The position numbers and the translations under genes were made by a program. The notes below the pieces were generated by a model that was not told the DNA's origin, made no database searches, and worked only from the letters and a program-made list of their open reading frames with translations. Shown in pieces: positions 1 to 64,000 of a DNA stretch of 64,000 nucleotides (within the stretch, counting starts at the first letter, position 1; every line of letters begins with the position of its first letter). Source of the stretch: Rhizobium sp. BK313 (GTDB taxonomy: Bacteria > Pseudomonadota > Alphaproteobacteria > Rhizobiales > Rhizobiaceae); contig NZ_JACHZQ010000002.1 of the NCBI RefSeq assembly GCF_014193655.1, forward strand, positions 310,001 through 374,000, read 5' to 3'.

Positions 1-463
1 AAATCAGCCTGCGCAGTTTCAGATTGAGGCGCCAGCCATTGAACAAATAGGACTTTCGGTCTTGCGCAATCGGCTTGACAGGCCTTTCCCGCAACGCCGC
101 TCGCACGCGAGCCAATAATTCGCGCATACCGAACGGTTTGACGATGTAGTCCGTCGCCCCAAGTTCCAAGCCGACGACCTTGTCTGCCTCCTCCAGCCGA
201 TCGCCGCTGATGATGATGATCGGCGCATCGGACTTGGTCGCGAGATTGCGAACGATTTCCAGCCCGTCTTCATGGCCCAGATTCAGGTCGACAATGACCA
301 GATCAATGATCTCGGTTGAAAGGACGCGCGTCATCTGATGGCTGTCGCTGACGGCACTGACTTTAAGCGCATGTTGCGAGAGATAATCGATTAAGAGCTG
401 ACGAATGGTGCTGTCATCGTCAATCACCAGGACATGTTTCAAGCGTCCACCTTCGTAAGTCAT
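1..463 (-). CDS. OmpR-family response regulator, C-terminus cut by window edge
   Basis: Translating the minus strand from the ATG at 463 gives 154 codons that stay open to the left edge. The start of the protein reads as a receiver domain: a V-L-V-I-D-D-D acidic strand, a phospho-acceptor Asp in I-V-D-L-N, a conserved Ser before G-D, and the K-P-F motif, covering about residues 5-120. What follows (residues 135-154) begins like the beta-strands of a winged-helix trans_reg_C domain. It is therefore a DNA-binding two-component regulator. The partner histidine kinase is not in view. A palindrome shared with the T6SS promoters lies 86 bases upstream, which suggests autoregulation. The exact subfamily cannot be named. 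Confidence 0.85.
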   Translation of the reverse strand, partial: MTYEGGRLKHVLVIDDDSTIRQLLIDYLSQHALKVSAVSDSHQMTRVLSTEIIDLVIVDLNLGHEDGLEIVRNLATKSDAPIIIISGDRLEEADKVVGLELGATDYIVKPFGMRELLARVRAALRERPVKPIAQDRKSYLFNGWRLNLKLRRLI

Positions 464-1035
464 AAGCGCGAGATCGCGCATAACGTCGATTGAATTCCGT
501 CGCCTACTGGCGTCCAATTTCAGACTTGTTTCGAAAAACGAGGCGATGGTTACAAATGTAACAGACAGCGCCTCACAATCAAAATCGCAGGCGACGCTTT
601 GAGAAGCACGCTTCGTCGGTTCATCGGAAGGTCGGCAAACAAGCATCTGCTTGTTTTGTCCGGAACCTGCGTGCCGAAAAGGGATTAACCGTTCGGTTCG
701 CGAGGAACTTCGCTGGCTAAGTTCCGACTGCAGACGTTCATGTCATTTGTGTTCAAATTCCCGCGAAGCTGCGGATTACATCTGAAACCATGTCACGCCA
801 CTCTGACATGGGCATGAAATCGCCCGTGCCCAGTAAATAGGGGCCGCAAACAACGTCGCGGTTTCTGAGTTCGATGAGGATCTGGCGTGGCGCTCACGGG
901 TTTTGAGTCTCCCGTCGGTTGTCCGCACTGGCTGCTCGATCTCCGACCCCTAACCGGCACTTGGCAGGAACTTATCATGACGCCACCAACGCCGGCCCTG
1001 CGGACTTAGGGTTCCTCAAGAAAACGGAGCATGAC
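464..1035. other. Non-coding region between the response regulator and superoxide dismutase genes
   Basis: This 572-base stretch separates two divergent genes. It holds the palindrome at 549-562 near the response-regulator start. Open frames here are short and not protein-like. I saw no RNA gene. The promoter and ribosome-binding site of the dismutase (GGAG about 7 bases before its ATG) lie at the right end. Confidence 0.6.
549..562. promoter_or_regulatory. Candidate T6SS regulon box, copy 1 (GTTAC-AAAT-GTAAC)
   Basis: A perfect inverted repeat with 5-base arms and a 4-base spacer, followed by AGAC. It sits 86 bases upstream of the response-regulator start codon. The same arms recur before T6SS genes at 5214-5227 and 18483-18496, with near copies at 32830, 35884 and 5265. 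The binding protein is inferred, not known. Confidence 0.5.
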
Positions 1036-1782
1036 ATGACCACAATTTCCCGCCGCAGTCTCTTGGTCGCCGCTGCCGGTGCAACCGCCTTTGCGGCTTC
1101 GCGTGCGGCGATTGCGCAGCAGTCCTACAACAATGCGAACGCCGCTGGTGCTGGCGCCCCCTTCGTGCTGCCGCCACTCCCCTACGCGGTCAACGCGCTC
1201 GAGCCACATATCGACGCGCAGACCATGGAGCTCCACCATGACAAGCACCACGCTTCCTATGTCAACAATCTGAACGAGATCGCGAAGATGACGCCGCAGA
1301 TAGCCGAGCAACCGATGGAGTACGTGCTTGCCCATCTCAACCATGTGCCGGAGCACGTGCGCACCACGGTCCGCAACAATCTGGGCGGCCACGTCAACCA
1401 TTCGATGTATTGGCTCGTCATGAGCGGCAACGGAGGCAAGCCCGACGGCGAGGTATTGCAGGCCATCAACCGCGATTTGGGCGGGTTGGAGAAGTTCCAG
1501 ACCGATTTCAACGCCGCTGGCGGCGGTGTCTTTGGATCGGGCTGGGTTTTCGTAACGGTCAGCGCCAAAGGCACGTTGGCGATCGAAGCGCGCTCCAACC
1601 AGGACACGCCGCTGATGGATGGCAAGCGCGTGCTGTTCGGCAACGATGTGTGGGAGCATTCCTATTATCTTCGATACCAGAACCGCCGCCCCGACTATCT
1701 GAAGGCATGGTGGAACCTCGTAAACTGGCAAAAGATCGCCGAACGCTATGCCGCCGCCAAGCATGGAACGTTGGCAATCTGA
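1036..1782 (+). CDS. Superoxide dismutase (Fe/Mn family), Tat-exported
   Basis: Protein of 248 residues. The start at 1036 is preferred over upstream in-frame ATGs because GGAG lies 7 bases before it and the protein then opens with a twin-arginine signal (S-R-R-S-L-L, residues 5-10, then an Ala-rich stretch to about residue 27). The mature part is a complete Fe/Mn dismutase. Metal ligands are predicted at His67 (first of H-H-D-K-H-H), His122 (N-H-S-M-Y-W), Asp204 and His208 (D-V-W-E-H). It converts superoxide to peroxide and oxygen, here in the periplasm. Export by Tat fits a protein that binds its metal in the cytoplasm. Fe versus Mn use cannot be settled by eye. Confidence 0.9.
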   Translation: MTTISRRSLLVAAAGATAFAASRAAIAQQSYNNANAAGAGAPFVLPPLPYAVNALEPHIDAQTMELHHDKHHASYVNNLNEIAKMTPQIAEQPMEYVLAHLNHVPEHVRTTVRNNLGGHVNHSMYWLVMSGNGGKPDGEVLQAINRDLGGLEKFQTDFNAAGGGVFGSGWVFVTVSAKGTLAIEARSNQDTPLMDGKRVLFGNDVWEHSYYLRYQNRRPDYLKAWWNLVNWQKIAERYAAAKHGTLAI

Positions 1783-1925
1783 GCGAAATTGCCGGCCTTC
1801 GGCTCGATCAGAACTCCGTGACGGCGGTCTGCCTGACATGGGCAAACCTTCACAACGATCAACGGTCGCGCGTTTGGTGGCTCCATGGCCCCCAATAGGC
1901 GCGTGGACAACAATGGCCATGCTGG

Positions 1926-2474
1926 ATGAAGACGCAAAGCATCACGACGAATGAGCACGACATCAGACATGAGCTGGTCGCCCATCTGGGGCGGTTGTGG
2001 CGATACGGCCTCGTGCTCTCGCGACGACGGGATGTGGCCGAGGATCTTGTCCAGGCGACATGCCTTCGGGCACTTGAACACACCAAACAATATCAGCCAG
2101 GAACAAGGCTCGATCGATGGCTCCTGTCCATCCTGCATTCAATCTGGATCAATGAGGTTCGGTCCCGCCGGATTCGGATGGGTCAAGGCTTCGTCGAGGC
2201 GAGTTCCTCGCTCGTGCTAGATGGGGCACGTGACATCGAGACCCGCACATTGGCTAATCAGATCTTGCGCCGGGTCGATGCCCTGCCTGAGGCGCAGCGC
2301 ACGGTCGTGTTCCTGACCTATGTGGAAGGGCTCTCCTATCGTGAGGTTGCGGATCTGCTTGCTATCCCGATCGGAACAGTCATGAGCCGTCTCGCCAGCG
2401 CGCGGGTCAGACTTGCCAGTGAAGATCATTCGAACGCGGCAGTGCGGGTTGGGACAAGAACACGCGATGTCTAG
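1926..2474 (+). CDS. ECF-type RNA polymerase sigma factor
   Basis: Protein of 182 residues with the two sigma regions of the extracytoplasmic-function group. Region 2 (about residues 15-85) contains D-V-A-E-D-L-V-Q and W-L-L-S-I-L. Region 4 (about 115-165) is a helix-turn-helix with L-P-E-A-Q-R, S-Y-R-E-V-A and I-G-T-V-M-S-R-L. No anti-sigma gene follows, so its control is unclear. The next gene on the same strand, 200 bases on, is an acyltransferase-like gene, a possible target. It begins 143 bases after the dismutase stop and may respond to the same stress, which is inference. Confidence 0.88.
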   Translation: MKTQSITTNEHDIRHELVAHLGRLWRYGLVLSRRRDVAEDLVQATCLRALEHTKQYQPGTRLDRWLLSILHSIWINEVRSRRIRMGQGFVEASSSLVLDGARDIETRTLANQILRRVDALPEAQRTVVFLTYVEGLSYREVADLLAIPIGTVMSRLASARVRLASEDHSNAAVRVGTRTRDV

Positions 2475-2673
2475 GCTGGGTAAAACGCGTCTTATCCTCA
2501 TTGGCCTCCTCGTTGGCCTCCGATCGCACACTAGCCGTGAGCAGCGGGTGGTCCCTGCTGGCATTGCATCTAGCTGGGGGCGAAGCGAACCCGGCCTGGA
2601 GCCATAATTTCTCTGCCGGCGAGCAAGTTCTGGCTCGCTCCAACTCTACTCGGTATTCGCAATAGGAAAACAC

Positions 2674-3936
2674 ATGGCCAACACAGATATTGCGCGCCAA
2701 GAGGCTTCCAACTCCGAAAATCTCGGGACCCTCGACGCGCTTTCGGAATTCTTCTGGACGACCGAGCCGACAAACAGCCGCCTCGCACTGGTTCTTGCAG
2801 AAATCGAAGGACCGTCGCAGGTCTCGGATTGGGAGAACGCATTGAAAGCGGTTCGAGCCCGGTATCCGCTTCTTTCGGCCTCCATAACGAAGAGCCCTGG
2901 AAGACGGCCTTATTTTCGCTGGATGAACGATGAATCACCTCCTTTGCGCCTCCTGCAGGTAAAGGCGGAGATGTCACCGGAAGAGATGATCTCACAGGAG
3001 CTCGACCAATCCTTCGGTTTGGGGGGCGGACCGCTTGGTCGCGTGGTCCTAGCCTACCAACGGGAACGCTGCACAGTGGCCTTTGTAGGACATCATGCAG
3101 CGTTTGACGGTCGCACGAACGTTGGAATCCTTCGGGACCTCGTTGCCGCCGCTTCCGGTGAAGCACTAGCCGGGCCGCATCCCCTTTTGACGTCCAAAAA
3201 TGAACTTCTCGGTCTTCCTGCACCGGACCCGGGCTATCACAAGCCTCTGATTGATGCATGGACACGATCGTCTCCACCTTCGTCTTTGCCTCCCGCCCGC
3301 GTGACCAACCGTCGTGTGCCAAAAGAAGAACTCGATGTGATCCGGGAGCGGGCGCGATTGGAGGGCACAACAGTTCATGCCGCTTTGGTAACGGCAGCTC
3401 TCATTGTCGGCCGTCGCAATGCGATAAATTGGCGCGAGCGAACAGTGATTTGCCTGTCACCGATGGATCTTCGCCCGCTGCTTGGCTTATCAGACGTTGC
3501 TGGAGTCCTAACGACGATCCACCCCACCATTCTGGGCCCGAGCAACCCGATTGCTTTCTGGGACTTTGCTCGCAATCTCAAACGCTCGATGCAGACTTCG
3601 TATACGCTCGAGGCCGCACGGCGGGGGGCGCTTGCAATAAAACAGGTGGTTTCGGCCGAGGCGGACCCCTACGATCCCACAACAGTCGATCCCGGCGGCT
3701 TTTTCGATCACGACATCATGGTTAGCAATTACGGGGATGGCGCGCTCAGGACACAGTACGGCCGGCTGCGACTGACCTCGCTCTATCCCGCGCATATTAG
3801 CGGCAGTCGACCAGACACGCAGACGCTGTCTGCAATCACAATGGACGGGATATTGCATATCAATCATGCCAGTCGGGCGCCAATCGCGCATCTGCTCGAT
3901 GACGTGCACAATGTTCTTGTGTTGAATTCGAAATAG
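2674..3936 (+). CDS. Condensation-domain acyltransferase (PapA5/WES-like)
   Basis: Protein of 420 residues. The key mark is H-H-A-A-F-D-G at residues 140-146, the H-H-x-x-x-D-G active-site motif of the chloramphenicol-acetyltransferase-like fold shared by NRPS condensation domains and the PapA acyltransferases. The overall two-lobe length of about 420 residues fits a free-standing acyltransferase. No carrier protein, adenylation domain or polyketide synthase is nearby, so the acyl donor and acceptor are unknown. It follows the ECF sigma gene on the same strand. Transfer of an acyl chain to an alcohol or amine is known for the family; the substrate here is not predictable. Confidence 0.75.
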   Translation: MANTDIARQEASNSENLGTLDALSEFFWTTEPTNSRLALVLAEIEGPSQVSDWENALKAVRARYPLLSASITKSPGRRPYFRWMNDESPPLRLLQVKAEMSPEEMISQELDQSFGLGGGPLGRVVLAYQRERCTVAFVGHHAAFDGRTNVGILRDLVAAASGEALAGPHPLLTSKNELLGLPAPDPGYHKPLIDAWTRSSPPSSLPPARVTNRRVPKEELDVIRERARLEGTTVHAALVTAALIVGRRNAINWRERTVICLSPMDLRPLLGLSDVAGVLTTIHPTILGPSNPIAFWDFARNLKRSMQTSYTLEAARRGALAIKQVVSAEADPYDPTTVDPGGFFDHDIMVSNYGDGALRTQYGRLRLTSLYPAHISGSRPDTQTLSAITMDGILHINHASRAPIAHLLDDVHNVLVLNSK

Positions 3937-4058
3937 CATTCGGATCCGGATCACGGGCGACGCGACGCACCATGGCGAGATCGCCGTGGTGCGCAGAAAC
4001 CGATGTGACTAGCCTCACATGAAATGCCGCCGCCTTTCCCAAAGCCGCCGCCGTGATG

Positions 4059-5141
4059 TCACGAGTCCTTCACGGCTGGCCTGGCTGGTCGGCGTAGTGG
4101 TTGATTGATGCGGGCATCGATCATGCCCATCCCCTTGCTGCGCTGAGTGGATCGGAGGACTTCGCGATGCGCGCCTCCATATATCGCCCCGCAACCGGCG
4201 GGCAATGCGTGCCCCTGGCCGGGGCCATGACGATCGACATGGCGGACGTTAGCAGCGCAAACTTTGACCTGCGGTCTTCCATCTCGCTCAGAATTGCCAT
4301 CGCGATCTATCGAATTCACATGGGCGACGACGACCAAGCGTTTGACTTCGCCCCTAACGTACCCTCTCAGAAATTTGTCGTAATTTTTGAAGACGACGCA
4401 TCCATTTGAAAAGCCCTGCGGGCCGAGCATGTAACTGTGCGCAAGGAAACCGTCGCGGCCATAGACGTCGCCGCTGCCTGCCGGGATCAGGCGCAGCGCT
4501 TGCACGCCGTGAAAAAGTTGGTCGCGCAACACGAGATCATAGACATTTGGTGGTGTGGGCCCGCGATTTTTTTCGTGCACCTTATCGGGATCGTCCAACA
4601 TATCGCCGAGCCCCGAATGGGCTTCCAATCGCTCGCCATTTGGCATGTAGACGATATGGGCGGCAATATCGTAAACGGCAGTCAATTTAGCGGTACGGAA
4701 TATCGGTTTGAGGCCATGTCGTTGAGCTCCACGAATGACCTGGTCCTCAAGTTCGCCATTAGGAATGGCGGCTCTCCATCTGCCTTGAATTGGCGAAATT
4801 GGCATGGGACGCAAGGAAATCTCTGGATCGATAGTTGGGCTGTAGGGTTCTGCGGAAGCGATGAGACTTGGCGTGTCCGGCGCTTCCTTTGTCACGGGAG
4901 GCGCTGCAAGACAGACGTCCGGCGTAACAGCTGAGACGAGTGCACCAAGGCCTAACGCGATGGCACCCCTGACGGTATAGGAAAGAATCCCCCGACCTAT
5001 GTGACCATCAGCGACCAGGGCTGAAGCGTGTGTCGTAGTGATCCTGCGTGTCGTCGACCGCGCTGTGCGGAATAATCCGATGTCCGCTGCCTGGCCTGAA
5101 AAATCTGTCTGCCTTGCATGCTCGCCGAATTGTAGGTCCAT
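4059..5141 (-). CDS. DUF2778 L,D-transpeptidase-like protein, candidate T6SS effector (Tlde1-like)
   Basis: Protein of 360 residues. The ATG at 5141 has an AGGGAG site 8 bases upstream and is preferred to the TTG at 5147. A hydrophobic segment lies at about residues 52-80, then a Pro-rich linker. The catalytic region has His235 (F-L-A-H-S-Y) and S-N-G-C at 245-248, the His/Cys pattern of DUF2778 enzymes. That family includes Tlde1, a Salmonella T6SS effector with L,D-carboxypeptidase and transpeptidase-exchange activity on peptidoglycan. The gene lies next to the T6SS locus and has a perfect copy of the shared box 73 bases upstream. About 85 residues after the domain end do not resemble the family and may come from a frameshift or extension. 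Rhizobia also carry DUF2778 proteins outside T6SS loci, so the effector role is inferred. Confidence 0.7.
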   Translation of the reverse strand: MDLQFGEHARQTDFSGQAADIGLFRTARSTTRRITTTHASALVADGHIGRGILSYTVRGAIALGLGALVSAVTPDVCLAAPPVTKEAPDTPSLIASAEPYSPTIDPEISLRPMPISPIQGRWRAAIPNGELEDQVIRGAQRHGLKPIFRTAKLTAVYDIAAHIVYMPNGERLEAHSGLGDMLDDPDKVHEKNRGPTPPNVYDLVLRDQLFHGVQALRLIPAGSGDVYGRDGFLAHSYMLGPQGFSNGCVVFKNYDKFLRGYVRGEVKRLVVVAHVNSIDRDGNSERDGRPQVKVCAANVRHVDRHGPGQGHALPAGCGAIYGGAHREVLRSTQRSKGMGMIDARINQPLRRPARPAVKDS

Positions 5142-5213
5142 CCCCAATCTCCCTTTCAGGCGAGCAAATTGGTGACGGTGCGCTACCGGTTTATTTCATC
5201 GTTCCCAAAAGAC

Positions 5214-5227
5214 GTTACGCGCGTAAC
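5214..5227. promoter_or_regulatory. Candidate T6SS regulon box, copy 2 (GTTAC-GCGC-GTAAC)
   Basis: A perfect inverted repeat identical in arms and spacer length to copy 1, and also followed by AGAC. It lies 73 bases upstream of the DUF2778 start (minus strand) and about 190 bases upstream of the lipoprotein-fha operon. Confidence 0.55.
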
Positions 5228-5264
5228 AGACGGATTGGCGCGTCATGATGCGTAGGCCGCAAGC

Positions 5265-5278
5265 GTTGCAATTGTAGC
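5265..5278. promoter_or_regulatory. Weak regulon box, copy 6 (GTTGC-AATT-GTAGC)
   Basis: Two positions differ from the perfect box, one in each arm (A to G), so the form is GTTRC-N4-GTARC. It lies 139 bases upstream of the lipoprotein gene that opens the fha operon. It is the least certain copy. Confidence 0.3.
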
Positions 5279-5416
5279 AATTTCGCGTCGCCCTGAAACA
5301 AAGCCGTAGCCTTGGCTTCCGATAGTCCGTGCTCATTGCTGTAGTGAATTTGGCCCTGGTGAACGGGGCTATTTGCCACAACACACGGCGTCGGCAGGTT
5401 GGATTACAGGATTCAA

Positions 5417-5836
5417 ATGATCAGGTTCGGGTTCGCCATCATATGTGTCGCCGCACTTGCAGGCTGCGTTCAGCTCGATTCGAGTTCTGGAGCGCGCACC
5501 GTGGCAAGCTACCGATGTGTACCGTCCGATGTGGCCTCTGGCTTTCAGGGCGGCGCGTCGAGCAGCGGCCATCAGGCCCGCCTGCTGACGGTCAATTACG
5601 ATGCGCTCGGCCAGCACGCCCTGCTCAGGATCGCGGGCGGTGAAACCAACACACTCAATCTGGTGCCGGGCGTGAAGGACCGCCTCTACGCAAACTCGAA
5701 ATACGCGTGGCAAAACAACGGACATGCGAACCTTCTCACGGACATTGCGGAGGTTCAGGTCTATCGCTGCACTCGCGCCGCGGCTGAACGGGGCGTGGCG
5801 GCGTGGCCGAAACTGGGGGCAGTGCCATGGCTCTGA
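5417..5836 (+). CDS. MliC-like lipoprotein, first gene of the fha operon; candidate immunity protein
   Basis: Protein of 139 residues. The ATG at 5417 has AGGA 5 bases upstream. Residues 1-17 are a lipoprotein signal ending L-A-G-C, so Cys17 would be lipidated. The mature part shows the MliC/PliC lysozyme-inhibitor pattern: Y-R-C near residue 34, a V-N-Y-D strand, a tyrosine/tryptophan strand near 96-99 followed by N-G-H-A, and a closing Y-R-C at 118, with Cys34 and Cys118 placed to form a disulfide. It overlaps fha by 10 bases, so it is part of the T6SS operon and occupies a place where other loci carry tssJ. It does not look like TssJ. With the divergent DUF2778 gene next to it, it could neutralise a cell-wall-cutting effector. 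The match is by eye. Confidence 0.6.
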   Translation: MIRFGFAIICVAALAGCVQLDSSSGARTVASYRCVPSDVASGFQGGASSSGHQARLLTVNYDALGQHALLRIAGGETNTLNLVPGVKDRLYANSKYAWQNNGHANLLTDIAEVQVYRCTRAAAERGVAAWPKLGAVPWL

Positions 5837-7158
5837 CATTAAGTATCCTGCGCTGTCCCGATGGAGTTCCGCCGGAAACGCGGCACGTGAGCGGTGGCGA
5901 ATTTACCATCGGCCGAGGGACCGAATGCAACTGGGTCCTGCCAGATCCGCAGCGCGTGCTGTCCAAGCGGCATTGCGCCGTGGCCTTCGATGGCAAGGTC
6001 TGGTGGGTGACGGACACCAGCACCAATGGCACTTTTCTCAATCAAGAGACTGACCGGCTCAACGTCGATACGCCGCGGGTGCTCAGGGACGGCGACCGGC
6101 TTGTGTTCGGCGCGTATGAGATCGAAGCGGTTTTCGATCGTCAGCCATCGGAAGCGAGCCTCGAAAGCCCGATCCAGGACGGCAACCCCGGCTATCTCGC
6201 CAGCGACCGGCTGACGCGAGACCCTTTCCCCGCGATGGGGACAGATCCGATGGCCGTCGCCCTCAAATCCGATGACCTGTCGCTGAATGCCGGGCCAGAC
6301 GGCTGGTCGGTTGACAAGTTTATCGGCTCGCCTCAGGCGATTTCCGATAACGTGCCGGTAATCCAAGAGAATTTCCGCGCCCCTCGCACCTCCTTCGAAC
6401 TGCTGCCGGAGGATTGGGACTCACCGGGACCGAACGACGCCGTGCCGGAATCAGCCGAATCAGCGCTGCCGGTGGCCGCGGAACCCGCCGCATTTCCACA
6501 GGTATCCGTACCGTCTGTTGTCTCGGACCTAGCACCGCAAGCGGCCGGCTTCGCGGCTCAGAATGGAGCCTCGATGGATGCGCTGGCTGCCTTCATCGCA
6601 GGGGCGGGGCTGCAGGGCACAATGCAGGGCGAGCCTATGGAATTGCTGCGCGGAATGGGCGAGGCATTCCGCGCAATGGTGACCGGCCTTCGCCGTATGA
6701 TGATCGCCCGGGCAGCGATCAAGGGCGAATTCCGCATTGAACAGACTGTCATCCGCCCCGTCGGCAACAACCCGCTGAAATTCTCCGCGAGCGACGAGGA
6801 TGCATTGGCGGCGCTGCTCGCAGTCGGTGGCCGCCGCGACATGACTGCGAAGGATGCAATAGCCGATGCATTGCGGGACATGCGCCTGCATGAGCTGGCG
6901 ATGTCATCGGCAATGCAGCAAGCGGTGCAGCATCTGATCGCCGAACTTGATCCGGCGCGTGTGAAGCGGGGGATCGAACACGAAACGTTGGACATTATGC
7001 CGGGACGGTACAAGGCACGCAGCTGGGATGCCTATGAAGCCCTGCATGGCAGCATCCTGCAGGCGCTTGCCGACGACTTTGACAGCGCGTTCGGCAAGTC
7101 CTTCGCCCGGGCCTATGAGCAGGCGATGACCGAGATTGCGGACCAGCTTGATGAATAG
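5827..7158 (+). CDS. tagH: T6SS FHA-domain protein (Fha/TagH, ImpI)
   Basis: Protein of 443 residues from the ATG at 5827, which follows a G-rich site; the GTG at 5803 would add eight residues without homology. Residues 18-75 form a forkhead-associated domain (I-G-R-G, S-K-R-H, T-N-G-T-F) that binds phospho-threonine. A long Pro/Ala-rich linker follows. The C-terminal 180 residues match the T6SS-specific FHA C-terminal domain. In TPP-type systems the kinase phosphorylates Fha and this activates sheath assembly. Kinase (31245-32747) and phosphatase (14052-14771) are both in the locus, so the full switch is present. Confidence 0.9.
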   Translation: MALTLSILRCPDGVPPETRHVSGGEFTIGRGTECNWVLPDPQRVLSKRHCAVAFDGKVWWVTDTSTNGTFLNQETDRLNVDTPRVLRDGDRLVFGAYEIEAVFDRQPSEASLESPIQDGNPGYLASDRLTRDPFPAMGTDPMAVALKSDDLSLNAGPDGWSVDKFIGSPQAISDNVPVIQENFRAPRTSFELLPEDWDSPGPNDAVPESAESALPVAAEPAAFPQVSVPSVVSDLAPQAAGFAAQNGASMDALAAFIAGAGLQGTMQGEPMELLRGMGEAFRAMVTGLRRMMIARAAIKGEFRIEQTVIRPVGNNPLKFSASDEDALAALLAVGGRRDMTAKDAIADALRDMRLHELAMSSAMQQAVQHLIAELDPARVKRGIEHETLDIMPGRYKARSWDAYEALHGSILQALADDFDSAFGKSFARAYEQAMTEIADQLDE

Positions 7159-7272
7159 CGCTGCACCGTGGCCGACTGAATGCAATTTCCCAGTGATGAG
7201 ACAGGCGGCGATGGATATCCGCATGCCACAGGCGCAGCGGGCGGCGCAGGATAGGTTTTTGAGGAGAACGAC

Positions 7273-8598
7273 GTGACGTGGAGCAGTCGGATCGCATGGC
7301 AGGAAGGGATGTTCCTTCGTGCCCAGCATTTCCAGCAGCAGGACCGCTGGGTCGAGGGCCAAATCCGGGGCAGTGTCGGCGCGTTGCGGCCCCATCCCTG
7401 GGGCCTGACAGACATGACCATCTCGCGCGACCTCCTGGCGACCGGGCGGTTCGCGGTTGCTTCTGCGGCCGGCGTCTTCGAAGACGGCACACCATTCGCC
7501 ATTCCCGGCGACGCAGATCTTCCACCTCCGCTGGTGGTGGCCGATACGGCGAGGAATGTGCTTGTCTACCTCGCGGTCCAGGTCCGCCAAAAGGGTTCGC
7601 TCGAGATCGGATCCATGAATGAGGAGGGCCGCTATCGCTTGCATCCGTTCGAAGCGTACGACACTCACTCGGGCACGCCGCAGCCCGCGGAATTGCAGAT
7701 CGGGCAGCTGAGGCTGCGCTACGTGCTCGAGACCGACGATCGTGACGGGTATATCTGCCTGCCGCTGGCGCGCATCACCGAGGTCACGCCGGACCGGCGC
7801 GTCGTGCTTGACGAGCGCTGGATTGCGCCAGCCCTGACCTGCTCGGCGGTGGCACCGCTGGCCGCGCTGCTGGTGGAGCTCGCCGGCATGTTGAACCAGC
7901 GCGGCGAGGCAATCGCGGCGCGAGTGACCGCAGTCGGGACCAAGAGCAATACCGAGGTCGCCGACTTCCTGCTGCTGCAATCGGTCAATCGCTGGCAAGC
8001 CCTGGTCAGTCACCTGGCGGATTCCGGGAACATTCATCCCGAAACCCTCTATCGCACGCTGATTCAGATGGCCGGTGAGTTTGCTACCTTCACCGATGCG
8101 CGGCGCCGCCCCAACAGCTATCCGGCCTATCGGCATGAGGATCTGCAGCGCAGCTTCACGCCGGTTGTGGCCGATGTCCGCCGTTCGCTGTCGGCCGTCC
8201 TCGAACAGACGGCCATCCGCATTCCGCTGCAGGAGCGCCAGCACGGCGTGCGCGTCGGCCCGATCGTAGACCGGACGCTTCTTAACGGAACCAGCTTCGT
8301 GCTCGTGGTGCAGGCCGATATGGCGGCGGAGGCGCTGCGGCGCACCTTCCCGGGCAAGGCGAAGGTCGGAGCGGTCGAGCATATCCGCGAGCTCGTCAAC
8401 GTAGCGCTGCCCGGTATCGACCTGCAGCCACTGCCGGTGGCCCCGCGGCAGATGCCGTTCATCGCTGGCGCGCAGTATTTCGAGCTGGATCGCAACAGCC
8501 CGCATTGGCAGCAGATGCAGTCGTCCGGCGGCTTCGCCATCCATGTGTCGGGAGATTTCCCCAACTTGGCGCTGGATCTTTGGTCCATCCGCAGCTGA
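7273..8598 (+). CDS. tssK: T6SS baseplate protein TssK (ImpJ)
   Basis: Protein of 441 residues starting at GTG 7273 with GGAG 8 bases upstream. The opening motif W-Q-E-G-M-F-L-R-A-Q-H-F-Q is the TssK signature, and the length is typical. TssK is the trimeric adaptor that joins the baseplate wedges to the TssL-TssM membrane complex. A 114-base gap separates it from fha and 11 bases separate it from tssL, so the genes are co-transcribed. Confidence 0.95.
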   Translation: MTWSSRIAWQEGMFLRAQHFQQQDRWVEGQIRGSVGALRPHPWGLTDMTISRDLLATGRFAVASAAGVFEDGTPFAIPGDADLPPPLVVADTARNVLVYLAVQVRQKGSLEIGSMNEEGRYRLHPFEAYDTHSGTPQPAELQIGQLRLRYVLETDDRDGYICLPLARITEVTPDRRVVLDERWIAPALTCSAVAPLAALLVELAGMLNQRGEAIAARVTAVGTKSNTEVADFLLLQSVNRWQALVSHLADSGNIHPETLYRTLIQMAGEFATFTDARRRPNSYPAYRHEDLQRSFTPVVADVRRSLSAVLEQTAIRIPLQERQHGVRVGPIVDRTLLNGTSFVLVVQADMAAEALRRTFPGKAKVGAVEHIRELVNVALPGIDLQPLPVAPRQMPFIAGAQYFELDRNSPHWQQMQSSGGFAIHVSGDFPNLALDLWSIRS

Positions 8599-8609
8599 GA
8601 GAGTCCTGA

Positions 8610-9968
8610 ATGAGCGACAATCCATTTGCCGAACCGGGAGACGACGAAAGCACGATCATCCGCCCGATCCCCGGGGGGCGTGCCGCCGGCCCGCCCACTA
8701 CCGCGCCTCCGCCTGCCCCAGCCGAGGCCGACGCCGGTGTGCCCGTGGGGCCCGAGACCCGGATCGAATTCGCCGAACTGCCGTCCATCGGGGCATCGCC
8801 GATCGTGGCGGCCGCGGCGCCGCTGTTGTCGCTGGTGGCACGGCTGCGCAACGCCTTTTCGGTTCCGGACCCAGCCAGCCTGCGGGAGAGCGCGATCGAG
8901 GAGATGCGCCGTTTCGAGAAGGCCTTGCGCGACCAGAGCCTGCCCATGGAGCAGATTCGCCTGTCGCACTATGCGCTCTGTGCCAGCCTGGACGACGTGG
9001 TGCAAAACACCCCCTGGGGAAGCCGCGGCCCGTGGGCGGACGCGTCGCTGGTCTCGACCTTCCATCAGGAAGTGCGTAGTGGCGAACGCTTCTTCGATCT
9101 GCTGGAGCAACTGCGCCAGAATCTCGGGACCTTCCTGCCCGTGGTTGAGCTCATGTATCTTTGCATGTCGCTCGGGATGCAAGGCCGCTACCGGCTGTCG
9201 GCGCGCGGCCCCGCTGAACTCGACCGGGTTCGGGAGGAAACCTATGTCGCGATCATGCGGCAGAGACGGCCGGTCGAACGTGGCTTGTCGATCCACTGGA
9301 GGGGCATCACGGCGCCTTACCGCCAGATGCGGAGTTTCCCGGTTTGGCTCGCGGCGTTGCTTGCAATCGGCTTGCTGGTGCTGATCTACGCACTGCTCGC
9401 CTACAGTATCAACAGGGCGTCGGACCGGCTATTCGATGCGGCCCGTTCGCTTCCCCCGACACAGATGCCGACTATTGTCCGCACTACCCCGCCCAAGCCC
9501 GTGCCGCCCGCTCCGCGCGTGCCGGGAGAACTCGACAAGCTGGCGGGCTTCCTTGATCCCGAAGTGAAGCAGGGCCTCGTGACCATAGCCGGTACGGATG
9601 CGGTGCCGATCGTGCGAATCCTCAACCTCGGCATGTTCCGTTCGGGCAGCGCTGTCGTCGAACCAAGATTCTTGCCCGTCCTGGCACGGATTGGTGCGGC
9701 ATTGCGCACGGAACCCGGCCAGGTGGACGTTGTCGGCTATACCGACAACCAGCCGATCCACACGGTGAAGTTCCCGTCGAACTTCCAGCTGTCAAAGGCT
9801 CGCGCCCAGGCAGCCGCGGCGGTGATCGCGAATGCGATCGACGAGCCGGCCAGGCTGTCGACGCAGGGGCGGGCCGATGAAGACCCCATCGCCTCCAACG
9901 ACACGCCGGACGGGCGCCAGCAGAACCGGCGCATTGAAGTTGTCCTGCATAGGAAAAGTACCGACTGA
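8610..9968 (+). CDS. tssL: T6SS membrane protein TssL with OmpA-like C-terminus (ImpK)
   Basis: Protein of 452 residues. It has a Pro-rich N-terminus, the DotU/TssL cytoplasmic helical domain (about residues 50-240), one transmembrane segment (about 245-270) and a C-terminal OmpA-like peptidoglycan-binding domain (about 335-450) with G-Y-T-D-N and a late N-R-R-I-E. This is the extended TssL form that anchors itself to the wall. Such wall binding may partly offset the lack of the TssJ lipoprotein here, which is inference. The stop overlaps the tssM start. Confidence 0.95.
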   Translation: MSDNPFAEPGDDESTIIRPIPGGRAAGPPTTAPPPAPAEADAGVPVGPETRIEFAELPSIGASPIVAAAAPLLSLVARLRNAFSVPDPASLRESAIEEMRRFEKALRDQSLPMEQIRLSHYALCASLDDVVQNTPWGSRGPWADASLVSTFHQEVRSGERFFDLLEQLRQNLGTFLPVVELMYLCMSLGMQGRYRLSARGPAELDRVREETYVAIMRQRRPVERGLSIHWRGITAPYRQMRSFPVWLAALLAIGLLVLIYALLAYSINRASDRLFDAARSLPPTQMPTIVRTTPPKPVPPAPRVPGELDKLAGFLDPEVKQGLVTIAGTDAVPIVRILNLGMFRSGSAVVEPRFLPVLARIGAALRTEPGQVDVVGYTDNQPIHTVKFPSNFQLSKARAQAAAAVIANAIDEPARLSTQGRADEDPIASNDTPDGRQQNRRIEVVLHRKSTD

Positions 9969-12900
9969 TGGAAAACCTCCAATACCTTGCCGCCTACTTC
10001 GTCAATCGCTGGACGTACAGTTTCGCCGGCGTCGGTATGGCCAGCATGTTGGTCTGGTATTTGGCGCCGCTGATCCCGGGCTTCGACAGCTATCTCGCCC
10101 GCACCTTGCTGGTCCTGGCCATGGTCGTGATCTGGGCCGGTGTGAATGGCTCGATCAGTTGGGTCCGCCGCCGCCGCGAAAACACGCTAGCAGCCGGCCT
10201 GACCGAAGAATCGACCTTGGATGAGCGGGACGTGCGGGCGGCAACGGCCGAGGAGGTCGCACGTCTGCGTGAGCGGGTGCGCACCGCCCTTCGCCGTCTG
10301 CGGAAGGGCGGCCGGCGAGGCTATCTCTACGAGCAGCCCTGGTACGTGCTGATCGGACCACCTGGCTCGGGCAAGACGACCGCACTTCTGAATGCCGGGC
10401 TGAATTTCCCGATGGGTCAACTGGATGGAGAGGAGACGGCGGTGGGCGGGGTCGGCGGCACCCGACTGTGCGATTGGTGGTTCGCCGACGAGGCAGTGTT
10501 GATTGACACGGCCGGGCGTTACACGACACAGGACTCCGATACCCTCGTCGACCGCGCCGGGTGGGAAGGCTTTCTTGATCTATTGCGGCGCACGCGCAAA
10601 CGCCAGCCGCTCAACGGCGCCATCGTCGTCGTCTCGCTTACCGACATTGCGGCCGCCGATCCGGCGACGCGGGCCGCCCATGCCCGCACAGTGCGCCGGC
10701 GCGTCACCGAGCTTTCCGACCGGCTCCGCCTGCGCGTACCGGTCTATATGGTTTTCAGCAAGGCGGACCAGTTGGTCGGCTTCAATGAATATTTCGACGA
10801 CCTTGATGCGGAGGGCCGTGGTCAGGTTTGGGGCATGACCTTTCCGCTGGCGAAGGGAGCAGAGACCTTCACCGACGAATTCCGCCTGTTGCTGGACCGC
10901 CTGGACGAACGGATGTTCGAGCGACTGCAGGCCGAACGCGCGCCCGATCGGCGCGCACTGCTTGGCGGCTTCCCGCTGCAACTCGCCAGTCTCCAGGAGC
11001 CTCTGGCCGACTTCCTGGGACAGGCCTTTGGTGGTACCCGCCTTGATCCGGCTCCATTCCTGCGTGGCGTCTACATCACCTCCGCGACGCAGGAGGGAAC
11101 CCCAATCGATCGGCTGACCGGCATGTTGTCACGGTCCTTCGGAATCGATCAGAAGCGCGCTCCCAGCCTGCGGCCGGTGGCAGGGCGAAGCTATTTCCTG
11201 AAGCGTATGCTGGGCGAGGTCATCCTCGGTGAATCGCTGCTCGTCTCCGCGAATTCCAAGCGGATGCGGCGGTGGCGCTTGCTACGTATCGCGAGCTTCA
11301 GTGCAATCGCGGCCGTGACGCTTGCGATATCGCTCGGGCTCTGGCGTGCGGAGGCAAGCAACCGCCTGGCCGTCGAGCGGGCCGACGAAGCGATCGCCGG
11401 TTATCGCCAGCAGCTGGCCGGGGCGAATCTCGATCCCGTATCGGATGACGACTTGCCCCACATCGTGCCGCTGCTCGATGCCGCGCAGGCGCTGCCGCGT
11501 GAACCGGAGAACTGGCTTGCCGGCGTCTTTGGCTTATCGCAGTCCGAGAAGCTGGAGGCCGTTGAACGGTCAATCTATCACAACGCGTTGGAGCGGATCC
11601 TGCTGCCGCGTCTGATCTGGCGGGTCGAGCAGCAGATGCGCAGCCAGCTCGACAACCCTGATTTTCTCTTTGAAGCAACGCGGACCTATCTCATGCTCGG
11701 CGGCGCGGGGCCACTGGATCCCGCCCTGGTGCGCGACTGGATGGTGCTCGACTGGCAGGCTCGATTCCCCGGCGTCCTGAACGCTCAGCTGCGGGAGCAT
11801 TTGCTCGCGCACCTGAACGCGCTGCTTTCGGACCCGCTGCCGCCGGTGACCTTGGATGGGACGCTGGTGCAGACCGCGCGCGCGTCCTTCAGCCGCGTAT
11901 CGCTCGCTGCCCGGGTGTACGGCCGAATTCGCCCCGCCGCCTCGGCGAAGTCCGTCCCAGACTGGATACCAGCCGCCGAGCTCGGTTCCGCCGGCTCTTC
12001 GCTTTTTACCCGCGTCTCCGGCAAGTCGCTTTCCGAGGGAATACCGGGGTTTTTTACTGTCGCGGGTTTCCAGAAAGTGCTGCTGCCCAACCTGGTTGGG
12101 GCGACGCAGGCTGCGGCCAGCGAAAGCTGGATTTTCGGGCAGACGCCGGAGACACCGTCGGTTGGAGCGGATAGCCAGACGCTTGAGCGCGAGGTCGTCG
12201 CACTCTATGCCGCCGATTTCCAGAAGCAGTGGGACGACATGCTCAATGATCTCGCACTGGCGCCGTTCGAGGACCGTCCGGCGGCGATCCAGGGTCTCTA
12301 TGTGCTGTCGGCGCCGCAATCGCCAATGCGCGACCTGCTAAAATCGATCGCATCGGAACTGACCTTCATGCCGACTGCAAAGCCGACCGGGGATGGCACT
12401 CCCGCGACGCCTGCAGGAGACAGCGGTGCAGCCGCCGCCGCGACGGCACAACAGAAATCCCTCGCCGCCGCGATCGGCAGCGCCGTCGCACCCGATGCCT
12501 CCTCGATGCCGGCGATTGTTGATCTGGATCAGCACTTTCGGCCGCTTCGAGACTTTGTGGGCGATGGCCAGGCAGAGCCGATCACCGGCGTGTTCCGGCT
12601 GATCAACACGCTGCAGCAGGAACTTGCCCAACTCGGCCCCGATGCATCGAATGTGCCGGCTACGCTGCAGGGTAGCGGCGATCCAGTGCAGCTTCTGCTA
12701 GCGGAGTCGGAGCGCCAGCCCCCGCCGCTGGCGCGCTGGTTGCAGCAGATTGCGGCCTCCGGCCGGAGCATGATCACAGGCAGCGTCCAGCATGCAGCTG
12801 CTGCGGCGTTTTCCGGTACTGACGGCCCCAAAAAGCTGTGCGAAGCCGTGGTGCCCCACCATTTCCCGTTCTCCTTTTCCAACGAGGATGCGCCGTTGGA

Positions 12901-13507
12901 CGACTTCGCCCGGTTGTTCGGGCCAGGCGGCGTGCTCGACACTTATTTCCAAAGCCAGATCAAACCCTTCGCGAACATGAACGCCGCCGTCTGGCAGCTA
13001 CAGCCACTTGGCGGTGTGGCCCCTCCCGTGAGCCAAGCCACCTTGGCCCTGTTCCAACGCGCCGCCGCCATCCGGGACGCATTCTTCCCGGCCGGCGGGG
13101 CGGCGCAGATCCGTTTCGACATCACGCCGCAGCCTCCGCGCGATGGCGAGGAACCGGCGACGCTTACTCTGGGCGGCAGGACAATCAGCACTGCGGATGG
13201 TGCTAGCGGCCAGGCATCCTTGACCTGGCCGGGCGCGGATGGACTTAACCCGGCGCGCGTGACGTTCGGGCAAGCCGGCGACGTCGTAGCCGCGGACGCC
13301 AGTGGATCCATCGGCGCCAGCGGTCCCTGGGCGCTGTTTCGGCTGCTGCAGCAGGCGCGGATATCGCCGTCCGGTCGGCCTCAGGAATTCTCCGTTACCT
13401 TTCGGTCCGGCATTCACGAAGCGAGGTTCACCTTGCGCGCCGGATCGTCCCGCAATCCGTTCGGCCGTAACCTTCTGAAGGATTTTCGATGCCCGGTGCT
13501 GCAATGA
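9968..13507 (+). CDS. tssM: T6SS membrane ATPase-like protein TssM (ImpL/IcmF)
   Basis: Protein of 1179 residues, normal for IcmF/TssM. Two N-terminal membrane segments (about residues 15-62) precede a cytoplasmic domain with Walker A G-P-P-G-S-G-K-T-T at 130-138. A third membrane segment near residues 435-455 leads into a long periplasmic part ending in the TssM C-terminal beta domain. With TssL it forms the trans-envelope channel. It overlaps tssL by one base, and tagF begins 19 bases inside its end. Confidence 0.95.
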   Translation: MENLQYLAAYFVNRWTYSFAGVGMASMLVWYLAPLIPGFDSYLARTLLVLAMVVIWAGVNGSISWVRRRRENTLAAGLTEESTLDERDVRAATAEEVARLRERVRTALRRLRKGGRRGYLYEQPWYVLIGPPGSGKTTALLNAGLNFPMGQLDGEETAVGGVGGTRLCDWWFADEAVLIDTAGRYTTQDSDTLVDRAGWEGFLDLLRRTRKRQPLNGAIVVVSLTDIAAADPATRAAHARTVRRRVTELSDRLRLRVPVYMVFSKADQLVGFNEYFDDLDAEGRGQVWGMTFPLAKGAETFTDEFRLLLDRLDERMFERLQAERAPDRRALLGGFPLQLASLQEPLADFLGQAFGGTRLDPAPFLRGVYITSATQEGTPIDRLTGMLSRSFGIDQKRAPSLRPVAGRSYFLKRMLGEVILGESLLVSANSKRMRRWRLLRIASFSAIAAVTLAISLGLWRAEASNRLAVERADEAIAGYRQQLAGANLDPVSDDDLPHIVPLLDAAQALPREPENWLAGVFGLSQSEKLEAVERSIYHNALERILLPRLIWRVEQQMRSQLDNPDFLFEATRTYLMLGGAGPLDPALVRDWMVLDWQARFPGVLNAQLREHLLAHLNALLSDPLPPVTLDGTLVQTARASFSRVSLAARVYGRIRPAASAKSVPDWIPAAELGSAGSSLFTRVSGKSLSEGIPGFFTVAGFQKVLLPNLVGATQAAASESWIFGQTPETPSVGADSQTLEREVVALYAADFQKQWDDMLNDLALAPFEDRPAAIQGLYVLSAPQSPMRDLLKSIASELTFMPTAKPTGDGTPATPAGDSGAAAAATAQQKSLAAAIGSAVAPDASSMPAIVDLDQHFRPLRDFVGDGQAEPITGVFRLINTLQQELAQLGPDASNVPATLQGSGDPVQLLLAESERQPPPLARWLQQIAASGRSMITGSVQHAAAAAFSGTDGPKKLCEAVVPHHFPFSFSNEDAPLDDFARLFGPGGVLDTYFQSQIKPFANMNAAVWQLQPLGGVAPPVSQATLALFQRAAAIRDAFFPAGGAAQIRFDITPQPPRDGEEPATLTLGGRTISTADGASGQASLTWPGADGLNPARVTFGQAGDVVAADASGSIGASGPWALFRLLQQARISPSGRPQEFSVTFRSGIHEARFTLRAGSSRNPFGRNLLKDFRCPVLQ

Positions 13508-14055
13508 ATGCACGGCAGGCCTCAGGCCCCTCGATAGGCTTCTTCGGCAAACTCCCGTCCCGGGGCGACTTCCTCCATGCGGGTTTGTCGTCGGACTTTA
13601 TTCAGGCCTGGGACCGATGGCTGCAACGCGTTCTGACCGATGGTCCGCGGATGCTCGGCGAGACCTGGCCCGAAGTGTGGCGGGTGGCGCCCGTCTGGCG
13701 TTTCGCCTTGCCGGGCGGGCAGTGCGGCCGGCAGCCCGTGTTGGGGCTGTGGATGCCAAGCGTCGACCGTGTCGGGCGGCCCTTTCCCCTGACATTCGCC
13801 GCAGAAGGTGCGGATCACGGCGATGCCTTCCTCGAGGCGGCCGAGCAGATCGGTCGGAATGCGATTGCCTCTGATCTGGCGCCTGAGGCGATGATGTCGC
13901 GACTACGCGATGCTTCGCCACCGGAACCGATGCTGGGCACCGCCGCCGGGCAGGCGCGCTGGTGGAGCGCAGGAGGCCCGTTCGTCGCGTCCACAGAATT
14001 GCTGCTGGATGGCCTGCCGGACAGCGTTGGATTTAACCGGATGCTGGGGCGGTGA
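13489..14055 (+). CDS. tagF: T6SS-associated protein TagF (ImpM)
   Basis: Protein of 188 residues. GAAGGA lies 6 bases before the ATG at 13489, inside the end of tssM. The opening G-F-F-G-K-L-P-S-R-G-D-F is the TagF signature. TagF proteins act after translation to hold T6SS activity down. In Agrobacterium, TagF is a domain fused to PppA in one polypeptide; here the two are separate genes overlapping by 4 bases, so they are translationally coupled. Confidence 0.92.
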   Translation: MPGAAMNARQASGPSIGFFGKLPSRGDFLHAGLSSDFIQAWDRWLQRVLTDGPRMLGETWPEVWRVAPVWRFALPGGQCGRQPVLGLWMPSVDRVGRPFPLTFAAEGADHGDAFLEAAEQIGRNAIASDLAPEAMMSRLRDASPPEPMLGTAAGQARWWSAGGPFVASTELLLDGLPDSVGFNRMLGR

Positions 14056-14771
14056 GCGAGGGGCTTCGCCATTGGGCTGCGTCACATCCCGGCGCTGTCC
14101 GGATGCAGAATCAGGATTCCTACATTTGCCGCCCGAACCTCGGCCTGTTCTCGGTCGCCGACGGCGCAGGCGGTCACAGTGACGGTGAGGTCGCCTCCGC
14201 CCAAGTGGTGAAACTACTGGAGGAAATGTCGGAGACGATCCCGCCGTCCGAGCGGTTGGCGGAGGTTCGTGTCCGCTTGCACGCCGCGCACAATTTGCTC
14301 CTTGAAAAGGGGCGGGCCCGGATCCCGCAGGTGACGCTGGCGACCACGGTTATCGTGCTGATGGTGCATGGGGACCATTTCGCTTTCCTGTGGGCGGGTG
14401 ACTCGCGCGGCTATCTGCTGCGCGACGGGATGCTGCATCGCCTGACCTCCGATCACAGCCTCGTCCAGGAATTGGTGGATTCGGGGACGATCACGACAGC
14501 CGAGGCCGAGACCCATCCCCATAGCAACGTGATCACCAGAGCCGTCGGCGCCGGCGGAGCCGAACTCTTGATCGACAAGGTTCGCGGTATCGCACAGCCG
14601 GGAGACCGGCTTCTGCTGTGCAGCGACGGCTTGTACAAGGCCCTGAGTTCAGACGAGATGGTCGAGATTATGGCTCAGGACGGCGATGTCGCTGAAATGC
14701 TCGTCGCGGCGGCGCTGGCCCGCCATGCGCGGGACAATATCACCGCCGTTGTGACGGCGTTCCGAGGTTGA
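14052..14771 (+). CDS. pppA: T6SS PP2C-type Ser/Thr phosphatase PppA
   Basis: Protein of 239 residues from GTG 14052, overlapping tagF. PP2C motifs are complete: N-Q-D-S near the start, V-A-D-G-A-G-G-H around residue 37, W-A-G-D-S-R-G, and D-N-I-T-A-V-V near the end, giving the metal-binding aspartates. It would remove phosphate from Fha or another target and switch the T6SS off, opposing the kinase at 31245-32747. It is the last gene of the first plus-strand operon. Confidence 0.93.
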   Translation: MSEGLRHWAASHPGAVRMQNQDSYICRPNLGLFSVADGAGGHSDGEVASAQVVKLLEEMSETIPPSERLAEVRVRLHAAHNLLLEKGRARIPQVTLATTVIVLMVHGDHFAFLWAGDSRGYLLRDGMLHRLTSDHSLVQELVDSGTITTAEAETHPHSNVITRAVGAGGAELLIDKVRGIAQPGDRLLLCSDGLYKALSSDEMVEIMAQDGDVAEMLVAAALARHARDNITAVVTAFRG

Positions 14772-15004
14772 GAAATCCAGCAGCTCGTCGGATTGGGGGC
14801 TCTTCGGCGCTCAGAATCTCGCGCCGAGCAGCTTGAGAACCAGCTGCTCTGTCGGGGTCTGGTGGAAAATTGTGCCGACAAGGGGCCTTAGGTACCGGCC
14901 ACGATGACCAGCGGTGGTGATCTGCGCTGATCGAGGGGATCGTTATCTCTTAAACTTAATATGGCCCAGCATATAGTTATACATCTGCATCGTTGTGCCC
15001 ATTC

Positions 15005-15169
15005 TTAATATCGTTGGCTTGGCAGGTTCATGTACAGGTCGATGACGAATTCCTGAAACGCTAGATCACTTTTGAAGCCGAGCGGATAAAAGCCCTCAAA
15101 GCTATTCGGAAAATCCGATCTGTTAACGAAATTATCTGCTGCCGTGGCGAAGTTAGTTATTTTTGGCAT
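15005..15169 (-). CDS. Small open frame downstream of hcp, function unknown
   Basis: A 54-codon frame from ATG 15169 to TAA at 15005-15007, 118 bases beyond the hcp stop on the same strand. The peptide is rich in Phe, Asn and acidic residues. The frame stays open for about 16 further codons upstream but offers no better start, and the ribosome site is weak. Its base composition is clearly more AT-rich than the flanking T6SS genes. It may be a real small gene or the remnant of a lost cargo gene behind hcp. I do not recognise the peptide. The rest of the 516-base gap between pppA and hcp shows only a GCCATCGATGGC palindrome at 15237-15248. Confidence 0.35.
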   Translation of the reverse strand: MPKITNFATAADNFVNRSDFPNSFEGFYPLGFKSDLAFQEFVIDLYMNLPSQRY

Positions 15170-15287
15170 TAGATCGCCACTCGACGTTTGCTCATCTCTA
15201 TATCTGCAGCGATAACGTCAACCCCGCAGCCGAACGGCCATCGATGGCACCGCACCGACAGCCGCAGGGGAAATAGCGCCACTATGG

Positions 15288-15764
15288 TCAGCTAAGTTGT
15301 GCCGTCTCCAGATCATAGGTGACGTTGAAGGGCTGGCCCTCGGTGGCGTCATCCTTCATCTGCTTGGTCTTGAACAGCACCTTGGTAAAGTTCAGGGAAA
15401 TCGTCTCGATCGGGCGGTCCGCGCCGCTCGCATGAGAATAGCCGCTGATCATGGCGTTGGTCAGTTCCAGTGACAGAAAGACGTCCTGCTTGCTCTTGTC
15501 GGTGCGCGTGAACTCGACCTTCACCGTCTTGCCGTGACCGCCAAGTGCCTCCTGCATCAGTTTGCCCGTGGAAATGTCGTTCTCTTTGGTGACCACCACC
15601 TCGCTGATCGAAGGGGCCGTCGATTCGCGCTCCGCCGCAGAACCGACCGCGGTGTGAATTCCGCGTCCGACGCCCCATTGAAACGAGTTCAGTTCGATCC
15701 ACTTGGTGTGGCCGGTCTCGGTGACGTCCCCGTCAATGCCGTCATACTTCATATAAATAGCCAT
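15288..15764 (-). CDS. hcp: T6SS tube protein Hcp (TssD)
   Basis: Protein of 158 residues with the Hcp pattern: M-A-I-Y-M-K-Y-D-G-I-D-G-D at the start, the W-x-x-L-N-S-F-Q-W strand, and the I-S-L-N-F-T-K-V strand. Hcp hexamers stack to form the inner tube and can carry effectors. It begins 21 bases after clpV on the same strand, so the two form one operon driven from the region upstream of clpV. Confidence 0.95.
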   Translation of the reverse strand: MAIYMKYDGIDGDVTETGHTKWIELNSFQWGVGRGIHTAVGSAAERESTAPSISEVVVTKENDISTGKLMQEALGGHGKTVKVEFTRTDKSKQDVFLSLELTNAMISGYSHASGADRPIETISLNFTKVLFKTKQMKDDATEGQPFNVTYDLETAQLS

Positions 15765-15785
15765 GGAACACGCTAACCTTTCGTT

Positions 15786-18407
15786 CTATTGCAGGTGGGA
15801 TAGGAAGGAGCCGGTATCGTCGATCTCGACGGTGGCCTGCTCCGCCGGCTTTCCTTCCGCCATACGCGCGAGGAATTGGGCCGACAGGTCCGGCAGCAGG
15901 GTTTTCGTCAGCAGACTTTCGATGCCTCGGGCGCCGGCGCTGGCATCGGTGCAGCGGGTAACGATCGAATTGATCAGCTCCGGGCTGTAACGCAGGCTCG
16001 TGCCGAATTTCCGTTCGACGCGAGTTGCGATCCGATCGAGTTGCAGTGTCGCAACCTGGCGCAGGGTATCCTGGCTGAGCGGCAAATAGGGCACGACCGT
16101 CACTCGTCCGAGGAAGGCGGGTTTGAACGTCTTGGCCAATTCCTCCCGCAGGGCCACCGCCAGGCCCTCGGCGTCCGGAGCCGTCTCGGGATCCGCGAAT
16201 AGCCGGGAGATCAAGTCGGTTCCTGCATTCGACGTCATGATGATGATCGTATTCTTGAAGTCGATGTCGCGGCCTTCGCTGTCCTTCATCGTGCCCTTGT
16301 CGAAAGCCTGGAAGAAGATGTCGTGGACGCTTGGATGCGCCTTTTCCATCTCGTCCAGCAGGACGACGGAATAGGGACGGCGACGGACTGCCTCCGTGAG
16401 GATTCCGCCTTCTCCGTATCCGACATAGCCGGGAGGACTGCCCATCAGCAGGCTGACTTTGTGTTCCTCCTTGAACTCGCTCATATTGATGACGGTGAGG
16501 TTCTGCTCCCCGCCATAGAGGAGTTCGGAAAGGGTGAGGGCCGTCTCGGTCTTGCCGACTCCAGAGGTTCCGACCATCAGGAAGACACCGATCGGCTTGC
16601 GCGGATCGGTCAGGCCGGCCCGGGAGGTGCGAACCGACTGCGCGATCGCCTCGAGGGCATGGGGTTGACCGATGATCCGCCGCTCCATGGCCCGGCGCAG
16701 GTCGAGAACGGTACGGATCTCGTCGCTCCGCATCCGGCCGGCCGGAATTCCGGTCCAGCTTTCGACGATTTCCGCCACCGCCTGGGCATCCACCACGGGG
16801 AACACCAGCGGCTGCTCGCTCTGCAGGGTGTTGAGTTCGGCGGTCAGCGCGGCCAGGTCCCGCTGCAATGCCGCCGGTTCCGGCGACATCTCAAGGCGCG
16901 CCCGCGTTTCCCCGATCGCTTGGGCAAGGCGGCGCTCTTCGTTCCAACGCCCCTGCAACTCCTGCAGTCTCTCCTCCAACTGTGCGGATTCGACTTCCAG
17001 TGCTGCAATCCGCGCCTGGTGATCGGCCCCGGACAGCAGCTCCCTGCGCAATACGCGCAGCTCAGTCGCGATCAGATTGATCCGGCGCCGCACATCCTCG
17101 ACGGCGGGAGACGGCGAGGCTTGGCTCATCGCCACGCGGGCACAGGCGGTATCGATCAGGCTAACGGCCTTGTCCGGAAGCTGTCGGCTCGGGATGAACC
17201 GGGCCGACAGCTTGACTGCAGCCTCAACCGCCTCGTCGAGTATATGGATGCCGTGATGCTCCTCGAGGGTGGAGAGCAGGCCGCGCACCATGGCTATGGC
17301 CATGTCTTCGGACGGCTCCTCTACCTTCACCGTCTGGAACCGCCGGGTCAGCGCCGCATCTTTTTCGAAGAACTTTTTGTATTCGGCCCAAGTCGTCGCC
17401 GCGATCATGCGGAGTTCGCCGCGCGCCAGCGGCGGTTTTAGAAGATTGGCCGCATCCCCCTGGCCGGCACCGTTGCCGGCGCCGATCAGGTTGTGGGCCT
17501 CGTCGACGAAGAGGATGACGGGGGTGGGGCTGGCCTGGCATTCCTCGATCACCGAGCGCAGCCGGTTCTCGAACTCGCCCTTAATCCCCGCTCCTGCCTG
17601 AAGAAGGCCGAGATCAAGGGTGCGAATGGCGACATTGGCGATTGCCTGCGGCACATCGCCGGCGGCAATGCGCAGCGCAAGGCCTTCGACCACCGCGGTC
17701 TTGCCGACACCCGCCTCGCCAGTCAGGATTGGGTTGTTCTGACGGCGCCGCGTCAGGATGTCGATGATCTGGCGGATCTCGCTGTCTCGACCCAGGATCG
17801 GGTCGATGCGGCCGGCGCGCGCCTGAGCGGTAAGATCGGTGGTGTAGCGATCAAGCGCCGTACCGCCGCCCGCAGACGTCGGCGGCCGATCGGAACTTGT
17901 GCTCACGCCTCCCTCACTTTCGGCGGGAGCCTCTGCGCCGCCAGCGACGATCTTGGCGAGGTCCCGACGGAGGATATCCGGGACGATCCGCCGCAAATGA
18001 GGTGCCGCCTCATGCAGGCGTGCACTGATCGCGCTGTCGGCGAGCGCCGCGGTGATCAGATGGCCGGATCGGATGAGGCGGACGCTATCCTCGATGGACG
18101 CAAGCAACCAAGCGTCCTTGACCAGGCCGACTAGGTCCGGGGAAAGGCTCGGGGCTCGACCGTTCCCCGTTGTCATCCGGTCCAGCGCCGCGGTCAGTTC
18201 GGTCGAGAGGCGGTCCACCGGAATCTCGAAATGGCGTGCAATGAGCTCGGCATCCGATCGCGGATGCTCGAGCAGCTGAAGCAGCCAGTGCTCGATTTCG
18301 ACATTGTAGTGAGTGCGGGACAACGTCGTTCCGGCCGCCGCCTCCAGCGCTCGGCGGCTGGTTTCGTTCAATCGATTGACCAGCAGCTTCAAGTCGATGG
18401 TTGGCAT
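15786..18407 (-). CDS. clpV: T6SS sheath-disassembly ATPase ClpV (TssH)
   Basis: Protein of 873 residues. Two ATGs lie side by side at 18410 and 18407; AGAGGA is better spaced from the second. Domains in order: ClpN repeats (1-150), a short linker, AAA module 1 with G-E-A-G-V-G-K-T, a coiled-coil middle domain (about 400-510), AAA module 2 with G-T-S-G-V-G-K-T, and the C-terminal D2-small domain. It is the ClpV form, which pulls contracted TssB/TssC sheaths apart for reuse. Divergent from tssA, with a perfect regulon box between them. Confidence 0.95.
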
Positions 18408-18482
18408 CATGGATCCTCTGAGTTGGCCGCCTTCACCTATGAACACTTATGGTTCGCCAATCCTTTTGTCCAGTTTAGTTTG

Positions 18483-18496
18483 GTTACGAGTGTAAC
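18483..18496. promoter_or_regulatory. Candidate T6SS regulon box, copy 3 (GTTAC-GAGT-GTAAC)
   Basis: A perfect inverted repeat between the divergent clpV-hcp and tssA operons, 76 bases from the clpV start and 90 bases from the tssA start. The surrounding 175 bases are AT-rich. One site here could serve both operons. Confidence 0.55.
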
Positions 18497-18510
18497 GTGT
18501 TCGAGTAGTT

Positions 18511-18539
18511 TTGAAATTATTGCGTAACATCATTGATAG
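18511..18539 (+). promoter_or_regulatory. Possible sigma-70 promoter for the tssA operon
   Basis: TTGAAA at 18511-18516 and TGATAG at 18534-18539 are 17 bases apart, with the tssA ATG 47 bases further on. The regulon box lies just upstream, a normal activator position. Judged by eye only. Confidence 0.3.
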
Positions 18540-18585
18540 AAAAGTGATGCAATACTTTCAATGCAGCTTTCGAAATAGGTAAACG

Positions 18586-19701
18586 ATGGAAACGTTGGCG
18601 ACAAATCGGCCGAATTTACTTGATTTCGAGGAGATTTTGCGGCCTATTTCAGATAGTTCTACTGTGGGAAACAATCCGAGACTGGATGTGACACCGCAGT
18701 CGCTTTATTTTCGCTTGCGCGATGCGCGTTCTGAGGCGCGCGCCGCAGAGCGCATCATCGACAATGATCCCGGCGCCGAGGTGGGCGCGTCGCGCCATTG
18801 GATCACGGTCCGTGATCTTGCCGTCGAGGCGCTTGTCACGACGGCGAAGGATATCGAAATCGCGGCGTGGCTGACCGAAAGTCTTGTGCGCAGCGACGGG
18901 CTCGCCGGCCTCCAGGCCGGGTCGCAGGTGTTGAGCGGATTGGTGTCCCGCTACTGGGAAGACGGACTTTTTCCACTGCCGGACGAAGACGGTATCGAGG
19001 GGCGGGTCGCGCCGATTGCCGGACTGAATGGGCAGGGCGGAGAAGGGACCCTGCTGCAGCCGCTGCGCAAGTTGGTTCTATACGAACGAGCCGACGGCAC
19101 GCCGGTGACCTACTGGCAGTTCGAGCAGGCGGAGGAGGCAGAGACGCTGGATGCGGCGCGCAAGGCCCAACGGATCGCGTCCGGGACGCTGGCCTTGCCC
19201 GACCTGGAAGCCGAGGCGCAGACGATCGGTCGCACCCGTCTCACGGAGATACTTCGCAGTGTCATTGCGGTGAGCAATGCCTGGCGTAGCCTGGACGAGG
19301 TGCTGGTCGCAGCCGCTCAAGAGGCGGCCCCTCCCACCAGGCGCGTCCATGAGTTTCTGGAGAAGCTTCGGCGCACCCTCGAACGCTATGCACCTATGCC
19401 TGCCGAGGCACCGCATCAGCCGGAACCGGTGCCTACGCAAGCCGCTATCGGGCATGCGCCGGTGTCAACTCCCGTGGTTGCGAACCACAGTCCGACCCGC
19501 GAAGACATGCTGCAGGAGATCTCCCGGCTCGCAGCGCAATTCAGGATCGCCGAGCCGCACTCTCCCCTCAGCTACACATTAGACGATGCCGTTCGCAGGG
19601 CGCGCCTCGGATTGCCGGAATTGCTCAAGGAAATGATGCCGGACCTACAGGCGAGGTCCGCGATCCTTTCGGGTCTCGGCATCAAGCCACCGTCGGACTG
19701 A
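18586..19701 (+). CDS. tssA: T6SS assembly protein TssA (ImpA)
   Basis: Protein of 371 residues with the ImpA N-terminal domain (about residues 10-140, including Y-W-E-D-G-L-F-P) and a shorter C-terminal region ending in a helical part with P-L-S-Y-T-L. TssA caps and guides sheath growth from the baseplate. AGGT lies 7 bases before the ATG. It opens the second plus-strand operon, which runs to the kinase at 32747. Confidence 0.92.
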   Translation: METLATNRPNLLDFEEILRPISDSSTVGNNPRLDVTPQSLYFRLRDARSEARAAERIIDNDPGAEVGASRHWITVRDLAVEALVTTAKDIEIAAWLTESLVRSDGLAGLQAGSQVLSGLVSRYWEDGLFPLPDEDGIEGRVAPIAGLNGQGGEGTLLQPLRKLVLYERADGTPVTYWQFEQAEEAETLDAARKAQRIASGTLALPDLEAEAQTIGRTRLTEILRSVIAVSNAWRSLDEVLVAAAQEAAPPTRRVHEFLEKLRRTLERYAPMPAEAPHQPEPVPTQAAIGHAPVSTPVVANHSPTREDMLQEISRLAAQFRIAEPHSPLSYTLDDAVRRARLGLPELLKEMMPDLQARSAILSGLGIKPPSD

Positions 19702-19818
19702 GGCGCGCAGTAGCGCCCTTTGCCGAACCCATGATCACGCTTCGGCCGGTCTCGGCCGTCTGCACAGTTGCAATCTGCGCCGTCGTCCGGCGCCCCCTTG
19801 TCCCAGGAGAGGTCCCCA

Positions 19819-20325
19819 ATGAACGCCAGCATCCATGAAAAGCTTAGCCGCGTGCGTCGGCCGCGAGTCCACATCACCTATGAAGTCGAGACAGAGGGAG
19901 CGCAGATCGTCCGTGAGCTGCCCTTCGTCGTCGGGGTCGTCGGTGATTTCTCCGGCGATCCGGCTCAACCCTTGCGGCCCCTTGCGGAACGCAAGTTCAT
20001 CCAGATCGACCGAGACAATTTCGACGAGGTGATGCAGCGGCTAACGCCGGGACTGCATCTCAAGGTCGACAACAAGCTCAGCGAGGACGGCGGCTTCATG
20101 GCGGTGGATCTCCGCTTTAACGGCATAGAGGATTTCGAGCCGGGCCGGGTGCTGGATCAGATCCCCGCGCTGAAGTCGCTGCTTGAGACGCGCAACAGGC
20201 TGCGTGACCTGATGAGCAAGGCGGACCGCTCCGAGGAGTTGGAAATGCTGCTGGAGCAGGTCCTGAAAAACAAAGATGACCTCGAGGAGATCTCGGGTCA
20301 GCTCGGCATCAAGAAGGAAGGCTGA
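19819..20325 (+). CDS. tssB: T6SS sheath small subunit TssB (ImpB)
   Basis: Protein of 168 residues. The ATG at 19819 has AGGAGAGG upstream and gives the usual N-terminus; the in-frame ATG at 19768 would add 17 unrelated residues. Typical features are [23 protein letters not shown] and the D-R-D-N-F-D-E-V-M motif. It pairs with TssC to form the contractile sheath. tssC follows after 3 bases. Confidence 0.95.
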
Positions 20326-20328
20326 ACC

Positions 20329-21825
20329 ATGAACGACAAGGCTCTCCCCACAGACGCTTCAGCGCCGGCGTCAACCCGCACCGAGACGCTTGGCCTGCTC
20401 GATCAGGTCGTGTCCGCCACCAAGCAGACCGAGCCCGATCGTGCCCAGGATCTTGTCCGCACCCTCGTCGAGCAGGCCCGCACGGGCACGGTCATGTTCG
20501 ATCGCAACCTGACGCGGACGATTGAAAGGGCGATCACCATCATCGACCAGAAACTATCGGACCAGCTGAACGCCGTCATCCATGATCCGAAGTTCCTGAA
20601 GCTGGAAGGTAGCTGGCGCGGCCTCCACTATCTGATCATGAACAGCGAAACCAGCGCGATGCTGAAGATCAGGCTGATGAACATCTCCAAGCGCGAGCTG
20701 CACCGCGACCTGACGCGGGCCGTCGAATTCGATCAAAGCCAGCTATTCCGAAAAATCTACGAAAACGAATTTGGCACGCCAGGCGGGGAGCCCTACGGCG
20801 CCCTGATCGGTGACTACGAGTGGACAAACCATCCTGACGACATCGAGACGCTGCGGCTCATTTCCAACGTCAGCGCCGCGGCGTTCGCACCGTTCATCTC
20901 GGCCGCCGGCGCAGGGATGATGGGTTTCGAGCAGTGGACCGAGCTGTCGCGGCCGCGCGATTTGGCCAAGATCTTCGATACGGCCGAATATCTGAAATGG
21001 CGCGGCTTCCGCGACAGCGAGGACAGCCGGTTCGTCTCGCTGGTGATGCCCCGCGTCGTGGCGCGGCTCCCTTATGGCGCCCGCACCAAGCCGATCGACG
21101 AGTTTTCGTATGAGGAAGCCCCCGTCGATGCCGCCGGCGCTCCCCTGCCGATGGGTCATGAACAGTATTGCTGGATGAATGCAGCCTTTGTCATGGGCAC
21201 GCGGCTGACGGAGGCCTTCGCGCGCTACGGCTTTTGCACCGCGATCCGCGGCGCCGAAAATGGAGGGAAGGTAGACAACCTGCCGCAACACATTTTCATG
21301 TCCGATGACGGCGACATGGACGCGAAGTGCCCTACCGAGATCGGCATCACCGATCGGCGGGAATACGAATTGTCCAATCTCGGCTTCCTGCCGCTCTGCC
21401 ACTACAAGAACCACGACTATGCCGTGTTCTTCGGAGCCCAGACGATACAGAAGGCGAAGGAATACGACAGGCCCGACGCGACGGCAAACGCCCGGATCTC
21501 GACACGCCTGCCCTACATCATGGCCACCGGACGCTTTGCGCATTACTTGAAGATCATGGCGCGCGACAAGATCGGCAGCTTCATGGAAGCTGAAGACTGC
21601 GAGGCTTGGCTGAATCGCTGGATCACAAACTACGTCAACACCAACGAAAATGCAGGCGCCGACAGCAAGGCCCGTTATCCGCTTCGGGAAGCGCGTGTCG
21701 AGGTGAAGGAAATCCCTGGCCGGCCGGGTGCCTACAACGCGATCGCCTATATGCGTCCCTGGCTGCAAATGGAAGAACTGACGGCCAGCATGCGCATGGT
21801 GGCTCGTATTCCCGAGCGGGTCTAA
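20329..21825 (+). CDS. tssC: T6SS sheath large subunit TssC (TssC41-type, ImpC)
   Basis: Protein of 498 residues, the standard sheath subunit. Visible family motifs include L-E-G-S-W-R-G-L-H-Y, the F-D-Q-S-Q-L-F-R-K-I-Y-E-N-E-F-G-T-P-G-G run, and the C-terminal H-Y-L-K-I-M-A-R-D-K-I-G. Agrobacterium and Rhizobium imp loci encode two TssC proteins of different size; this one is the closer match to canonical TssC. It is followed one base later by a second, divergent TssC gene. Confidence 0.95.
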   Translation: MNDKALPTDASAPASTRTETLGLLDQVVSATKQTEPDRAQDLVRTLVEQARTGTVMFDRNLTRTIERAITIIDQKLSDQLNAVIHDPKFLKLEGSWRGLHYLIMNSETSAMLKIRLMNISKRELHRDLTRAVEFDQSQLFRKIYENEFGTPGGEPYGALIGDYEWTNHPDDIETLRLISNVSAAAFAPFISAAGAGMMGFEQWTELSRPRDLAKIFDTAEYLKWRGFRDSEDSRFVSLVMPRVVARLPYGARTKPIDEFSYEEAPVDAAGAPLPMGHEQYCWMNAAFVMGTRLTEAFARYGFCTAIRGAENGGKVDNLPQHIFMSDDGDMDAKCPTEIGITDRREYELSNLGFLPLCHYKNHDYAVFFGAQTIQKAKEYDRPDATANARISTRLPYIMATGRFAHYLKIMARDKIGSFMEAEDCEAWLNRWITNYVNTNENAGADSKARYPLREARVEVKEIPGRPGAYNAIAYMRPWLQMEELTASMRMVARIPERV

Positions 21826-21826
21826 T

Positions 21827-23380
21827 ATGACGGCGGCGCTGCAACTTGAGGAAGTGGGGCGGGATGCGCCCCCCTTGCGGCTACATGTCCTCGCCGGTCG
21901 GAAAGGCGACAGGGGGAGTGAGGCGATTGCCGACCGGCTCACGCACTTCCTGCGCCAGGAGAGTGGCGCGCTTGCGGGATGGTTCGGCCTCCCGCTCGCC
22001 AGAGAACTGCAGCGCAATCCGGATCGTCTGCGTGGCTTGCTGGATCAGGATATTGCGGCGATCGATGAGCTGCTCTCGGCGCAGCTCGATGAGATCCTGC
22101 ACCATCCGCGGTTTCAACGCCTGGAGGGATCTTGGCGGGGGCTGGCCTGGATGATCGACGGATTCGATCCTGGAGCGCGCCTCAAGACCAAGCTTCTGCC
22201 GGCGTCATGGCAGGACCTCGACCGCGACTTCGCCAGAATGAGCGAATTCGATCAGTCCGCTTTGTTTCGTTTGATCTATGAGAATGAGTTCGGCATGGCC
22301 GGCGGCGAGCCGTTAGGACTGCTGGTCGTTGATCACGAGCTCCGGCATGTGCCGGAGCGATCGCGGCCAGGCGCAGCCGCACCGGTGGACGACATATCGG
22401 TGCTGTCGGCCCTGGCCTCGGTCGGGGCTGCGGCCTTCGTGCCCATCGTGCTGGCGGCGTCACCGGCCTTGCTCGGTGTCGATCAGTTCGAAGATCTCGC
22501 ATTGTCCAGTGATGTGGCAGCTTCATTCCGGGACGATGATCACCTGCGCTGGCGTCAGCTGGCAACGCGGGAGGATACGCGGTTTGTCTGCGTCACTCTG
22601 CCCCGCGCGCTGGCGCGGCCCCGCTGGCGGTCGGAGCCGGCGCGCGCGGACGGGTTCCGCTATGAGGAATATGCACCCCAAAGCTGCCATCGCACCTGGT
22701 CGGTCGCCTGCTATGCCTTTGCCGCGGCGGTCGGTCGCGCGCAATCACTGCATAACTGGCCAGCCGATATCCGCGGTGTCAGCGCCGACCGCATCGGCGG
22801 CGGGCTGGTGCTGGACCTGCCTGCCGAAGCCTTCGTGCTTGGGCCGGAGACGGTGTGGAACCGTCCTTCGCTTGACCTTGCACTGACCGACCGGCAGGAA
22901 CGGGACTTGGTGGGAGTCGGCATGATGCCACTCAACACGCTACCCTATGGCGATGCGGCATTTGCGGCCGTGCACAGCCTGCAGACCAGGCCGACAAACC
23001 CGCCCGGGAGGGACCCGACGCCGGCGATTGCCAACAGGGGGTTGTCGGCGCAGATCAACGCGATGCTCTGCGTCTCGCGCTTCGCCCACTACATCAAGAT
23101 CATGGGGCGCGAGATGACGGGCTCCTCCCTGACCGCGGCTGAGATCGAGCGCCGCCTGCAGATCTGGCTCTCGGGCTACACCAATGCCAGCCCTAATGCC
23201 GGACCCGACAGTCGGGCGCAGCATCCTTTGATATCGAGCCAGATCAGGGTGCACGAGCTCGATGGCCGGCCGGGTTCCTTTGGCTGCATTGTCCACCTGC
23301 AGCCCTATCACCAGCTCGACGACGTTTCGATGATCTTCCGACTGGTCACGGGCCTCTCTTTCGAAAAGGCAATCCGCTGA
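21827..23380 (+). CDS. Second TssC-family protein (TssC40-type, ImpD)
   Basis: Protein of 517 residues that aligns with TssC over its whole length (L-E-G-S-W-R-G-L-A-W, F-D-Q-S-A-L-F-R-L-I-Y-E-N-E-F-G, H-Y-I-K-I-M-G-R-E-M-T-G). The sequences have clearly diverged from the upstream tssC, so this is an old duplication rather than a recent copy. Imp-type loci of Agrobacterium and Rhizobium carry the same pair in the same order. It may form part of the baseplate or sheath base. Confidence 0.92.
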   Translation: MTAALQLEEVGRDAPPLRLHVLAGRKGDRGSEAIADRLTHFLRQESGALAGWFGLPLARELQRNPDRLRGLLDQDIAAIDELLSAQLDEILHHPRFQRLEGSWRGLAWMIDGFDPGARLKTKLLPASWQDLDRDFARMSEFDQSALFRLIYENEFGMAGGEPLGLLVVDHELRHVPERSRPGAAAPVDDISVLSALASVGAAAFVPIVLAASPALLGVDQFEDLALSSDVAASFRDDDHLRWRQLATREDTRFVCVTLPRALARPRWRSEPARADGFRYEEYAPQSCHRTWSVACYAFAAAVGRAQSLHNWPADIRGVSADRIGGGLVLDLPAEAFVLGPETVWNRPSLDLALTDRQERDLVGVGMMPLNTLPYGDAAFAAVHSLQTRPTNPPGRDPTPAIANRGLSAQINAMLCVSRFAHYIKIMGREMTGSSLTAAEIERRLQIWLSGYTNASPNAGPDSRAQHPLISSQIRVHELDGRPGSFGCIVHLQPYHQLDDVSMIFRLVTGLSFEKAIR

Positions 23381-23436
23381 CGCGATGAGCGTCAGTTGCA
23401 CCACAGGCAAAACCCTACCCGTTCCAGGAGAATTCG

Positions 23437-24234
23437 ATGCTGACCAAAGCCGGAGACTTGTTTCGCCAGGGCGATCTCGCCGGGGCCATTGAAGCCGCCA
23501 ATGCCGCCGTCCGGGGCACCCCGGCGGACAGCGGGGGGCGTGTGCTGCTGGCCGAGCTGTTGCTATTTGCTGGAAACTATGAGCGTGCGGACTCCGTGCT
23601 GGACGCGGGGGCGACGATCGATCCGTCGGCAGCGTTGGTGATCAGCGAGTTCCGCCAGCTGCTGCGCGGGGAGATGGCCCGCCGCCAGGTCATGAGCGAA
23701 GGCCGCATGCCGGAGTTCCTGGGACAGCCGACCGCGACCCAGACGCATCTGCTGAAGGCGGTGCTGATGCTGCGCGCTGGAGACGCCGCTGGTGCCGCCG
23801 AAGCAGTGCGGGCCGCCGAAGAGGCGCGGCCGGTTGTTGCTGGCCGCAGGGACGGGATCGATTTCGCCGACTTCCGCGATGCCGACGATCTGTCGACCGG
23901 GAATTTCGAAGTCCTGAGTGCCACCGGCAAGTATTTCTGGATCCCGACCGAACGTGTGGAGAGCATCGAGTTCCACCCGCCGAAGCGGCCGCGGGACCTG
24001 TTCTGGCGTCGCTGCACCATGGTGGTCCGCGATGGGCCGGACGGGGATGTCTATCTGCCTGCGCTCTATCAGGCGCGCCTTCATGGCGCAGCCGCTCCCA
24101 ATGACGCCCTGCGCCTCGGGCGCGAGACCGAATGGACCGAGACCGAGCCGGTCTGCGGCATAGGTCAACGCATATACTTGGCCGGGGACGAGGGGTTGCC
24201 GATGCAGGGACTGACCTCGCTGGAGTTCGCATGA
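23437..24234 (+). CDS. tagJ: T6SS accessory protein TagJ (ImpE)
   Basis: Protein of 265 residues. The N-terminal third is a TPR-like helical part (residues 1-110); the C-terminal part is the ImpE domain with R-R-D-G-I-D-F-A-D-F and the T-G-K-Y-F-W-I-P strand. TagJ binds TssB in systems that carry it and links the sheath to ClpV. AGGAG precedes the start. It overlaps tssE by 4 bases. Confidence 0.9.
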   Translation: MLTKAGDLFRQGDLAGAIEAANAAVRGTPADSGGRVLLAELLLFAGNYERADSVLDAGATIDPSAALVISEFRQLLRGEMARRQVMSEGRMPEFLGQPTATQTHLLKAVLMLRAGDAAGAAEAVRAAEEARPVVAGRRDGIDFADFRDADDLSTGNFEVLSATGKYFWIPTERVESIEFHPPKRPRDLFWRRCTMVVRDGPDGDVYLPALYQARLHGAAAPNDALRLGRETEWTETEPVCGIGQRIYLAGDEGLPMQGLTSLEFA

Positions 24235-24746
24235 GCCAGACGCCCGTCACGTCGCGCCAAAAGGTCAGGCGCCCTGCGCAGGCGCCGCTTCTGGACCGCC
24301 TGATCGATGAGGAGCCTGCGCGGGGTGGAGACCAGCCGGTGTCTGCGACCGAAACGCTGGAGCGGCTGCGGCGGTCGGTTCACCGCGACCTCGAAGGCTT
24401 GCTCAACGCCCGCCGGCCGTGGCGGTCCGTGCCCGATGGCCTCCCAGAGCTTCGTCTGTCGCCGCTCGGCTATGGCATCCCGGATTTCACCGCCGGCGCG
24501 TTCAACGACCGCCGTCAGCGCGAAGCACTCCGCAGCGAAATCGAGGAGGCCATCCTGCACTTCGAACCGCGGCTCAGCCAGATCCAGGTGCAGCTGATTG
24601 ACGATGGCGATCTGCTGCGCACAACGCTGCGCCTTCGGATCGACGCGCTCCTGCGCGTCGATCCTGCGCCGGAGCCAATCATCTTCGATACGATAGTCGA
24701 TGCGACGACCGCGGACGTGACCTTGCGCCCGCTGAACGAGGCTTAG
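24231..24746 (+). CDS. tssE: T6SS baseplate protein TssE (ImpF)
   Basis: Protein of 171 residues from the ATG at 24231 that overlaps the tagJ stop as ATGA; a longer in-frame start at 24132 would run inside tagJ. It has the gp25-like fold pattern: L-L-D-R-L near residue 20, R-R-S-V-H-R-D-L-E-G-L-L-N, and G-I-P-D-F near the middle. It is the phage gp25 counterpart that starts sheath polymerisation. tssF follows after 3 bases. Confidence 0.92.
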   Translation: MSQTPVTSRQKVRRPAQAPLLDRLIDEEPARGGDQPVSATETLERLRRSVHRDLEGLLNARRPWRSVPDGLPELRLSPLGYGIPDFTAGAFNDRRQREALRSEIEEAILHFEPRLSQIQVQLIDDGDLLRTTLRLRIDALLRVDPAPEPIIFDTIVDATTADVTLRPLNEA

Positions 24747-24749
24747 CCG

Positions 24750-26573
24750 ATGTCGGATACCTTTCTCCCATATTACAACCGCGAGCTCGCTGCACTGCGC
24801 AAGCTGGCTGGGGATTTTGCCGAAACGCATCAGAAGGTCGCGGGACGTTTGCGGCTGACCCCGGACGCCGTCGACGACCCACACGTCGAGCGGCTGCTCG
24901 AAGGCGTGGCATTCCTCGCGGCTCGGGCGCAGCAGCGACTTGACGACGAATTCCCCGAGATCACCGACGCGCTACTGGGAACATTGTTTCCGCATTATCT
25001 CGCACCCGTTCCATCCGCCGCCATTGTCCAGTTCGGCTGCCAGCCGGACCTGCGCGTGCCTGCGGTCGTGCCCGCAGGGACGACGTTGAACACGGATGCC
25101 ATCCAGGGCATGCCCTGCCGCTTTCGGACCACCTACGACACGACGTTGTGGCCGGTGGAGATCGAAAGCGTGAGGCTGACGGGTTTGCCGCTGACAGCGC
25201 CAGCGCATCCTGACGTGCAGAAGGCGCGAAGCAGCCTGCGCATCGTGCTGCGGACCAGCGATCCCGAAGCGACATTTGCCGAGCTGGGGCTGGACCAGCT
25301 CCGCTGCTTCCTGCGCGGCGCGTTCGAGCAGAGCATGCCTCTTTACGAGCTGCTGGGCGGTCATGTCGTCGGCATCGCCCTGGCAGAGAACCCCAACGAT
25401 CCCAGCCCAACCATGCTGCCCGCCAGCGCCATCCGACCCGTCGGTTTCGCGCCGGAAGAAGCTCTGTACCCCTGGTCGGCACGGTCCTTTTCGGGCTTCC
25501 GCCTGTTGACCGAATATTTTGCCCTGCCAGAGAAATTCCTCTTCGTCGACCTCTGCGGCCTCGACGCGCGGACCCTGATCCATGAACAGAACCGGCTCGA
25601 GATCTTCGTATATTTCGATCAGTCCGTGCCTCATCTCGAACGCAGGCTACAGTCGGACTGCCTGGCCCTCGGCTGTACTCCCATGGTCAATCTGTTTGCA
25701 CAGCAATGCGAGCCGATACTGCTGACCTACCGCGAGACCGAATACCATGTTGCGCCGGACAACCGTCGTCCCAGAGCCCTCGAAATCTGGAGCATCGAGC
25801 GCGTGCGCGAACTGCGTGGCGACGGTACATCGCGTCCGTGGCACCCGTTCTACCGACATCCGGCCGAGGTGCCCGCGGAGCAGGAACCGAACGGCTTCTT
25901 CAACGTCATCCGGCGCCCGAGCTCCGGGGCAATGACTGGCACCGATGTTTTCCTTGCGCCGTTCGACCCGGGCCTCTCGATCGATCAGCCCGCCGACACG
26001 GTGTTGTCAGTCGATGCGTTGTGCACGAACCGGGATCTTCCCGGCGAACTGCCTTTCGGCGGTGGACAGCCGCGGCTGCATCTGACGGAAGGAGTAAGCG
26101 CTGTGCGAAGCGTGACTTGCTTGACGGCGCCGACTCCTTCGCTGCGGGCGCCGTTGCGTGAACACCGAAACTGGCGACTGATTTCGCATCTGTCGCTCGG
26201 CCATCTTTCGATCGTCGGCGGTCCGGCCGCAGCCGACAGTCTGCGCGAGGTGCTGAAGCTTTACGACTTGCGCGATACGGCCGAGACCCGCACCCTCATC
26301 ACTGGCCTGACCGGCGTGCGTTCGACGCCCGGAACCGCGCGCGTACCGGGCTCGCGACCCGGCGGGTTCTGCCGAGGCATCGACGTCACGCTCGAATTCG
26401 ACGCCCGGATCTGGGAAACCTCCGGCTTGTTTCTCCTGGCGACCGTCCTGGAGCGGTTCCTGGCTCTCCATGCAACGGTCAATTCCTTCGTGCGTACGTC
26501 CGCGGTGTTGCAGGGCCGAGCGGGTTCAGTCGCAAAATTCCCACCCCGGGCTGGGGCCCGTGTGTTGGCATGA
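24750..26573 (+). CDS. tssF: T6SS baseplate protein TssF (ImpG)
   Basis: Protein of 607 residues with the TssF start Y-Y-N-R-E-L-A-A-L-R-K-L-A-G-D-F-A and the F-L-A-A-R-A-Q-Q-R-L-D-D-E-F-P-E motif, normal length. It forms the baseplate wedge with TssG, TssK and TssE. Its last bases overlap the tssG start. Confidence 0.95.
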   Translation: MSDTFLPYYNRELAALRKLAGDFAETHQKVAGRLRLTPDAVDDPHVERLLEGVAFLAARAQQRLDDEFPEITDALLGTLFPHYLAPVPSAAIVQFGCQPDLRVPAVVPAGTTLNTDAIQGMPCRFRTTYDTTLWPVEIESVRLTGLPLTAPAHPDVQKARSSLRIVLRTSDPEATFAELGLDQLRCFLRGAFEQSMPLYELLGGHVVGIALAENPNDPSPTMLPASAIRPVGFAPEEALYPWSARSFSGFRLLTEYFALPEKFLFVDLCGLDARTLIHEQNRLEIFVYFDQSVPHLERRLQSDCLALGCTPMVNLFAQQCEPILLTYRETEYHVAPDNRRPRALEIWSIERVRELRGDGTSRPWHPFYRHPAEVPAEQEPNGFFNVIRRPSSGAMTGTDVFLAPFDPGLSIDQPADTVLSVDALCTNRDLPGELPFGGGQPRLHLTEGVSAVRSVTCLTAPTPSLRAPLREHRNWRLISHLSLGHLSIVGGPAAADSLREVLKLYDLRDTAETRTLITGLTGVRSTPGTARVPGSRPGGFCRGIDVTLEFDARIWETSGLFLLATVLERFLALHATVNSFVRTSAVLQGRAGSVAKFPPRAGARVLA

Positions 26574-27721
26574 TGACCGCATCCGCCATACCAGGCCAGA
26601 CAAGCGATCTGGATCTATCCCATTCCTCAGTTGAGGCGACTGTGGAAATCGCAGAGCAGGACAGAGCCGATGCGCGCGCGCGGCCGCGCAGTCGGTCCCT
26701 GTTGCAGACCCTGGTCGAAGACCCGGCCCGGTTCAATTTCGATGCCGCCGTTGCGATCCTCATGCGGGCCACAGGCCAGGCCGACCCCGGCGAGGCAGTA
26801 CGCTTCCATGCGGCCGCCGGCCTCGGCTTCGTCGCCTCCGACATGATGGCGGTCGAGCAAGTGGAGAGCCGCTTCAGGGCAACGACGGGCCTGATCGGTC
26901 TGACCGGGCCGTCCGGCGTTCTGCCGCGCCCCTATACTGACACGGTCAATAGCCAGCAGAGGCAACGCACCCCCGCCCTGGCTGAATTCCTCGATGTCCT
27001 CGCCCAGCGGCCCATCGCGCAATTTGCACAGGCCGGCATCAAATATCAGCCGCATCGGGTAGCAACCGCCGCCTCTTTAGCGGACCGGTCGTCAGCTGCC
27101 ACGCCCGCAGACGGGTTGCGCGACATCCAGCTTGCGCTCACCGGCTACGGAACGCCGCATCTGGCATCCCGGCTGGCAGTCGGCTCGGAACCGCTGATGT
27201 TTTATGCCGGCCTGTTTTCGGCATGGCCGCGATCGGCGGACTCTCTCGCGGCGATTGTTTCCGACTGGCTCGGGCGGACCGTGGAGGTCGAACAATTCGC
27301 GGGTGCTTGGCTTCCCCTCGGCCGGGACGAGGTCTCGGTCCTCCCGTCCGGGAATAGCCCAGGCCAATTCTGCCGCCTCGGGGTCGACGCCGCGATCGGC
27401 AGCCGTGCTTGGGACGTCCAGGCCCGGATTATCCTGCACATTGGCCCGCTGGATCTGCCCGGATTCGAGGCGATGCTGCCGGACCGCGACCTTCTGCGTC
27501 GCGTCACGTCGCTGGTCCGGGCCTATTTGGGGTTTGAAACCGATTTCGCTGTCAATCCAATTTTGGCGGCCGCCTCGGTCCCCGCCCTCGAAATCAAGAC
27601 GGCAACACCACCGCGGCTCGGTTGGAACAGCTGGCTGCCGACAACCGGGCTCCGTCAGCATGACGCACCAGAGGCGCTGTTCGAGGCAGGCCTGATAGAA
27701 CACTTGGGAGAAAGATCATGA
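26570..27721 (+). CDS. tssG: T6SS baseplate protein TssG (ImpH)
   Basis: Protein of 383 residues. After a variable N-terminus of about 40 residues comes the TssG core with L-V-E-D-P-A-R-F-N-F-D-A-A-V, G-L-I-G-L-T-G-P-S-G-V-L-P and a C-terminal L-G-W-N-S-W-L. Two adjacent ATGs (26570, 26573) overlap the tssF stop. The stop overlaps the next gene, a methyltransferase, by 4 bases, so the operon continues. Confidence 0.94.
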   Translation: MMTASAIPGQTSDLDLSHSSVEATVEIAEQDRADARARPRSRSLLQTLVEDPARFNFDAAVAILMRATGQADPGEAVRFHAAAGLGFVASDMMAVEQVESRFRATTGLIGLTGPSGVLPRPYTDTVNSQQRQRTPALAEFLDVLAQRPIAQFAQAGIKYQPHRVATAASLADRSSAATPADGLRDIQLALTGYGTPHLASRLAVGSEPLMFYAGLFSAWPRSADSLAAIVSDWLGRTVEVEQFAGAWLPLGRDEVSVLPSGNSPGQFCRLGVDAAIGSRAWDVQARIILHIGPLDLPGFEAMLPDRDLLRRVTSLVRAYLGFETDFAVNPILAAASVPALEIKTATPPRLGWNSWLPTTGLRQHDAPEALFEAGLIEHLGERS

Positions 27722-29208
27722 CTTGGAATAGCGGCTATGTCACCGACATCATCTACACCACAGGGTATTACGACCAGCAGGCACCCTCCCAGATTGCTCT
27801 GTCATGCCTGCTCGGAAACGTGGCCCCCAGCTTTGCCCGCCGGTCGGAGCAACTGACCTACCTGGAACTCGGCTGCGGCCGTGGACGTGGGGCGTTGTGC
27901 CTGGCCGCCAGCAATCCGGAATGGCGGGTCGTCGCCATCGACTTCATGCCCGCGCATATCGAGGAGGCGCGTGAATTGGCGGCCGAGGCTGGGATCGACA
28001 ATATCGAATTCATCGAAGCCGATTTCGCCACTCTCGACCCGCGCGAGCTGCCAGAGGTCGATGTCGCCAGCGCTCATGGGGTGTGGAGCTGGGTGTCTGA
28101 CGATGTCCGCGCCGGCATCGTGCGCATCCTCGGTAGCCGTCTGCGTCCGGGCGGCGCTTTCCATCTGAGCTACAACTCATTGCCGGGATGGCAGGGAGCC
28201 ATCGGGCTCCAGCGCCTGATCCACACGGCGGGACGGCGCATTAGCGGTCGTAGTGATCGCAAGGCGGAGGCAGCCCTGGAGCTGGTGCAGGCGCTCGGTG
28301 CGGCAGATGCTTTCCATCTTGGTCAGAGCGATCTGGTTCAGATGTTGAGGAAGGATTTATCGAGCATGCCACGGGAGTATGTGGCGCACGAATACATGAA
28401 CGATGACTGGCGGCCTTGCTTCCAGGCTGATGTCGCTGCGGCGCTTGCGGACGCCAAGCTCGAATACGTGGCGTCGGGGGAGATTCTCGAGAATTTTCCG
28501 CAGCTGATGCTGACCGACGAACAGCGCGCCGTCTGGGACCGGATCGACGATCCCGCTCTGCGCGAGTTGGCGAAGGATTTCTGCCTGCCCCGCGGCCTGC
28601 GCCACGACATCTATGTGCGGGGACCGCGGCGCATCAGCGATGCTGCCCGGGACGCTGCGCTCGCCGATCTGTATCTGACTTTGACGCGACGGCCCGAGGA
28701 TTTCATCTACGAACTCAATCTCCCGGCCGGACACGGCGCCCTTGAGCGGAGCTTCTACGAGCCGGTGGTGGCCGCGTTGGGGCAGGGGCCGCAGCGGATC
28801 GGTGATCTGATGTCGCTCGCCGGTCGCGGCGGACGGCGTGACAACCCGGCCGAGCTTGCCGGCATGCTGGTCGGCACCTCGCAAGCCATCGTTATGGCGC
28901 GTCGGGACGCCGACACCGGCGAGGCGGCAACGCGCCTCAACAATCACATCGCAATGCGAGTGCTGCGCGGAGATCCTTCACATGGCGCCTTGGCGAGCTT
29001 GCGGCTCGGCAGCGGCCTGCGTTGCAGCGGCGATCACTACGTCACGGCTTCGATGATGCACAGGCTCGGCGCTGATTCGTCGGTGGATCGTTGGGCCGAC
29101 ACGATCGGACTGAAGGCCGAGGGTGCGGGGCGTGAAAAGTTCCTGAAGGCGGCGGAGGAGACACGCCTTCGGCAGCTGCGCGTGTGGAAGCATGCAGGAA
29201 TCATCTGA
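27718..29208 (+). CDS. SAM-dependent methyltransferase with regulatory domain, in the T6SS operon
   Basis: Protein of 496 residues. Residues 48-160 form a Rossmann methyltransferase with motif I L-E-L-G-C-G-R-G (50-57) and an acidic post-motif strand V-A-I-D-F. The middle resembles the methyltransferase regulatory domain (PF10119 type), and the C-terminal 150 residues are a winged-helix-like part. The start overlaps the tssG stop as ATGA, so it is translated with the baseplate genes. It is not one of the 13 core T6SS genes. It could modify a T6SS component or an effector, but nothing in the sequence identifies the target. Confidence 0.75.
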   Translation: MTWNSGYVTDIIYTTGYYDQQAPSQIALSCLLGNVAPSFARRSEQLTYLELGCGRGRGALCLAASNPEWRVVAIDFMPAHIEEARELAAEAGIDNIEFIEADFATLDPRELPEVDVASAHGVWSWVSDDVRAGIVRILGSRLRPGGAFHLSYNSLPGWQGAIGLQRLIHTAGRRISGRSDRKAEAALELVQALGAADAFHLGQSDLVQMLRKDLSSMPREYVAHEYMNDDWRPCFQADVAAALADAKLEYVASGEILENFPQLMLTDEQRAVWDRIDDPALRELAKDFCLPRGLRHDIYVRGPRRISDAARDAALADLYLTLTRRPEDFIYELNLPAGHGALERSFYEPVVAALGQGPQRIGDLMSLAGRGGRRDNPAELAGMLVGTSQAIVMARRDADTGEAATRLNNHIAMRVLRGDPSHGALASLRLGSGLRCSGDHYVTASMMHRLGADSSVDRWADTIGLKAEGAGREKFLKAAEETRLRQLRVWKHAGII

Positions 29209-29235
29209 GATGCGGGCGAAACGGAGAACGTGACT

Positions 29236-30375
29236 ATGCAGAATTTGTCATTCCCTGGTTTCCTGGCCGCGGCGGTATGCGCCCTGGCCCTATCCCTGAC
29301 CCCGCAGCCCGCTTCGGCGGATGCCGACAAAGCGGCGCTGGTGATCGGCAACGGCACCTATGCCGGCGGACACCCGCTCGCCGCCTGCGACCAATCGGCC
29401 CGTGACGTCGGTGGATGGCTGCAACGCCAAGGGTTCGAGGTGGTGCAGGTGCTCGATGCCTCGTCTGTGGACATGCGAAAAGCGATCGGTGATTTCGTGG
29501 CACAGGTGTCGGGTACGCCACAGAGAGCGACGATCATCTATGTCTGTAGCTATGCCGCCGTCGCAAACCAGCGCTTGTTCATGCTGCCGGTGGATTCGGA
29601 TCCCGGCCAGCCTACGCGCCTCGAGACGCAAGGCGTCATCCTCAAGGCCTTGTTGAACACCCTTGCCGGCAGCAACGGCGTGCTCTTCGCCGACCTTGGC
29701 CTACAGCCAGACAAGAACGCCGCCGACGCAATCAATCTCATCCAAACGGGGTTACCCGCGGGCGTGCATCTTGCAGTCGTTGCTGGTAACGACGATAGCG
29801 TCGGGGCGCTGGGCCACAACCTTCCCGACCTGCTGTCCGGTTCGGGGCAGGACTGGGCCAGATTGTCAGCGGCATTTCAGGCGCAGTATGGCTTCGTACG
29901 AGGGAACGGGCTGGCCGTCTTCGCGCCGCTTTCCGGGCCGATACCGCCGACGCTCTATGCGAGCGACGGATCGGCGTCCGTGGCCCCGTCCACCGGGGAG
30001 GAGAAGTCCGCGCCGACGACCGCCGGCCAGGTCGTTCCGCTCGATGCGTCGCCTAAGATCTCCGATCCTGCGAAGAGCGGGCCAGACCGGCTCGCGATCG
30101 CGACCAAAGACGGCACGACCAAGGATGCGGTTTCCACCCCGGAGGCAGCGGCGCCTCGCGTCACGACCACTCAACGCGCAACCCGGCCGGATCGGAAGGC
30201 TAGCCGTATCCAGACCGCCCTGGCTGACGCTGGCTTTTACAAAGGACCCATCAACGGGCGCCTCGACGCGCGAACAAAGCACGCCATTCGCCTTTTTCAA
30301 AGAAGGATCGGCGATGCGCCAAGTGGCGTGCTGACACAGATCCAAATCGCAAAACTGCTGAACATCAGGCGATAA
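29236..30375 (+). CDS. Secreted caspase-like pseudo-peptidase with peptidoglycan-binding domain
   Basis: Protein of 379 residues. The ATG at 29236 has GGAG 9 bases upstream; GTG 29230 is too close. Residues 1-28 are a signal peptide ending A-S-A. Residues 33-210 follow the caspase p20 fold (A-L-V-I-G-N-G-T-Y, G-F-E-V-V, L-F-M-L-P-V-D), but the Y-Y-x-G-H-G catalytic His motif is replaced by Y-V-C-S-Y-A (102-107), and the D-A-C-R Cys motif by F-A-D-L-G (151-155). The enzyme is therefore probably inactive. After a Pro/Thr/Ser-rich linker, residues 311-375 are a PG_binding_1 domain. It would sit in the periplasm on the wall. It is 21 bases after the methyltransferase and 4 bases before the sensor gene. 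Confidence 0.75.
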   Translation: MQNLSFPGFLAAAVCALALSLTPQPASADADKAALVIGNGTYAGGHPLAACDQSARDVGGWLQRQGFEVVQVLDASSVDMRKAIGDFVAQVSGTPQRATIIYVCSYAAVANQRLFMLPVDSDPGQPTRLETQGVILKALLNTLAGSNGVLFADLGLQPDKNAADAINLIQTGLPAGVHLAVVAGNDDSVGALGHNLPDLLSGSGQDWARLSAAFQAQYGFVRGNGLAVFAPLSGPIPPTLYASDGSASVAPSTGEEKSAPTTAGQVVPLDASPKISDPAKSGPDRLAIATKDGTTKDAVSTPEAAAPRVTTTQRATRPDRKASRIQTALADAGFYKGPINGRLDARTKHAIRLFQRRIGDAPSGVLTQIQIAKLLNIRR

Positions 30376-30379
30376 GCAG

Positions 30380-31255
30380 ATGACTTTTCGGGCAAAATTC
30401 AATCTCGTGATGCTGGTAGCCTTCCTCGTGGGATTGGGCCTGGCCGGAGTATTCCTCAACACCGTCAGCGAGCGTGGGGCAAAGCGGGCGGTATTGGCGG
30501 AGGCCGCTGCGGTCATGGGTGCGGCAGACGCCACCATCCATTATACCGACCAGCAGGTATCGCCATTGCTGAACAGGCAGATGAAGGCTCAGTTCCTGCC
30601 GCAGAGCATTCCGTTCTACGCCGCGCAGCAGACCTTCCAGCTCATGGCAAGCGCCTTCCCGGACTATGCCTTTCGCCAGCCAACGACCAATCCCACCAAC
30701 CCGGCCGACCGGCCCGTGCCGTGGGAGGCCGATATCATCAAGAAGCTGGTCGAGCAGCCAAACTTGGACCAGCTGGTGGTGGAACGAACGACGAGCACCG
30801 GCAAGGTCCTGTCCTATGCGCGCCCGGTTCGGGTCAATAGCGACACCTGCCTCGCCTGTCACTCGACCCCCGAAGCCGCGCCTGCCTCCATGGTCGATAT
30901 CTACGGCCGGGAAAACGGATTCGGCTGGAAGGTGGGCGACACCGTCGGGGCACAGATTGTCTCGATTCCCGAACGCGTTCCCTTGGCGAGTGCACGGTCG
31001 AACCTCTATCTCCTCATGGGTGGGCTGACGATCATTTTCGTCTTGATGCTTTTCCTGCTCAACCTGTTATTGCACTTTTTCATCGTCGTGCCGGTGCGCC
31101 GGATCTCCAAGCTGGCGGATGAGGTCAGCCTGGGCAATATGGAGGTTCCCGAATTTCAGCTTTCGTCCCGGGACGAGATCGGGTCGCTGGCGGTGTCCTT
31201 CAACCGCATGCGCCGCAGCCTGGTCGCAGCGATGGGGATGCTGAATGAGCGATGA
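30380..31255 (+). CDS. Membrane heme-type sensor (DUF3365/Tll0287-like) with HAMP and no output domain
   Basis: Protein of 291 residues. One membrane segment at residues 8-27, a periplasmic domain of about 180 residues, a second membrane segment at 209-236 and a HAMP domain at 237-288. The periplasmic part resembles DUF3365 (Tll0287-like) and carries C-L-A-C-H at 157-161, a c-type heme attachment motif. In other bacteria this sensor is fused to kinases or chemoreceptors; here the protein ends right after HAMP. Its last 11 bases overlap the Ser/Thr kinase gene. I infer that it is the input half of a split receptor for the kinase. Confidence 0.75.
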   Translation: MTFRAKFNLVMLVAFLVGLGLAGVFLNTVSERGAKRAVLAEAAAVMGAADATIHYTDQQVSPLLNRQMKAQFLPQSIPFYAAQQTFQLMASAFPDYAFRQPTTNPTNPADRPVPWEADIIKKLVEQPNLDQLVVERTTSTGKVLSYARPVRVNSDTCLACHSTPEAAPASMVDIYGRENGFGWKVGDTVGAQIVSIPERVPLASARSNLYLLMGGLTIIFVLMLFLLNLLLHFFIVVPVRRISKLADEVSLGNMEVPEFQLSSRDEIGSLAVSFNRMRRSLVAAMGMLNER

Positions 31256-32747
31256 GCCCGTCTCTCAATCCCTGCCTGCCTTCGTCGGACGATTCCGCAT
31301 TGACGCCGTGCTCGGCCGCGGGGCGATGGGTGTTGTCTACAAGGCCTACGATCCGCAGATCGAGCGGCCGGTTGCGATCAAGCTGGTGCGGGCCGATCTT
31401 CTCGAAAGCGAGGATCGGGATGAATATCTGCGGCGCTTCAACAACGAAGCCAGGATCGCCGGCCGCTGCCTGCATGCAAACATCGTCGCAATTTATGATT
31501 TCGCCTTGCACGAAGGCAATCCGTTCCTCGTCCTTGAGTATGTCGAAGGGGTCAGTCTCAGCCAGGCGTTCAAGCGCGGCACGCAGGCGAGCGTTTCGGA
31601 GGTAACTCATATTGCCTTGCAGGTGCTTGATGCCCTCAGCTACGCGCACGCCTTCGGCATCATCCATCGAGACATCAAGCCCGCGAATATCCTGCTGACG
31701 GCCAACGGCCGGCTGAAAGTCACCGATTTCGGCATTTCGCGGCTCACAAGCACTGGGTTTACTCAGGGCGCGATGATGGTTGGGACGCCAAGCTATATGT
31801 CGCCCGAACAATGTTTCGGCGGGCCTGTCGATCAGCGCTGCGACCTCTTTTCGCTGGGGTGCGTCATCTACGAGCTATTGGCTGGCGAGCGCGCGTTCAG
31901 CAGCCTCAACCATGCGGACGTAATCTACAAGCTCGTCAACCTCCCACATCCGTCGTTGCGGGATAAGCGGCCGGACGTGCCGCGAGAAATCGCTGGTATT
32001 GTGGACCGGGCGCTGGCGAAGCGAGCCGATGACCGCTTTGCCAGCGCCGAAGACATGGCCACCGCGTTTCGGGGCCTGTCCGAGACCAAGACCGAGACCG
32101 ATCCGGTCAACCGCCTGACGAGAGAGGCGGAAGAACACGAGACGATCGTCGTGTCGTCCTCCAGGGGGCAAATATCGCCCCCTCCCGACACTTCGCTGCG
32201 GTCGCTCGGTGATTTCGAGGGCCTCGACGAATCCTCTGTTGCCACGATCGAGCGGAGCCTTGCTCGCCACATCGGTCCAATGGCGCGGTTCCATCTGCGC
32301 CGCGCCATGCTGGATGCCCATTCTCCCGATGAGCTCTGCCGGCTCCTGGGCCAGTTGGTTCCGCAGGAGGATCTGCGGGACCAGTTTGTCGATGACGCGA
32401 TCAAGATCATCACCGCACGCCAGGATCAAAGCATAGGCGCCGCAAAGGCGGCGGAGCAAGGATCAGGTGCTTCGATCTCGCGGCCGATTCCGGGTCAGCC
32501 GCGCCCCGCGGCGGAGGCGATCGAAAGCATTACGCGCGCCCTGACGCATACGATGGGTCCTATGGCGCGCCATCTGGTGAGGCGCGCGTTGGAGCGCTCT
32601 ACAACGCTGGATGAACTGCAAGCGCTTTGTTTGGAGGTGATCGACAACGTCGATGAACGCCGACGGTTTCAAAACCTGCTTGCGGATCGAGGTTATCCCG
32701 GGTCGCTGCCGGTGTCGGTCCGAGATCTGTCCGGTGACCAGATGTGA
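31245..32747 (+). CDS. ppkA: T6SS Ser/Thr protein kinase (TagE/PpkA, ImpN)
   Basis: Protein of 500 residues. Residues 15-275 are a Hanks-type kinase with all key motifs: G-R-G-A-M-G-V-V-Y, A-I-K, H-R-D-I-K-P-A-N, D-F-G and S-P-E-Q. The C-terminal part contains two copies of a helical repeat of about 50 residues built around I/M-G-P-M-A-R and T/S-x-x-E-L (about 323-380 and 425-475). No membrane segment is seen, unlike PpkA of Pseudomonas. It closes the second plus-strand operon. It would phosphorylate Fha or TssL to start T6SS assembly, countered by PppA. Confidence 0.92.
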   Translation: MSDEPVSQSLPAFVGRFRIDAVLGRGAMGVVYKAYDPQIERPVAIKLVRADLLESEDRDEYLRRFNNEARIAGRCLHANIVAIYDFALHEGNPFLVLEYVEGVSLSQAFKRGTQASVSEVTHIALQVLDALSYAHAFGIIHRDIKPANILLTANGRLKVTDFGISRLTSTGFTQGAMMVGTPSYMSPEQCFGGPVDQRCDLFSLGCVIYELLAGERAFSSLNHADVIYKLVNLPHPSLRDKRPDVPREIAGIVDRALAKRADDRFASAEDMATAFRGLSETKTETDPVNRLTREAEEHETIVVSSSRGQISPPPDTSLRSLGDFEGLDESSVATIERSLARHIGPMARFHLRRAMLDAHSPDELCRLLGQLVPQEDLRDQFVDDAIKIITARQDQSIGAAKAAEQGSGASISRPIPGQPRPAAEAIESITRALTHTMGPMARHLVRRALERSTTLDELQALCLEVIDNVDERRRFQNLLADRGYPGSLPVSVRDLSGDQM

Positions 32748-32829
32748 GCCTTTACGGCGGAGGCCAAAGTTGCGGGCTTCATTCGGAAGTTCCTCGCTCA
32801 ACCGGACAGACCGGGATTTTGACGCCTCT

Positions 32830-32843
32830 GTTGCTTCTGTAAC
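32830..32843. promoter_or_regulatory. Candidate T6SS regulon box, copy 4 (GTTGC-TTCT-GTAAC)
   Basis: One base differs from the perfect box. It lies in the gap between the kinase gene and vgrG, 129 bases before the vgrG start, which suggests that vgrG has its own promoter. Confidence 0.45.
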
Positions 32844-32971
32844 ATTTCTCCAGCCGCTTGAAATCTGCTCGTAGCGGGGCGGCCGTTATTTGCTGGGCAT
32901 GAGAGACGGAAGCGGGCCTTATGGCACGGCCGGCCAGCTTTCCGCCTGTATGGAATTGCGAGGACCATCCA

Positions 32972-34849
32972 ATGTCATCTGGTGCGCAGAATGAACCGAT
33001 GCTACTGCTGACGTCGCCGCTCGGCGACGATACATTGCCGGTCCAGGTCGGGACGTTGCACGCTGTCGAGCTCCATGCGGTCGAGGAGGTCAGCAGCCCC
33101 TTCGAAGCGACGCTGACGGTCGTCTCCAGCGAGCGCAGCATCGATCCGCAGGAGTTGCTCTATCAATCGGTTGGGCTGACAATCCGCAGGCCCCCCCGCG
33201 AGGATCGGTATATCAACGGCGTGGTCCGGAGGATGGAAGCCATTGGGCAGGCGCGGCGGGATCGATGGATGTATCGGCTCCAGGTCGTTCCCCGGCTCTG
33301 GTTCCTCGGCCAGGCAGAAGACGGCCGCATCTTCCAAAACATGAATGCGCAGGAAATCCTCCAGAAGATCTTCAATGAACATGGCGTCCGGCCCGTCGAT
33401 TTCCGGATCTACCGCAACAGCCCTGTCCGCGAATACACGACACAGTACAACGAGACCGATTTGGCCTTTGTCCAGCGGCTGATGCAGGAGAGTGGCTGGT
33501 TCTACTTCTTCGAGCACACCAAGACGGCGCACACGCTTGTCGTCACCGACGGTAATGAGGCGTTCAAACCCGTTTCGGCACCGCCTCATTGGGTGATCCA
33601 CGAAGGCAATAATGTCGACGTGTTCGACCAGTGGGACGAGAGCCACGCGACAGCCCATGGCGAGGTCTGGTTGCAGGACTACGATCCAACCAAACCGACC
33701 ACACCCGTGGAGGGCAAGGAGGACACGACCTTGACGACCGCCGGCGCTTCTCAGCGGGACGTCTACAATTGGCCGGCGCTCACGATGGACAAACAGATTG
33801 CGGCCGACCGGGCAAAGTTTCGCATTCAGCATGCCGAGGTGGTCTCGGCGCTGTGTCAGGGCCATGGCTATGACCATGAATTCGCGCCGGGGCGCCGTTT
33901 CACCCTGGCGCGGAATCCTTTCACCGGCGCGGAAGGAATTGAATATGCCGTGCGATCGGTCAGTCACGACGCCGCTGACGACACCTGGATCGCTGGCGCC
34001 AGCAAGGGGCACTACGAAAACAGTTTCAGCTGCTTCCTGCAGAAGACTCCGTGGCGCGACGACGCCCGCAACACCCGCCCGGTCATGGCCGGCATCTTCC
34101 CAGCGATCGTCCTGGGCGACGGTGGCGAAGAGATCCATGCCGACGCGCTCGGGCGAATCAAGGTCCGCCTGATGTTCGACCACCGTAAGGAGACGGTGGC
34201 TGGTATGGCGATCTGGGTGAGGGTGATCCAGCCCTGGGCAGGCAACAGTTGGGGCTGGCAGCACCTGCCCCGCGTCGGTACCGAGGTCGCGGTTGCTTTC
34301 ATGAGCGGCGATCCTGACAATCCGGTCGTGGTCGGCGGGGTCTACAACGAGGTCATGCAGCCGGTATTCCCGGTTCCCTCCGAACAGACCAAAAGCGGCA
34401 TTCGCAGCCGTTCGACCCTGCGTGGCGGCACGCAGGACTATTCCGAATTCTCGATTGACGACAAGAAAGGGCAGGAACTTGTGCTGCTCCACGCCCAGAA
34501 GGACCACAAGATCGAGGTCGAACACGATCAGGATGCGACGATTGGGAACGACCGCAAGGTGGTCACCCATCGCAACGATAGTCTGGAGAGCGAGACGGGC
34601 GAGATCACAATCACCGCAGCTACGTCGATTACGCTTCGGGTCGGTGCGAGCATGATCAAGTTGACGCCGGCTTCGATCGCCATCACTGCTCCGGCGTTGA
34701 CGTTCACCAGCGAGGCGGCCATGGAATTTGCTGCCGGTGCGGCCGTGAATTTCACGGTCGGTGCGGCATTCGTGGTTGAGGCGACAGCAAACGTCACACT
34801 CCTGACCCCGACGTTTTTTGCGCTACCGCCCATTCCACCAGTTGCTTGA
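32972..34849 (+). CDS. vgrG: T6SS spike protein VgrG (TssI)
   Basis: Protein of 625 residues from the ATG at 32972 with GAGGA 8 bases upstream; the ATG at 32921 adds residues unlike VgrG. The N-terminal part is gp27-like (F-E-A-T-L-T-V, Y-N-E-T-D-L-A-F-V-Q-R-L-M-Q-E), followed by the gp5 OB domain (V-R-V-I-Q-P-W-A-G, G-D-P-D-N-P-V-V-V-G) and a C-terminal beta-helix of short T/A-rich repeats. There is no enzymatic extension, so cargo must be carried by adaptors or directly. No PAAR gene is in the window. 224 bases after the kinase, with its own candidate box. Confidence 0.95.
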   Translation: MSSGAQNEPMLLLTSPLGDDTLPVQVGTLHAVELHAVEEVSSPFEATLTVVSSERSIDPQELLYQSVGLTIRRPPREDRYINGVVRRMEAIGQARRDRWMYRLQVVPRLWFLGQAEDGRIFQNMNAQEILQKIFNEHGVRPVDFRIYRNSPVREYTTQYNETDLAFVQRLMQESGWFYFFEHTKTAHTLVVTDGNEAFKPVSAPPHWVIHEGNNVDVFDQWDESHATAHGEVWLQDYDPTKPTTPVEGKEDTTLTTAGASQRDVYNWPALTMDKQIAADRAKFRIQHAEVVSALCQGHGYDHEFAPGRRFTLARNPFTGAEGIEYAVRSVSHDAADDTWIAGASKGHYENSFSCFLQKTPWRDDARNTRPVMAGIFPAIVLGDGGEEIHADALGRIKVRLMFDHRKETVAGMAIWVRVIQPWAGNSWGWQHLPRVGTEVAVAFMSGDPDNPVVVGGVYNEVMQPVFPVPSEQTKSGIRSRSTLRGGTQDYSEFSIDDKKGQELVLLHAQKDHKIEVEHDQDATIGNDRKVVTHRNDSLESETGEITITAATSITLRVGASMIKLTPASIAITAPALTFTSEAAMEFAAGAAVNFTVGAAFVVEATANVTLLTPTFFALPPIPPVA

Positions 34850-34879
34850 CGTGAACTTGCCGCACCGGTCTCGTCTTTA

Positions 34880-34901
34880 GGGGTCGCCCTCCGGCAACCC
34901 C
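34880..34901 (+). terminator. Stem-loop after vgrG, possible terminator
   Basis: GGGGTCGCC at 34880-34888 pairs with GGCAACCCC at 34893-34901 around a CTCC loop, with one mismatch. No T-run follows, so it may be only a transcript-end hairpin. The same nine bases occur in the hairpin after hpd (42651-42659). Confidence 0.35.
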
Positions 34902-35057
34902 AATTCGCGAGTAGCGCGGTTCACTGTGACGTGTCGACGAGAAACGGATATCTGGCAAGCTCGATTGGGTGAAGCGATCGAGCCTGCGAGGCACTTGGTC
35001 GTGTGCGGGACGGGCAGCAGGTTTGCGGTTGTTTAGGAAAATCTGCCCCCGCAGACT

Positions 35058-35801
35058 TCACCAAGGTCGAAAAGGGGCGCCCAAGTTGAGTGGAGCCAAC
35101 TGAGGTGGAGCGCTATTAGTATGTGGGGCCGGCCAAAGCTCATGCCAAGTCCACGGTCCGCGTGTCACTTCGTCCGCCAAGGCGAGCCTTATAGCATCCA
35201 AATCATGATTTTGATTTCCTTGGATGCGTTCCAGGGCCACCACCCTCCCGACATGGGTCTTTCCCCACTCCGCCACAAAGTCGCCCCTGATATTGAAGCA
35301 GAGCCCGACGGCATCATCAGCTTTCACTGCGTGGCGGGAACGCGCCATCTGGCGAGGCTTGAGAAAGTTGTATGTCGAAGCTCTCAGGTGCCTTGCCATA
35401 CCTGGGCCATTGAAGGAGATGAACGGGTGGTTTGACCAGGCACCGATCACCTGTGCTAATCCGCCCCCAAGCGAATGGCCGACAATCGAGATCGGCTTGT
35501 TGAGCCGTTCGGCCCAGCGTACCAAGGCCTGCCCTGAGCCTGCCATGTTGGGAATGACATAAATGCCAATTCTGGCATTGGCGGTGTTCTGCGATATCGG
35601 CGCAGTGAGCGGTCCGCCCATCGTCCCCGAAAAGGCGACGATGACTTCTTTATTGTCCTCGAAAATACCCCCCTGGAATCCGTTTCCATACCAAGTCGCG
35701 GTTTCCCATTTCTGAATTTTCCACCTCGCGGTGCTCCATGTTGCGACGTCGCGGCTGTAAACGGCATCGGCGATGTTGAGGTAGTCGGAAATGCTCGCCA
35801 T
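35058..35801 (-). CDS. Class-3-type lipase, candidate T6SS phospholipase effector
   Basis: Protein of 247 residues from the ATG at 35801, preceded by AGGA; the longer frame to 35960 lacks a ribosome site and contains the regulatory box. The nucleophile elbow G-H-S-L-G-G at 108-113 gives Ser110, within a lipase_3-like domain (F-S-G-T about 58-61, S-F-N-G-P after the elbow). A His in N-Q-N-H-D-L-D may complete the triad. There is no signal peptide, as expected for T6SS cargo. It lies tail-to-tail with vgrG, and a near-perfect copy of the T6SS box lies 83 bases upstream. Both facts support an effector role, though phospholipase activity is inferred. Confidence 0.75.
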   Translation of the reverse strand: MASISDYLNIADAVYSRDVATWSTARWKIQKWETATWYGNGFQGGIFEDNKEVIVAFSGTMGGPLTAPISQNTANARIGIYVIPNMAGSGQALVRWAERLNKPISIVGHSLGGGLAQVIGAWSNHPFISFNGPGMARHLRASTYNFLKPRQMARSRHAVKADDAVGLCFNIRGDFVAEWGKTHVGRVVALERIQGNQNHDLDAIRLALADEVTRGPWTWHELWPAPHTNSAPPQLAPLNLGAPFRPW

Positions 35802-35883
35802 ATGTGTCCTGCATCTAGATGACTCGGGAACGACTTGCTTGATGGGCAGGTGTTTCCTGTTGATGTCAGAGGCTGATGGGTAT

Positions 35884-35897
35884 GTTGCAGTCGTAAC
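35884..35897. promoter_or_regulatory. Candidate T6SS regulon box, copy 5 (GTTGC-AGTC-GTAAC)
   Basis: One base differs from the perfect box. It lies 83 bases upstream of the lipase start (minus strand) and 177 bases upstream of the DUF3455 gene on the plus strand. Confidence 0.45.
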
Positions 35898-36073
35898 AGT
35901 TGACTTGACGGGCGCGGCCGCCCTGGCAAGCAAGAATTGCATTTTCGACCTACAGCTCATGGCGGCGGCCGTCGTGTTTCAATTGCATTCGAAATTCTCC
36001 AGGTCCGTAATCGATGCGCAACGTGGCGCCTCCATAACGGAATGGTCTTATTTCGGTGAAGGGAGCTGCCACC

Positions 36074-36583
36074 TTGACTCTGCCAAAATTCGCGGCCCTC
36101 GTGGCTTTAGTCCTGTTACCTCTGCCAGCGCCGTCGTTGGCGGGCGCCCGACTGCCCGATGCGATTGCGGTCACAGGCGACACGCTTGTCGTGACGCTCC
36201 ATGCCGTGGGCGCTCAGATCTACGACTGCAAGGCTGACCCGGACGGAAAGCTCGCGTGGCAATTCCGCGAACCCATTGCGACATTGCTTATGAACGGCAA
36301 GACGGTCGGTCGGCACTATGCCGGCCCCAGTTGGGAATTGGATGACGGCAGCAGGATTGTCGGCAGGTTGGCCGCAAGTGCGCCGGGCACGACATCCGGG
36401 GACATTCCATGGCTCAAGCTCGAGGCGACGTCGCAACCAGAGACTGGCCGTCTTGCCGGTACGACGGTCATCCAAAGAATCAATTCGAAAGGCGGCGCCG
36501 CCGAAGGGCCCTGTGCGTGGAACGGGGCGCTCTTGAGCGTGCCCTACTCGGCCGACTACGTGTTTCTCAAAAATCACGATTGA
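36074..36583 (+). CDS. Secreted DUF3455 protein
   Basis: Protein of 169 residues. The TTG at 36074 has GGGAG 8 bases upstream; the GTG at 36056 has no ribosome site. Residues 1-23 are a signal peptide ending S-L-A. The rest follows DUF3455: G-A-Q-I-Y-D-C, W-x-F-x-x-P, G-x-H-Y-A-G-P-x-W, D-G-S, I-P-W-L-x-L, and V-x-x-I/Q-R-x-N-S-x-G-G. The function of this family is not known. It is divergent from the lipase. A periplasmic protein in this place could be an immunity partner, but DUF3455 proteins also occur widely outside T6SS loci, so this is weak. Confidence 0.7.
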   Translation: MTLPKFAALVALVLLPLPAPSLAGARLPDAIAVTGDTLVVTLHAVGAQIYDCKADPDGKLAWQFREPIATLLMNGKTVGRHYAGPSWELDDGSRIVGRLAASAPGTTSGDIPWLKLEATSQPETGRLAGTTVIQRINSKGGAAEGPCAWNGALLSVPYSADYVFLKNHD

Positions 36584-36656
36584 CCCTACCAAGGTCGACG
36601 ACGCGCGCTGGATCAGCGGCGACACCGTGCGGGCCGACGGCGGCTCGAAGCTCTGA
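36582..36656 (+). pseudogene. Remnant: C-terminal tail of a short-chain dehydrogenase
   Basis: Directly after the DUF3455 stop, in another frame, 24 codons end in W-I-S-G-D-T-V-R-A-D-G-G-S-K-L and a stop. This is the standard C-terminus of SDR oxidoreductases (W/Y-I-T/S-G-x-x-x-x-x-D-G-G). Nothing upstream encodes the rest of such an enzyme, so this is a scar of a deletion that joined the DUF3455 gene to the end of a lost dehydrogenase gene. Confidence 0.6.
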
Positions 36657-36731
36657 GCCTCTCCACCAGTATCGGGAGGGTGAGTCGATATCGAGGTCAG
36701 TCGTACCAGCAAAAACGGCAACTGGTAAATC

Positions 36732-37484
36732 TCAGTAACAGACCTGGTAAGGGGAGTCGACGCACGGATTTTGGTAATACAGCGGCCGCACGGCCGCGCC
36801 TCCTATCGCGGCTTCCGAGGCGATACTAGGCAAGGCGCTGGCGTACCAGGCGCCATGATAGGTCGGGGCATGCCAGTAGGTCGCACCGTGGCCTTCATAG
36901 ACATTTCTCGTCCGGTCGTATCCCGCGCGATCGTCCCCGCCTTCATCGCTACGCATTTCGTGGGCGTCGATATCTCCGCTGTTGAAATCATCGATAAAGA
37001 CCGCGGCCGGGCCGCTTGCTCCGTTGAGGCTGCCTTCGAGGATTGAAACCTCGAATGTCAGATTGTTGCCATCGAGCCTGGGCGATTTCAGGGTTACCAC
37101 GGCGTCACTGACTTTAGAGCCATCCCCGCCGAGCACCGATACCGTGGCGTTCGGGGGATCTTTCGCGAAATTGTTCTTTCCCTCGTCCCATTGCATGATG
37201 AACTGCTGGGTGGCGACGTGACCTGCAGCCCGTACCGGGCGGTCAGCAAACAGGATCGAGTTCGCCGAAACGCCGGTCAACGTCAGCTTGTTGTTTTCCA
37301 ACGTTGCGCCTGCGGAATTGATGACAGCCAGCGATGGCACAGGTCCTGTCGGCGTCACCTTTCCGATCGTTTTCTCCAGCGGGAAATGTGGCTTGACGTT
37401 CGCATCCTGAGCAAGCGTTGCACCGGCTGCGTAGCAGAAACCGCCGGCAACCAAGGCAACATAGGCTAGATTTCTAGTGAACAT
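36732..37484 (-). CDS. Secreted protein of unknown function
   Basis: Protein of 250 residues with a signal peptide (residues 1-25, ending A-T-L-A). The middle part is a beta-rich domain with repeated hydrophobic strands (S-I-L-F-A-D-R-P, Q-F-I-M-Q-W, A-T-V-S-V-L). The last 70 residues are rich in Tyr, His, Asp and Gly and look unstructured. I do not recognise a named family, although related conserved secreted proteins are common in proteobacteria. It stands alone, convergent with the upstream genes. Confidence 0.65.
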   Translation of the reverse strand: MFTRNLAYVALVAGGFCYAAGATLAQDANVKPHFPLEKTIGKVTPTGPVPSLAVINSAGATLENNKLTLTGVSANSILFADRPVRAAGHVATQQFIMQWDEGKNNFAKDPPNATVSVLGGDGSKVSDAVVTLKSPRLDGNNLTFEVSILEGSLNGASGPAAVFIDDFNSGDIDAHEMRSDEGGDDRAGYDRTRNVYEGHGATYWHAPTYHGAWYASALPSIASEAAIGGAAVRPLYYQNPCVDSPYQVCY

Positions 37485-38007
37485 GGTAGATGTCCCTCTT
37501 TATCCGGTTCATTTTTCAAATTGCCAGGTGCCGCGTGCCAAGATGGCGCTCAGCCATTTCTCGTGGAGCATCTCCGCCAAACCGATTTTCTTCTTCGGCG
37601 GAGAAAGAGGCGTGACCCCAACCGCGACGCTGTCAGCGATAGTTGGCGGCCGATGGCCAATCAGGCACGGGGCTTGGGTTATCACCCTCCGTCGATGGTT
37701 TGTGAGCCAAAATTCGACCCTTGCCTATTGTCCTTTGGGGCACAGACGTGACGAAAAACTCAAATGCTGTATTGAATGGCGCAATCAGTAGAGCTGCCCG
37801 AAACAGGCGATGCCCGTCCGTTCGGCAACGCTCTTAGACTGGAGTTTTCGAGAGCTGTGATGGGGCCGCTGGCAAGATCGCAGTCGCGGACTAAGGGTGG
37901 TGGGACATTGTTTCAAATTAATTTCATGCGGTTATGGAATAAGTGAAAATATGCCAGCCCGATAATGGCGGGCTGAGGCACAGCGGATGCAACGGTCGGA
38001 GGAGCGC
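37485..38007. other. Non-coding region before ppk2
   Basis: About 520 bases between divergent genes. Short frames here are not protein-like, and no RNA gene was recognised. The only structured element is a hairpin at 37955-37975. The ribosome site of ppk2 (GGAGGAG) is at its right end. Confidence 0.5.
37955..37975 (+). promoter_or_regulatory. Hairpin in the ppk2 leader
   Basis: CAGCCCG and CGGGCTG form a perfect 7-base-pair stem with a 7-base loop, ending 32 bases before the ppk2 start. It could be a leader hairpin or a protein-binding site. Confidence 0.35.
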
Positions 38008-38928
38008 ATGACGACGTCGAAGGATAAGGCCGAGCAGCCGGACTGGCTTGAGGCGGAACTGGCCGACACCATAGATGAGGACTATGAGCTCGAGCTTTCC
38101 GAGCCGGCGCTTTCCGAGGAAATTCGCAAGATCTATCGAAAGGCACACCCGCCTTCGATGCCGCGCATCGACTATTTTCGGGCACTGCTTACACTTCAAG
38201 CCGAACTGATCAAGTTGCAGGACTGGGCCGTCTACCACAAAGAAAAGATTGTGGTGATCTTCGAAGGCCGCGATTCAGCCGGCAAGGGCGGCGTGATCAA
38301 ACGCATCACCCAGCGGCTCAATCCGCGCGTCGCGCGGGTGGTGGCGCTGCCGGCTCCTTCCGATCGCGAAAAGACACAATGGTACTTTCAGCGGTACGTG
38401 CCGCATCTTCCAGCCGGCGGCGAGATCGTCCTCTTCGATCGGTCCTGGTATAATCGATCTGGTGTCGAGCGGGTTATGGGTTTTGCGAGCGAAGACCAGG
38501 TCGAACAATTTTTCAACGACGTACCCGAGTTCGAGCGCATGTTGGTGCGCTCCGGAATCCGCTTGGTCAAATACTGGTTCTCGATCACGGATGAGGAGCA
38601 GCAGATGCGCTTCCTGATACGCATCCACGACCCTTTGAAGCAGTGGAAGCTGTCACCGATGGACCTGCAATCGCGCGTCCGCTGGGAGGCTTATACCAAG
38701 GCCAAGGAAGAGACCTTCGCCCGCACCAACATTGCCGAGGCGCCGTGGTACATTGTCGAGGGTAACGACAAGAAGCGCGCCCGCCTCAATTGTATTGACC
38801 ATCTGCTGAACCAGATCCCCTACGAAGATGTGCCGCACGAGGACATCACGTTGCCGCAGCGGGTGTTCAATCCCGACTACGAGCGCAAGGTCCTGCCGCC
38901 GGAACTCTATGTCCCATCAAAATATTGA
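38008..38928 (+). CDS. ppk2: Polyphosphate kinase 2
   Basis: Protein of 306 residues from the ATG at 38008, preceded by GGAGGAG. The PPK2 motifs are complete: Walker A G-R-D-S-A-G-K-G-G near residue 88, the P-S-D-R-E-K-T-Q-W-Y-F-Q-R-Y lid, and Walker B D-R-S-W-Y-N-R-S-G-V-E. The acidic N-terminal 45 residues are typical of single-domain class I enzymes. It transfers phosphate between polyphosphate and nucleoside diphosphates in the cytoplasm. It appears monocistronic. Confidence 0.93.
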   Translation: MTTSKDKAEQPDWLEAELADTIDEDYELELSEPALSEEIRKIYRKAHPPSMPRIDYFRALLTLQAELIKLQDWAVYHKEKIVVIFEGRDSAGKGGVIKRITQRLNPRVARVVALPAPSDREKTQWYFQRYVPHLPAGGEIVLFDRSWYNRSGVERVMGFASEDQVEQFFNDVPEFERMLVRSGIRLVKYWFSITDEEQQMRFLIRIHDPLKQWKLSPMDLQSRVRWEAYTKAKEETFARTNIAEAPWYIVEGNDKKRARLNCIDHLLNQIPYEDVPHEDITLPQRVFNPDYERKVLPPELYVPSKY

Positions 38929-38972
38929 TGGCGGTTTGTAAGGAATTCACCACCAGCAGTCGGGGCAATCGC

Positions 38973-39182
38973 TCACCTGGTATTCTTTGCCAGCTGCCAT
39001 TCCCCATCGGCATCCATTTCGACGCGTTTGTTGCCGCGGTAAAAGATCGGTTTTCCTGTGTTCTTGTCCATGGAAAACCGGCTGGGTGAATATTTCGCTT
39101 TCTCACGCCCCTGCAAAGCAAGCGCAAGCGCTTCCTTAAATTTCCCATTCTTGCAAAGAGCGATGAAATCTTCTTCATTCAT
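38973..39182 (-). CDS. Small conserved-looking protein, function unknown
   Basis: A 69-residue frame from the ATG at 39182. The peptide is well balanced, with a helical N-terminus (E-D-F-I-A-L-C-K-N-G-K-F-K-E-A-L) and a charged C-terminus containing D-A-D-G-E-W. The codon use is coding-like, but the ribosome site is weak. It lies tail-to-tail with ppk2. No family recognised. Confidence 0.5.
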   Translation of the reverse strand: MNEEDFIALCKNGKFKEALALALQGREKAKYSPSRFSMDKNTGKPIFYRGNKRVEMDADGEWQLAKNTR

Positions 39183-39377
39183 GGAGCATACCCGATTGAG
39201 GCTGGACAAGTGTTGCGATGCATAGAGTTGCTATCGGGTCGTGCACGGTCAAATGCAAGGCTGATTTCTTAAATCAGCAAGACTGTCAGAACCTTCGACA
39301 ACCATCGGCCCAAGTTTGGGCGGTCGTCACATGGAAGGCAAGAACTCGATTCTTGTCGCTGCCCGACGATCAGCCGT

Positions 39378-40169
39378 TCATGAGGCCTTGGCTTCGAAAG
39401 CGGGCGCGAAATCACCCAGTGACTTGGCGCTGAGGATCAGGCCCCCGATATCCTGCTCGACGATCGCTTCAAGGTCGGCGAAGCTGTCGATGACATAGTA
39501 TATCGGCTGGACGATATCGATCCGGTAGGGCGTTCTGAGGACGCTCAGCAGGTCGAACGGCCGGAATTCGCACGCCTTGCCCTCCATTGCCGCCTTCGTT
39601 TCGCTCGGCGATGACACGATGCCCGCGCCAAAGCAGCGTCGGCCTTGTGGTGTATTGATCAGGCCGAATTCAACGGTGAACCAGAAGATGCGGAACAAAT
39701 GCCAGGAATAGCCCTTGCCGAGGCGAACGGCGGCCTCGCCAAAGCGCCGCACGAAATTGGCGTAGCTCTGGTTGGTCAGCAACGGGCAATGGCCAAAAAC
39801 CTCGTGGAACAGGTCCGGTTCCTCGATATAGTCGATATGCTCGCGACGGCGCAGGAAGGTTGCGAGCGGAAACTTGCCTTGCGACAGAAGCTCGTAGAAG
39901 CGCGAGGGCGGGATAAGCGCTGGCACGCCTTCAACGCCGAAACCGGTGGTTTCGTTCAGGCGCCGGTTGACATCGAGAAGTTGAGGTACCTTGTCCGGCT
40001 TGAGCCCCAGGGTTTTGACGCCGTCCAGATATTCGTTGCAGGCCAAGTTGGCCAGCAGCCTCATCTGACGTTCGTAAAGTTCGCCCCATATCGCATCTTC
40101 TTCGGCGGTGTAGGCATAGAGGCCGTCCGGGCCGGGCAGTTTGGCGGTGTAGCTGCTTTCCTTGGTCAT
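39378..40169 (-). CDS. phhA: Phenylalanine 4-monooxygenase
   Basis: Protein of 263 residues from the ATG at 40169, preceded by GGGAGGA. It belongs to the aromatic amino acid hydroxylase family: the iron ligands are His122 and His127 (H-E-V-F-G-H) and Glu167 (F-T-V-E-F-G-L). It converts phenylalanine to tyrosine with tetrahydropterin and oxygen, the entry step to the tyrosine pathway encoded at 41515-45739. It is the short bacterial form without a regulatory ACT domain. Divergent from an Lrp regulator gene, its likely controller. Confidence 0.95.
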   Translation of the reverse strand: MTKESSYTAKLPGPDGLYAYTAEEDAIWGELYERQMRLLANLACNEYLDGVKTLGLKPDKVPQLLDVNRRLNETTGFGVEGVPALIPPSRFYELLSQGKFPLATFLRRREHIDYIEEPDLFHEVFGHCPLLTNQSYANFVRRFGEAAVRLGKGYSWHLFRIFWFTVEFGLINTPQGRRCFGAGIVSSPSETKAAMEGKACEFRPFDLLSVLRTPYRIDIVQPIYYVIDSFADLEAIVEQDIGGLILSAKSLGDFAPAFEAKAS

Positions 40170-40258
40170 ATGTTGATCCTCCCAGGCACTCCGGTATGCT
40201 GCAATTATGCTCCGGCCATGGAGGATTTTCTTTTCTTTCGTGCTGGATATCGCCATGG

Positions 40259-40280
40259 TATTGGCAAATATTCTCCAATA
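40259..40280. promoter_or_regulatory. Inverted repeat between phhA and its Lrp regulator
   Basis: TATTGG and CCAATA are perfect arms 10 bases apart, just upstream of the regulator coding region. It overlaps the first ATG choice of the regulator, which slightly favours the second ATG at 40292. Candidate operator. Confidence 0.4.
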
Positions 40281-40753
40281 TGGCGCTGAAAATGAAAGAA
40301 CCTGGGAATTTTCAACGCAAGCTTCTGCAGCTCGTCCAGGCCGATGGCAGCCTTTCGCTGGCAGACCTGGCGGAACGGGTCGGTATGTCGCAGAGTTCGG
40401 CCTGGCGGAAGATCCAGGAGCTGGAATCGGCCGGCGTCATCCGTAAGCGTGTGACATTGCTCGACCCCGGAAAACTCGATCTCAAGCTCTGCGTGATCGC
40501 GCATGTCACGCTGGAGGATCACCACGAAGAGGCGGTAGCATCTTTCGCCTCGGTCGTGCTGGAGCGGCCGGAAATCATGGAGTGCTACGCGTTATCAGGC
40601 GCCTTCGATTATATGCTGAAGATCCGGGCGCGGGACGTGGAAAGCTACGAGGCCTTCATGACCCGCTACCTCATGCGCAACCCGCATGTGCGCACGGTCG
40701 TGTCGAGCTTCGTCCTGCGCGAGCTGAAGTTCTCGACGGAACTGCCGATCTAG
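40280..40753 (+). CDS. Lrp/AsnC-family regulator, likely of phhA
   Basis: Protein of 157 residues (153 if it starts at 40292). Residues 12-60 form the Lrp winged helix (L-A-D-L-A-E-R-V-G-M-S-Q-S-S-A-W-R-K-I), followed by the RAM ligand-binding domain with A-L-S-G-A-F-D-Y-M-L. It is divergent from phhA, and Lrp-type activation of phenylalanine hydroxylase genes by aromatic amino acids is a known arrangement. Neither start has a clear ribosome site. Its stop codon lies inside a rhizobial intergenic repeat. Confidence 0.88.
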   Translation: MALKMKEPGNFQRKLLQLVQADGSLSLADLAERVGMSQSSAWRKIQELESAGVIRKRVTLLDPGKLDLKLCVIAHVTLEDHHEEAVASFASVVLERPEIMECYALSGAFDYMLKIRARDVESYEAFMTRYLMRNPHVRTVVSSFVLRELKFSTELPI

Positions 40754-40852
40754 AGCAATTCCAGAAAAAGTGCGAAGCGGTTTTCCGTCCGGGATCGCAA
40801 GAAGACAAGAGGATAGAGCGGTTCTGCGTTTCCGTGAAAGGGCTGGAACCGC
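40750..40852. repeat. Rhizobial intergenic repeat element
   Basis: Begins TAGAGCAATTCCAG, continues with AAGCGGTTTTCCGTCC, and ends with GCGGTTC and GAACCGC arms (40818-40824 and 40846-40852) able to form a hairpin. From memory, this type of repeat is found in many copies between genes in Rhizobium, Mesorhizobium and relatives. It starts at the stop codon of the preceding regulator gene. Confidence 0.7.
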
Positions 40853-40883
40853 CCGCGCGTCGAACCGTTCGCGCGTCGCCAAC

Positions 40884-41384
40884 TCAGCGCGCACCATCGC
40901 CATGCCAGCTACTCGGTATGAGCACCGGAAGGCCTTCAAATGTCTTGAGCGTATCGAGGACAATCGAAGTCTTCACGTGCTGCACCGACTCGTGGGGCAA
41001 CAAAACGTCGTTGACGAATCTCGAAAGATCGTTGAGCCCGCGGGTTGCTACCTTCAAGTGATAGTCCATTTCACCGGTCAGCGCGTAGGCTTCAAGAACT
41101 TCCGGTAGCCCGCTGATCAGTTGGGAAAATCGTTGGGCATTGTCCCTGTTGTGGGTGGCGAGCGTTACGGAAATGACCACCAGCATTTCCAAACCCAACT
41201 TTTGCCTGTCCAAGTTGGCCTGGTAACCCCGGATATATCCTTCAGACTCCAGCCTCGTCCGCCGGCGCGAGCACTGCGAGGGCGAAAGCGCGATCCGTTC
41301 GCCCAACTCGTTGTTCGTCAACCTGCCGTCTTTTTGGAGCTCCTGGAGCAGACGCAAATCGAACTTATCGAGCTGTTCATCCAT
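40884..41384 (-). CDS. Lrp/AsnC-family regulator, likely of hpd and the homogentisate genes
   Basis: Protein of 166 residues with a winged helix at 8-60 (L-Q-E-L-Q-K-D-G-R-L-T, I-A-L-S-P-S-Q-C-S-R-R) and a RAM domain with A-Y-A-L-T-G-E-M-D-Y. It is only distantly like the other Lrp protein 130 bases away. Divergent from hpd, with paired palindromes in the gap, it is the probable regulator of tyrosine breakdown. The ligand is likely an aromatic amino acid, by inference. Confidence 0.9.
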   Translation of the reverse strand: MDEQLDKFDLRLLQELQKDGRLTNNELGERIALSPSQCSRRRTRLESEGYIRGYQANLDRQKLGLEMLVVISVTLATHNRDNAQRFSQLISGLPEVLEAYALTGEMDYHLKVATRGLNDLSRFVNDVLLPHESVQHVKTSIVLDTLKTFEGLPVLIPSSWHGDGAR

Positions 41385-41443
41385 TGCACGAAATCCCTGT
41401 AATCCTCACGAATCGTGCATAATTTCATCCTTAACCATCAAGA

Positions 41444-41497
41444 ATGCAAGCACACTGCATGCGTTTTGGATCACACTTTGCATAGTCGAAATGCAAA
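41444..41497. promoter_or_regulatory. Paired palindromes between the Lrp gene and hpd
   Basis: ATGCA (41444-41448) and TGCAT (41456-41460) are 7 bases apart; TTTGCAT (41477-41483) and ATGCAAA (41491-41497) are also 7 bases apart. The two centres are 35 bases apart. This spacing suits binding by an Lrp octamer or dimer pair. A further CACGA-N-TCGTG palindrome lies at 41407-41417. Confidence 0.5.
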
Positions 41498-41514
41498 TTT
41501 CTCTGGAGGAGAAA

Positions 41515-42624
41515 ATGGGTCCTTTTCCGCATGATGCGCCGCCGCCGGAAATCAGCGCGGACAATCCGGCCGGCACCGATGGCTTCGAATTTGTTGAATT
41601 CGCTCACCCCGAGCCCGAAAAGCTGCGCGAGCTCTTCACACGCATGGGTTACATCGCCGTCGCCAAGCACAAGACGAAAGACATCACCGTCTGGCGGCAA
41701 GGCGACATCAACTATGTCCTGAATGCCGAACCGGGCAGTCATGCCGCTCGTTTCGTTGCAGATCATGGTCCCTGCGCCCCGTCGATGGCCTGGCGCGTCG
41801 TTGACGCCAGGCACGCCTTCGATCACGCAGTTTCAAAAGGAGCCGTTCCCTACGAAGGGGATGACAAGGCGCTCGACGTCCCGGCAATTGTCGGCATTGG
41901 CGGCTCACTGCTCTATTTCATCGAGACGTATGGCGAGAAGGGATCGGCTTACGACGCCGAGTTCGAATGGCTCGGCGAGCGTGACCCGCGTCCCCAAGGG
42001 GTCGGCTTCTATTATCTCGACCATCTGACGCACAACGTCTTCCGCGGCAACATGGACAAGTGGTGGGATTTCTATCGCGAGCTGTTCAATTTCAAGCAGA
42101 TCCACTTCTTCGATATTGATGGGCGCATCACCGGCCTGGTGAGCCGCGCCATCACGTCGCCCTGTGGCAAAATCCGCATTCCGCTCAATGAATCGAAGGA
42201 TGAGACGAGCCAGATCGAGGAGTTTCTGAAGAAATACAAGGGCGAGGGCATCCAGCACATCGCCGTTGGAACGGAGGATATCTACGAGGGTACCGACAGG
42301 CTTGCCGACAGCGACCTCCGCTTCATGCCGGGTCCCCCGGAGACTTATTACGACATGTCCTATGAACGCGTGAACGGCCATGACGAACCCATCGAACGTA
42401 TGAAAAAACATGGTATCCTCATCGACGGCGAAGGTGTGGTGAATGGCGGCATGACGAAGATCCTGCTTCAGATTTTCTCCAAAACCGTCATTGGCCCAAT
42501 CTTCTTCGAATTCATCCAGCGCAAGGGCGACGAAGGCTTTGGTGAGGGCAACTTCCGTGCCCTTTTCGAGTCGATCGAGGCCGATCAGATCAAGCGCGGC
42601 GTGATCGGTACTGCGGCGGAGTGA
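41515..42624 (+). CDS. hpd: 4-hydroxyphenylpyruvate dioxygenase
   Basis: Protein of 369 residues. The ATG at 41515 directly follows GGAGGAG and gives the usual rhizobial N-terminus; frames starting earlier run through the operator region. Iron ligands are visible as His in L-D-H-L-T-H-N-V, His in G-I-Q-H-I-A and Glu in F-F-E-F-I-Q-R. It makes homogentisate from 4-hydroxyphenylpyruvate. It begins the operon hpd-hmgA-fahA-maiA. Confidence 0.95.
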   Translation: MGPFPHDAPPPEISADNPAGTDGFEFVEFAHPEPEKLRELFTRMGYIAVAKHKTKDITVWRQGDINYVLNAEPGSHAARFVADHGPCAPSMAWRVVDARHAFDHAVSKGAVPYEGDDKALDVPAIVGIGGSLLYFIETYGEKGSAYDAEFEWLGERDPRPQGVGFYYLDHLTHNVFRGNMDKWWDFYRELFNFKQIHFFDIDGRITGLVSRAITSPCGKIRIPLNESKDETSQIEEFLKKYKGEGIQHIAVGTEDIYEGTDRLADSDLRFMPGPPETYYDMSYERVNGHDEPIERMKKHGILIDGEGVVNGGMTKILLQIFSKTVIGPIFFEFIQRKGDEGFGEGNFRALFESIEADQIKRGVIGTAAE

Positions 42625-42630
42625 TCTTTC

Positions 42631-42659
42631 GGCGACCCCTTTGCATGGGCGGGGTCGCC
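42631..42659 (+). terminator. Hairpin between hpd and hmgA
   Basis: GGCGACCCC and GGGGTCGCC form a perfect 9-base-pair stem with an 11-base loop, 6 bases after the hpd stop, followed by CTCAGTTTT. It could reduce readthrough into hmgA or protect the hpd message end. Because it stands inside an evident operon, partial termination is more likely than a full stop. Confidence 0.5.
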
Positions 42660-42685
42660 CTCAGTTTTCCGGGAGGAATTGAGTA

Positions 42686-44047
42686 ATGGAACAAACGGTA
42701 ACGCAGGGGTCCGAGCGTCAGAACTCGGCGGCGGAGCAGCTGCAATACATGCCGGGGTTCGGCAACGACTTCGAGAGCGAGTCGCTTCCCGGTGCTTTGC
42801 CGCAAGGCCAGAACAGCCCGCAGAAATGCAACTATGGTCTTTACGCGGAGCAGCTTTCCGGCTCACCTTTTACCGCCCCTCGAGGGACGAACGAAAGGTC
42901 ATGGCTCTATCGCATTCGCCCAAGCGTGCGCCACACCCGCCGCTTTTCGAACGCTTCCTATGCGCTCTGGAAATCCGCGCCCTGCGTGGACGACCATTCG
43001 CTTCCTCTGGGCCAGCTTCGCTGGGATCCCGTGCCGGTGCCAAACGAGAGGCTGACGTTTCTCGAGGGAATGCGAACGATCACGGCCGCAGGCGATGTGA
43101 TGACCCAGACGGGGATGGCCTCACATGCCTATGTCTTCAACGAGGACATGATCGACGATTATTTCTTCAATGCCGATGGCGAATTGCTCGTCGTTCCCCA
43201 GGTCGGCGCGATCAGCGTATTCACCGAAATGGGCGTCATGGACCTCGAGCCCTTGGAAATATGCGTCATTCCCCGCGGCATGATGTTCAAGGTGATGCGC
43301 AAAGGCGACGAGAAAGTCTGGCGTGGATATATTTGCGAGAATTATGGCGCCAAATTCACGCTGCCGGATCGCGGGCCGATCGGCGCAAACTGCTTGGCTA
43401 ATCCGCGCGATTTCAAGACGCCCGTTGCTGCCTTCGAGGACAAGGAAATGCCTTGCCGCGTGCATGTCAAATGGTGCGGAAAGTTTTATGTCACGGAAAT
43501 CGACCACTCGCCCCTCGACGTGGTCGCTTGGCATGGCAACTACATCCCTTACAAATATGACCTGCGGACATTTGCTCCGGTGGGTGCGATCCTCTTCGAT
43601 CATCCCGATCCGTCGATCTTCACGGTGCTGACGGCGCCGACAGAAAGTGCGGGTACAGCGAATGTCGACTTCGTGATCTTTCCGCCGCGCTGGCTGGTCG
43701 CCGAGCACACCTTCCGTCCGCCTTGGTACCACCGCAATATCATGAGCGAATTCATGGGCTTGATCCACGGTCAATATGATGCAAAGGCAGAAGGCTTCGT
43801 GCCGGGCGGCATGAGCCTGCACAACATGATGCTTCCGCACGGACCGGATGCGCAAGGCTTCGAAAAGGCATCCAATTCCGAACTTAAACCCGTGAAACTG
43901 GATCACACCATGGCCTTCATGTTCGAGACCAGGTACCCGCAGCAACTGACCAAATACGCGGCGGAGCTTGAAACGCTGCAGGACAATTATCTGGAGTGCT
44001 GGGACGGTCTGGAACGCAAGTTCGACGGAACGCCGGGCATCAAGTGA
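42686..44047 (+). CDS. hmgA: Homogentisate 1,2-dioxygenase
   Basis: Protein of 453 residues, the normal length. GGGAGGA lies 8 bases upstream. Family motifs are Y-M-P-G-F-G-N-D-F near the start, P-R-G-x-x-F/M-K-V, and the C-terminal metal-site stretch with P-P-W-Y-H-R-N-x-M-S-E-F-M-G and M-L-P-H-G-P-D. It opens the aromatic ring of homogentisate to maleylacetoacetate with oxygen. Confidence 0.96.
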
Positions 44048-44084
44048 AGACCGGCCACGCATCCTCCGACACTGGAATTGGGCT

Positions 44085-45110
44085 ATGAAGCTTGCGACGT
44101 TGAAAGACTCTACAAGGGACGGTCGGCTCGTCGTCGTCTCCCGCGACCTTACTCGCTGTACCGAAGTCGGTCACATTGTCCGCACGTTGCAGGCAGCTCT
44201 CGACGACTGGGAGCATGTGGCTCCGAGACTTCAGCAGATTGCCGAGGGTATCGAGACAGGAGCCCAGCCGACGATCAGGTTCCACGAACATGACGCCGCG
44301 TCGCCTTTGCCGCGAGCCTATCAGTGGGCCGACGGCTCGGCCTATGTCAATCATGTTGAACTGGTACGCAAGGCGCGGGGTGCCGAGATGCCGGAGAGCT
44401 TCTGGGTCGATCCGCTGATGTATCAAGGCGGCTCGGACAGCTTCCTTGCGCCGCGCGATCCGATCGCCATGGCTGACGAGGCCTATGGGATCGACATGGA
44501 GGGCGAGGTCGCCGTTGTTGTCGGCGACGTTGCCATGGGTTCAAGTCCGGAGGTTGCCCGGAGCGCCATCCGTCTGGTGATGCTCGTCAACGATGTGTCG
44601 CTGCGCGGTCTCATCCCGCAAGAGCTGGCAAAGGGGTTCGGCTTCTTCCAGTCCAAGCCCGCATCGGCATTTTCTCCGGTCGCGGTCACGCCGGACGAAC
44701 TCGGAGAGGCGTGGGACGGCGGCAAGGTGCATCTTCCCCTGCTCGTGACCTTGAACGGCAAGGCATTCGGCAAAGCCAACGCCGGCATCGACATGACATT
44801 TGATTTTGGCCAGTTGATCGCCCACGCAGCCAAAACCCGCAATCTTGTGGCCGGAACGATCATCGGCTCGGGAACGGTTTCCAACAAGCTGGACGGCGGG
44901 CCGGGCAAGCCGGTCGAAGACGGAGGAGACGGCTATTCTTGCATCGCCGAGATACGGATGATCGAGACCATTGAAACCGGCTCGCCGAAAACTCCATTCC
45001 TGCGGTTCGGAGATCAGGTCCGCATCGAGATGAAGGATCGCGCCGGGCATTCGATCTTCGGGGCGATCGAACAGACGGTCAAAAGATATGGAGAACTGAA
45101 GCCGCAATGA
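44085..45110 (+). CDS. fahA: Fumarylacetoacetate hydrolase
   Basis: Protein of 341 residues from the ATG at 44085; an earlier frame start lies inside hmgA. It has an N-terminal FAA_hydrolase_N_2-like part and the catalytic FAA domain (M-E-G-E-V-A-V-V-V-G-D, N-D-V-S-L-R, K-P-A-S-A-F-S-P, G-S-G-T-V-S-N), carrying the acidic metal-binding residues. It splits fumarylacetoacetate into fumarate and acetoacetate, the last step of the pathway. It overlaps maiA by 4 bases. Confidence 0.93.
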   Translation: MKLATLKDSTRDGRLVVVSRDLTRCTEVGHIVRTLQAALDDWEHVAPRLQQIAEGIETGAQPTIRFHEHDAASPLPRAYQWADGSAYVNHVELVRKARGAEMPESFWVDPLMYQGGSDSFLAPRDPIAMADEAYGIDMEGEVAVVVGDVAMGSSPEVARSAIRLVMLVNDVSLRGLIPQELAKGFGFFQSKPASAFSPVAVTPDELGEAWDGGKVHLPLLVTLNGKAFGKANAGIDMTFDFGQLIAHAAKTRNLVAGTIIGSGTVSNKLDGGPGKPVEDGGDGYSCIAEIRMIETIETGSPKTPFLRFGDQVRIEMKDRAGHSIFGAIEQTVKRYGELKPQ

Positions 45111-45739
45111 ATGAGGTCGTTCTCTACGATTACTGGAGATCATCGGCAAGCTACCGTGTCCGCATCGCGCTCAACGTGCTTGAGATTGGCTATAAAACTG
45201 TGTCGATCAACTTGTTGGAAGGCGAGCAGAGGAGCCCTGACTATCTGGCGCTCAACCCGCAGGGCTTCGTACCTACGCTGGTGATCGATGGAAAGACGCT
45301 GACGCAGTCGCTCGCAATCATCGAATATCTGGCGGAGCTTCGGCCGGAGTGTGGGCTGATGCCGACGGATATCGCAGACCGGCAGCACGTGCGGGCACTC
45401 GCTTACGCGATCGCTATGGATATCCATCCTATATGCAACATGCATGTCGCAGCCTATGTCATGACCATAGCGGGTAAAGCCGACGCCCGCGAAGAATGGA
45501 TGAAGCACTTCATCGCGGATGGACTTCGCAAACTGGAATCAATGCTGGGCGAATTCGATGGAGAATTCAGCTTTGGAGATCAGCCGACGATGGCGGACCT
45601 TTGTCTTGTTCCGCAAGTCTATAACGCTCGCCGCTGGGGCGTGGACATGGCCGATTTCCAGCGCATCGTCGATATTGATGCCAAATGTGCCAAATTACCG
45701 GCGTTCCAGACCGCGCATCCGGACCGCGTCAGACCGTAA
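45107..45739 (+). CDS. maiA: Maleylacetoacetate isomerase (zeta-class GST)
   Basis: Protein of 210 residues with a thioredoxin-like N-terminal GST domain (Y-W-R-S-S-A-S-Y-R-V-R, N-P-Q-G-F-V-P-T-L, T-Q-S-L-A-I-I-E-Y-L) and a helical C-terminal domain. Zeta GSTs usually have S-S-C in the active-site loop; here it is S-S-A, though the catalytic Ser is kept. It isomerises maleylacetoacetate to the fumaryl form with glutathione. It ends the tyrosine operon. Confidence 0.94.
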   Translation: MNEVVLYDYWRSSASYRVRIALNVLEIGYKTVSINLLEGEQRSPDYLALNPQGFVPTLVIDGKTLTQSLAIIEYLAELRPECGLMPTDIADRQHVRALAYAIAMDIHPICNMHVAAYVMTIAGKADAREEWMKHFIADGLRKLESMLGEFDGEFSFGDQPTMADLCLVPQVYNARRWGVDMADFQRIVDIDAKCAKLPAFQTAHPDRVRP

Positions 45740-45877
45740 CGGAAGACGCGAACCCTAAGGAAATCCGGGGCCGCCGTGGTTCACCGCTCAGGGCGTCTCC
45801 CTCGCCAGTTCGGCCTGAACGCGGTATTCTGTGATTGACGGGAGAAAACAGCAAAAGTCGGGATTGGGAGACCACCT

Positions 45878-46327
45878 ATGCAAAAGCTTGTTCTGGTAGC
45901 CGTTGTCGCGTCTTTCATCACGGGTCCTGCATGGGCCGTCGAATGCACGCCGATCACAAAAAAGCAGGTCGAAGGACTCTTCGACCGCTGGAATTCCTCG
46001 TTGGCAACGCTCGATCCCGAGAAAGTTGTCGAGAACTACGCTCCGGACGCGGTTCTCCTTCCGACGGTGTCGAACAAACCGCGCCTGACGCAGGAAGAAC
46101 GCAAGGCCTACTTCAAGGAATTCCTGAAGAAGAAGCCGCAAGGTAAAATTGACAGCCGGACCATCAAGATCGGTTGCAATAAGGTGACCGACACTGGTCT
46201 CTATACGTTTACGATGGCCGATGGAACGAAAGTGCCGGCCCGCTACACCTTCACCTACGAAGTCGAAAACGGAAAGTGGCTGATTGCGTCGCATCACTCT
46301 TCGGCAATGCCGGAACACAAGAACTGA
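45878..46327 (+). CDS. Secreted SnoaL/NTF2-like protein
   Basis: Protein of 149 residues with a signal peptide (1-20, ending A-W-A). The rest has the NTF2-like pattern V-E-x-L-F-D-R-W-N-S-S-L-A-T-L-D, V-V-E-N-Y-A-P-D-A-V-L-L-P-T and a closing W-L-I-A-S-H-H-S-S, as in the SgcJ/EcaC or CaMKII-association group. The role in bacteria is not defined. It stands alone after the tyrosine operon. Confidence 0.8.
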   Translation: MQKLVLVAVVASFITGPAWAVECTPITKKQVEGLFDRWNSSLATLDPEKVVENYAPDAVLLPTVSNKPRLTQEERKAYFKEFLKKKPQGKIDSRTIKIGCNKVTDTGLYTFTMADGTKVPARYTFTYEVENGKWLIASHHSSAMPEHKN

Positions 46328-46644
46328 GCTGCTATCTCTGGAGTGCTGACCTCACTTGCCAGGCAGTTTGCAACTGTTCATCTAGATTTTCTCGGCCGTG
46401 ATGCTCGCGCCTTCACTCGAGTGCTGTCTTAATTTGGGCGTCCGGCGACAACACACGGGACCAACCATGGAGCGTCCCGCGGTATTGGCGCAAGGGGCCG
46501 TTCATCGCCCCTATCCTGGAATTTCTCAATGTCGTACGCGGTGGCGCAGCTTTCGGCGCAGGTCATCGGGCAGCCCACCGCGAGGTCCGTTCCACGGTGA
46601 GGCAGGACGGCCAGCCGTGATGCCCGACAAAGCAGCTCCTTTTT
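46328..46644. other. Gap between two convergent genes, with possible coding remnant
   Basis: No complete gene. One plus-strand frame from about 46440 to 46618 reads as a protein-like stretch with P-R-Y-W-R-K-G-P-F and no start, ending in a stop. It may be a decayed gene end, but I do not recognise it. Confidence 0.25.
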
Positions 46645-47412
46645 TCAGATGGCTGTAAAGCCGTTATCCACGAACAGGTGCGCGCCATTGACGAAACGGG
46701 ATTCATCGCTTGCAAGGTAAAGTGCTGCCCGCGCCACGTCTTCAGGTTCGCCGATGCGGCCCTGTTGGGCGGCAATGGCTGCGTCCGACACATCAACGCC
46801 CAGCGCCTGAAGCTCTTTCACCTCGCGCAAGCCATGCGGTGTGCGAATGAAACCAGGGCAGACGGCGTTGCAACGGATGTTGCGGTCTCGAAATTCGACA
46901 CCGATAGCGCGCGCAAACATATGAACTGCGCCCTTCGTGGTGTCATAAAGCACCTCCATCGGCGTCGCCGCCACGGCTGAAATCGATGACGTGCATACGA
47001 TGGAGCCGCCGCCCGCTGCAATCATCCCCGGAAGTACTGCGCGGGTCATGAGGAACATCGAGCGGACATTGACGGCGTGTAGCCAGTCCCATTCCTCAAG
47101 CGTCGTCTCCAGGAACGGTTTGATGACGATCGTTCCAGCATGGTTGAAGAGCACCGTGACTGGCCCGAACTTATCCTCGACCCCCTTCACCGCGGCCGTC
47201 ACCGCTGTTTCGTCGGAAACATCCGCTACCCAATAATCGGCAATGCCACCGGCGTCGCGAATGACTTTTGTGGTCTCAGCGGCCGCGTCGCCGTTTCGGT
47301 CGATGATCGCAACTTGTGCGCCTTCGGCGGCAAAGAGCCGAGAGGATGCTCCTCCCATCCCGGTCGCTCCGCCGGAGATGATTGCGATCTTGCTCTTTAA
47401 CCGGTCAGCCAT
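46645..47412 (-). CDS. Short-chain dehydrogenase/reductase
   Basis: Protein of 255 residues. It shows the classical SDR pattern: the cofactor loop G-G-A-T-G-M-G (about 14-20), N-H-A-G for the usual N-N-A-G, a catalytic Ser in C-T-S-S-I-S, and Tyr/Lys in Y-D-T-T-K. The C-terminus ends N-G-A-H-L-F-V-D-N-G-F. It lies 112 bases after the ABC transporter ATPase gene on the same strand, so it probably oxidises the imported sugar or polyol or its product. The substrate is unknown. Confidence 0.88.
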   Translation of the reverse strand: MADRLKSKIAIISGGATGMGGASSRLFAAEGAQVAIIDRNGDAAAETTKVIRDAGGIADYWVADVSDETAVTAAVKGVEDKFGPVTVLFNHAGTIVIKPFLETTLEEWDWLHAVNVRSMFLMTRAVLPGMIAAGGGSIVCTSSISAVAATPMEVLYDTTKGAVHMFARAIGVEFRDRNIRCNAVCPGFIRTPHGLREVKELQALGVDVSDAAIAAQQGRIGEPEDVARAALYLASDESRFVNGAHLFVDNGFTAI

Positions 47413-47524
47413 GTCGTTGCCTTGCCCATGTTGAGTGTCGCTGATGCTGCCGTCGATACGGCAACCTCGATGTTATCGCCAATCCATCGCGGACGGCAAC
47501 ATCGGCAGGCGGCGATCACGCCGA

Positions 47525-48307
47525 TCAAATGTTTCTTGCTGCATCGGCTGTCAACGCGTTCTCCGGCGTACCGGAAACGATGATCTCCAAGACCTCGTGC
47601 TCATCCGTGTTCTTGACGTAGCGGTCGCCGACATATTCACCGCGCTTGAGGACCATAACGCGATCACCCACAGCAAAAATATCGACCAAGCGGTGCGAGA
47701 TGATGATCTGGGCAACGCCTTGTTTCTTCAACTCCAGCATGGTTTCAAGCAGCCGTTCCGTCGCCATCACGGAAAGGTTGGCGGTCGGCTCATCGAGTAT
47801 CACCACGCGCGGGTCGAACGAGATCGCCCGGGCAATCGCCACGGATTGCTGTCGCCCACCCGACAGGCTCTCAACCTTTTGATAGACGGAGTTCACGTCG
47901 ACTTTGAGCCGCTTTAGCACGCTGTCGGCTTCCGCATACATCTTCCTGCGATTGACGAAGAGGCCTTTGAGCGGCCAGCGGCCAAGAAATATGTTCTGGC
48001 CGACGTCCATGTTCCCGCAAAGCGCAAAATCCTGGTAGATCATTTCGATGCCGACATCGCGGCTCTCGTGCGGGCTTTTGAAGTGTACCGATTGCCCGGC
48101 AACAAGGATTTCGCCGGCGTCCCGCTGATAGGCGCCGGTCAGGATCTTCATCAGCGTCGACTTGCCGGCCGAATTGTCGCCGACCAGGCCAAGAATTTCC
48201 CCGGGATAGAGCACGAGGTCGACTTTGCGGAGCGCCTGTACAGCGCCGAAGGCTTTTTCAATGCCCCGCATTTCCACAATCGGCTGTAGTGGTGTCGCGT
48301 CAGCCAT
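47525..48307 (-). CDS. Sugar ABC transporter ATP-binding protein (single-domain)
   Basis: Protein of 260 residues with one ATPase domain: Walker A G-D-N-S-A-G-K-S-T, signature L-S-G-G-R-Q-Q-S-V-A-I-A-R and Walker B V-V-I-L-D-E-P-T-A. This single-domain form resembles FrcA of the fructose/ribose CUT2 family rather than the usual double-domain RbsA. It overlaps the permease gene by 8 bases. Confidence 0.92.
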   Translation of the reverse strand: MADATPLQPIVEMRGIEKAFGAVQALRKVDLVLYPGEILGLVGDNSAGKSTLMKILTGAYQRDAGEILVAGQSVHFKSPHESRDVGIEMIYQDFALCGNMDVGQNIFLGRWPLKGLFVNRRKMYAEADSVLKRLKVDVNSVYQKVESLSGGRQQSVAIARAISFDPRVVILDEPTANLSVMATERLLETMLELKKQGVAQIIISHRLVDIFAVGDRVMVLKRGEYVGDRYVKNTDEHEVLEIIVSGTPENALTADAARNI

Positions 48308-50555
48308 GGATGCTTTCCCCTGTTCGCGCGCCTTTTGAGAGGAGCGCTCGCAGGCGTCCGAAAAGATTGGCCTGGCGCACCCATATATCGATCAGTACCG
48401 CGACAATGAGGATGACGCCGATGAAGACATTGATCCAGTGCTGCGGCATGCTGAACCCCTGAACATTAAGTTGTAGGAGCGCCCGGACGAGCGTGATGAC
48501 GGCCGCGCCCGCAAGCGAGCCGATCATCGTGCCATAACCACCAAAGATCGATCCGCCGCCGATGATCACCGAGGCTATGGCGTCAAGCTCGCGGAACTGA
48601 CCGGCGACCGGGTTGAAGCTGCGAAAGTACGCGACGTTGATGATCCCGGCCATGGTTGCGCAGAGCGCCGCCAGCATGAGCGAGAGGAAGCGCACACGGT
48701 TCGTGTTGATGCCGGCGTAAGCGGCGGCGCGGACGTTACCACCAGCGGCGAAGACCTTCAGCCCGAATGGCGTATAGGCAAGTACGATGCCGGCGATGAG
48801 GGCCACGAAAAACATCCACATCGTCTGCACGCTGACGACCTCGGCCACCGTGCGAATGATCCCCGGCGGCAACGCCACGCCGAAATGAAGGAGAATGTCA
48901 TTCATCTTGCGACCGAGAAGATTGTAACCCTCGGGCCAGCCTGTCAGTTGTTGTCCTGCGACGAACCAGGCAGCCAGTCCTCGCGCGATGTAGAACATCC
49001 CCAGCGTGGCGATGAAGGCAGGCAGTTTGAAGCCGACTGTGACGACGGCGTTGACGAGCCCGGCGACCGACCCGGCAAGCAGGCCCATCGCGATAGCGGT
49101 AAGCGGATCGGCGCCCACCACCTTCAGGAAATAGGCCGCGGTACTGCCTGCAAGCGCAAGCACCGCGCCTACGGAGAGATCGATGTCGCCGGCTGCGATG
49201 ACATAGGTGAGCCCGACTGCAATGATGGCCAGTTCCGTATAGTTGAGCAGGATAGCGAAGGTATTGGACAGGTTCCACCAGTAGTCCGGCCTTAGTGCAA
49301 AGCCCGTCAGCCACAGCACGATAGTCAGGATAATGGCGAGAGCATCGCGCCGGGCAAGAAACTTGCCGAATCCTGTGGCCGACAGCGCTGTGTCGGTCTG
49401 CATGGCCCCCTTGGTCTGGACGCCCTCCAGTGCTACGCCGCCCGTCTCATGGGCCTGCGGCGGTGGCCGGCGGCGGAGCCACGCCCAAAATCGGGCGGCC
49501 GCTTGGCGCCGAATGAGGAAAGGTTCGATAAGCACCGCGATGACGAGAAGGAGGCCAAGGAAAACCAGCACAGCGCCCGCGGGCAGTGTGAACTTGGCGC
49601 CCACCGCAATGCTTTCACCGTCGATAACGACAGTGCGCGTGATCGGCCAACCTTCGCGCAACACTTTGTCGATCAGGACGACGACCGCAGTGCCGAGGCA
49701 CGATCCGATCACACGCCCGCGCCCGCCAAGGATCGACGCGCCACCAATGATGACGGATGCAATAACGGTGAGTTCCCAGCTGACCCCATAGAGTGGGGTT
49801 ACGCCCTTGTCCTGCGCGGCCGACAGCAGAGCCGCAACGGTCGCGCAGAGCGATGAGAGCAGATATGCACGAATGCGCACCCAGCGCGTGCGAATGCCGG
49901 CATAGGCCGCCGCCTGCTCATTTCCCCCGGTGGCGAAGGTTTCGTAACCCCAGCGGGTCTTGGCAAGCACATAGGCCCCGACCACGGCAATGAGGAAGAA
50001 GATCGCAATCTGGTTGTTGAAGCCGAGGGCATTCGTTTCGCCGAGGTGAAAGAACAGCGGATGGTCTTTGGCCTTGTCGGAATAGTAGATTGCCTGCCCG
50101 TGCGTGAACGCGAGCACGAAGCCCCGACCGATGAAAAGCATCGTCAGCGTCGCTATGAACGCAGGCACCCTCAGGATCGTAACGAGCACGCCGTTGAGCA
50201 GGCCAATCATCGTGCCTAAAAGGATACAGAGGATCACGGACGTGACGACATCGAAGTCCAGAAAGCTCGGGGCAAAAAGCCTGGCAAAGACCACAGCGAC
50301 CAGGCCGTAAGTTGAACCAACTGAAAGATCGAGATCCTTGTTGGCGATAACAAACGTCATTCCTACTGCGATGATCCCCACACGGGATGTATCGCGCAGA
50401 AGCGCATGGAGAGCCTCCGTGGATCCGAAAAAGGCCGGATTGACGAGAGCCCCGCCAAGGTAGAGCAACGCAAGGAAAATCAGGAGCCCGACCTCCCAGC
50501 CGCCGGCGAGCTGAGGTGGCGCACGGCCTAGCGATGTCGTGGTGGTAAGCCCCAT
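48300..50555 (-). CDS. Fused double permease of a CUT2-type sugar ABC transporter
   Basis: Protein of 751 residues, about twice the normal length. Two BPD_transp_2 (RbsC-like) permease domains follow each other, about residues 20-350 and 405-735, joined by a Pro/Arg-rich cytoplasmic linker. Each half has the D-L-S-V-G motif (K-D-L-D-L-S-V-G and G-D-I-D-L-S-V-G), a F-A-x-G-G-N segment, and the I-A-S-V-I-I-G-G-x-S-I-x-G-G motif. The halves are only moderately alike. Such transporters normally use two copies of one permease, so here the pair is built into one chain. Confidence 0.9.
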   Translation of the reverse strand: MGLTTTTSLGRAPPQLAGGWEVGLLIFLALLYLGGALVNPAFFGSTEALHALLRDTSRVGIIAVGMTFVIANKDLDLSVGSTYGLVAVVFARLFAPSFLDFDVVTSVILCILLGTMIGLLNGVLVTILRVPAFIATLTMLFIGRGFVLAFTHGQAIYYSDKAKDHPLFFHLGETNALGFNNQIAIFFLIAVVGAYVLAKTRWGYETFATGGNEQAAAYAGIRTRWVRIRAYLLSSLCATVAALLSAAQDKGVTPLYGVSWELTVIASVIIGGASILGGRGRVIGSCLGTAVVVLIDKVLREGWPITRTVVIDGESIAVGAKFTLPAGAVLVFLGLLLVIAVLIEPFLIRRQAAARFWAWLRRRPPPQAHETGGVALEGVQTKGAMQTDTALSATGFGKFLARRDALAIILTIVLWLTGFALRPDYWWNLSNTFAILLNYTELAIIAVGLTYVIAAGDIDLSVGAVLALAGSTAAYFLKVVGADPLTAIAMGLLAGSVAGLVNAVVTVGFKLPAFIATLGMFYIARGLAAWFVAGQQLTGWPEGYNLLGRKMNDILLHFGVALPPGIIRTVAEVVSVQTMWMFFVALIAGIVLAYTPFGLKVFAAGGNVRAAAYAGINTNRVRFLSLMLAALCATMAGIINVAYFRSFNPVAGQFRELDAIASVIIGGGSIFGGYGTMIGSLAGAAVITLVRALLQLNVQGFSMPQHWINVFIGVILIVAVLIDIWVRQANLFGRLRALLSKGARTGESIHG

Positions 50556-50635
50556 GGTGTCTACCGGTCAATCCTTGCCGCCGCGAGGCAGGAGGGCTCG
50601 CGCCCTCCCGCATTCATTCCAGATGGTCCGAGCGC

Positions 50636-51718
50636 TTAGTTTTCGAAGCGCTTGCCAACCTTTGACACCGTATCCTTCGTCACGAGCTGGGCGCGTGTGT
50701 CGAGATTGGCAGCTGCAATGCCGCGATCGATTTGCAGATACAGCTGCATGACAGGCCAAAAGCCCTGCAGGAACGGTTGCTGTCCCAGCGAGCCGGTCAG
50801 ATTTCCAGCGGCAATACCTTCCTGCTGTGCCGGGCCGAGATCGAAGCCATAAGCGCAGAACTTGCCGGTCCAACCCATCTGTGCCACCGCCTTGACGAGC
50901 GGAGGTGTAAAGACGTTGTTGGCTGTGAAGGCTCCGACCACGTCGCCACGGGACTCGAAGAGCGAAACGAGTGCATTGACCGGGTCGTTCGGGTTCGTGT
51001 CGATGCCGACGTTCTCCGGACCGGCATCAACTTTGAAAGCGTCGAGTTTGCCGGCGTCCTTCAGCGTCTTGACGATTGCGTTGAAAGCAGCAGTCACGCG
51101 GTTATTCACCTCAATGTTGCCCATGGCAGTCGAGGATGGCAGGACAATCGTGCCGCTGGGCTTGCCGCTCGCAAGCACGCAATTTGCGAGCGCCTCACCG
51201 CCGATTGCCGCGGCCGATGCATCCTGTCCTGTATGGCTTATGCCATTCCGGTGCAGAATGTTCGCATCGAACGAGTTGGTCGTGGCGACCGGGATGCCAG
51301 CCGCCTCTGCGGCCTTGACGATATCATTGTAGGCGCCGACCTGCGGCGTCGTCATGATAATCCCGTCGATTGTTGGGTCTTGAACGATCTGGTTCAGGAT
51401 CTCGATCTCGCGAGCTGGATCGTCCACAGGCGATTCCGAACCGAGCAACAATATCTTGGCACCGATCATGTTGCCTGCGACGGTTGCGCCGACATAGACA
51501 GGGTCAAAAAAGCCATTGCCCGCCGTGTGCGTAACGATTGCGAAGGTCAAATGACCATCAGCCGAATGGAAGTCTTTCGTGCCGGGGGCTTCCTTGGCGG
51601 CTTCAGTGAAATTGTAGCCACCAACCGCCTTTTCCACACTGCCCGACTGCGCAAATGCATGCGAGACGCCGAGCGATAGTACCGCGGTCGATGCCGCGTA
51701 CAGCAAAATTCGCCTCAT
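50636..51718 (-). CDS. Periplasmic sugar-binding protein of the ABC transporter
   Basis: Protein of 360 residues from the ATG at 51718, preceded by GGGAGG; the upstream ATG at 51817 has no ribosome site. Signal peptide 1-24 (ends A-F-A). The rest is a periplasmic binding protein of the RbsB/LacI type with F-F-D-P-V-Y-V-G-A near the N-terminal binding lobe and P-T-I-D-G-I-I-M-T-T-P. It is the first gene of the transporter operon SBP-permease-ATPase-SDR. The sugar is not identifiable. Confidence 0.92.
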   Translation of the reverse strand: MRRILLYAASTAVLSLGVSHAFAQSGSVEKAVGGYNFTEAAKEAPGTKDFHSADGHLTFAIVTHTAGNGFFDPVYVGATVAGNMIGAKILLLGSESPVDDPAREIEILNQIVQDPTIDGIIMTTPQVGAYNDIVKAAEAAGIPVATTNSFDANILHRNGISHTGQDASAAAIGGEALANCVLASGKPSGTIVLPSSTAMGNIEVNNRVTAAFNAIVKTLKDAGKLDAFKVDAGPENVGIDTNPNDPVNALVSLFESRGDVVGAFTANNVFTPPLVKAVAQMGWTGKFCAYGFDLGPAQQEGIAAGNLTGSLGQQPFLQGFWPVMQLYLQIDRGIAAANLDTRAQLVTKDTVSKVGKRFEN

Positions 51719-51851
51719 GTTAGGTCCTCCCTTGAAGTAAGGGAGAAAAGCCGTTCGAGCGCAATTACTGAGAGTGGGGCCGAAGGGCTTCCTCCCTTTT
51801 GCTGATATTCTACGCAATTCTAATACAAGTAAACGGCGAACTCATCGTATT

Positions 51852-51867
51852 GGCGAATTTGTTCGCC
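51852..51867. promoter_or_regulatory. Palindrome GGCGAA-TTTG-TTCGCC
   Basis: A perfect inverted repeat 134 bases upstream of the binding-protein start. A further GGCGAA half-site lies just beside it at 51835. Candidate operator of the sugar cluster. Confidence 0.4.
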
Positions 51868-52063
51868 GTGGAAACACCCGATGATCGTTTTTTGCGGGGT
51901 GGTCGATGCAAGATTTGGTCGTCGGGAAGGCTTAAAACCCGGCGAGTGAAGCGTGGCATGGCGGTTGCCGTCGCCGCCCGACGATTTTGGCACCGGCCAG
52001 GAACAAACTGCCATAGGCGACTTCCTGGCCAGACGCATGCAGCTTACATCATGACGCAATGCT

Positions 52064-52088
52064 ACATTGCCGATGGCGGCGGCAATGT
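52064..52088. promoter_or_regulatory. Palindrome ACATTGCC-N9-GGCAATGT
   Basis: Perfect 8-base arms, 114 bases before the dehydrogenase start. Either an operator or a leader hairpin. Confidence 0.4.
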
Positions 52089-52202
52089 CATGAGTTGAAC
52101 GCTGAGCCGTGTTCTGTGATGGCCCAATGCCACACGCAGGCATATCATCCGGCAATGCGGTTTCATCAATAGGCAATCAACCGTGAGGTCTGGAGGAGTG
52201 GA

Positions 52203-53213
52203 ATGAAGGCTGTACGCTTGGAGTCGATCGGGTCTTTGGTCATGCGCAGCATTGAGAAACCGGTTGCTCGATCGGGTGAACTGCTTGTTCGGGTCGCGGC
52301 AGCCGGCATCTGCGGCTCCGATCGCCACATGTTCAAAGGCGAATATCCGACAGCTATTCCGGTAACGATGGGCCACGAATTCTGCGGCATAGTGGAAGAG
52401 GTCGGCGAGAACGTTACACGGTTTACCGGCGGGGAACTTGTGACTGTGGATCCGAATATTTCCTGCGGCATCTGTCCGGGTTGCGCGCAGGGACGACCGA
52501 ACTTGTGCGAGAGCCTGACCGCCATCGGGGTGACGCGAGACGGCGGCTTTGCGGAATATGCAGCGGTGCCGCACCAGCAAGCATTCATCCTTCCCGCCGA
52601 CCTCGATCCCGTTCATGGCGCCTTCTGTGAACCGCTTGCTTGCTGCATTCACGCCATCGATAAGGCACAGATCCGTCCGGGCGACGGCGTCGCTATCCTG
52701 GGAGGGGGAGTGATCGGCCTGCTCATGGTGCAACTAGCCCGCCTGGCTGGCGCAAGTCGGGTGATTTTGATTACTCGGCAGCAATCGAGACGTCAGGTCG
52801 CATTGCGCCTGGGGGCCACGCACGCCTTCGACCCGAGCTCTTCAGACCCAGTCGCTTCTGTTCGAGAGGTCACCAAGGGCGGCGCAGACGTCGTCATCGA
52901 GTGCGCCGGTGTCGCCGAAACGCTTCAAAGCGGCCTGAGGATGGCGCGGCGCGGCGGCACCTTCGTGCTTTTTGGGGTAACGCCAGCGGGTGTCGAGGTG
53001 CCTGTTCTGCCTTTCGACCTCCTCGTAAACGAAGTCGATATAAGGCCCGCCTATCTCAACCCATTTACCCATTCGCGCGCAGCGGCAATGGTCGCGAGCA
53101 AGACGTTGGAATTGGACGCATTGGTAACCAAAACCATAGGTCTCGAGCAGATCGCCGACGTGGTGGGCAGTGCGCCATTGTCCGGCGAGATTAAGGTTAT
53201 CGTCCAGCCCTAG
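52203..53213 (+). CDS. Zinc-dependent medium-chain dehydrogenase (polyol/sugar type)
   Basis: Protein of 336 residues. Catalytic zinc site: C-G-S-D near residue 38 and G-H-E-F. Structural zinc: four cysteines in C-G-I-C-P-G-C and N-L-C. The Rossmann motif is G-G-G-V-I-G. The closest relatives by pattern are sorbitol, xylitol and L-threonine dehydrogenases. Being divergent from the sugar transporter operon, it probably oxidises the imported polyol. GGAG precedes the start closely. Confidence 0.9.
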   Translation: MKAVRLESIGSLVMRSIEKPVARSGELLVRVAAAGICGSDRHMFKGEYPTAIPVTMGHEFCGIVEEVGENVTRFTGGELVTVDPNISCGICPGCAQGRPNLCESLTAIGVTRDGGFAEYAAVPHQQAFILPADLDPVHGAFCEPLACCIHAIDKAQIRPGDGVAILGGGVIGLLMVQLARLAGASRVILITRQQSRRQVALRLGATHAFDPSSSDPVASVREVTKGGADVVIECAGVAETLQSGLRMARRGGTFVLFGVTPAGVEVPVLPFDLLVNEVDIRPAYLNPFTHSRAAAMVASKTLELDALVTKTIGLEQIADVVGSAPLSGEIKVIVQP

Positions 53214-53237
53214 CTTCGGACAACGCCATTAATCCCG

Positions 53238-53540
53238 GTCAGCCGCGCGCTTGCCAATCCCGGACGCGTGAACGAGAAGACACGCGTCAACATCGATGCC
53301 GCTGCCAAACAACTGGCCTATACGCCGAATGCCATGGCCCGCGGCCTGAGGGTCGGCAAATCCAACACCATCATGATCATCCTGCCGGGATCACTCTATT
53401 ACGGTGTATCCCAGATCATTCCGCAGGTTCTGCAAAGCATCAACAGAGCTCTGATCCAGAACGGTTACGATCGGATGATTGCCAACCTGGATCGCGACCC
53501 AGCAGAAAGACGTCACCGGATGGTGGAGGCGAATAGCTGA
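53238..53540 (+). pseudogene. Truncated LacI-family regulator
   Basis: In frame from 53238 the sequence reads V-S-R-A-L-A-N-P-G-R-V, then Y-T-P-N-A-M-A-R-G-L-R-V-G-K-S, the end of a LacI DNA-binding domain and the hinge. About 75 residues of the sugar-binding domain follow before a stop at 53538-53540. The first two helices of the HTH and all of the second lobe are missing. It sits directly after the dehydrogenase, the place for the cluster regulator, so control of the sugar genes by this protein has probably been lost. The next 175 bases hold no intact frame. Confidence 0.75.
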
Positions 53541-53716
53541 GAACGAGCTCGAAGAGATCAAGGAACCCACCAACGGCTGGAGCGCCCATAGGCGTCTTAA
53601 GTGTGCCGCTAACTGGATCGTTGCCCAAATGGCCGGATGCTGAGGCCTGAGCTTCGAGATCATCAACGGACGTGGGGTGACGCGACGGCATGACCACCGC
53701 CGCGTCACTATATCAG

Positions 53717-54766
53717 CTAGTGCGTGGCTGGCTCGAGGTACTGGCGCAGACTGGTATTTATCTGGTCGATAGCAGCCTCGGTGGAAGGCACATTGCGGAT
53801 CGCGTTCAATAGCACGAAGTCATGAATCGTGCCGTTATATCGAATCGCGGCGACGGTCACGCCGGCTTCCTTCAGTTTCCTTGCGTAAGCCTCGCCCTCG
53901 TCGCGCAGCGGATCGTTCTCGGCGGTGATGACGAGCGCCGGCGGCAGGCCTTTGAGTTGGTCAAGACTGGCGCGCAGCGGCGAGACATAGGGGTTGTCGC
54001 GGGTTTTGGCGTCGGGGGCATAGAGATCCCAACCATATTTCATGAATGCCCGTGCCAGGAAGCGGTCGTGTCCATACTCGCGGTAGGAACCGGTATCGAC
54101 GCTTGCATCGGTCGCCGGTATGAGAAGCGCCTGGAAGCTGATCTTCGGGCCTCCGCGATCCTTGGCCATAAGGGCGAGGGCTGCCGCCATGTTGCCGCCT
54201 ACCGAATTGCCCGCCACGGCGATCCGGTTGCCGTCCGCGCCGAGTTCGTCAGCGTGTGCCGCGACCCATTTCAGTACGGCATAGGACTGATCCAGCTGCG
54301 TGGGAAAACGCGCTTCGGGCAAGGAAGTATATTCGACGAACACGCCGACCTGGCCGGAGCCGACCACCAGGTCCCGCAGAAGGCGCTGGTGGTTTTGGAA
54401 GTTGCCTACGATCCAGACGCCGCCATGAATGAACAGCAGCACGCCGGGTTTGGCGCTGACGTGCTCAGGCTTCATAATGTAGATCTTCACCGTCTGACCA
54501 TCCTGGGTGATGGTCTGCTCGGTCGTGTTCACCCCCGACATGTCAACGGGGGTCATGTTCTGAAGGCCGGTCAGGATCTCCTGGGGTTTTGGCTGCGGCA
54601 GTTCCCAGAAGGGGCTCGGATCCTTGTTTATCTCGCCAAGGAACGAGCGGACCTGAGGGTCGATCCGAGGGTCGGTGGCGGCGGCCGGAGCCGCATGAAC
54701 GGGTTGAATCATAAGGCTTACTCCGAGGCTGAGGGTTGCGAGTGAGGACAAGAGTTTCACGGTCAT
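53717..54766 (-). CDS. Exported alpha/beta hydrolase (hormone-sensitive lipase type)
   Basis: Protein of 349 residues from the ATG at 54766; the earlier ATG at 54832 adds 22 residues before the signal peptide. Signal peptide 1-25 (ends V-H-A). The oxyanion motif H-G-G-V-W and nucleophile G-N-S-V-G-G mark a HSL-type esterase; Asp in E-N-D-P-L and His in I-H-D-F complete the triad. It follows the LuxR-type regulator gene on the same strand after 93 bases. The substrate is unknown. Confidence 0.88.
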   Translation of the reverse strand: MTVKLLSSLATLSLGVSLMIQPVHAAPAAATDPRIDPQVRSFLGEINKDPSPFWELPQPKPQEILTGLQNMTPVDMSGVNTTEQTITQDGQTVKIYIMKPEHVSAKPGVLLFIHGGVWIVGNFQNHQRLLRDLVVGSGQVGVFVEYTSLPEARFPTQLDQSYAVLKWVAAHADELGADGNRIAVAGNSVGGNMAAALALMAKDRGGPKISFQALLIPATDASVDTGSYREYGHDRFLARAFMKYGWDLYAPDAKTRDNPYVSPLRASLDQLKGLPPALVITAENDPLRDEGEAYARKLKEAGVTVAAIRYNGTIHDFVLLNAIRNVPSTEAAIDQINTSLRQYLEPATH

Positions 54767-54859
54767 TCTCTCCGAGAAGGTTGCACGCAACCGCACTGAT
54801 AGTCCGCAGGCTGGGACTGCCGCTTCTGTCAAATGACCAGTCCGATGACAGATCGGCGA

Positions 54860-57637
54860 TTAGTTCGCTGGATGGTCCGCACCGGCAAGAATGGAACGGA
54901 GTCGAGACCGCGATGTGACGCCGGTTTTCGAGAAGATCCGGTGCAGGTGGTAGCCGACAGTCCGGTGAGAGATATAAAGTCTCGCGCCGATCTCCTTGTT
55001 AGAAAGACCGTCGGCCGCGAGCTGCGCGATGTGAAGCTCCTGCGGGGTCAGCTTTTCCCACATGTACTCCTTTCGTCGCCGACTGGATTCGCCTGAAGCG
55101 CGCAGCTCCTCTCTCGCGCGGTCGCTCCATGGCGAAGCGTCGAGCGCATCGAAGATATCGCGGGCCTCTCGCAGCGGGGCCCTCGCATCGGCGGACCTGC
55201 GCTGGCGGCGCAACCACCCGCCGTAGGCGAGGAGAAGACGCCCGTGCAAGAACGGCCATTTCTTCGCGGTCGGCCCAAGGCCCTGTAAAAAGAATTGCTC
55301 GGCATCCGCAGGAGCAGCAAGGAGCGCCCTGCAATAATGCAGCATCGTCTCGACCCACGGCACCGGCCTTGGAGCCGAGATGCGCTCGACCTCGTCGACG
55401 ACACTATAGGCGGCCTCGGCATTGCCAGAAAAAACCGCGGCTTCCACGAAATCGGCGAGACCAAGGAACTCGATGCCGGTGTTAAACGCTGGATCGGCCG
55501 GCGCGAAAACACCTTTCAGCTGCTCGTAGGCTTGCCAATGCTGGCCTGCTCCGATGGCGGAAACGCCTCGTGCGATCTGCAGCAACACCCGCATGTAGTT
55601 GGCGCCGATAGACAGAAGGAGTCGGTCCGCTTGCGCGGCATACGCTTCCGACTGATCGAGATTGCCTTGCATTCCCGCAAGCTTGGCTTTCAGAATTGCC
55701 GCCCCGGCGATCCACAAAATCCCACCGGTCTCTTCGGCGAGTTGCCCCGATTCTTCGGCTTCCCTCATCGCGCCCGTCCAGTTGCCGGATTCCATCTCGG
55801 CCCATCCCTGGGCAAGAAGTACGCGCGCGAGTTCGCCGAGCCGCCCCTGCGCGCGTAGCGTTGCGCTGAACTGGGTAAGAAGGCTTGCGCCAAGATCGAA
55901 AGCCCCAATGACATTGGGGATGGTTCCGAGGATGCGGGCGGTCGCAGGATCGCTCCTGGCTATTTCAGAAAGCCCCTGGAGCTTGGTGCTCACGTCGTAT
56001 CCGCACCGAAGCGGTTCGACATAGGCCGATATTGCAATCAAGCGAGGGTCGGTCTCTGGCAATCCCAGCCGATTTGCCGCAACGAGAACCTTTTTCCGGA
56101 TTTCGTCGCTTGCGTTGCTCCACCAACAGCGTTGCGCGGCGCGCCAAAGGAGATTGATTGCCAAATCCTTGGCGTCGGCAGAGCGGGCCTGATCGGCAAA
56201 GCCTATCAAAGCGGAAACTTTCGCCGGATCCCCTACAGCAGGGGGCTGGCTGATCTCGCGGCACCAGCCAATCCGCACGGGCGCAATCTTGTCGGACTCG
56301 TCTATATCGGCCTGACGCAGCAGACGCTCCAGAAGTTCCGGCTGTCCGAGGTCAGCGGCGAGTTCGGCGGCGCGCAAAAGCCGGTCGCTTCTGGCCCTTG
56401 CCGTGCTGCTCAGTTGTGCTGCTTTCTCGAGAACCTCAATCGCCATGGCCACCGCACCTTTCCGCAGTGCCCGGGCCGCCATTCGATCGTATTCGCCCGC
56501 CAGTTCGTCGTCTGGTCCAATGGTCGCCGCCGCTCGATGCCATAGATGGCGATCCAGTTGATCATGAACAGTTGCCGCCAGCGCAGCATGGATCCTTTGT
56601 CGCGTTGCCAGATCGGCCGCCTGGTGCATCGCCGAACGCACAAGCGGGTGTCGAAACCGCAGCTCCGTTTCGTCAATCTCGATCAGCTTGACGGCGATCG
56701 CCGGCGCCAAGGCATCGACCCCCACCCGCTCGCCCAACACGGTTTCGCCGGCGGACAGGATTTCATGGAGCGATGTCCCGTCGCTTTCTGCCGCCACGAA
56801 CAGCAGCGTTCGGGTCGTAGCCGGAAGATCGGCCAGACGGTCTGAGAAGGCACGCTCCAAGCGCTCGGTCAGTGGAAGCCACCTTGTATCTCGAGCGTCC
56901 TGTGCCCGCTTGTCGCGAGGCAGCTCCAAAAGCGCCAGGGGGTTGCCGGAAGCCTCTTTGAGGAATCGGCTGCGCAGGTCGGCAGAAAGGCCTGGCGCAT
57001 GGGCGTCCAGCAGGCGCTCGGCATCGGCATCGGCAAGTCCCGATAGCCGGAGCCGCAGGGTGGAGGCATCCCCGAACGAACGGTCGAAGCCGTCGCGCAT
57101 CGCCACCAACAGAACGACGGGATCCGAACTCAATCTGCGCGAGACAAAGGCCAGAACGTCATAGGTTGCCTCGTCCAGCCACTGGGCATCGTCGGCTATA
57201 AGTAAGATAGGTTTGCGTGTCGCGCTTTCAGTGAGAAGAGACAAGGTCGCGAGTGCCACCAGAAAGAGATCGGGCGCGCCCATCTCATCGTCCATGCCGA
57301 AAGCTGCCAGTAAGGCAGATCGCTGCCGCGGGACCAAGCCTTTGGTCAGCTTCATCATCGGGCGTAATGCCTGCTCAAGTGCTGCGAACGGCAAATGAAC
57401 TTCGGCCGGGACGCCGGTCATACTCAAAACCGACATGCCGCGTACGCTGCCTCGGCGCTTGGCGGCTTCAAGGAGCGCAGATTTCCCAATCCCAGGTTCG
57501 CCGCTGATTACGACGGCCGATCCGCCTTGATCGATCCGCTCGATCAGATGATCGATCAGGGCAATGTCTTGTTCTCGGCCCTGTAAGTCGCGGGGCGCCG
57601 AGCCCGCGACACCCGCGCGCTGTTTCTCTAGGGGCAA
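54860..57637 (-). CDS. Large ATP-binding LuxR-family regulator (LAL)
   Basis: Protein of 925 residues. Residues 20-200 form an AAA ATPase-like domain with Walker A G-E-P-G-I-G-K-S and Walker B I-L-L-I-A-D-D-A-Q-W. A long helical TPR-like part follows. The last 60 residues are a LuxR HTH (L-T-P-Q-E-L-H-I-A-Q-L-A-A-D-G-L-S-N-K-E-I-G). LAL proteins are STAND-type activators. It probably controls the downstream hydrolase, by position only. Confidence 0.9.
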   Translation of the reverse strand: MPLEKQRAGVAGSAPRDLQGREQDIALIDHLIERIDQGGSAVVISGEPGIGKSALLEAAKRRGSVRGMSVLSMTGVPAEVHLPFAALEQALRPMMKLTKGLVPRQRSALLAAFGMDDEMGAPDLFLVALATLSLLTESATRKPILLIADDAQWLDEATYDVLAFVSRRLSSDPVVLLVAMRDGFDRSFGDASTLRLRLSGLADADAERLLDAHAPGLSADLRSRFLKEASGNPLALLELPRDKRAQDARDTRWLPLTERLERAFSDRLADLPATTRTLLFVAAESDGTSLHEILSAGETVLGERVGVDALAPAIAVKLIEIDETELRFRHPLVRSAMHQAADLATRQRIHAALAATVHDQLDRHLWHRAAATIGPDDELAGEYDRMAARALRKGAVAMAIEVLEKAAQLSSTARARSDRLLRAAELAADLGQPELLERLLRQADIDESDKIAPVRIGWCREISQPPAVGDPAKVSALIGFADQARSADAKDLAINLLWRAAQRCWWSNASDEIRKKVLVAANRLGLPETDPRLIAISAYVEPLRCGYDVSTKLQGLSEIARSDPATARILGTIPNVIGAFDLGASLLTQFSATLRAQGRLGELARVLLAQGWAEMESGNWTGAMREAEESGQLAEETGGILWIAGAAILKAKLAGMQGNLDQSEAYAAQADRLLLSIGANYMRVLLQIARGVSAIGAGQHWQAYEQLKGVFAPADPAFNTGIEFLGLADFVEAAVFSGNAEAAYSVVDEVERISAPRPVPWVETMLHYCRALLAAPADAEQFFLQGLGPTAKKWPFLHGRLLLAYGGWLRRQRRSADARAPLREARDIFDALDASPWSDRAREELRASGESSRRRKEYMWEKLTPQELHIAQLAADGLSNKEIGARLYISHRTVGYHLHRIFSKTGVTSRSRLRSILAGADHPAN

Positions 57638-57876
57638 GTGCTTCCTTTACGCACGCTTGGCCATCGCTTAACCATTGGTGACGCTTCACCGTTTCTATGA
57701 CCGCGTTGGACGCATGCGAACTAATTGACACCAAATTGGTGTTCTCAGTCAGTGGGACCAGGGACATAGTGCCCCCAGTTCACTCTGCCACCCACAAGCT
57801 GGTCCGTAAAGTTCGCTTTTGGTTGTCGCTTGACAGCAAACTGTGAGAATGCGGCTGTTCCAGCCAGGTTTGACAT

Positions 57877-57990
57877 TTAGGGACGAGAATCTCAGATCGG
57901 GCATGGTTCTTCCGAGCGCAATCAGGCGTTTTCCGGACTCCACACGAATAAGCGTCTCCAACGCTTGGCGGACGAGCGCCGCGGTATGGA
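57877..57990 (-). pseudogene. Remnant of a VapB-type antitoxin gene
   Basis: In a minus-strand frame the sequence reads A-L-V-R-Q-A-L-E-T-L-I-R-V-E-S-G-K-R-L-I, then A-L-G-R-T-M-P-D-L, close to the C-terminal half of VapB antitoxins (A-L-V-R-E-A-L-x-x-L-I-x-R-E-x-x-R-R-L-x-x-L-G-G). The N-terminal DNA-binding half is missing and no VapC toxin follows. The 379-base gap between the LAL and LysR genes holds nothing else recognisable. Confidence 0.45.
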
Positions 57991-58016
57991 AGGCCTGACG
58001 GAACCACACGAGAACG

Positions 58017-58886
58017 TCATTCCCATTCGTGTCCGGCCGCAAGCAGCCAGTCCCGAAGCATCTCGGCCTCGGGGGAAAGGCTCTTCGCCTGGATCAGCCA
58101 GTAAGCCTTGTCCGTATCCGAGGGCGTATCGAAGAGCGTTATCAGCGAGCCTCGCGCGATCTCGGTCGCTATCAGCGCCGTTGGGCAAAGGCCGATGCCC
58201 TGACCGCCGATCACCGAGCCGATCATCAGGTTGAAATCGGCAAAGATCGGGCCGGCCTTGGGCGCGGTGATGATGCCGACGGCGGAAAACCAGCGTGCCC
58301 ACGCCTCGGTCGTCTCGTCGTGCAGGAGTTCGGAAGCGAGTAGATCGCCTGGCGTTTTGAACGGACCGTGGCCGGCAAGGAACTCCGCCGAGCATGTCGG
58401 CCTCGTTTCGGCATTCAGCAGTTCAACCGCGCCGGTGTTCGGCCGCACGCCGTGGCAGATCAGGAGATCGGCGTTTGCAGCTTCCGGCGTCCTCGCCTCG
58501 AGCGCATAAAGAATGTTGATCCGAACGTTCGGAAAAGCTGTTCTGAATCTCGGCAGTTGCGGGATGAGCCATCGAGTGGCCACTGAGGGGATGCAGGCGA
58601 CGCTCACGGGCCGACGCTGCACCGCAAGCTTCAACTGTCCTGCGACAGCCTCGATATGCGTCAGGCCGTGCGTGACGGCCGCGCCGAATTCCCGGCCGGC
58701 GGCGGTCAGCGTCACGCCGCGCGGGTGCCGGACAAACAATCGCACATTAAGCCAAGTCTCCAGCGTCCGGACGTGCTGGCTGACGCCGGCTGGTGTCAGG
58801 GTCAGTTCCGTGGCTGCCCTGACAAAGCTTCCGTGGCGCGCAGCCGCCTCGAAGGCGCGCAGCGAGGCGAGAGGAAGATTGCTCAT
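58017..58886 (-). CDS. LysR-family regulator (GcvA-like)
   Basis: Protein of 289 residues. The winged helix at residues 4-62 has L-A-S-L-R-A-F-E-A-A-A-R and T-P-A-G-V-S-Q-H-V-R-T-L-E; the rest is a LysR substrate domain. Divergent from the DUF1989 gene, with a 144-base gap, which is the common LysR-target layout. Confidence 0.93.
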   Translation of the reverse strand: MSNLPLASLRAFEAAARHGSFVRAATELTLTPAGVSQHVRTLETWLNVRLFVRHPRGVTLTAAGREFGAAVTHGLTHIEAVAGQLKLAVQRRPVSVACIPSVATRWLIPQLPRFRTAFPNVRINILYALEARTPEAANADLLICHGVRPNTGAVELLNAETRPTCSAEFLAGHGPFKTPGDLLASELLHDETTEAWARWFSAVGIITAPKAGPIFADFNLMIGSVIGGQGIGLCPTALIATEIARGSLITLFDTPSDTDKAYWLIQAKSLSPEAEMLRDWLLAAGHEWE

Positions 58887-59030
58887 AAAGGATGACTAAG
58901 CGATACTTAGTCATAGGGCAAGAAGGTTCACGCTTGTCTGCCGCCGCCGCCCCGCTAAAAGTCTTCGGCAGTGATTGTTGAGGCCAAGCGGCGAAAGCCC
59001 GGCCTCTGCCAGCAAAGCGGGAAGACCAGA

Positions 59031-59888
59031 ATGCAGAAACCATCCATAGTGTCAGCTCCAGCCGATGCTGCCGAACGGCGGGCCAAGCCGCCGGTGGTGG
59101 TCTATCCGGTCGAAACGCTGCCTGCTGCCGACCTCGGCTTTCTGGACGCTGCACGACAGACGCTGACGAAGGTCAGCGAGGTCTTCGTGCCGCCGCGCGA
59201 GGCGCGCACCTTCCATGTTCCTCAGGGACATTTCTTCCGCATCGTCAGTGTGGACGGCCCACAGGTCGGCGATCTCAACCTCTGGAGCGCCGGCGATCTC
59301 TCCGAACGTTTCTTCAGCGGCAAGACGCGCGCCTTGCACGCCACCCATGTCGGGATCGGCGACCGGCTGTGGAGCACCTTGCCGCATCTAAAGCCCATGG
59401 CGACGATTACGCACGACACGCTCGGCTGGTACGGTTGGGACGAGGACGGTGCCGGCGTCCACGATGTCATCGGCACGCGCTGCGATCCCTATACCAACCG
59501 TCTGCTGAAGGGCGGCAACTATCATCACTGCTGCCATTCGAACCTGACGCGGGCCCTGGCTGCCGAGAGGAACATTCCACTCCAGGATGCCGAGATGCAT
59601 GTGCATGACGTGCTGAACGTCTTCATGTGCACCGGCTTCACCAAGGACACACATCAGTATTTCATGAAGGCCAGCCCCGTGCGGCCAGGGGATTTCATCG
59701 AGTTCTTCGCCGAGATCGACCTGCTAGGCGCGCTGTCGGCCTGCCCTGGAGGAGATTGTGGCATGACCCACTCCAGCGACACCGCCGCCTGCTATCCGCT
59801 GAAGGTCGAAGTATGGAAGGCGGATCCTGCGACGCTTGCGAACTGGACGCCGCCACAGAGTAATCCCTATCCACGAACACATGGTTAG
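59031..59888 (+). CDS. DUF1989 (urea carboxylase-associated) protein
   Basis: Protein of 285 residues from the ATG at 59031; the earlier frame start at 58971 adds 20 unlikely residues. DUF1989 pattern: G-D-L-N-L-W-S, H-x-x-x-G-D-R-L-W-S, N-Y-H-H-C-C-H-S-N and D-V-L-N-V-F-M-C-T-G-F. Conserved His and Cys residues suggest metal binding. Family members accompany urea or amine breakdown genes, but the reaction is not settled. Likely controlled by the divergent LysR protein. Confidence 0.88.
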   Translation: MQKPSIVSAPADAAERRAKPPVVVYPVETLPAADLGFLDAARQTLTKVSEVFVPPREARTFHVPQGHFFRIVSVDGPQVGDLNLWSAGDLSERFFSGKTRALHATHVGIGDRLWSTLPHLKPMATITHDTLGWYGWDEDGAGVHDVIGTRCDPYTNRLLKGGNYHHCCHSNLTRALAAERNIPLQDAEMHVHDVLNVFMCTGFTKDTHQYFMKASPVRPGDFIEFFAEIDLLGALSACPGGDCGMTHSSDTAACYPLKVEVWKADPATLANWTPPQSNPYPRTHG

Positions 59889-59984
59889 ACGGCGGTTAGG
59901 CTTCTCTTACAGTTTGCAGCTTTCGCTCAAAATACTGTGGCGAATTACCTCGCCGGCGTCGGAGGTGGCGTTTGACCAGCGTTG

Positions 59985-61649
59985 CTACGCTTCCTGATTG
60001 GGGACCTCGCCGTGGCCAAGAAGATGCGCCGAGGATCGCCAGGCGTGATGGACAATCCGGTCGAACCGCCGAGCAGTCTCGATCCGCGTTAAGGCATCTG
60101 CTGCAGTCAACTCGCCCGCTGCAACGGACGCAAGTGTCGCGGCGCGATAGTCGCGCTGCAGGTCGTCGAGTTCCCATGCCGCGCCTTCCATTTCCCTCAG
60201 AGCCCTGGCGGTCTCCGCTGAGACGTTCCAGCCGATAGGGGATGCTTTCGCGCTAAGGGCAGTTTCCGAGGTGATTGAGCCGCTAATTTCCTGTGCCGCT
60301 CGCATGGCCTTCCTGCACAGTTCGGTGAGACGAAGGTCATCACCGGCACCCGCTGGAGATCCTGGGAGAACCCCATCTGCCACGACCTCGGCCAGGCGTG
60401 AGGCGTGATCGAGCGCGTGTAATATGCTCGTCAGGTGCAGCCGCTCACCCTCCGTTTCCGGGGGCTGTTTCAATTCCGACAGGAAGTCTCGCACCTCTTC
60501 AAGTGTGGCGGCCGTTTCCGCGCCCTGTGCCGAGCGGCTGGCGCCATCCGAAAGTGCGGCTGAAACCGAGGCGGAGGTTGTTTCGAGGACAGTCGCGACG
60601 ACACGACGGGCGGTCTCAATGGCGATCACCGGACTGGCGAGTGCGCTCGCATCGAGCGCACGTTGAAGCGCTGTTTGCCTTGAGGGTAGAAGGCGCTCCA
60701 CAATACGAGTGAACCATTGCGTTGCGGGAAGCAGCACCGCAACGCCCACAACGTTATAGGCCGTGTGGTAGGCGGCAAGGAGCGTCATCCCGTCAATCGA
60801 CGAAGAAAGTGATTTCATCAGTGCTGCTGTGAACGGAAAGGCGGCGATCGCGATAAGCGCTGCGATCAGTTTGAAGAGTACATAGGCAAGCGCGAGGCGT
60901 TTGGCCGTCGTGCTGGCACCAATTGCAGCCAATGCGGAACTGGTCGCCGTCCCGATATTCTGGCCGATGATCAGTGCCGCACCCTGTTCCAGGTTTATTG
61001 CTCCCGCGAAGAAAGCTGAAATCGTCACTGCAATGGAAGCCGTCGAGGATTGCATAACCGCGGTCATCGCAAGGCCGACGATTATCAGGATCACGAGCCC
61101 AATCGATCCTTCTGTCCAACCCACTCCCGCCGTGCCAAGCACCGCGGGGAGGTCAGACGGATGCAGTGTCGCGGCAAGATCACCCATACCCTGTTGAAGG
61201 GTCGTCAGACCGTAGAGTACGAGCGAGAAGCCTGCGAGCGCGCCGCCCGCTGCCGCGATCCGGCCGCTCCCGAGTAGCTTGGCCAATGCTCCGATGAATA
61301 TCAACGGCAGCGCGTAGTTCGATAGTGAGATCCGCACGCCAATCAATGCCACCAGCCAACCCGTTCCCGTCGTGCCGACATTGGCGCCGAACACAAGGCC
61401 CAGTCCCTGCGGAAATGTCAGAAGACCAGCGCTGACGAGGCCGATTGTCGTCATCGTGACGGCGCTTGAGGACTGAACGAGGAGCGTGACGAGCGCGCCC
61501 CAGAAGGCGCCGGAGAGCGGTGTAGCCGCCGCTTTACCAAGGACGATTCGGAGGGCGGAACCGGCCATCGCCTTCAGGCCGTCAGTCATGACGGTCATAC
61601 CGAGAAGGAACAACCCAACCCCACCAAGAACGGCAATCGCTGTCGACAT
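59985..61649 (-). CDS. Na/Pi cotransporter family protein with PhoU-like C-terminus
   Basis: Protein of 554 residues. Two inverted Na/Pi cotransporter repeats (about 1-145 and 180-310) each carry a Q-S-S motif (L-V-Q-S-S-S-A and V-M-Q-S-S-T-A), with about nine membrane segments. The last 200 residues form a helical PhoU-like domain. It would move phosphate with sodium across the inner membrane or regulate phosphate balance. Inverted repeats lie just upstream. Confidence 0.9.
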   Translation of the reverse strand: MSTAIAVLGGVGLFLLGMTVMTDGLKAMAGSALRIVLGKAAATPLSGAFWGALVTLLVQSSSAVTMTTIGLVSAGLLTFPQGLGLVFGANVGTTGTGWLVALIGVRISLSNYALPLIFIGALAKLLGSGRIAAAGGALAGFSLVLYGLTTLQQGMGDLAATLHPSDLPAVLGTAGVGWTEGSIGLVILIIVGLAMTAVMQSSTASIAVTISAFFAGAINLEQGAALIIGQNIGTATSSALAAIGASTTAKRLALAYVLFKLIAALIAIAAFPFTAALMKSLSSSIDGMTLLAAYHTAYNVVGVAVLLPATQWFTRIVERLLPSRQTALQRALDASALASPVIAIETARRVVATVLETTSASVSAALSDGASRSAQGAETAATLEEVRDFLSELKQPPETEGERLHLTSILHALDHASRLAEVVADGVLPGSPAGAGDDLRLTELCRKAMRAAQEISGSITSETALSAKASPIGWNVSAETARALREMEGAAWELDDLQRDYRAATLASVAAGELTAADALTRIETARRFDRIVHHAWRSSAHLLGHGEVPNQEA

Positions 61650-61670
61650 GACGTCACCCCAGCCTGCGCT

Positions 61671-61710
61671 TAGGTTACAAACAGGTAATAGCCTAACCTA
61701 TAGGCGCCTA
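61671..61710. promoter_or_regulatory. Inverted repeats upstream of the Na/Pi cotransporter gene
   Basis: TAGGTTA (61671-61677) and TAACCTA (61694-61700) are inverted, and the perfect palindrome TAGGCGCCTA follows at 61701-61710. They begin 22 bases before the start codon. Candidate operator. No obvious PHO box was recognised. Confidence 0.3.
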
Positions 61711-61899
61711 TCAACGTATTGCTTGCATCACGAAAGCTAGGCAACAAGGATTTCGGCTGTTTGAAAGCGTGGAGAAAGACGCTTGTAGTCGCCGAGACAT
61801 AAGTTCCAAGCGCTTTAACCGCCAGATTTCATTGTATCGATCGATGGCCAAAGCCGAGTGACTGTAAACTTCGCTCAATTTCCTTGAGTGTGAAGCCAG

Positions 61900-62319
61900 T
61901 CACAAAACGGTTTCGAATAGAGGGATCAATGCCGCCCCGATTGCGCCAGGGGCGTCAATTATCTCCGCCACATCGAGCCTGGGAACGTCGCGCAAGGCGC
62001 CATGCCGAGGCAGGTTGTTAATTTCAGTCCGCTCGATAAGCATTCTTGCCAGTGAATGCGGCATTTCACCACCAAGGATGATCAAGGCCGGGTCACATAC
62101 CGCGCAAATCGCATTGATAGCGCGATTGTGCGCCGGTGTGACGCGGTCGAGCCATTCAGCAACGCCATCCCAATTCAACACGCTTTCGCTTTTGAGATCC
62201 CGCAAGGTCAAATCTGAGCGTCCCTTCGCGCGCAGATGTTCAAGCAGAAGACCAAGCGCAGGGCAGTCCTCGTAGTCATGATGGCCCTCATGCGACGGGG
62301 CTGGACGAGCACTTCCGGC
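61900..62319 (-). pseudogene. ROK-family protein, C-terminal fragment
   Basis: A frame of 139 residues, open from a stop at 62320-62322, with the ROK C-terminal pattern A-I-N-A-I-C-A-V-C-D-P-A-L-I-I-L-G-G-E and a closing G-A-I-G-A-A-L-I-P-L. ROK proteins have about 300-400 residues, so the N-terminal part (kinase phosphate loop or HTH) is missing. Only a TTG at 62211 could start it. It is probably the relic of a sugar regulator or kinase. Confidence 0.7.
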
Positions 62320-62402
62320 TTAGGTCGCGCGCAGCGATATGTAGTCATCGAGCAATAAATCTGAGGGGGCGTTAGAGTCTCCCTGATGAGAGGCTATTTC
62401 CC

Positions 62403-63368
62403 TCATTGTGCGGCCGCTTGAGCGGTTTCCAGCGAAGATCGCGAAAGTGACGCGATCCGGAAACCGTTCCTGCCCGCCGATTTCACCTCGTACAAGACAT
62501 GGTCCGCCTTCGCAAATATATCCTTGGGCGATTGGCCGGGTACGATTATGGCAGCGCCAACGGAGGTTGCAATCTGAATGTTTTTCGTTGGCGTAGAGAT
62601 CATCCAATTCATGCCATTTACGACACGCGTGGCGATCTTTGCGAGATCTTCAGCCGATGAACATGGATGGATGATGGCAAATTCATCCCCGCCGATGCGA
62701 GCGATCATGTCGGCGTCAGGTACGGCCTGCGAGAGTTTGCGACCAGCAACTTTGAGACAGTCGTCCCCGGCCTGATGTCCCAGGGCATCATTTACAGACT
62801 TAAAGCCATCGAGATCCGCCAAGAGTAGCGCCCTCGTCCTTTGGCTGTCGGCCCCACATATCTCGCTGAAGAAAGTTTCAAACCTTGTGCGAGAAGTCAG
62901 CTCGGTCAAGGTATCGCGCTCCGCCAGGCGACGCAGCTGCTCGACCATTGTCTTCTCGGCAGTGACATCCTGTTTCACCCCGAATATCCTGGCGGCCGTG
63001 CCATTCGCAAACTCTACGCAGGCGGTTATTTTAATCCAACGGCAGTTGCCTTTTGCGGTAATTATTTGAGCGTCCAGGGTGAAGCCTTCACCTGTACGTA
63101 TTGCCTTTTCCCGGACCTCGTTCAGAAGTTTACGGGTTTCTGGCGTATAGAGTTTGACGATTTCGTCCCGTGCCAATGGCGTCTGCGGAACAAGATCGAA
63201 GAATTCATAGACCGTATCCGTCCAACTGAGTGTCTGATCCGGCAGGCTGCACTCCCATACACCTATCCGAGCAGCCTTGAACGAGCGATCAAACAGCTCC
63301 CGCAAATGCATGAATTCCTGGGAGCCTATGGCGTGCGGCTGCGGTATGTCATTTACATTGCAAGGCAT
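62403..63368 (-). CDS. PAS-GGDEF diguanylate cyclase
   Basis: Protein of 321 residues. Residues 25-140 form a PAS/PAC sensor domain (A-R-I-G-V-W-E, F-G-V-K-Q-D-V-T). Residues 150-310 are a GGDEF domain with a canonical R-I-G-G-D-E-F active site, so it should make cyclic di-GMP. An R-x-x-D inhibitory site is not evident. There is no membrane segment. It would link a cytoplasmic signal to surface or motility changes. Confidence 0.93.
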   Translation of the reverse strand: MPCNVNDIPQPHAIGSQEFMHLRELFDRSFKAARIGVWECSLPDQTLSWTDTVYEFFDLVPQTPLARDEIVKLYTPETRKLLNEVREKAIRTGEGFTLDAQIITAKGNCRWIKITACVEFANGTAARIFGVKQDVTAEKTMVEQLRRLAERDTLTELTSRTRFETFFSEICGADSQRTRALLLADLDGFKSVNDALGHQAGDDCLKVAGRKLSQAVPDADMIARIGGDEFAIIHPCSSAEDLAKIATRVVNGMNWMISTPTKNIQIATSVGAAIIVPGQSPKDIFAKADHVLYEVKSAGRNGFRIASLSRSSLETAQAAAQ

Positions 63369-63674
63369 GAGACGCCCCCGCCAGCTGAATGAAATTGGTT
63401 GCCGGCTTCATCAAGATGCTCCGAATTGCATAAATTGCTTGCTTTCGGGTTTCCAAAAATACGGACGGCACGAATTTCGTTCAATCAAAAATGGCATTCT
63501 CAACCTGGTCTGAAAACGCAATCTGGAATCCGGCGGATCGTTGCGCCCGCACTTGGCAAGCCTTAAAAGATGCGCGCGCCTAACCATTTGAAATTACTGC
63601 AAGAGCTATCGGGAAGCAAAATGACAAGTTGTATCAACCTTCGAAGCAATTTCTGCAGATAGGCTGCCTAAAGA
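63369..63674. other. Non-coding region
   Basis: About 300 bases, more AT-rich than the flanks, between two minus-strand genes. It must contain the promoter of the diguanylate cyclase gene. Nothing else recognised. Confidence 0.4.
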
Positions 63675-63932
63675 TCATTTGTGGGCGCTCCCAAGCAAGC
63701 ATTTGTACGCTTCAAAGTTCTGATCCTGAAACTCTTCGATATCCGACCAGATGCGCTCGCGATCGGTCACGGCTATTTCCGCCGCTGAGAGAACGCGTGA
63801 CAGAATTGTGCATAGCCGATTGATACGAATTATCTGATTTCCCAGCTCTTCAGCGGTGACCGGTCGCGACAGCCTGTCGGCGTCAAGGACAACGCTCTCG
63901 GGGCCGAAATCTCTAGCTTCCCATTTCGCCAT
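63675..63932 (-). CDS. Small protein of unknown function
   Basis: An 85-residue frame from the ATG at 63932, with an AAGG site upstream. The peptide is mainly helical, acidic and without membrane segments (E-E-L-G-N-Q-I-I-R-I-N-R-L, R-E-R-I-W-S-D-I-E-E-F). I do not recognise a family. The codon use looks coding. Confidence 0.55.
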   Translation of the reverse strand: MAKWEARDFGPESVVLDADRLSRPVTAEELGNQIIRINRLCTILSRVLSAAEIAVTDRERIWSDIEEFQDQNFEAYKCLLGSAHK

Positions 63933-64000
63933 CCAACTTACCTTTCGTCAAGAATGCGCCGCGCCGGAAGCGGTGGTACTTCGATCCGCTGCAAATGAGC

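Follow-up and report, generated by a model that had tools for sequence, protein, structure and literature searches.

How a soluble kinase could receive a signal from the periplasm is the question raised by the T6SS locus of Rhizobium sp. BK313. In Pseudomonas and Serratia, TagR or RtkS makes contact with a periplasmic domain of PpkA (excerpts of PMC10482370, PMC6082577 and PMC3953482). P. aeruginosa senses attack through TagQRST, in Serratia it is RtkS that acts, and in Agrobacterium an unknown protein promotes the action of PpkA (excerpts of PMC10482370); TagQRST has been described as restricted to Pseudomonas (excerpts of PMC6082577). In contrast, the Rhizobium kinase, in which a hydropathy scan revealed no hydrophobic segment, lacks the membrane segment and periplasmic domain of these PpkA proteins, and a separate heme receptor probably provides its input. 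We propose from sequence comparison, with a probability of about 0.65, a split receptor: a trans-acting heme-Cache/HAMP receptor would drive the T6SS kinase via a STAC-like adaptor.

The window, the whole stretch of DNA analysed, has a length of 64,000 nucleotides, and all features located below are on its plus strand. Upstream of the receptor-kinase pair are genes for Fha, TssK, TssL, TssM, TagF, PppA, TssH, TssA, TssB, two TssC-like proteins, ImpE, TssE, TssF and TssG; VgrG is encoded downstream, thus T6SS genes are present on both sides. One query did not find Hcp. Domain searches placed Fha (FHA domain and T6SS_FHA_C), a candidate for the phospho-readout, at 5803..7158, TssL with an OmpA-like domain, a candidate kinase substrate as in Agrobacterium (excerpts of PMC3953482), at 8610..9968, TagF at 13489..14055 and a PppA-like PP2C phosphatase at 14052..14771. 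The PpkA-PppA-Fha pathway also combines a Ser/Thr kinase, a PP2C phosphatase, Fha and TagF within a single T6SS locus (excerpts of PMC10482370, PMC6082577 and PMC3953482). A caspase-fold/peptidoglycan-binding protein with an N-terminal hydrophobic segment (29230..30375) ends four bases before the receptor; its relatives adjoin the pair at the loci L003, L109, L110, L113, L140 and L156. Genes upstream in betaproteobacterial loci looked FecR-like by eye; Pfam matched FecR below threshold in one of them and returned nothing for two others.

The receptor gene (30380..31255) encodes 291 amino acids. Residues 33-197 match PF11845 (Tll0287-like, formerly DUF3365; sCache_heme) with an E-value of 1.6e-36 and 126.3 bits, the cut-off being 24.1, and contain the c-type heme attachment motif CLACH at residues 157-161 (30848..30862). 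The two membrane segments comprise residues 8-26 (30401..30457, hydropathy 2.42) and 218-236 (31031..31087, hydropathy 2.89). The HAMP domain (residues 234-282, 31079..31225, E 1.1e-10) is followed by about nine residues; according to the domain matches it is all that the receptor has on the cytoplasmic side, and a Pfam search at E 0.1 gave no output domain. The initial annotation had described this architecture, a kinase without membrane segment and an overlap of the two genes by 11 bases; Pfam, the hydropathy scan and the reading frames (30380-31255 and 31245-32747, overlapping in 31245..31255) bore all of this out. The overlap suggests translational coupling, and the receptor presumably carries its heme covalently and acts as a dimer. 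Among solved HAMP structures AF1503 is the closest match; this weighs little, as AF1503 constructs account for many of these entries. Histidine kinases, chemoreceptors and GGDEF proteins of the DUF3365 group share the sensor domain, with the output fused to it in cis.

Our analysis points to NO as the most likely ligand. According to excerpts of a 2026 preprint (PMC12889525), the P. azotoformans protein WP_033902098 binds c-heme and, tightly, NO; it has the same architecture of two membrane segments, PF11845 with CxxCH and HAMP, no output and no axial cysteine, and the NO specificity rests on this one preprint protein. Its partner is not named in these excerpts, whereas the receptors described here have an effector with a GPxA tail, often at a T6SS locus. 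The Rhizobium receptor contains two cysteines in all, both inside CxxCH, and therefore has no axial cysteine of the Tll0287 or P. putida type. This absence, together with the two membrane segments and HAMP of a tight NO binder, makes it rather unlikely that the receptor senses redox state or another heme ligand, a reading that would leave the wiring otherwise unchanged. It draws on the redox-related roles that the preprint excerpts give to stand-alone domains without HAMP, and on the genome of Rhizobium sp. BK313, in which no copper nitrite reductase was found over the cut-off. Among the genomes with the pair, only 4 of 39 had this enzyme over the cut-off. Own denitrification via copper nitrite reductase as NO source is unsupported in BK313, the enzyme being absent over the cut-off.

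The survey in other genomes that the initial annotation had suggested was based on 51 receptors, namely those above 300 bits and the receptor of the window, minus two inferred duplicates (L120 = L037, L139 = L003). Outside this set were the lower-scoring receptors L111, L115, L138 and L154 with MscS-like partners bearing GPxA, L116 with a T6SS-linked kinase of one GPxA repeat, the cis fusions L119 and L145, and the further matches L052-L068, whose regions were left aside, except L181. CxxCH was retained in all 51 receptors. A kinase was located directly 3' of 45 receptors; three of these kinases were cut by contig ends, and those of L113 and L158 matched the kinase profile with 449 and 348 bits, without a match to the HRD pattern. 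Two receptors had the kinase upstream with one gene between, one was paired with a TIR protein and one with an MscS-like channel; for L130 and L161 no partner was found. Intergenic gaps are rough values, the start of each reading frame being its first possible start codon. The heme-type receptor without output and the soluble kinase are a conserved pair. Sensor and kinase distances correlated (r 0.90, 37 pairs), which carries little weight since joint inheritance alone predicts such a correlation.

The kinase gene (31245..32747) encodes 500 amino acids. PF00069 covers residues 19-268 (E 1.3e-51), and the kinase domain at 31299..32048 has the motifs VAIK, HRDIKPAN and DFG. Of four kinase matches in the genome at E 1e-8, this is the only one at the T6SS locus. 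It is a Hanks kinase, its motifs are intact and Fha and PppA are encoded at the same T6SS locus, as in the PpkA pathway, of which it is a candidate kinase. Its PADLOC matches (PD-T4-6 and others) fall within the kinase domain, among the matches listed. The missing membrane segment had been thought to set this kinase apart. This view was rejected: the trait is not distinctive, since a convincing segment is likewise missing from four kinases near three T6SS loci that have no receptor. One of these four (324 amino acids) shows a hydropathy maximum of 1.93 early in its kinase domain, which was discounted, as were peaks of 1.61-1.97 in 7 of 40 receptor-paired kinases, each of them within the kinase domain. 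No kinase was present in two further T6SS stretches, L199/L200 and L202.

Not solubility, the C-terminal tail is the telling feature of the paired kinases. They end in one or two repeats of about 55 amino acids, named here GPxA. The kinase of the window has two, missed by the initial annotation, at 32232..32390 (E 6.9e-18) and 32511..32669 (E 3.2e-17), both being seeds of the profile that scored them, with the LGPx(x)A-type motifs IGPMA and MGPMA. The repeat also occurs in kinase-cyclases and in the non-kinase partners, TIR proteins and MscS-like channels. No family over cut-off was found for it in Pfam, NCBIfam and the PDB; a sub-threshold likeness to EAD7 (E 0.02-0.03) was observed. A GPxA reading frame was present in 46 of the 51 receptor regions, one in each, and in none of 20 control regions; 44 were located directly 3' on the same strand, two upstream with one gene between, and three of the five regions without it were cut by contig ends. 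The first profile was seeded from receptor neighbours, a second from the tails of 14 T6SS-linked kinases only, and both descend from receptor neighbours chosen by their GP motif. The kinase-tail profile matched 52 of 16,506 reading frames, including the seeds and two duplicate regions, and none in the 20 control regions; GP was present in all 93 domains found, by construction, as the seeds had the GP pattern. It detected the TIR partner (8.5e-18), the kinase-cyclases (about 1e-30) and four MscS-like partners (6e-13, 5e-13, 8e-9 and 4e-3), and missed a fifth, L154. No GPxA repeat was found in the regions of the cis fusions L119 and L145, whose GGDEF was read by eye. When 279 genomes of the phylum were scanned with at most 24 candidates scored per genome, at least four genomes matched, each in a gene adjoining a receptor, receptor carriage being known for these four only. 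Among 72,556 plasmid records five matched a tail search, and all five bear a receptor.

The tail is the strongest evidence for coupling of receptor and kinase and likely the coupling element. A precedent is AF1503/AF1502 of Archaeoglobus, in which HAMP is likewise the only cytosolic part of the receptor and the translationally coupled neighbour is a helical domain with a GPxA-type motif (excerpts of PMC4834066). The same excerpts report that small proteins with a common LGPx(x)A motif are frequent coupling partners of AF1503-like receptors, and that HAMP-only receptors lack a recognisable effector module. The genomic coupling to a HAMP-only receptor known from the STAC domain holds in 46 of the 51 regions. 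In contrast to AF1502, a separate protein of 68 residues (excerpts of PMC4834066), the domain described here is fused to kinases, TIR proteins, cyclases or channels, and the receptor, unlike AF1503, carries a heme-Cache domain. The sequence likeness is sub-threshold: two GPxA profiles ranked AF1502 first of 177,635 PDB sequences with E-values of 0.076 and 0.12, below significance, over 22-24 residues, and the TIR tail, searched as a single sequence, matched designed repeat proteins, not AF1502. STAC domains of the Af1502 type fold into four helices. AlphaFold, with a two-sequence alignment, predicted helices in the kinase tail with a pLDDT of mostly 50-70; two such models had a pLDDT of 45 and 40, too poor for a fold search. 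The repeats might instead serve kinase dimerisation or substrate docking, with the receptor coupled in another way. Tandem copies, common here, could pair with each other, and Af1502 was judged a monomer with no receptor complex described in the excerpts of PMC4834066. We regard this as unlikely, for the repeat occurs in unrelated effectors that have the adjoining receptor in common, and the four kinases examined near T6SS loci with no receptor showed none.

T6SS core genes were near 28 of 44 judgeable receptors and 1 of 20 control loci, the label being set by hand for at least two core genes in the fetched region, with TssH, VgrG and Fha not counted. Sixteen of the 51 receptor loci had fewer than two core genes, and seven more were not judgeable. 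The linkage switches at least seven times on a quick tree. TssK was without a match in 16 genomes or records, of which 11 have the pair, one of these carriers being a plasmid record only and some genomes incomplete. A module exclusive to the T6SS was thus rejected; of the split T6SS input envisaged at the outset, the conserved pair of receptor and soluble kinase stands, its T6SS specificity does not. These occurrences outside T6SS loci would also suit a mere passenger that phosphorylates unrelated targets. This is improbable in view of the 28 linked loci, of one family in which all 16 kinase pairs sampled are T6SS-linked, and of Fha, TagF and PppA sharing the locus here. Chance juxtaposition of unrelated neighbours, conceivable on general grounds, has a negligible probability and is refuted by conservation of the pair, in the same order and closely spaced across distant genomes.

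In the split receptor that we favour, the membrane protein would be a dimeric sCache_heme/HAMP receptor that binds a c-type heme covalently on its periplasmic side and responds to a heme ligand or redox change, most likely NO. HAMP would relay this change across the membrane. The soluble kinase may dock on the cytoplasmic HAMP by its C-terminal GPxA repeats. On this view the repeats would represent a bacterial version of the STAC domain, which in archaea occurs in small proteins of its own next to HAMP-only receptors. Kinase activity would be set by docking and rearrangement; the docking, the sign of its effect and the kinase targets we infer. In the threonine-phosphorylation pathway the kinase would take the part of PpkA, with PppA counteracting it and Fha and/or TssL as targets, and T6SS assembly or firing would follow the periplasmic signal.

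Whether the pair represents a general class, stand-alone heme-Cache/HAMP receptors with exchangeable effectors that dock by a shared STAC-related C-terminal adaptor, is an evenly balanced matter. If true, Ser/Thr kinases, kinase-cyclases, TIR proteins and MscS-like channels are effectors of this class, archaeal AF1503/AF1502 falls in it, and the bacterial effectors show the outputs of HAMP-only receptors, for which candidate effectors are offered herewith. For WP_033902098 (excerpts of PMC12889525) we predict a partner that is encoded next to the receptor and carries a GPxA tail. The pair is a concrete candidate input for T6SS kinases in alpha- and betaproteobacteria; if it has been recruited to T6SS loci as proposed, T6SS firing would depend on NO or redox state in the periplasm.

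The T6SS locus of the window, in a genome of 8.0 Mb, spans Fha (5803) to VgrG (34849) and comprises Fha, TssK, TssL, TssM, TagF, PppA, TssH, TssA, TssB, two TssC-like proteins, ImpE, TssE, TssF, TssG and VgrG; a single Hcp query found no Hcp in the window. A caspase-fold/peptidoglycan-binding protein is encoded near the end of the locus (29230-30375), followed by the receptor (30380-31255) and the kinase (31245-32747). The initial annotation had described the receptor as a heme-type sensor with two membrane segments and a HAMP domain and no output domain, overlapping the gene of a kinase without a membrane segment. On re-examination of the window all details were borne out (PF11845, E 1.6e-36; HAMP, E 1.1e-10). 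The cysteines of the receptor are confined to its CLACH motif, and the closest named relative found was from Rhizobium sp. P32RR-XVIII (94% identity). A second PF11845 protein of this genome (G000:C2:469179-469616, region L002) is short and has no HAMP match.

Several other genes of the window were recorded. The tandem TssC-like genes (20329-21825 and 21827-23380) match TIGR03355 with 687 and 347 bits, and a second TssC-like copy is also present in three other fetched regions (L003, L109, L116). A methyltransferase with a PF10119 regulatory domain (27718-29208) lies within the locus, and another genome has a relative inside its own T6SS locus (L197/L198). Close to the locus edge, a Tlde1-domain protein (4059-5147, minus strand; PF10908, E 1.6e-27) is a possible T6SS effector, and a 300-aa ORF directly after VgrG (35058-35960, minus strand), with a sub-threshold Lipase_3 match (E 0.0067), may be another candidate effector. 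A Sigma-70 family (ECF-like) sigma factor is encoded at 1926-2474; a similar gene is close to the receptor pair at several betaproteobacterial loci, in one of which (L037) it adjoins catalase and anti-sigma genes.

PF11845 was found in 82 of 394 genomes of the window's own family, with four matches above 120 bits. Searches with a receptor alignment yielded matches in 7 of 385 genomes at class level, in 19 of 398 at phylum level (most within longer open frames, four above 380 bits) and in 3 of 80 at genus level; for three families the figures were 16 of 200, 8 of 39 and 14 of 80. Regions of up to 20 kb were fetched around 54 matches; the receptors scoring above 300 bits, window included and two duplicates dropped, formed a set of 51, all of which kept CxxCH. 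The gene pair recurs in other genomes, the check proposed in the initial annotation: a kinase lies directly 3' on the same strand at 45 of the 51 receptors, three of these kinases being cut by contig ends and two carrying an added cyclase region (one Pfam-checked). Two receptors had the kinase upstream with a caspase-fold gene in between, one had a TIR protein as its partner and one an MscS-like channel; for two no partner was found in the fetched regions. Receptor and partner were separated by -11 to +49 nt in a set of 43 loci that included the TIR locus but neither the window nor two loci whose ORF calls were overlong. A tblastn search of plasmids gave nine records, and in the five neighbourhoods examined a kinase was directly 3' of the receptor in four from proteobacteria (Rhodovulum, Skermanella, Caballeronia, Paraburkholderia), three of them with adjoining T6SS genes; the 11 kb covered of the cyanobacterial one contained no annotated kinase.

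The receptor-paired kinases carry one or two GPxA repeats at their C-terminal end. A profile seeded with the tails of 14 T6SS-linked kinases matched 52 of 16,506 ORFs in the examined regions, seeds and two duplicate regions counted, and none in 20 control regions around other PF11845 genes. It also found the TIR partner (8.5e-18), the kinase-cyclases (about 1e-30) and MscS-like partners (6.4e-13, 5.3e-13, 7.7e-9, 0.0037), while a fifth MscS-like partner (L154) was found solely by a broader GPxA profile; the TIR protein, one kinase-cyclase and four MscS-like proteins were identified by Pfam, the L154 protein by resemblance alone. The broader profile located exactly one GPxA ORF in 46 of the 51 receptor regions, directly 3' on the receptor strand in 44 cases and upstream with one gene between in two. 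A phylum scan (279 genomes, at most 24 candidates scored per genome) matched four genomes, always in a gene adjoining a receptor, and the tail matched five of 72,556 plasmid records, all receptor-bearing; the TIR tail as query matched none of the plasmid records. In the regions of two cis-fused receptors, with GGDEF-like outputs read by eye, no GPxA repeat was found. One genome (G748) has three receptors (L109, L110, L111), partnered by a T6SS-linked kinase, another kinase and an MscS-like channel, each with GPxA. Around two receptors (L130, L161) the fetched region lacks a GPxA partner; their genomes (G1220, G1316) each also have a kinase-paired receptor (L129; L160, its kinase contig-cut). 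The TIR-domain protein with its C-terminal repeat (L153:2546-3241) adjoins a heme-Cache/HAMP receptor and may be a TIR effector gated by gas or redox state.

At least two T6SS core genes were present in the fetched regions of 28 of the 51 receptors and fewer in 16, seven stretches being short; T6SS genes occurred in one of the 20 control regions. On the receptor tree, which was built by a quick method and has weak support for 17 of its 48 inner branches, the T6SS label switches at least seven times. A search of 51 genomes or records gave TssK in 35. Since 11 of the 16 TssK-less ones carry the receptor-kinase pair (one a plasmid record only, some genomes incomplete), the pair also exists without a T6SS. 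Four kinases near T6SS loci without a receptor, in the window genome's second T6SS and in two other genomes, have neither GPxA nor a convincing membrane segment.

No Pfam or NCBIfam family exceeded its cut-off over the GPxA repeat. Among 177,635 solved sequences, AF1502 was the best match of two GPxA profiles, at E values below significance (0.076 and 0.12, 22-24 residues); it was not recovered when the TIR tail served as a single-sequence query. One study describes AF1502 as a four-helix STAC domain, whose family-wide LGPx(x)A motif joins helices 1 and 2, and as translationally coupled to AF1503, a receptor whose cytosolic portion consists of HAMP alone (PMC4834066). We read the top-ranked, sub-significance match, together with the position of AF1502 beside a HAMP-only receptor, as likely remote homology of the repeat to AF1502. 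The solved HAMP nearest to that of the receptor was AF1503, which adds little because many solved HAMPs are AF1503 constructs.

The PF11845-type family has been named sCache_heme, with CxxCH conserved at ≥99% (PMC12889525, preprint). This preprint reports that a P. azotoformans member with two membrane helices and HAMP carries c-heme, is a dimer in detergent, lacks the axial cysteine, has an NO release rate of 6.25e-4 per second and does not form a stable oxygen complex; NO release is fast in a stand-alone P. putida protein with Cys/His ligation. The window receptor shares the P. azotoformans architecture and likewise has no spare cysteine, by which analogy we infer that it may sense NO. In open-licence literature on DUF3365/Tll0287, T6SS threonine-kinase signalling, TagR or RtkS, T6SS sensing through heme or nitric oxide, and AF1502/AF1503, the pairing was not recognised among the matches listed, and no such literature joining Tll0287-like proteins with T6SS was found.

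Published work reports that Thr 14 of TssL is a phosphorylation target of PpkA in Agrobacterium, TagQRST being noted as lacking there (PMC3953482), and that RtkS binds the periplasmic domain of Serratia PpkA (PMC6082577); in contrast to the latter, the window kinase has no periplasmic part for RtkS-type proteins. In the proposed mechanism, a ligand would meet the c-heme of the receptor in the periplasm, HAMP would rearrange, the kinase, docked via GPxA, would respond, and Fha or TssL would be phosphorylated, with PppA reversing the modification. The receptor would provide, in trans, the periplasmic part that is absent from the kinase.
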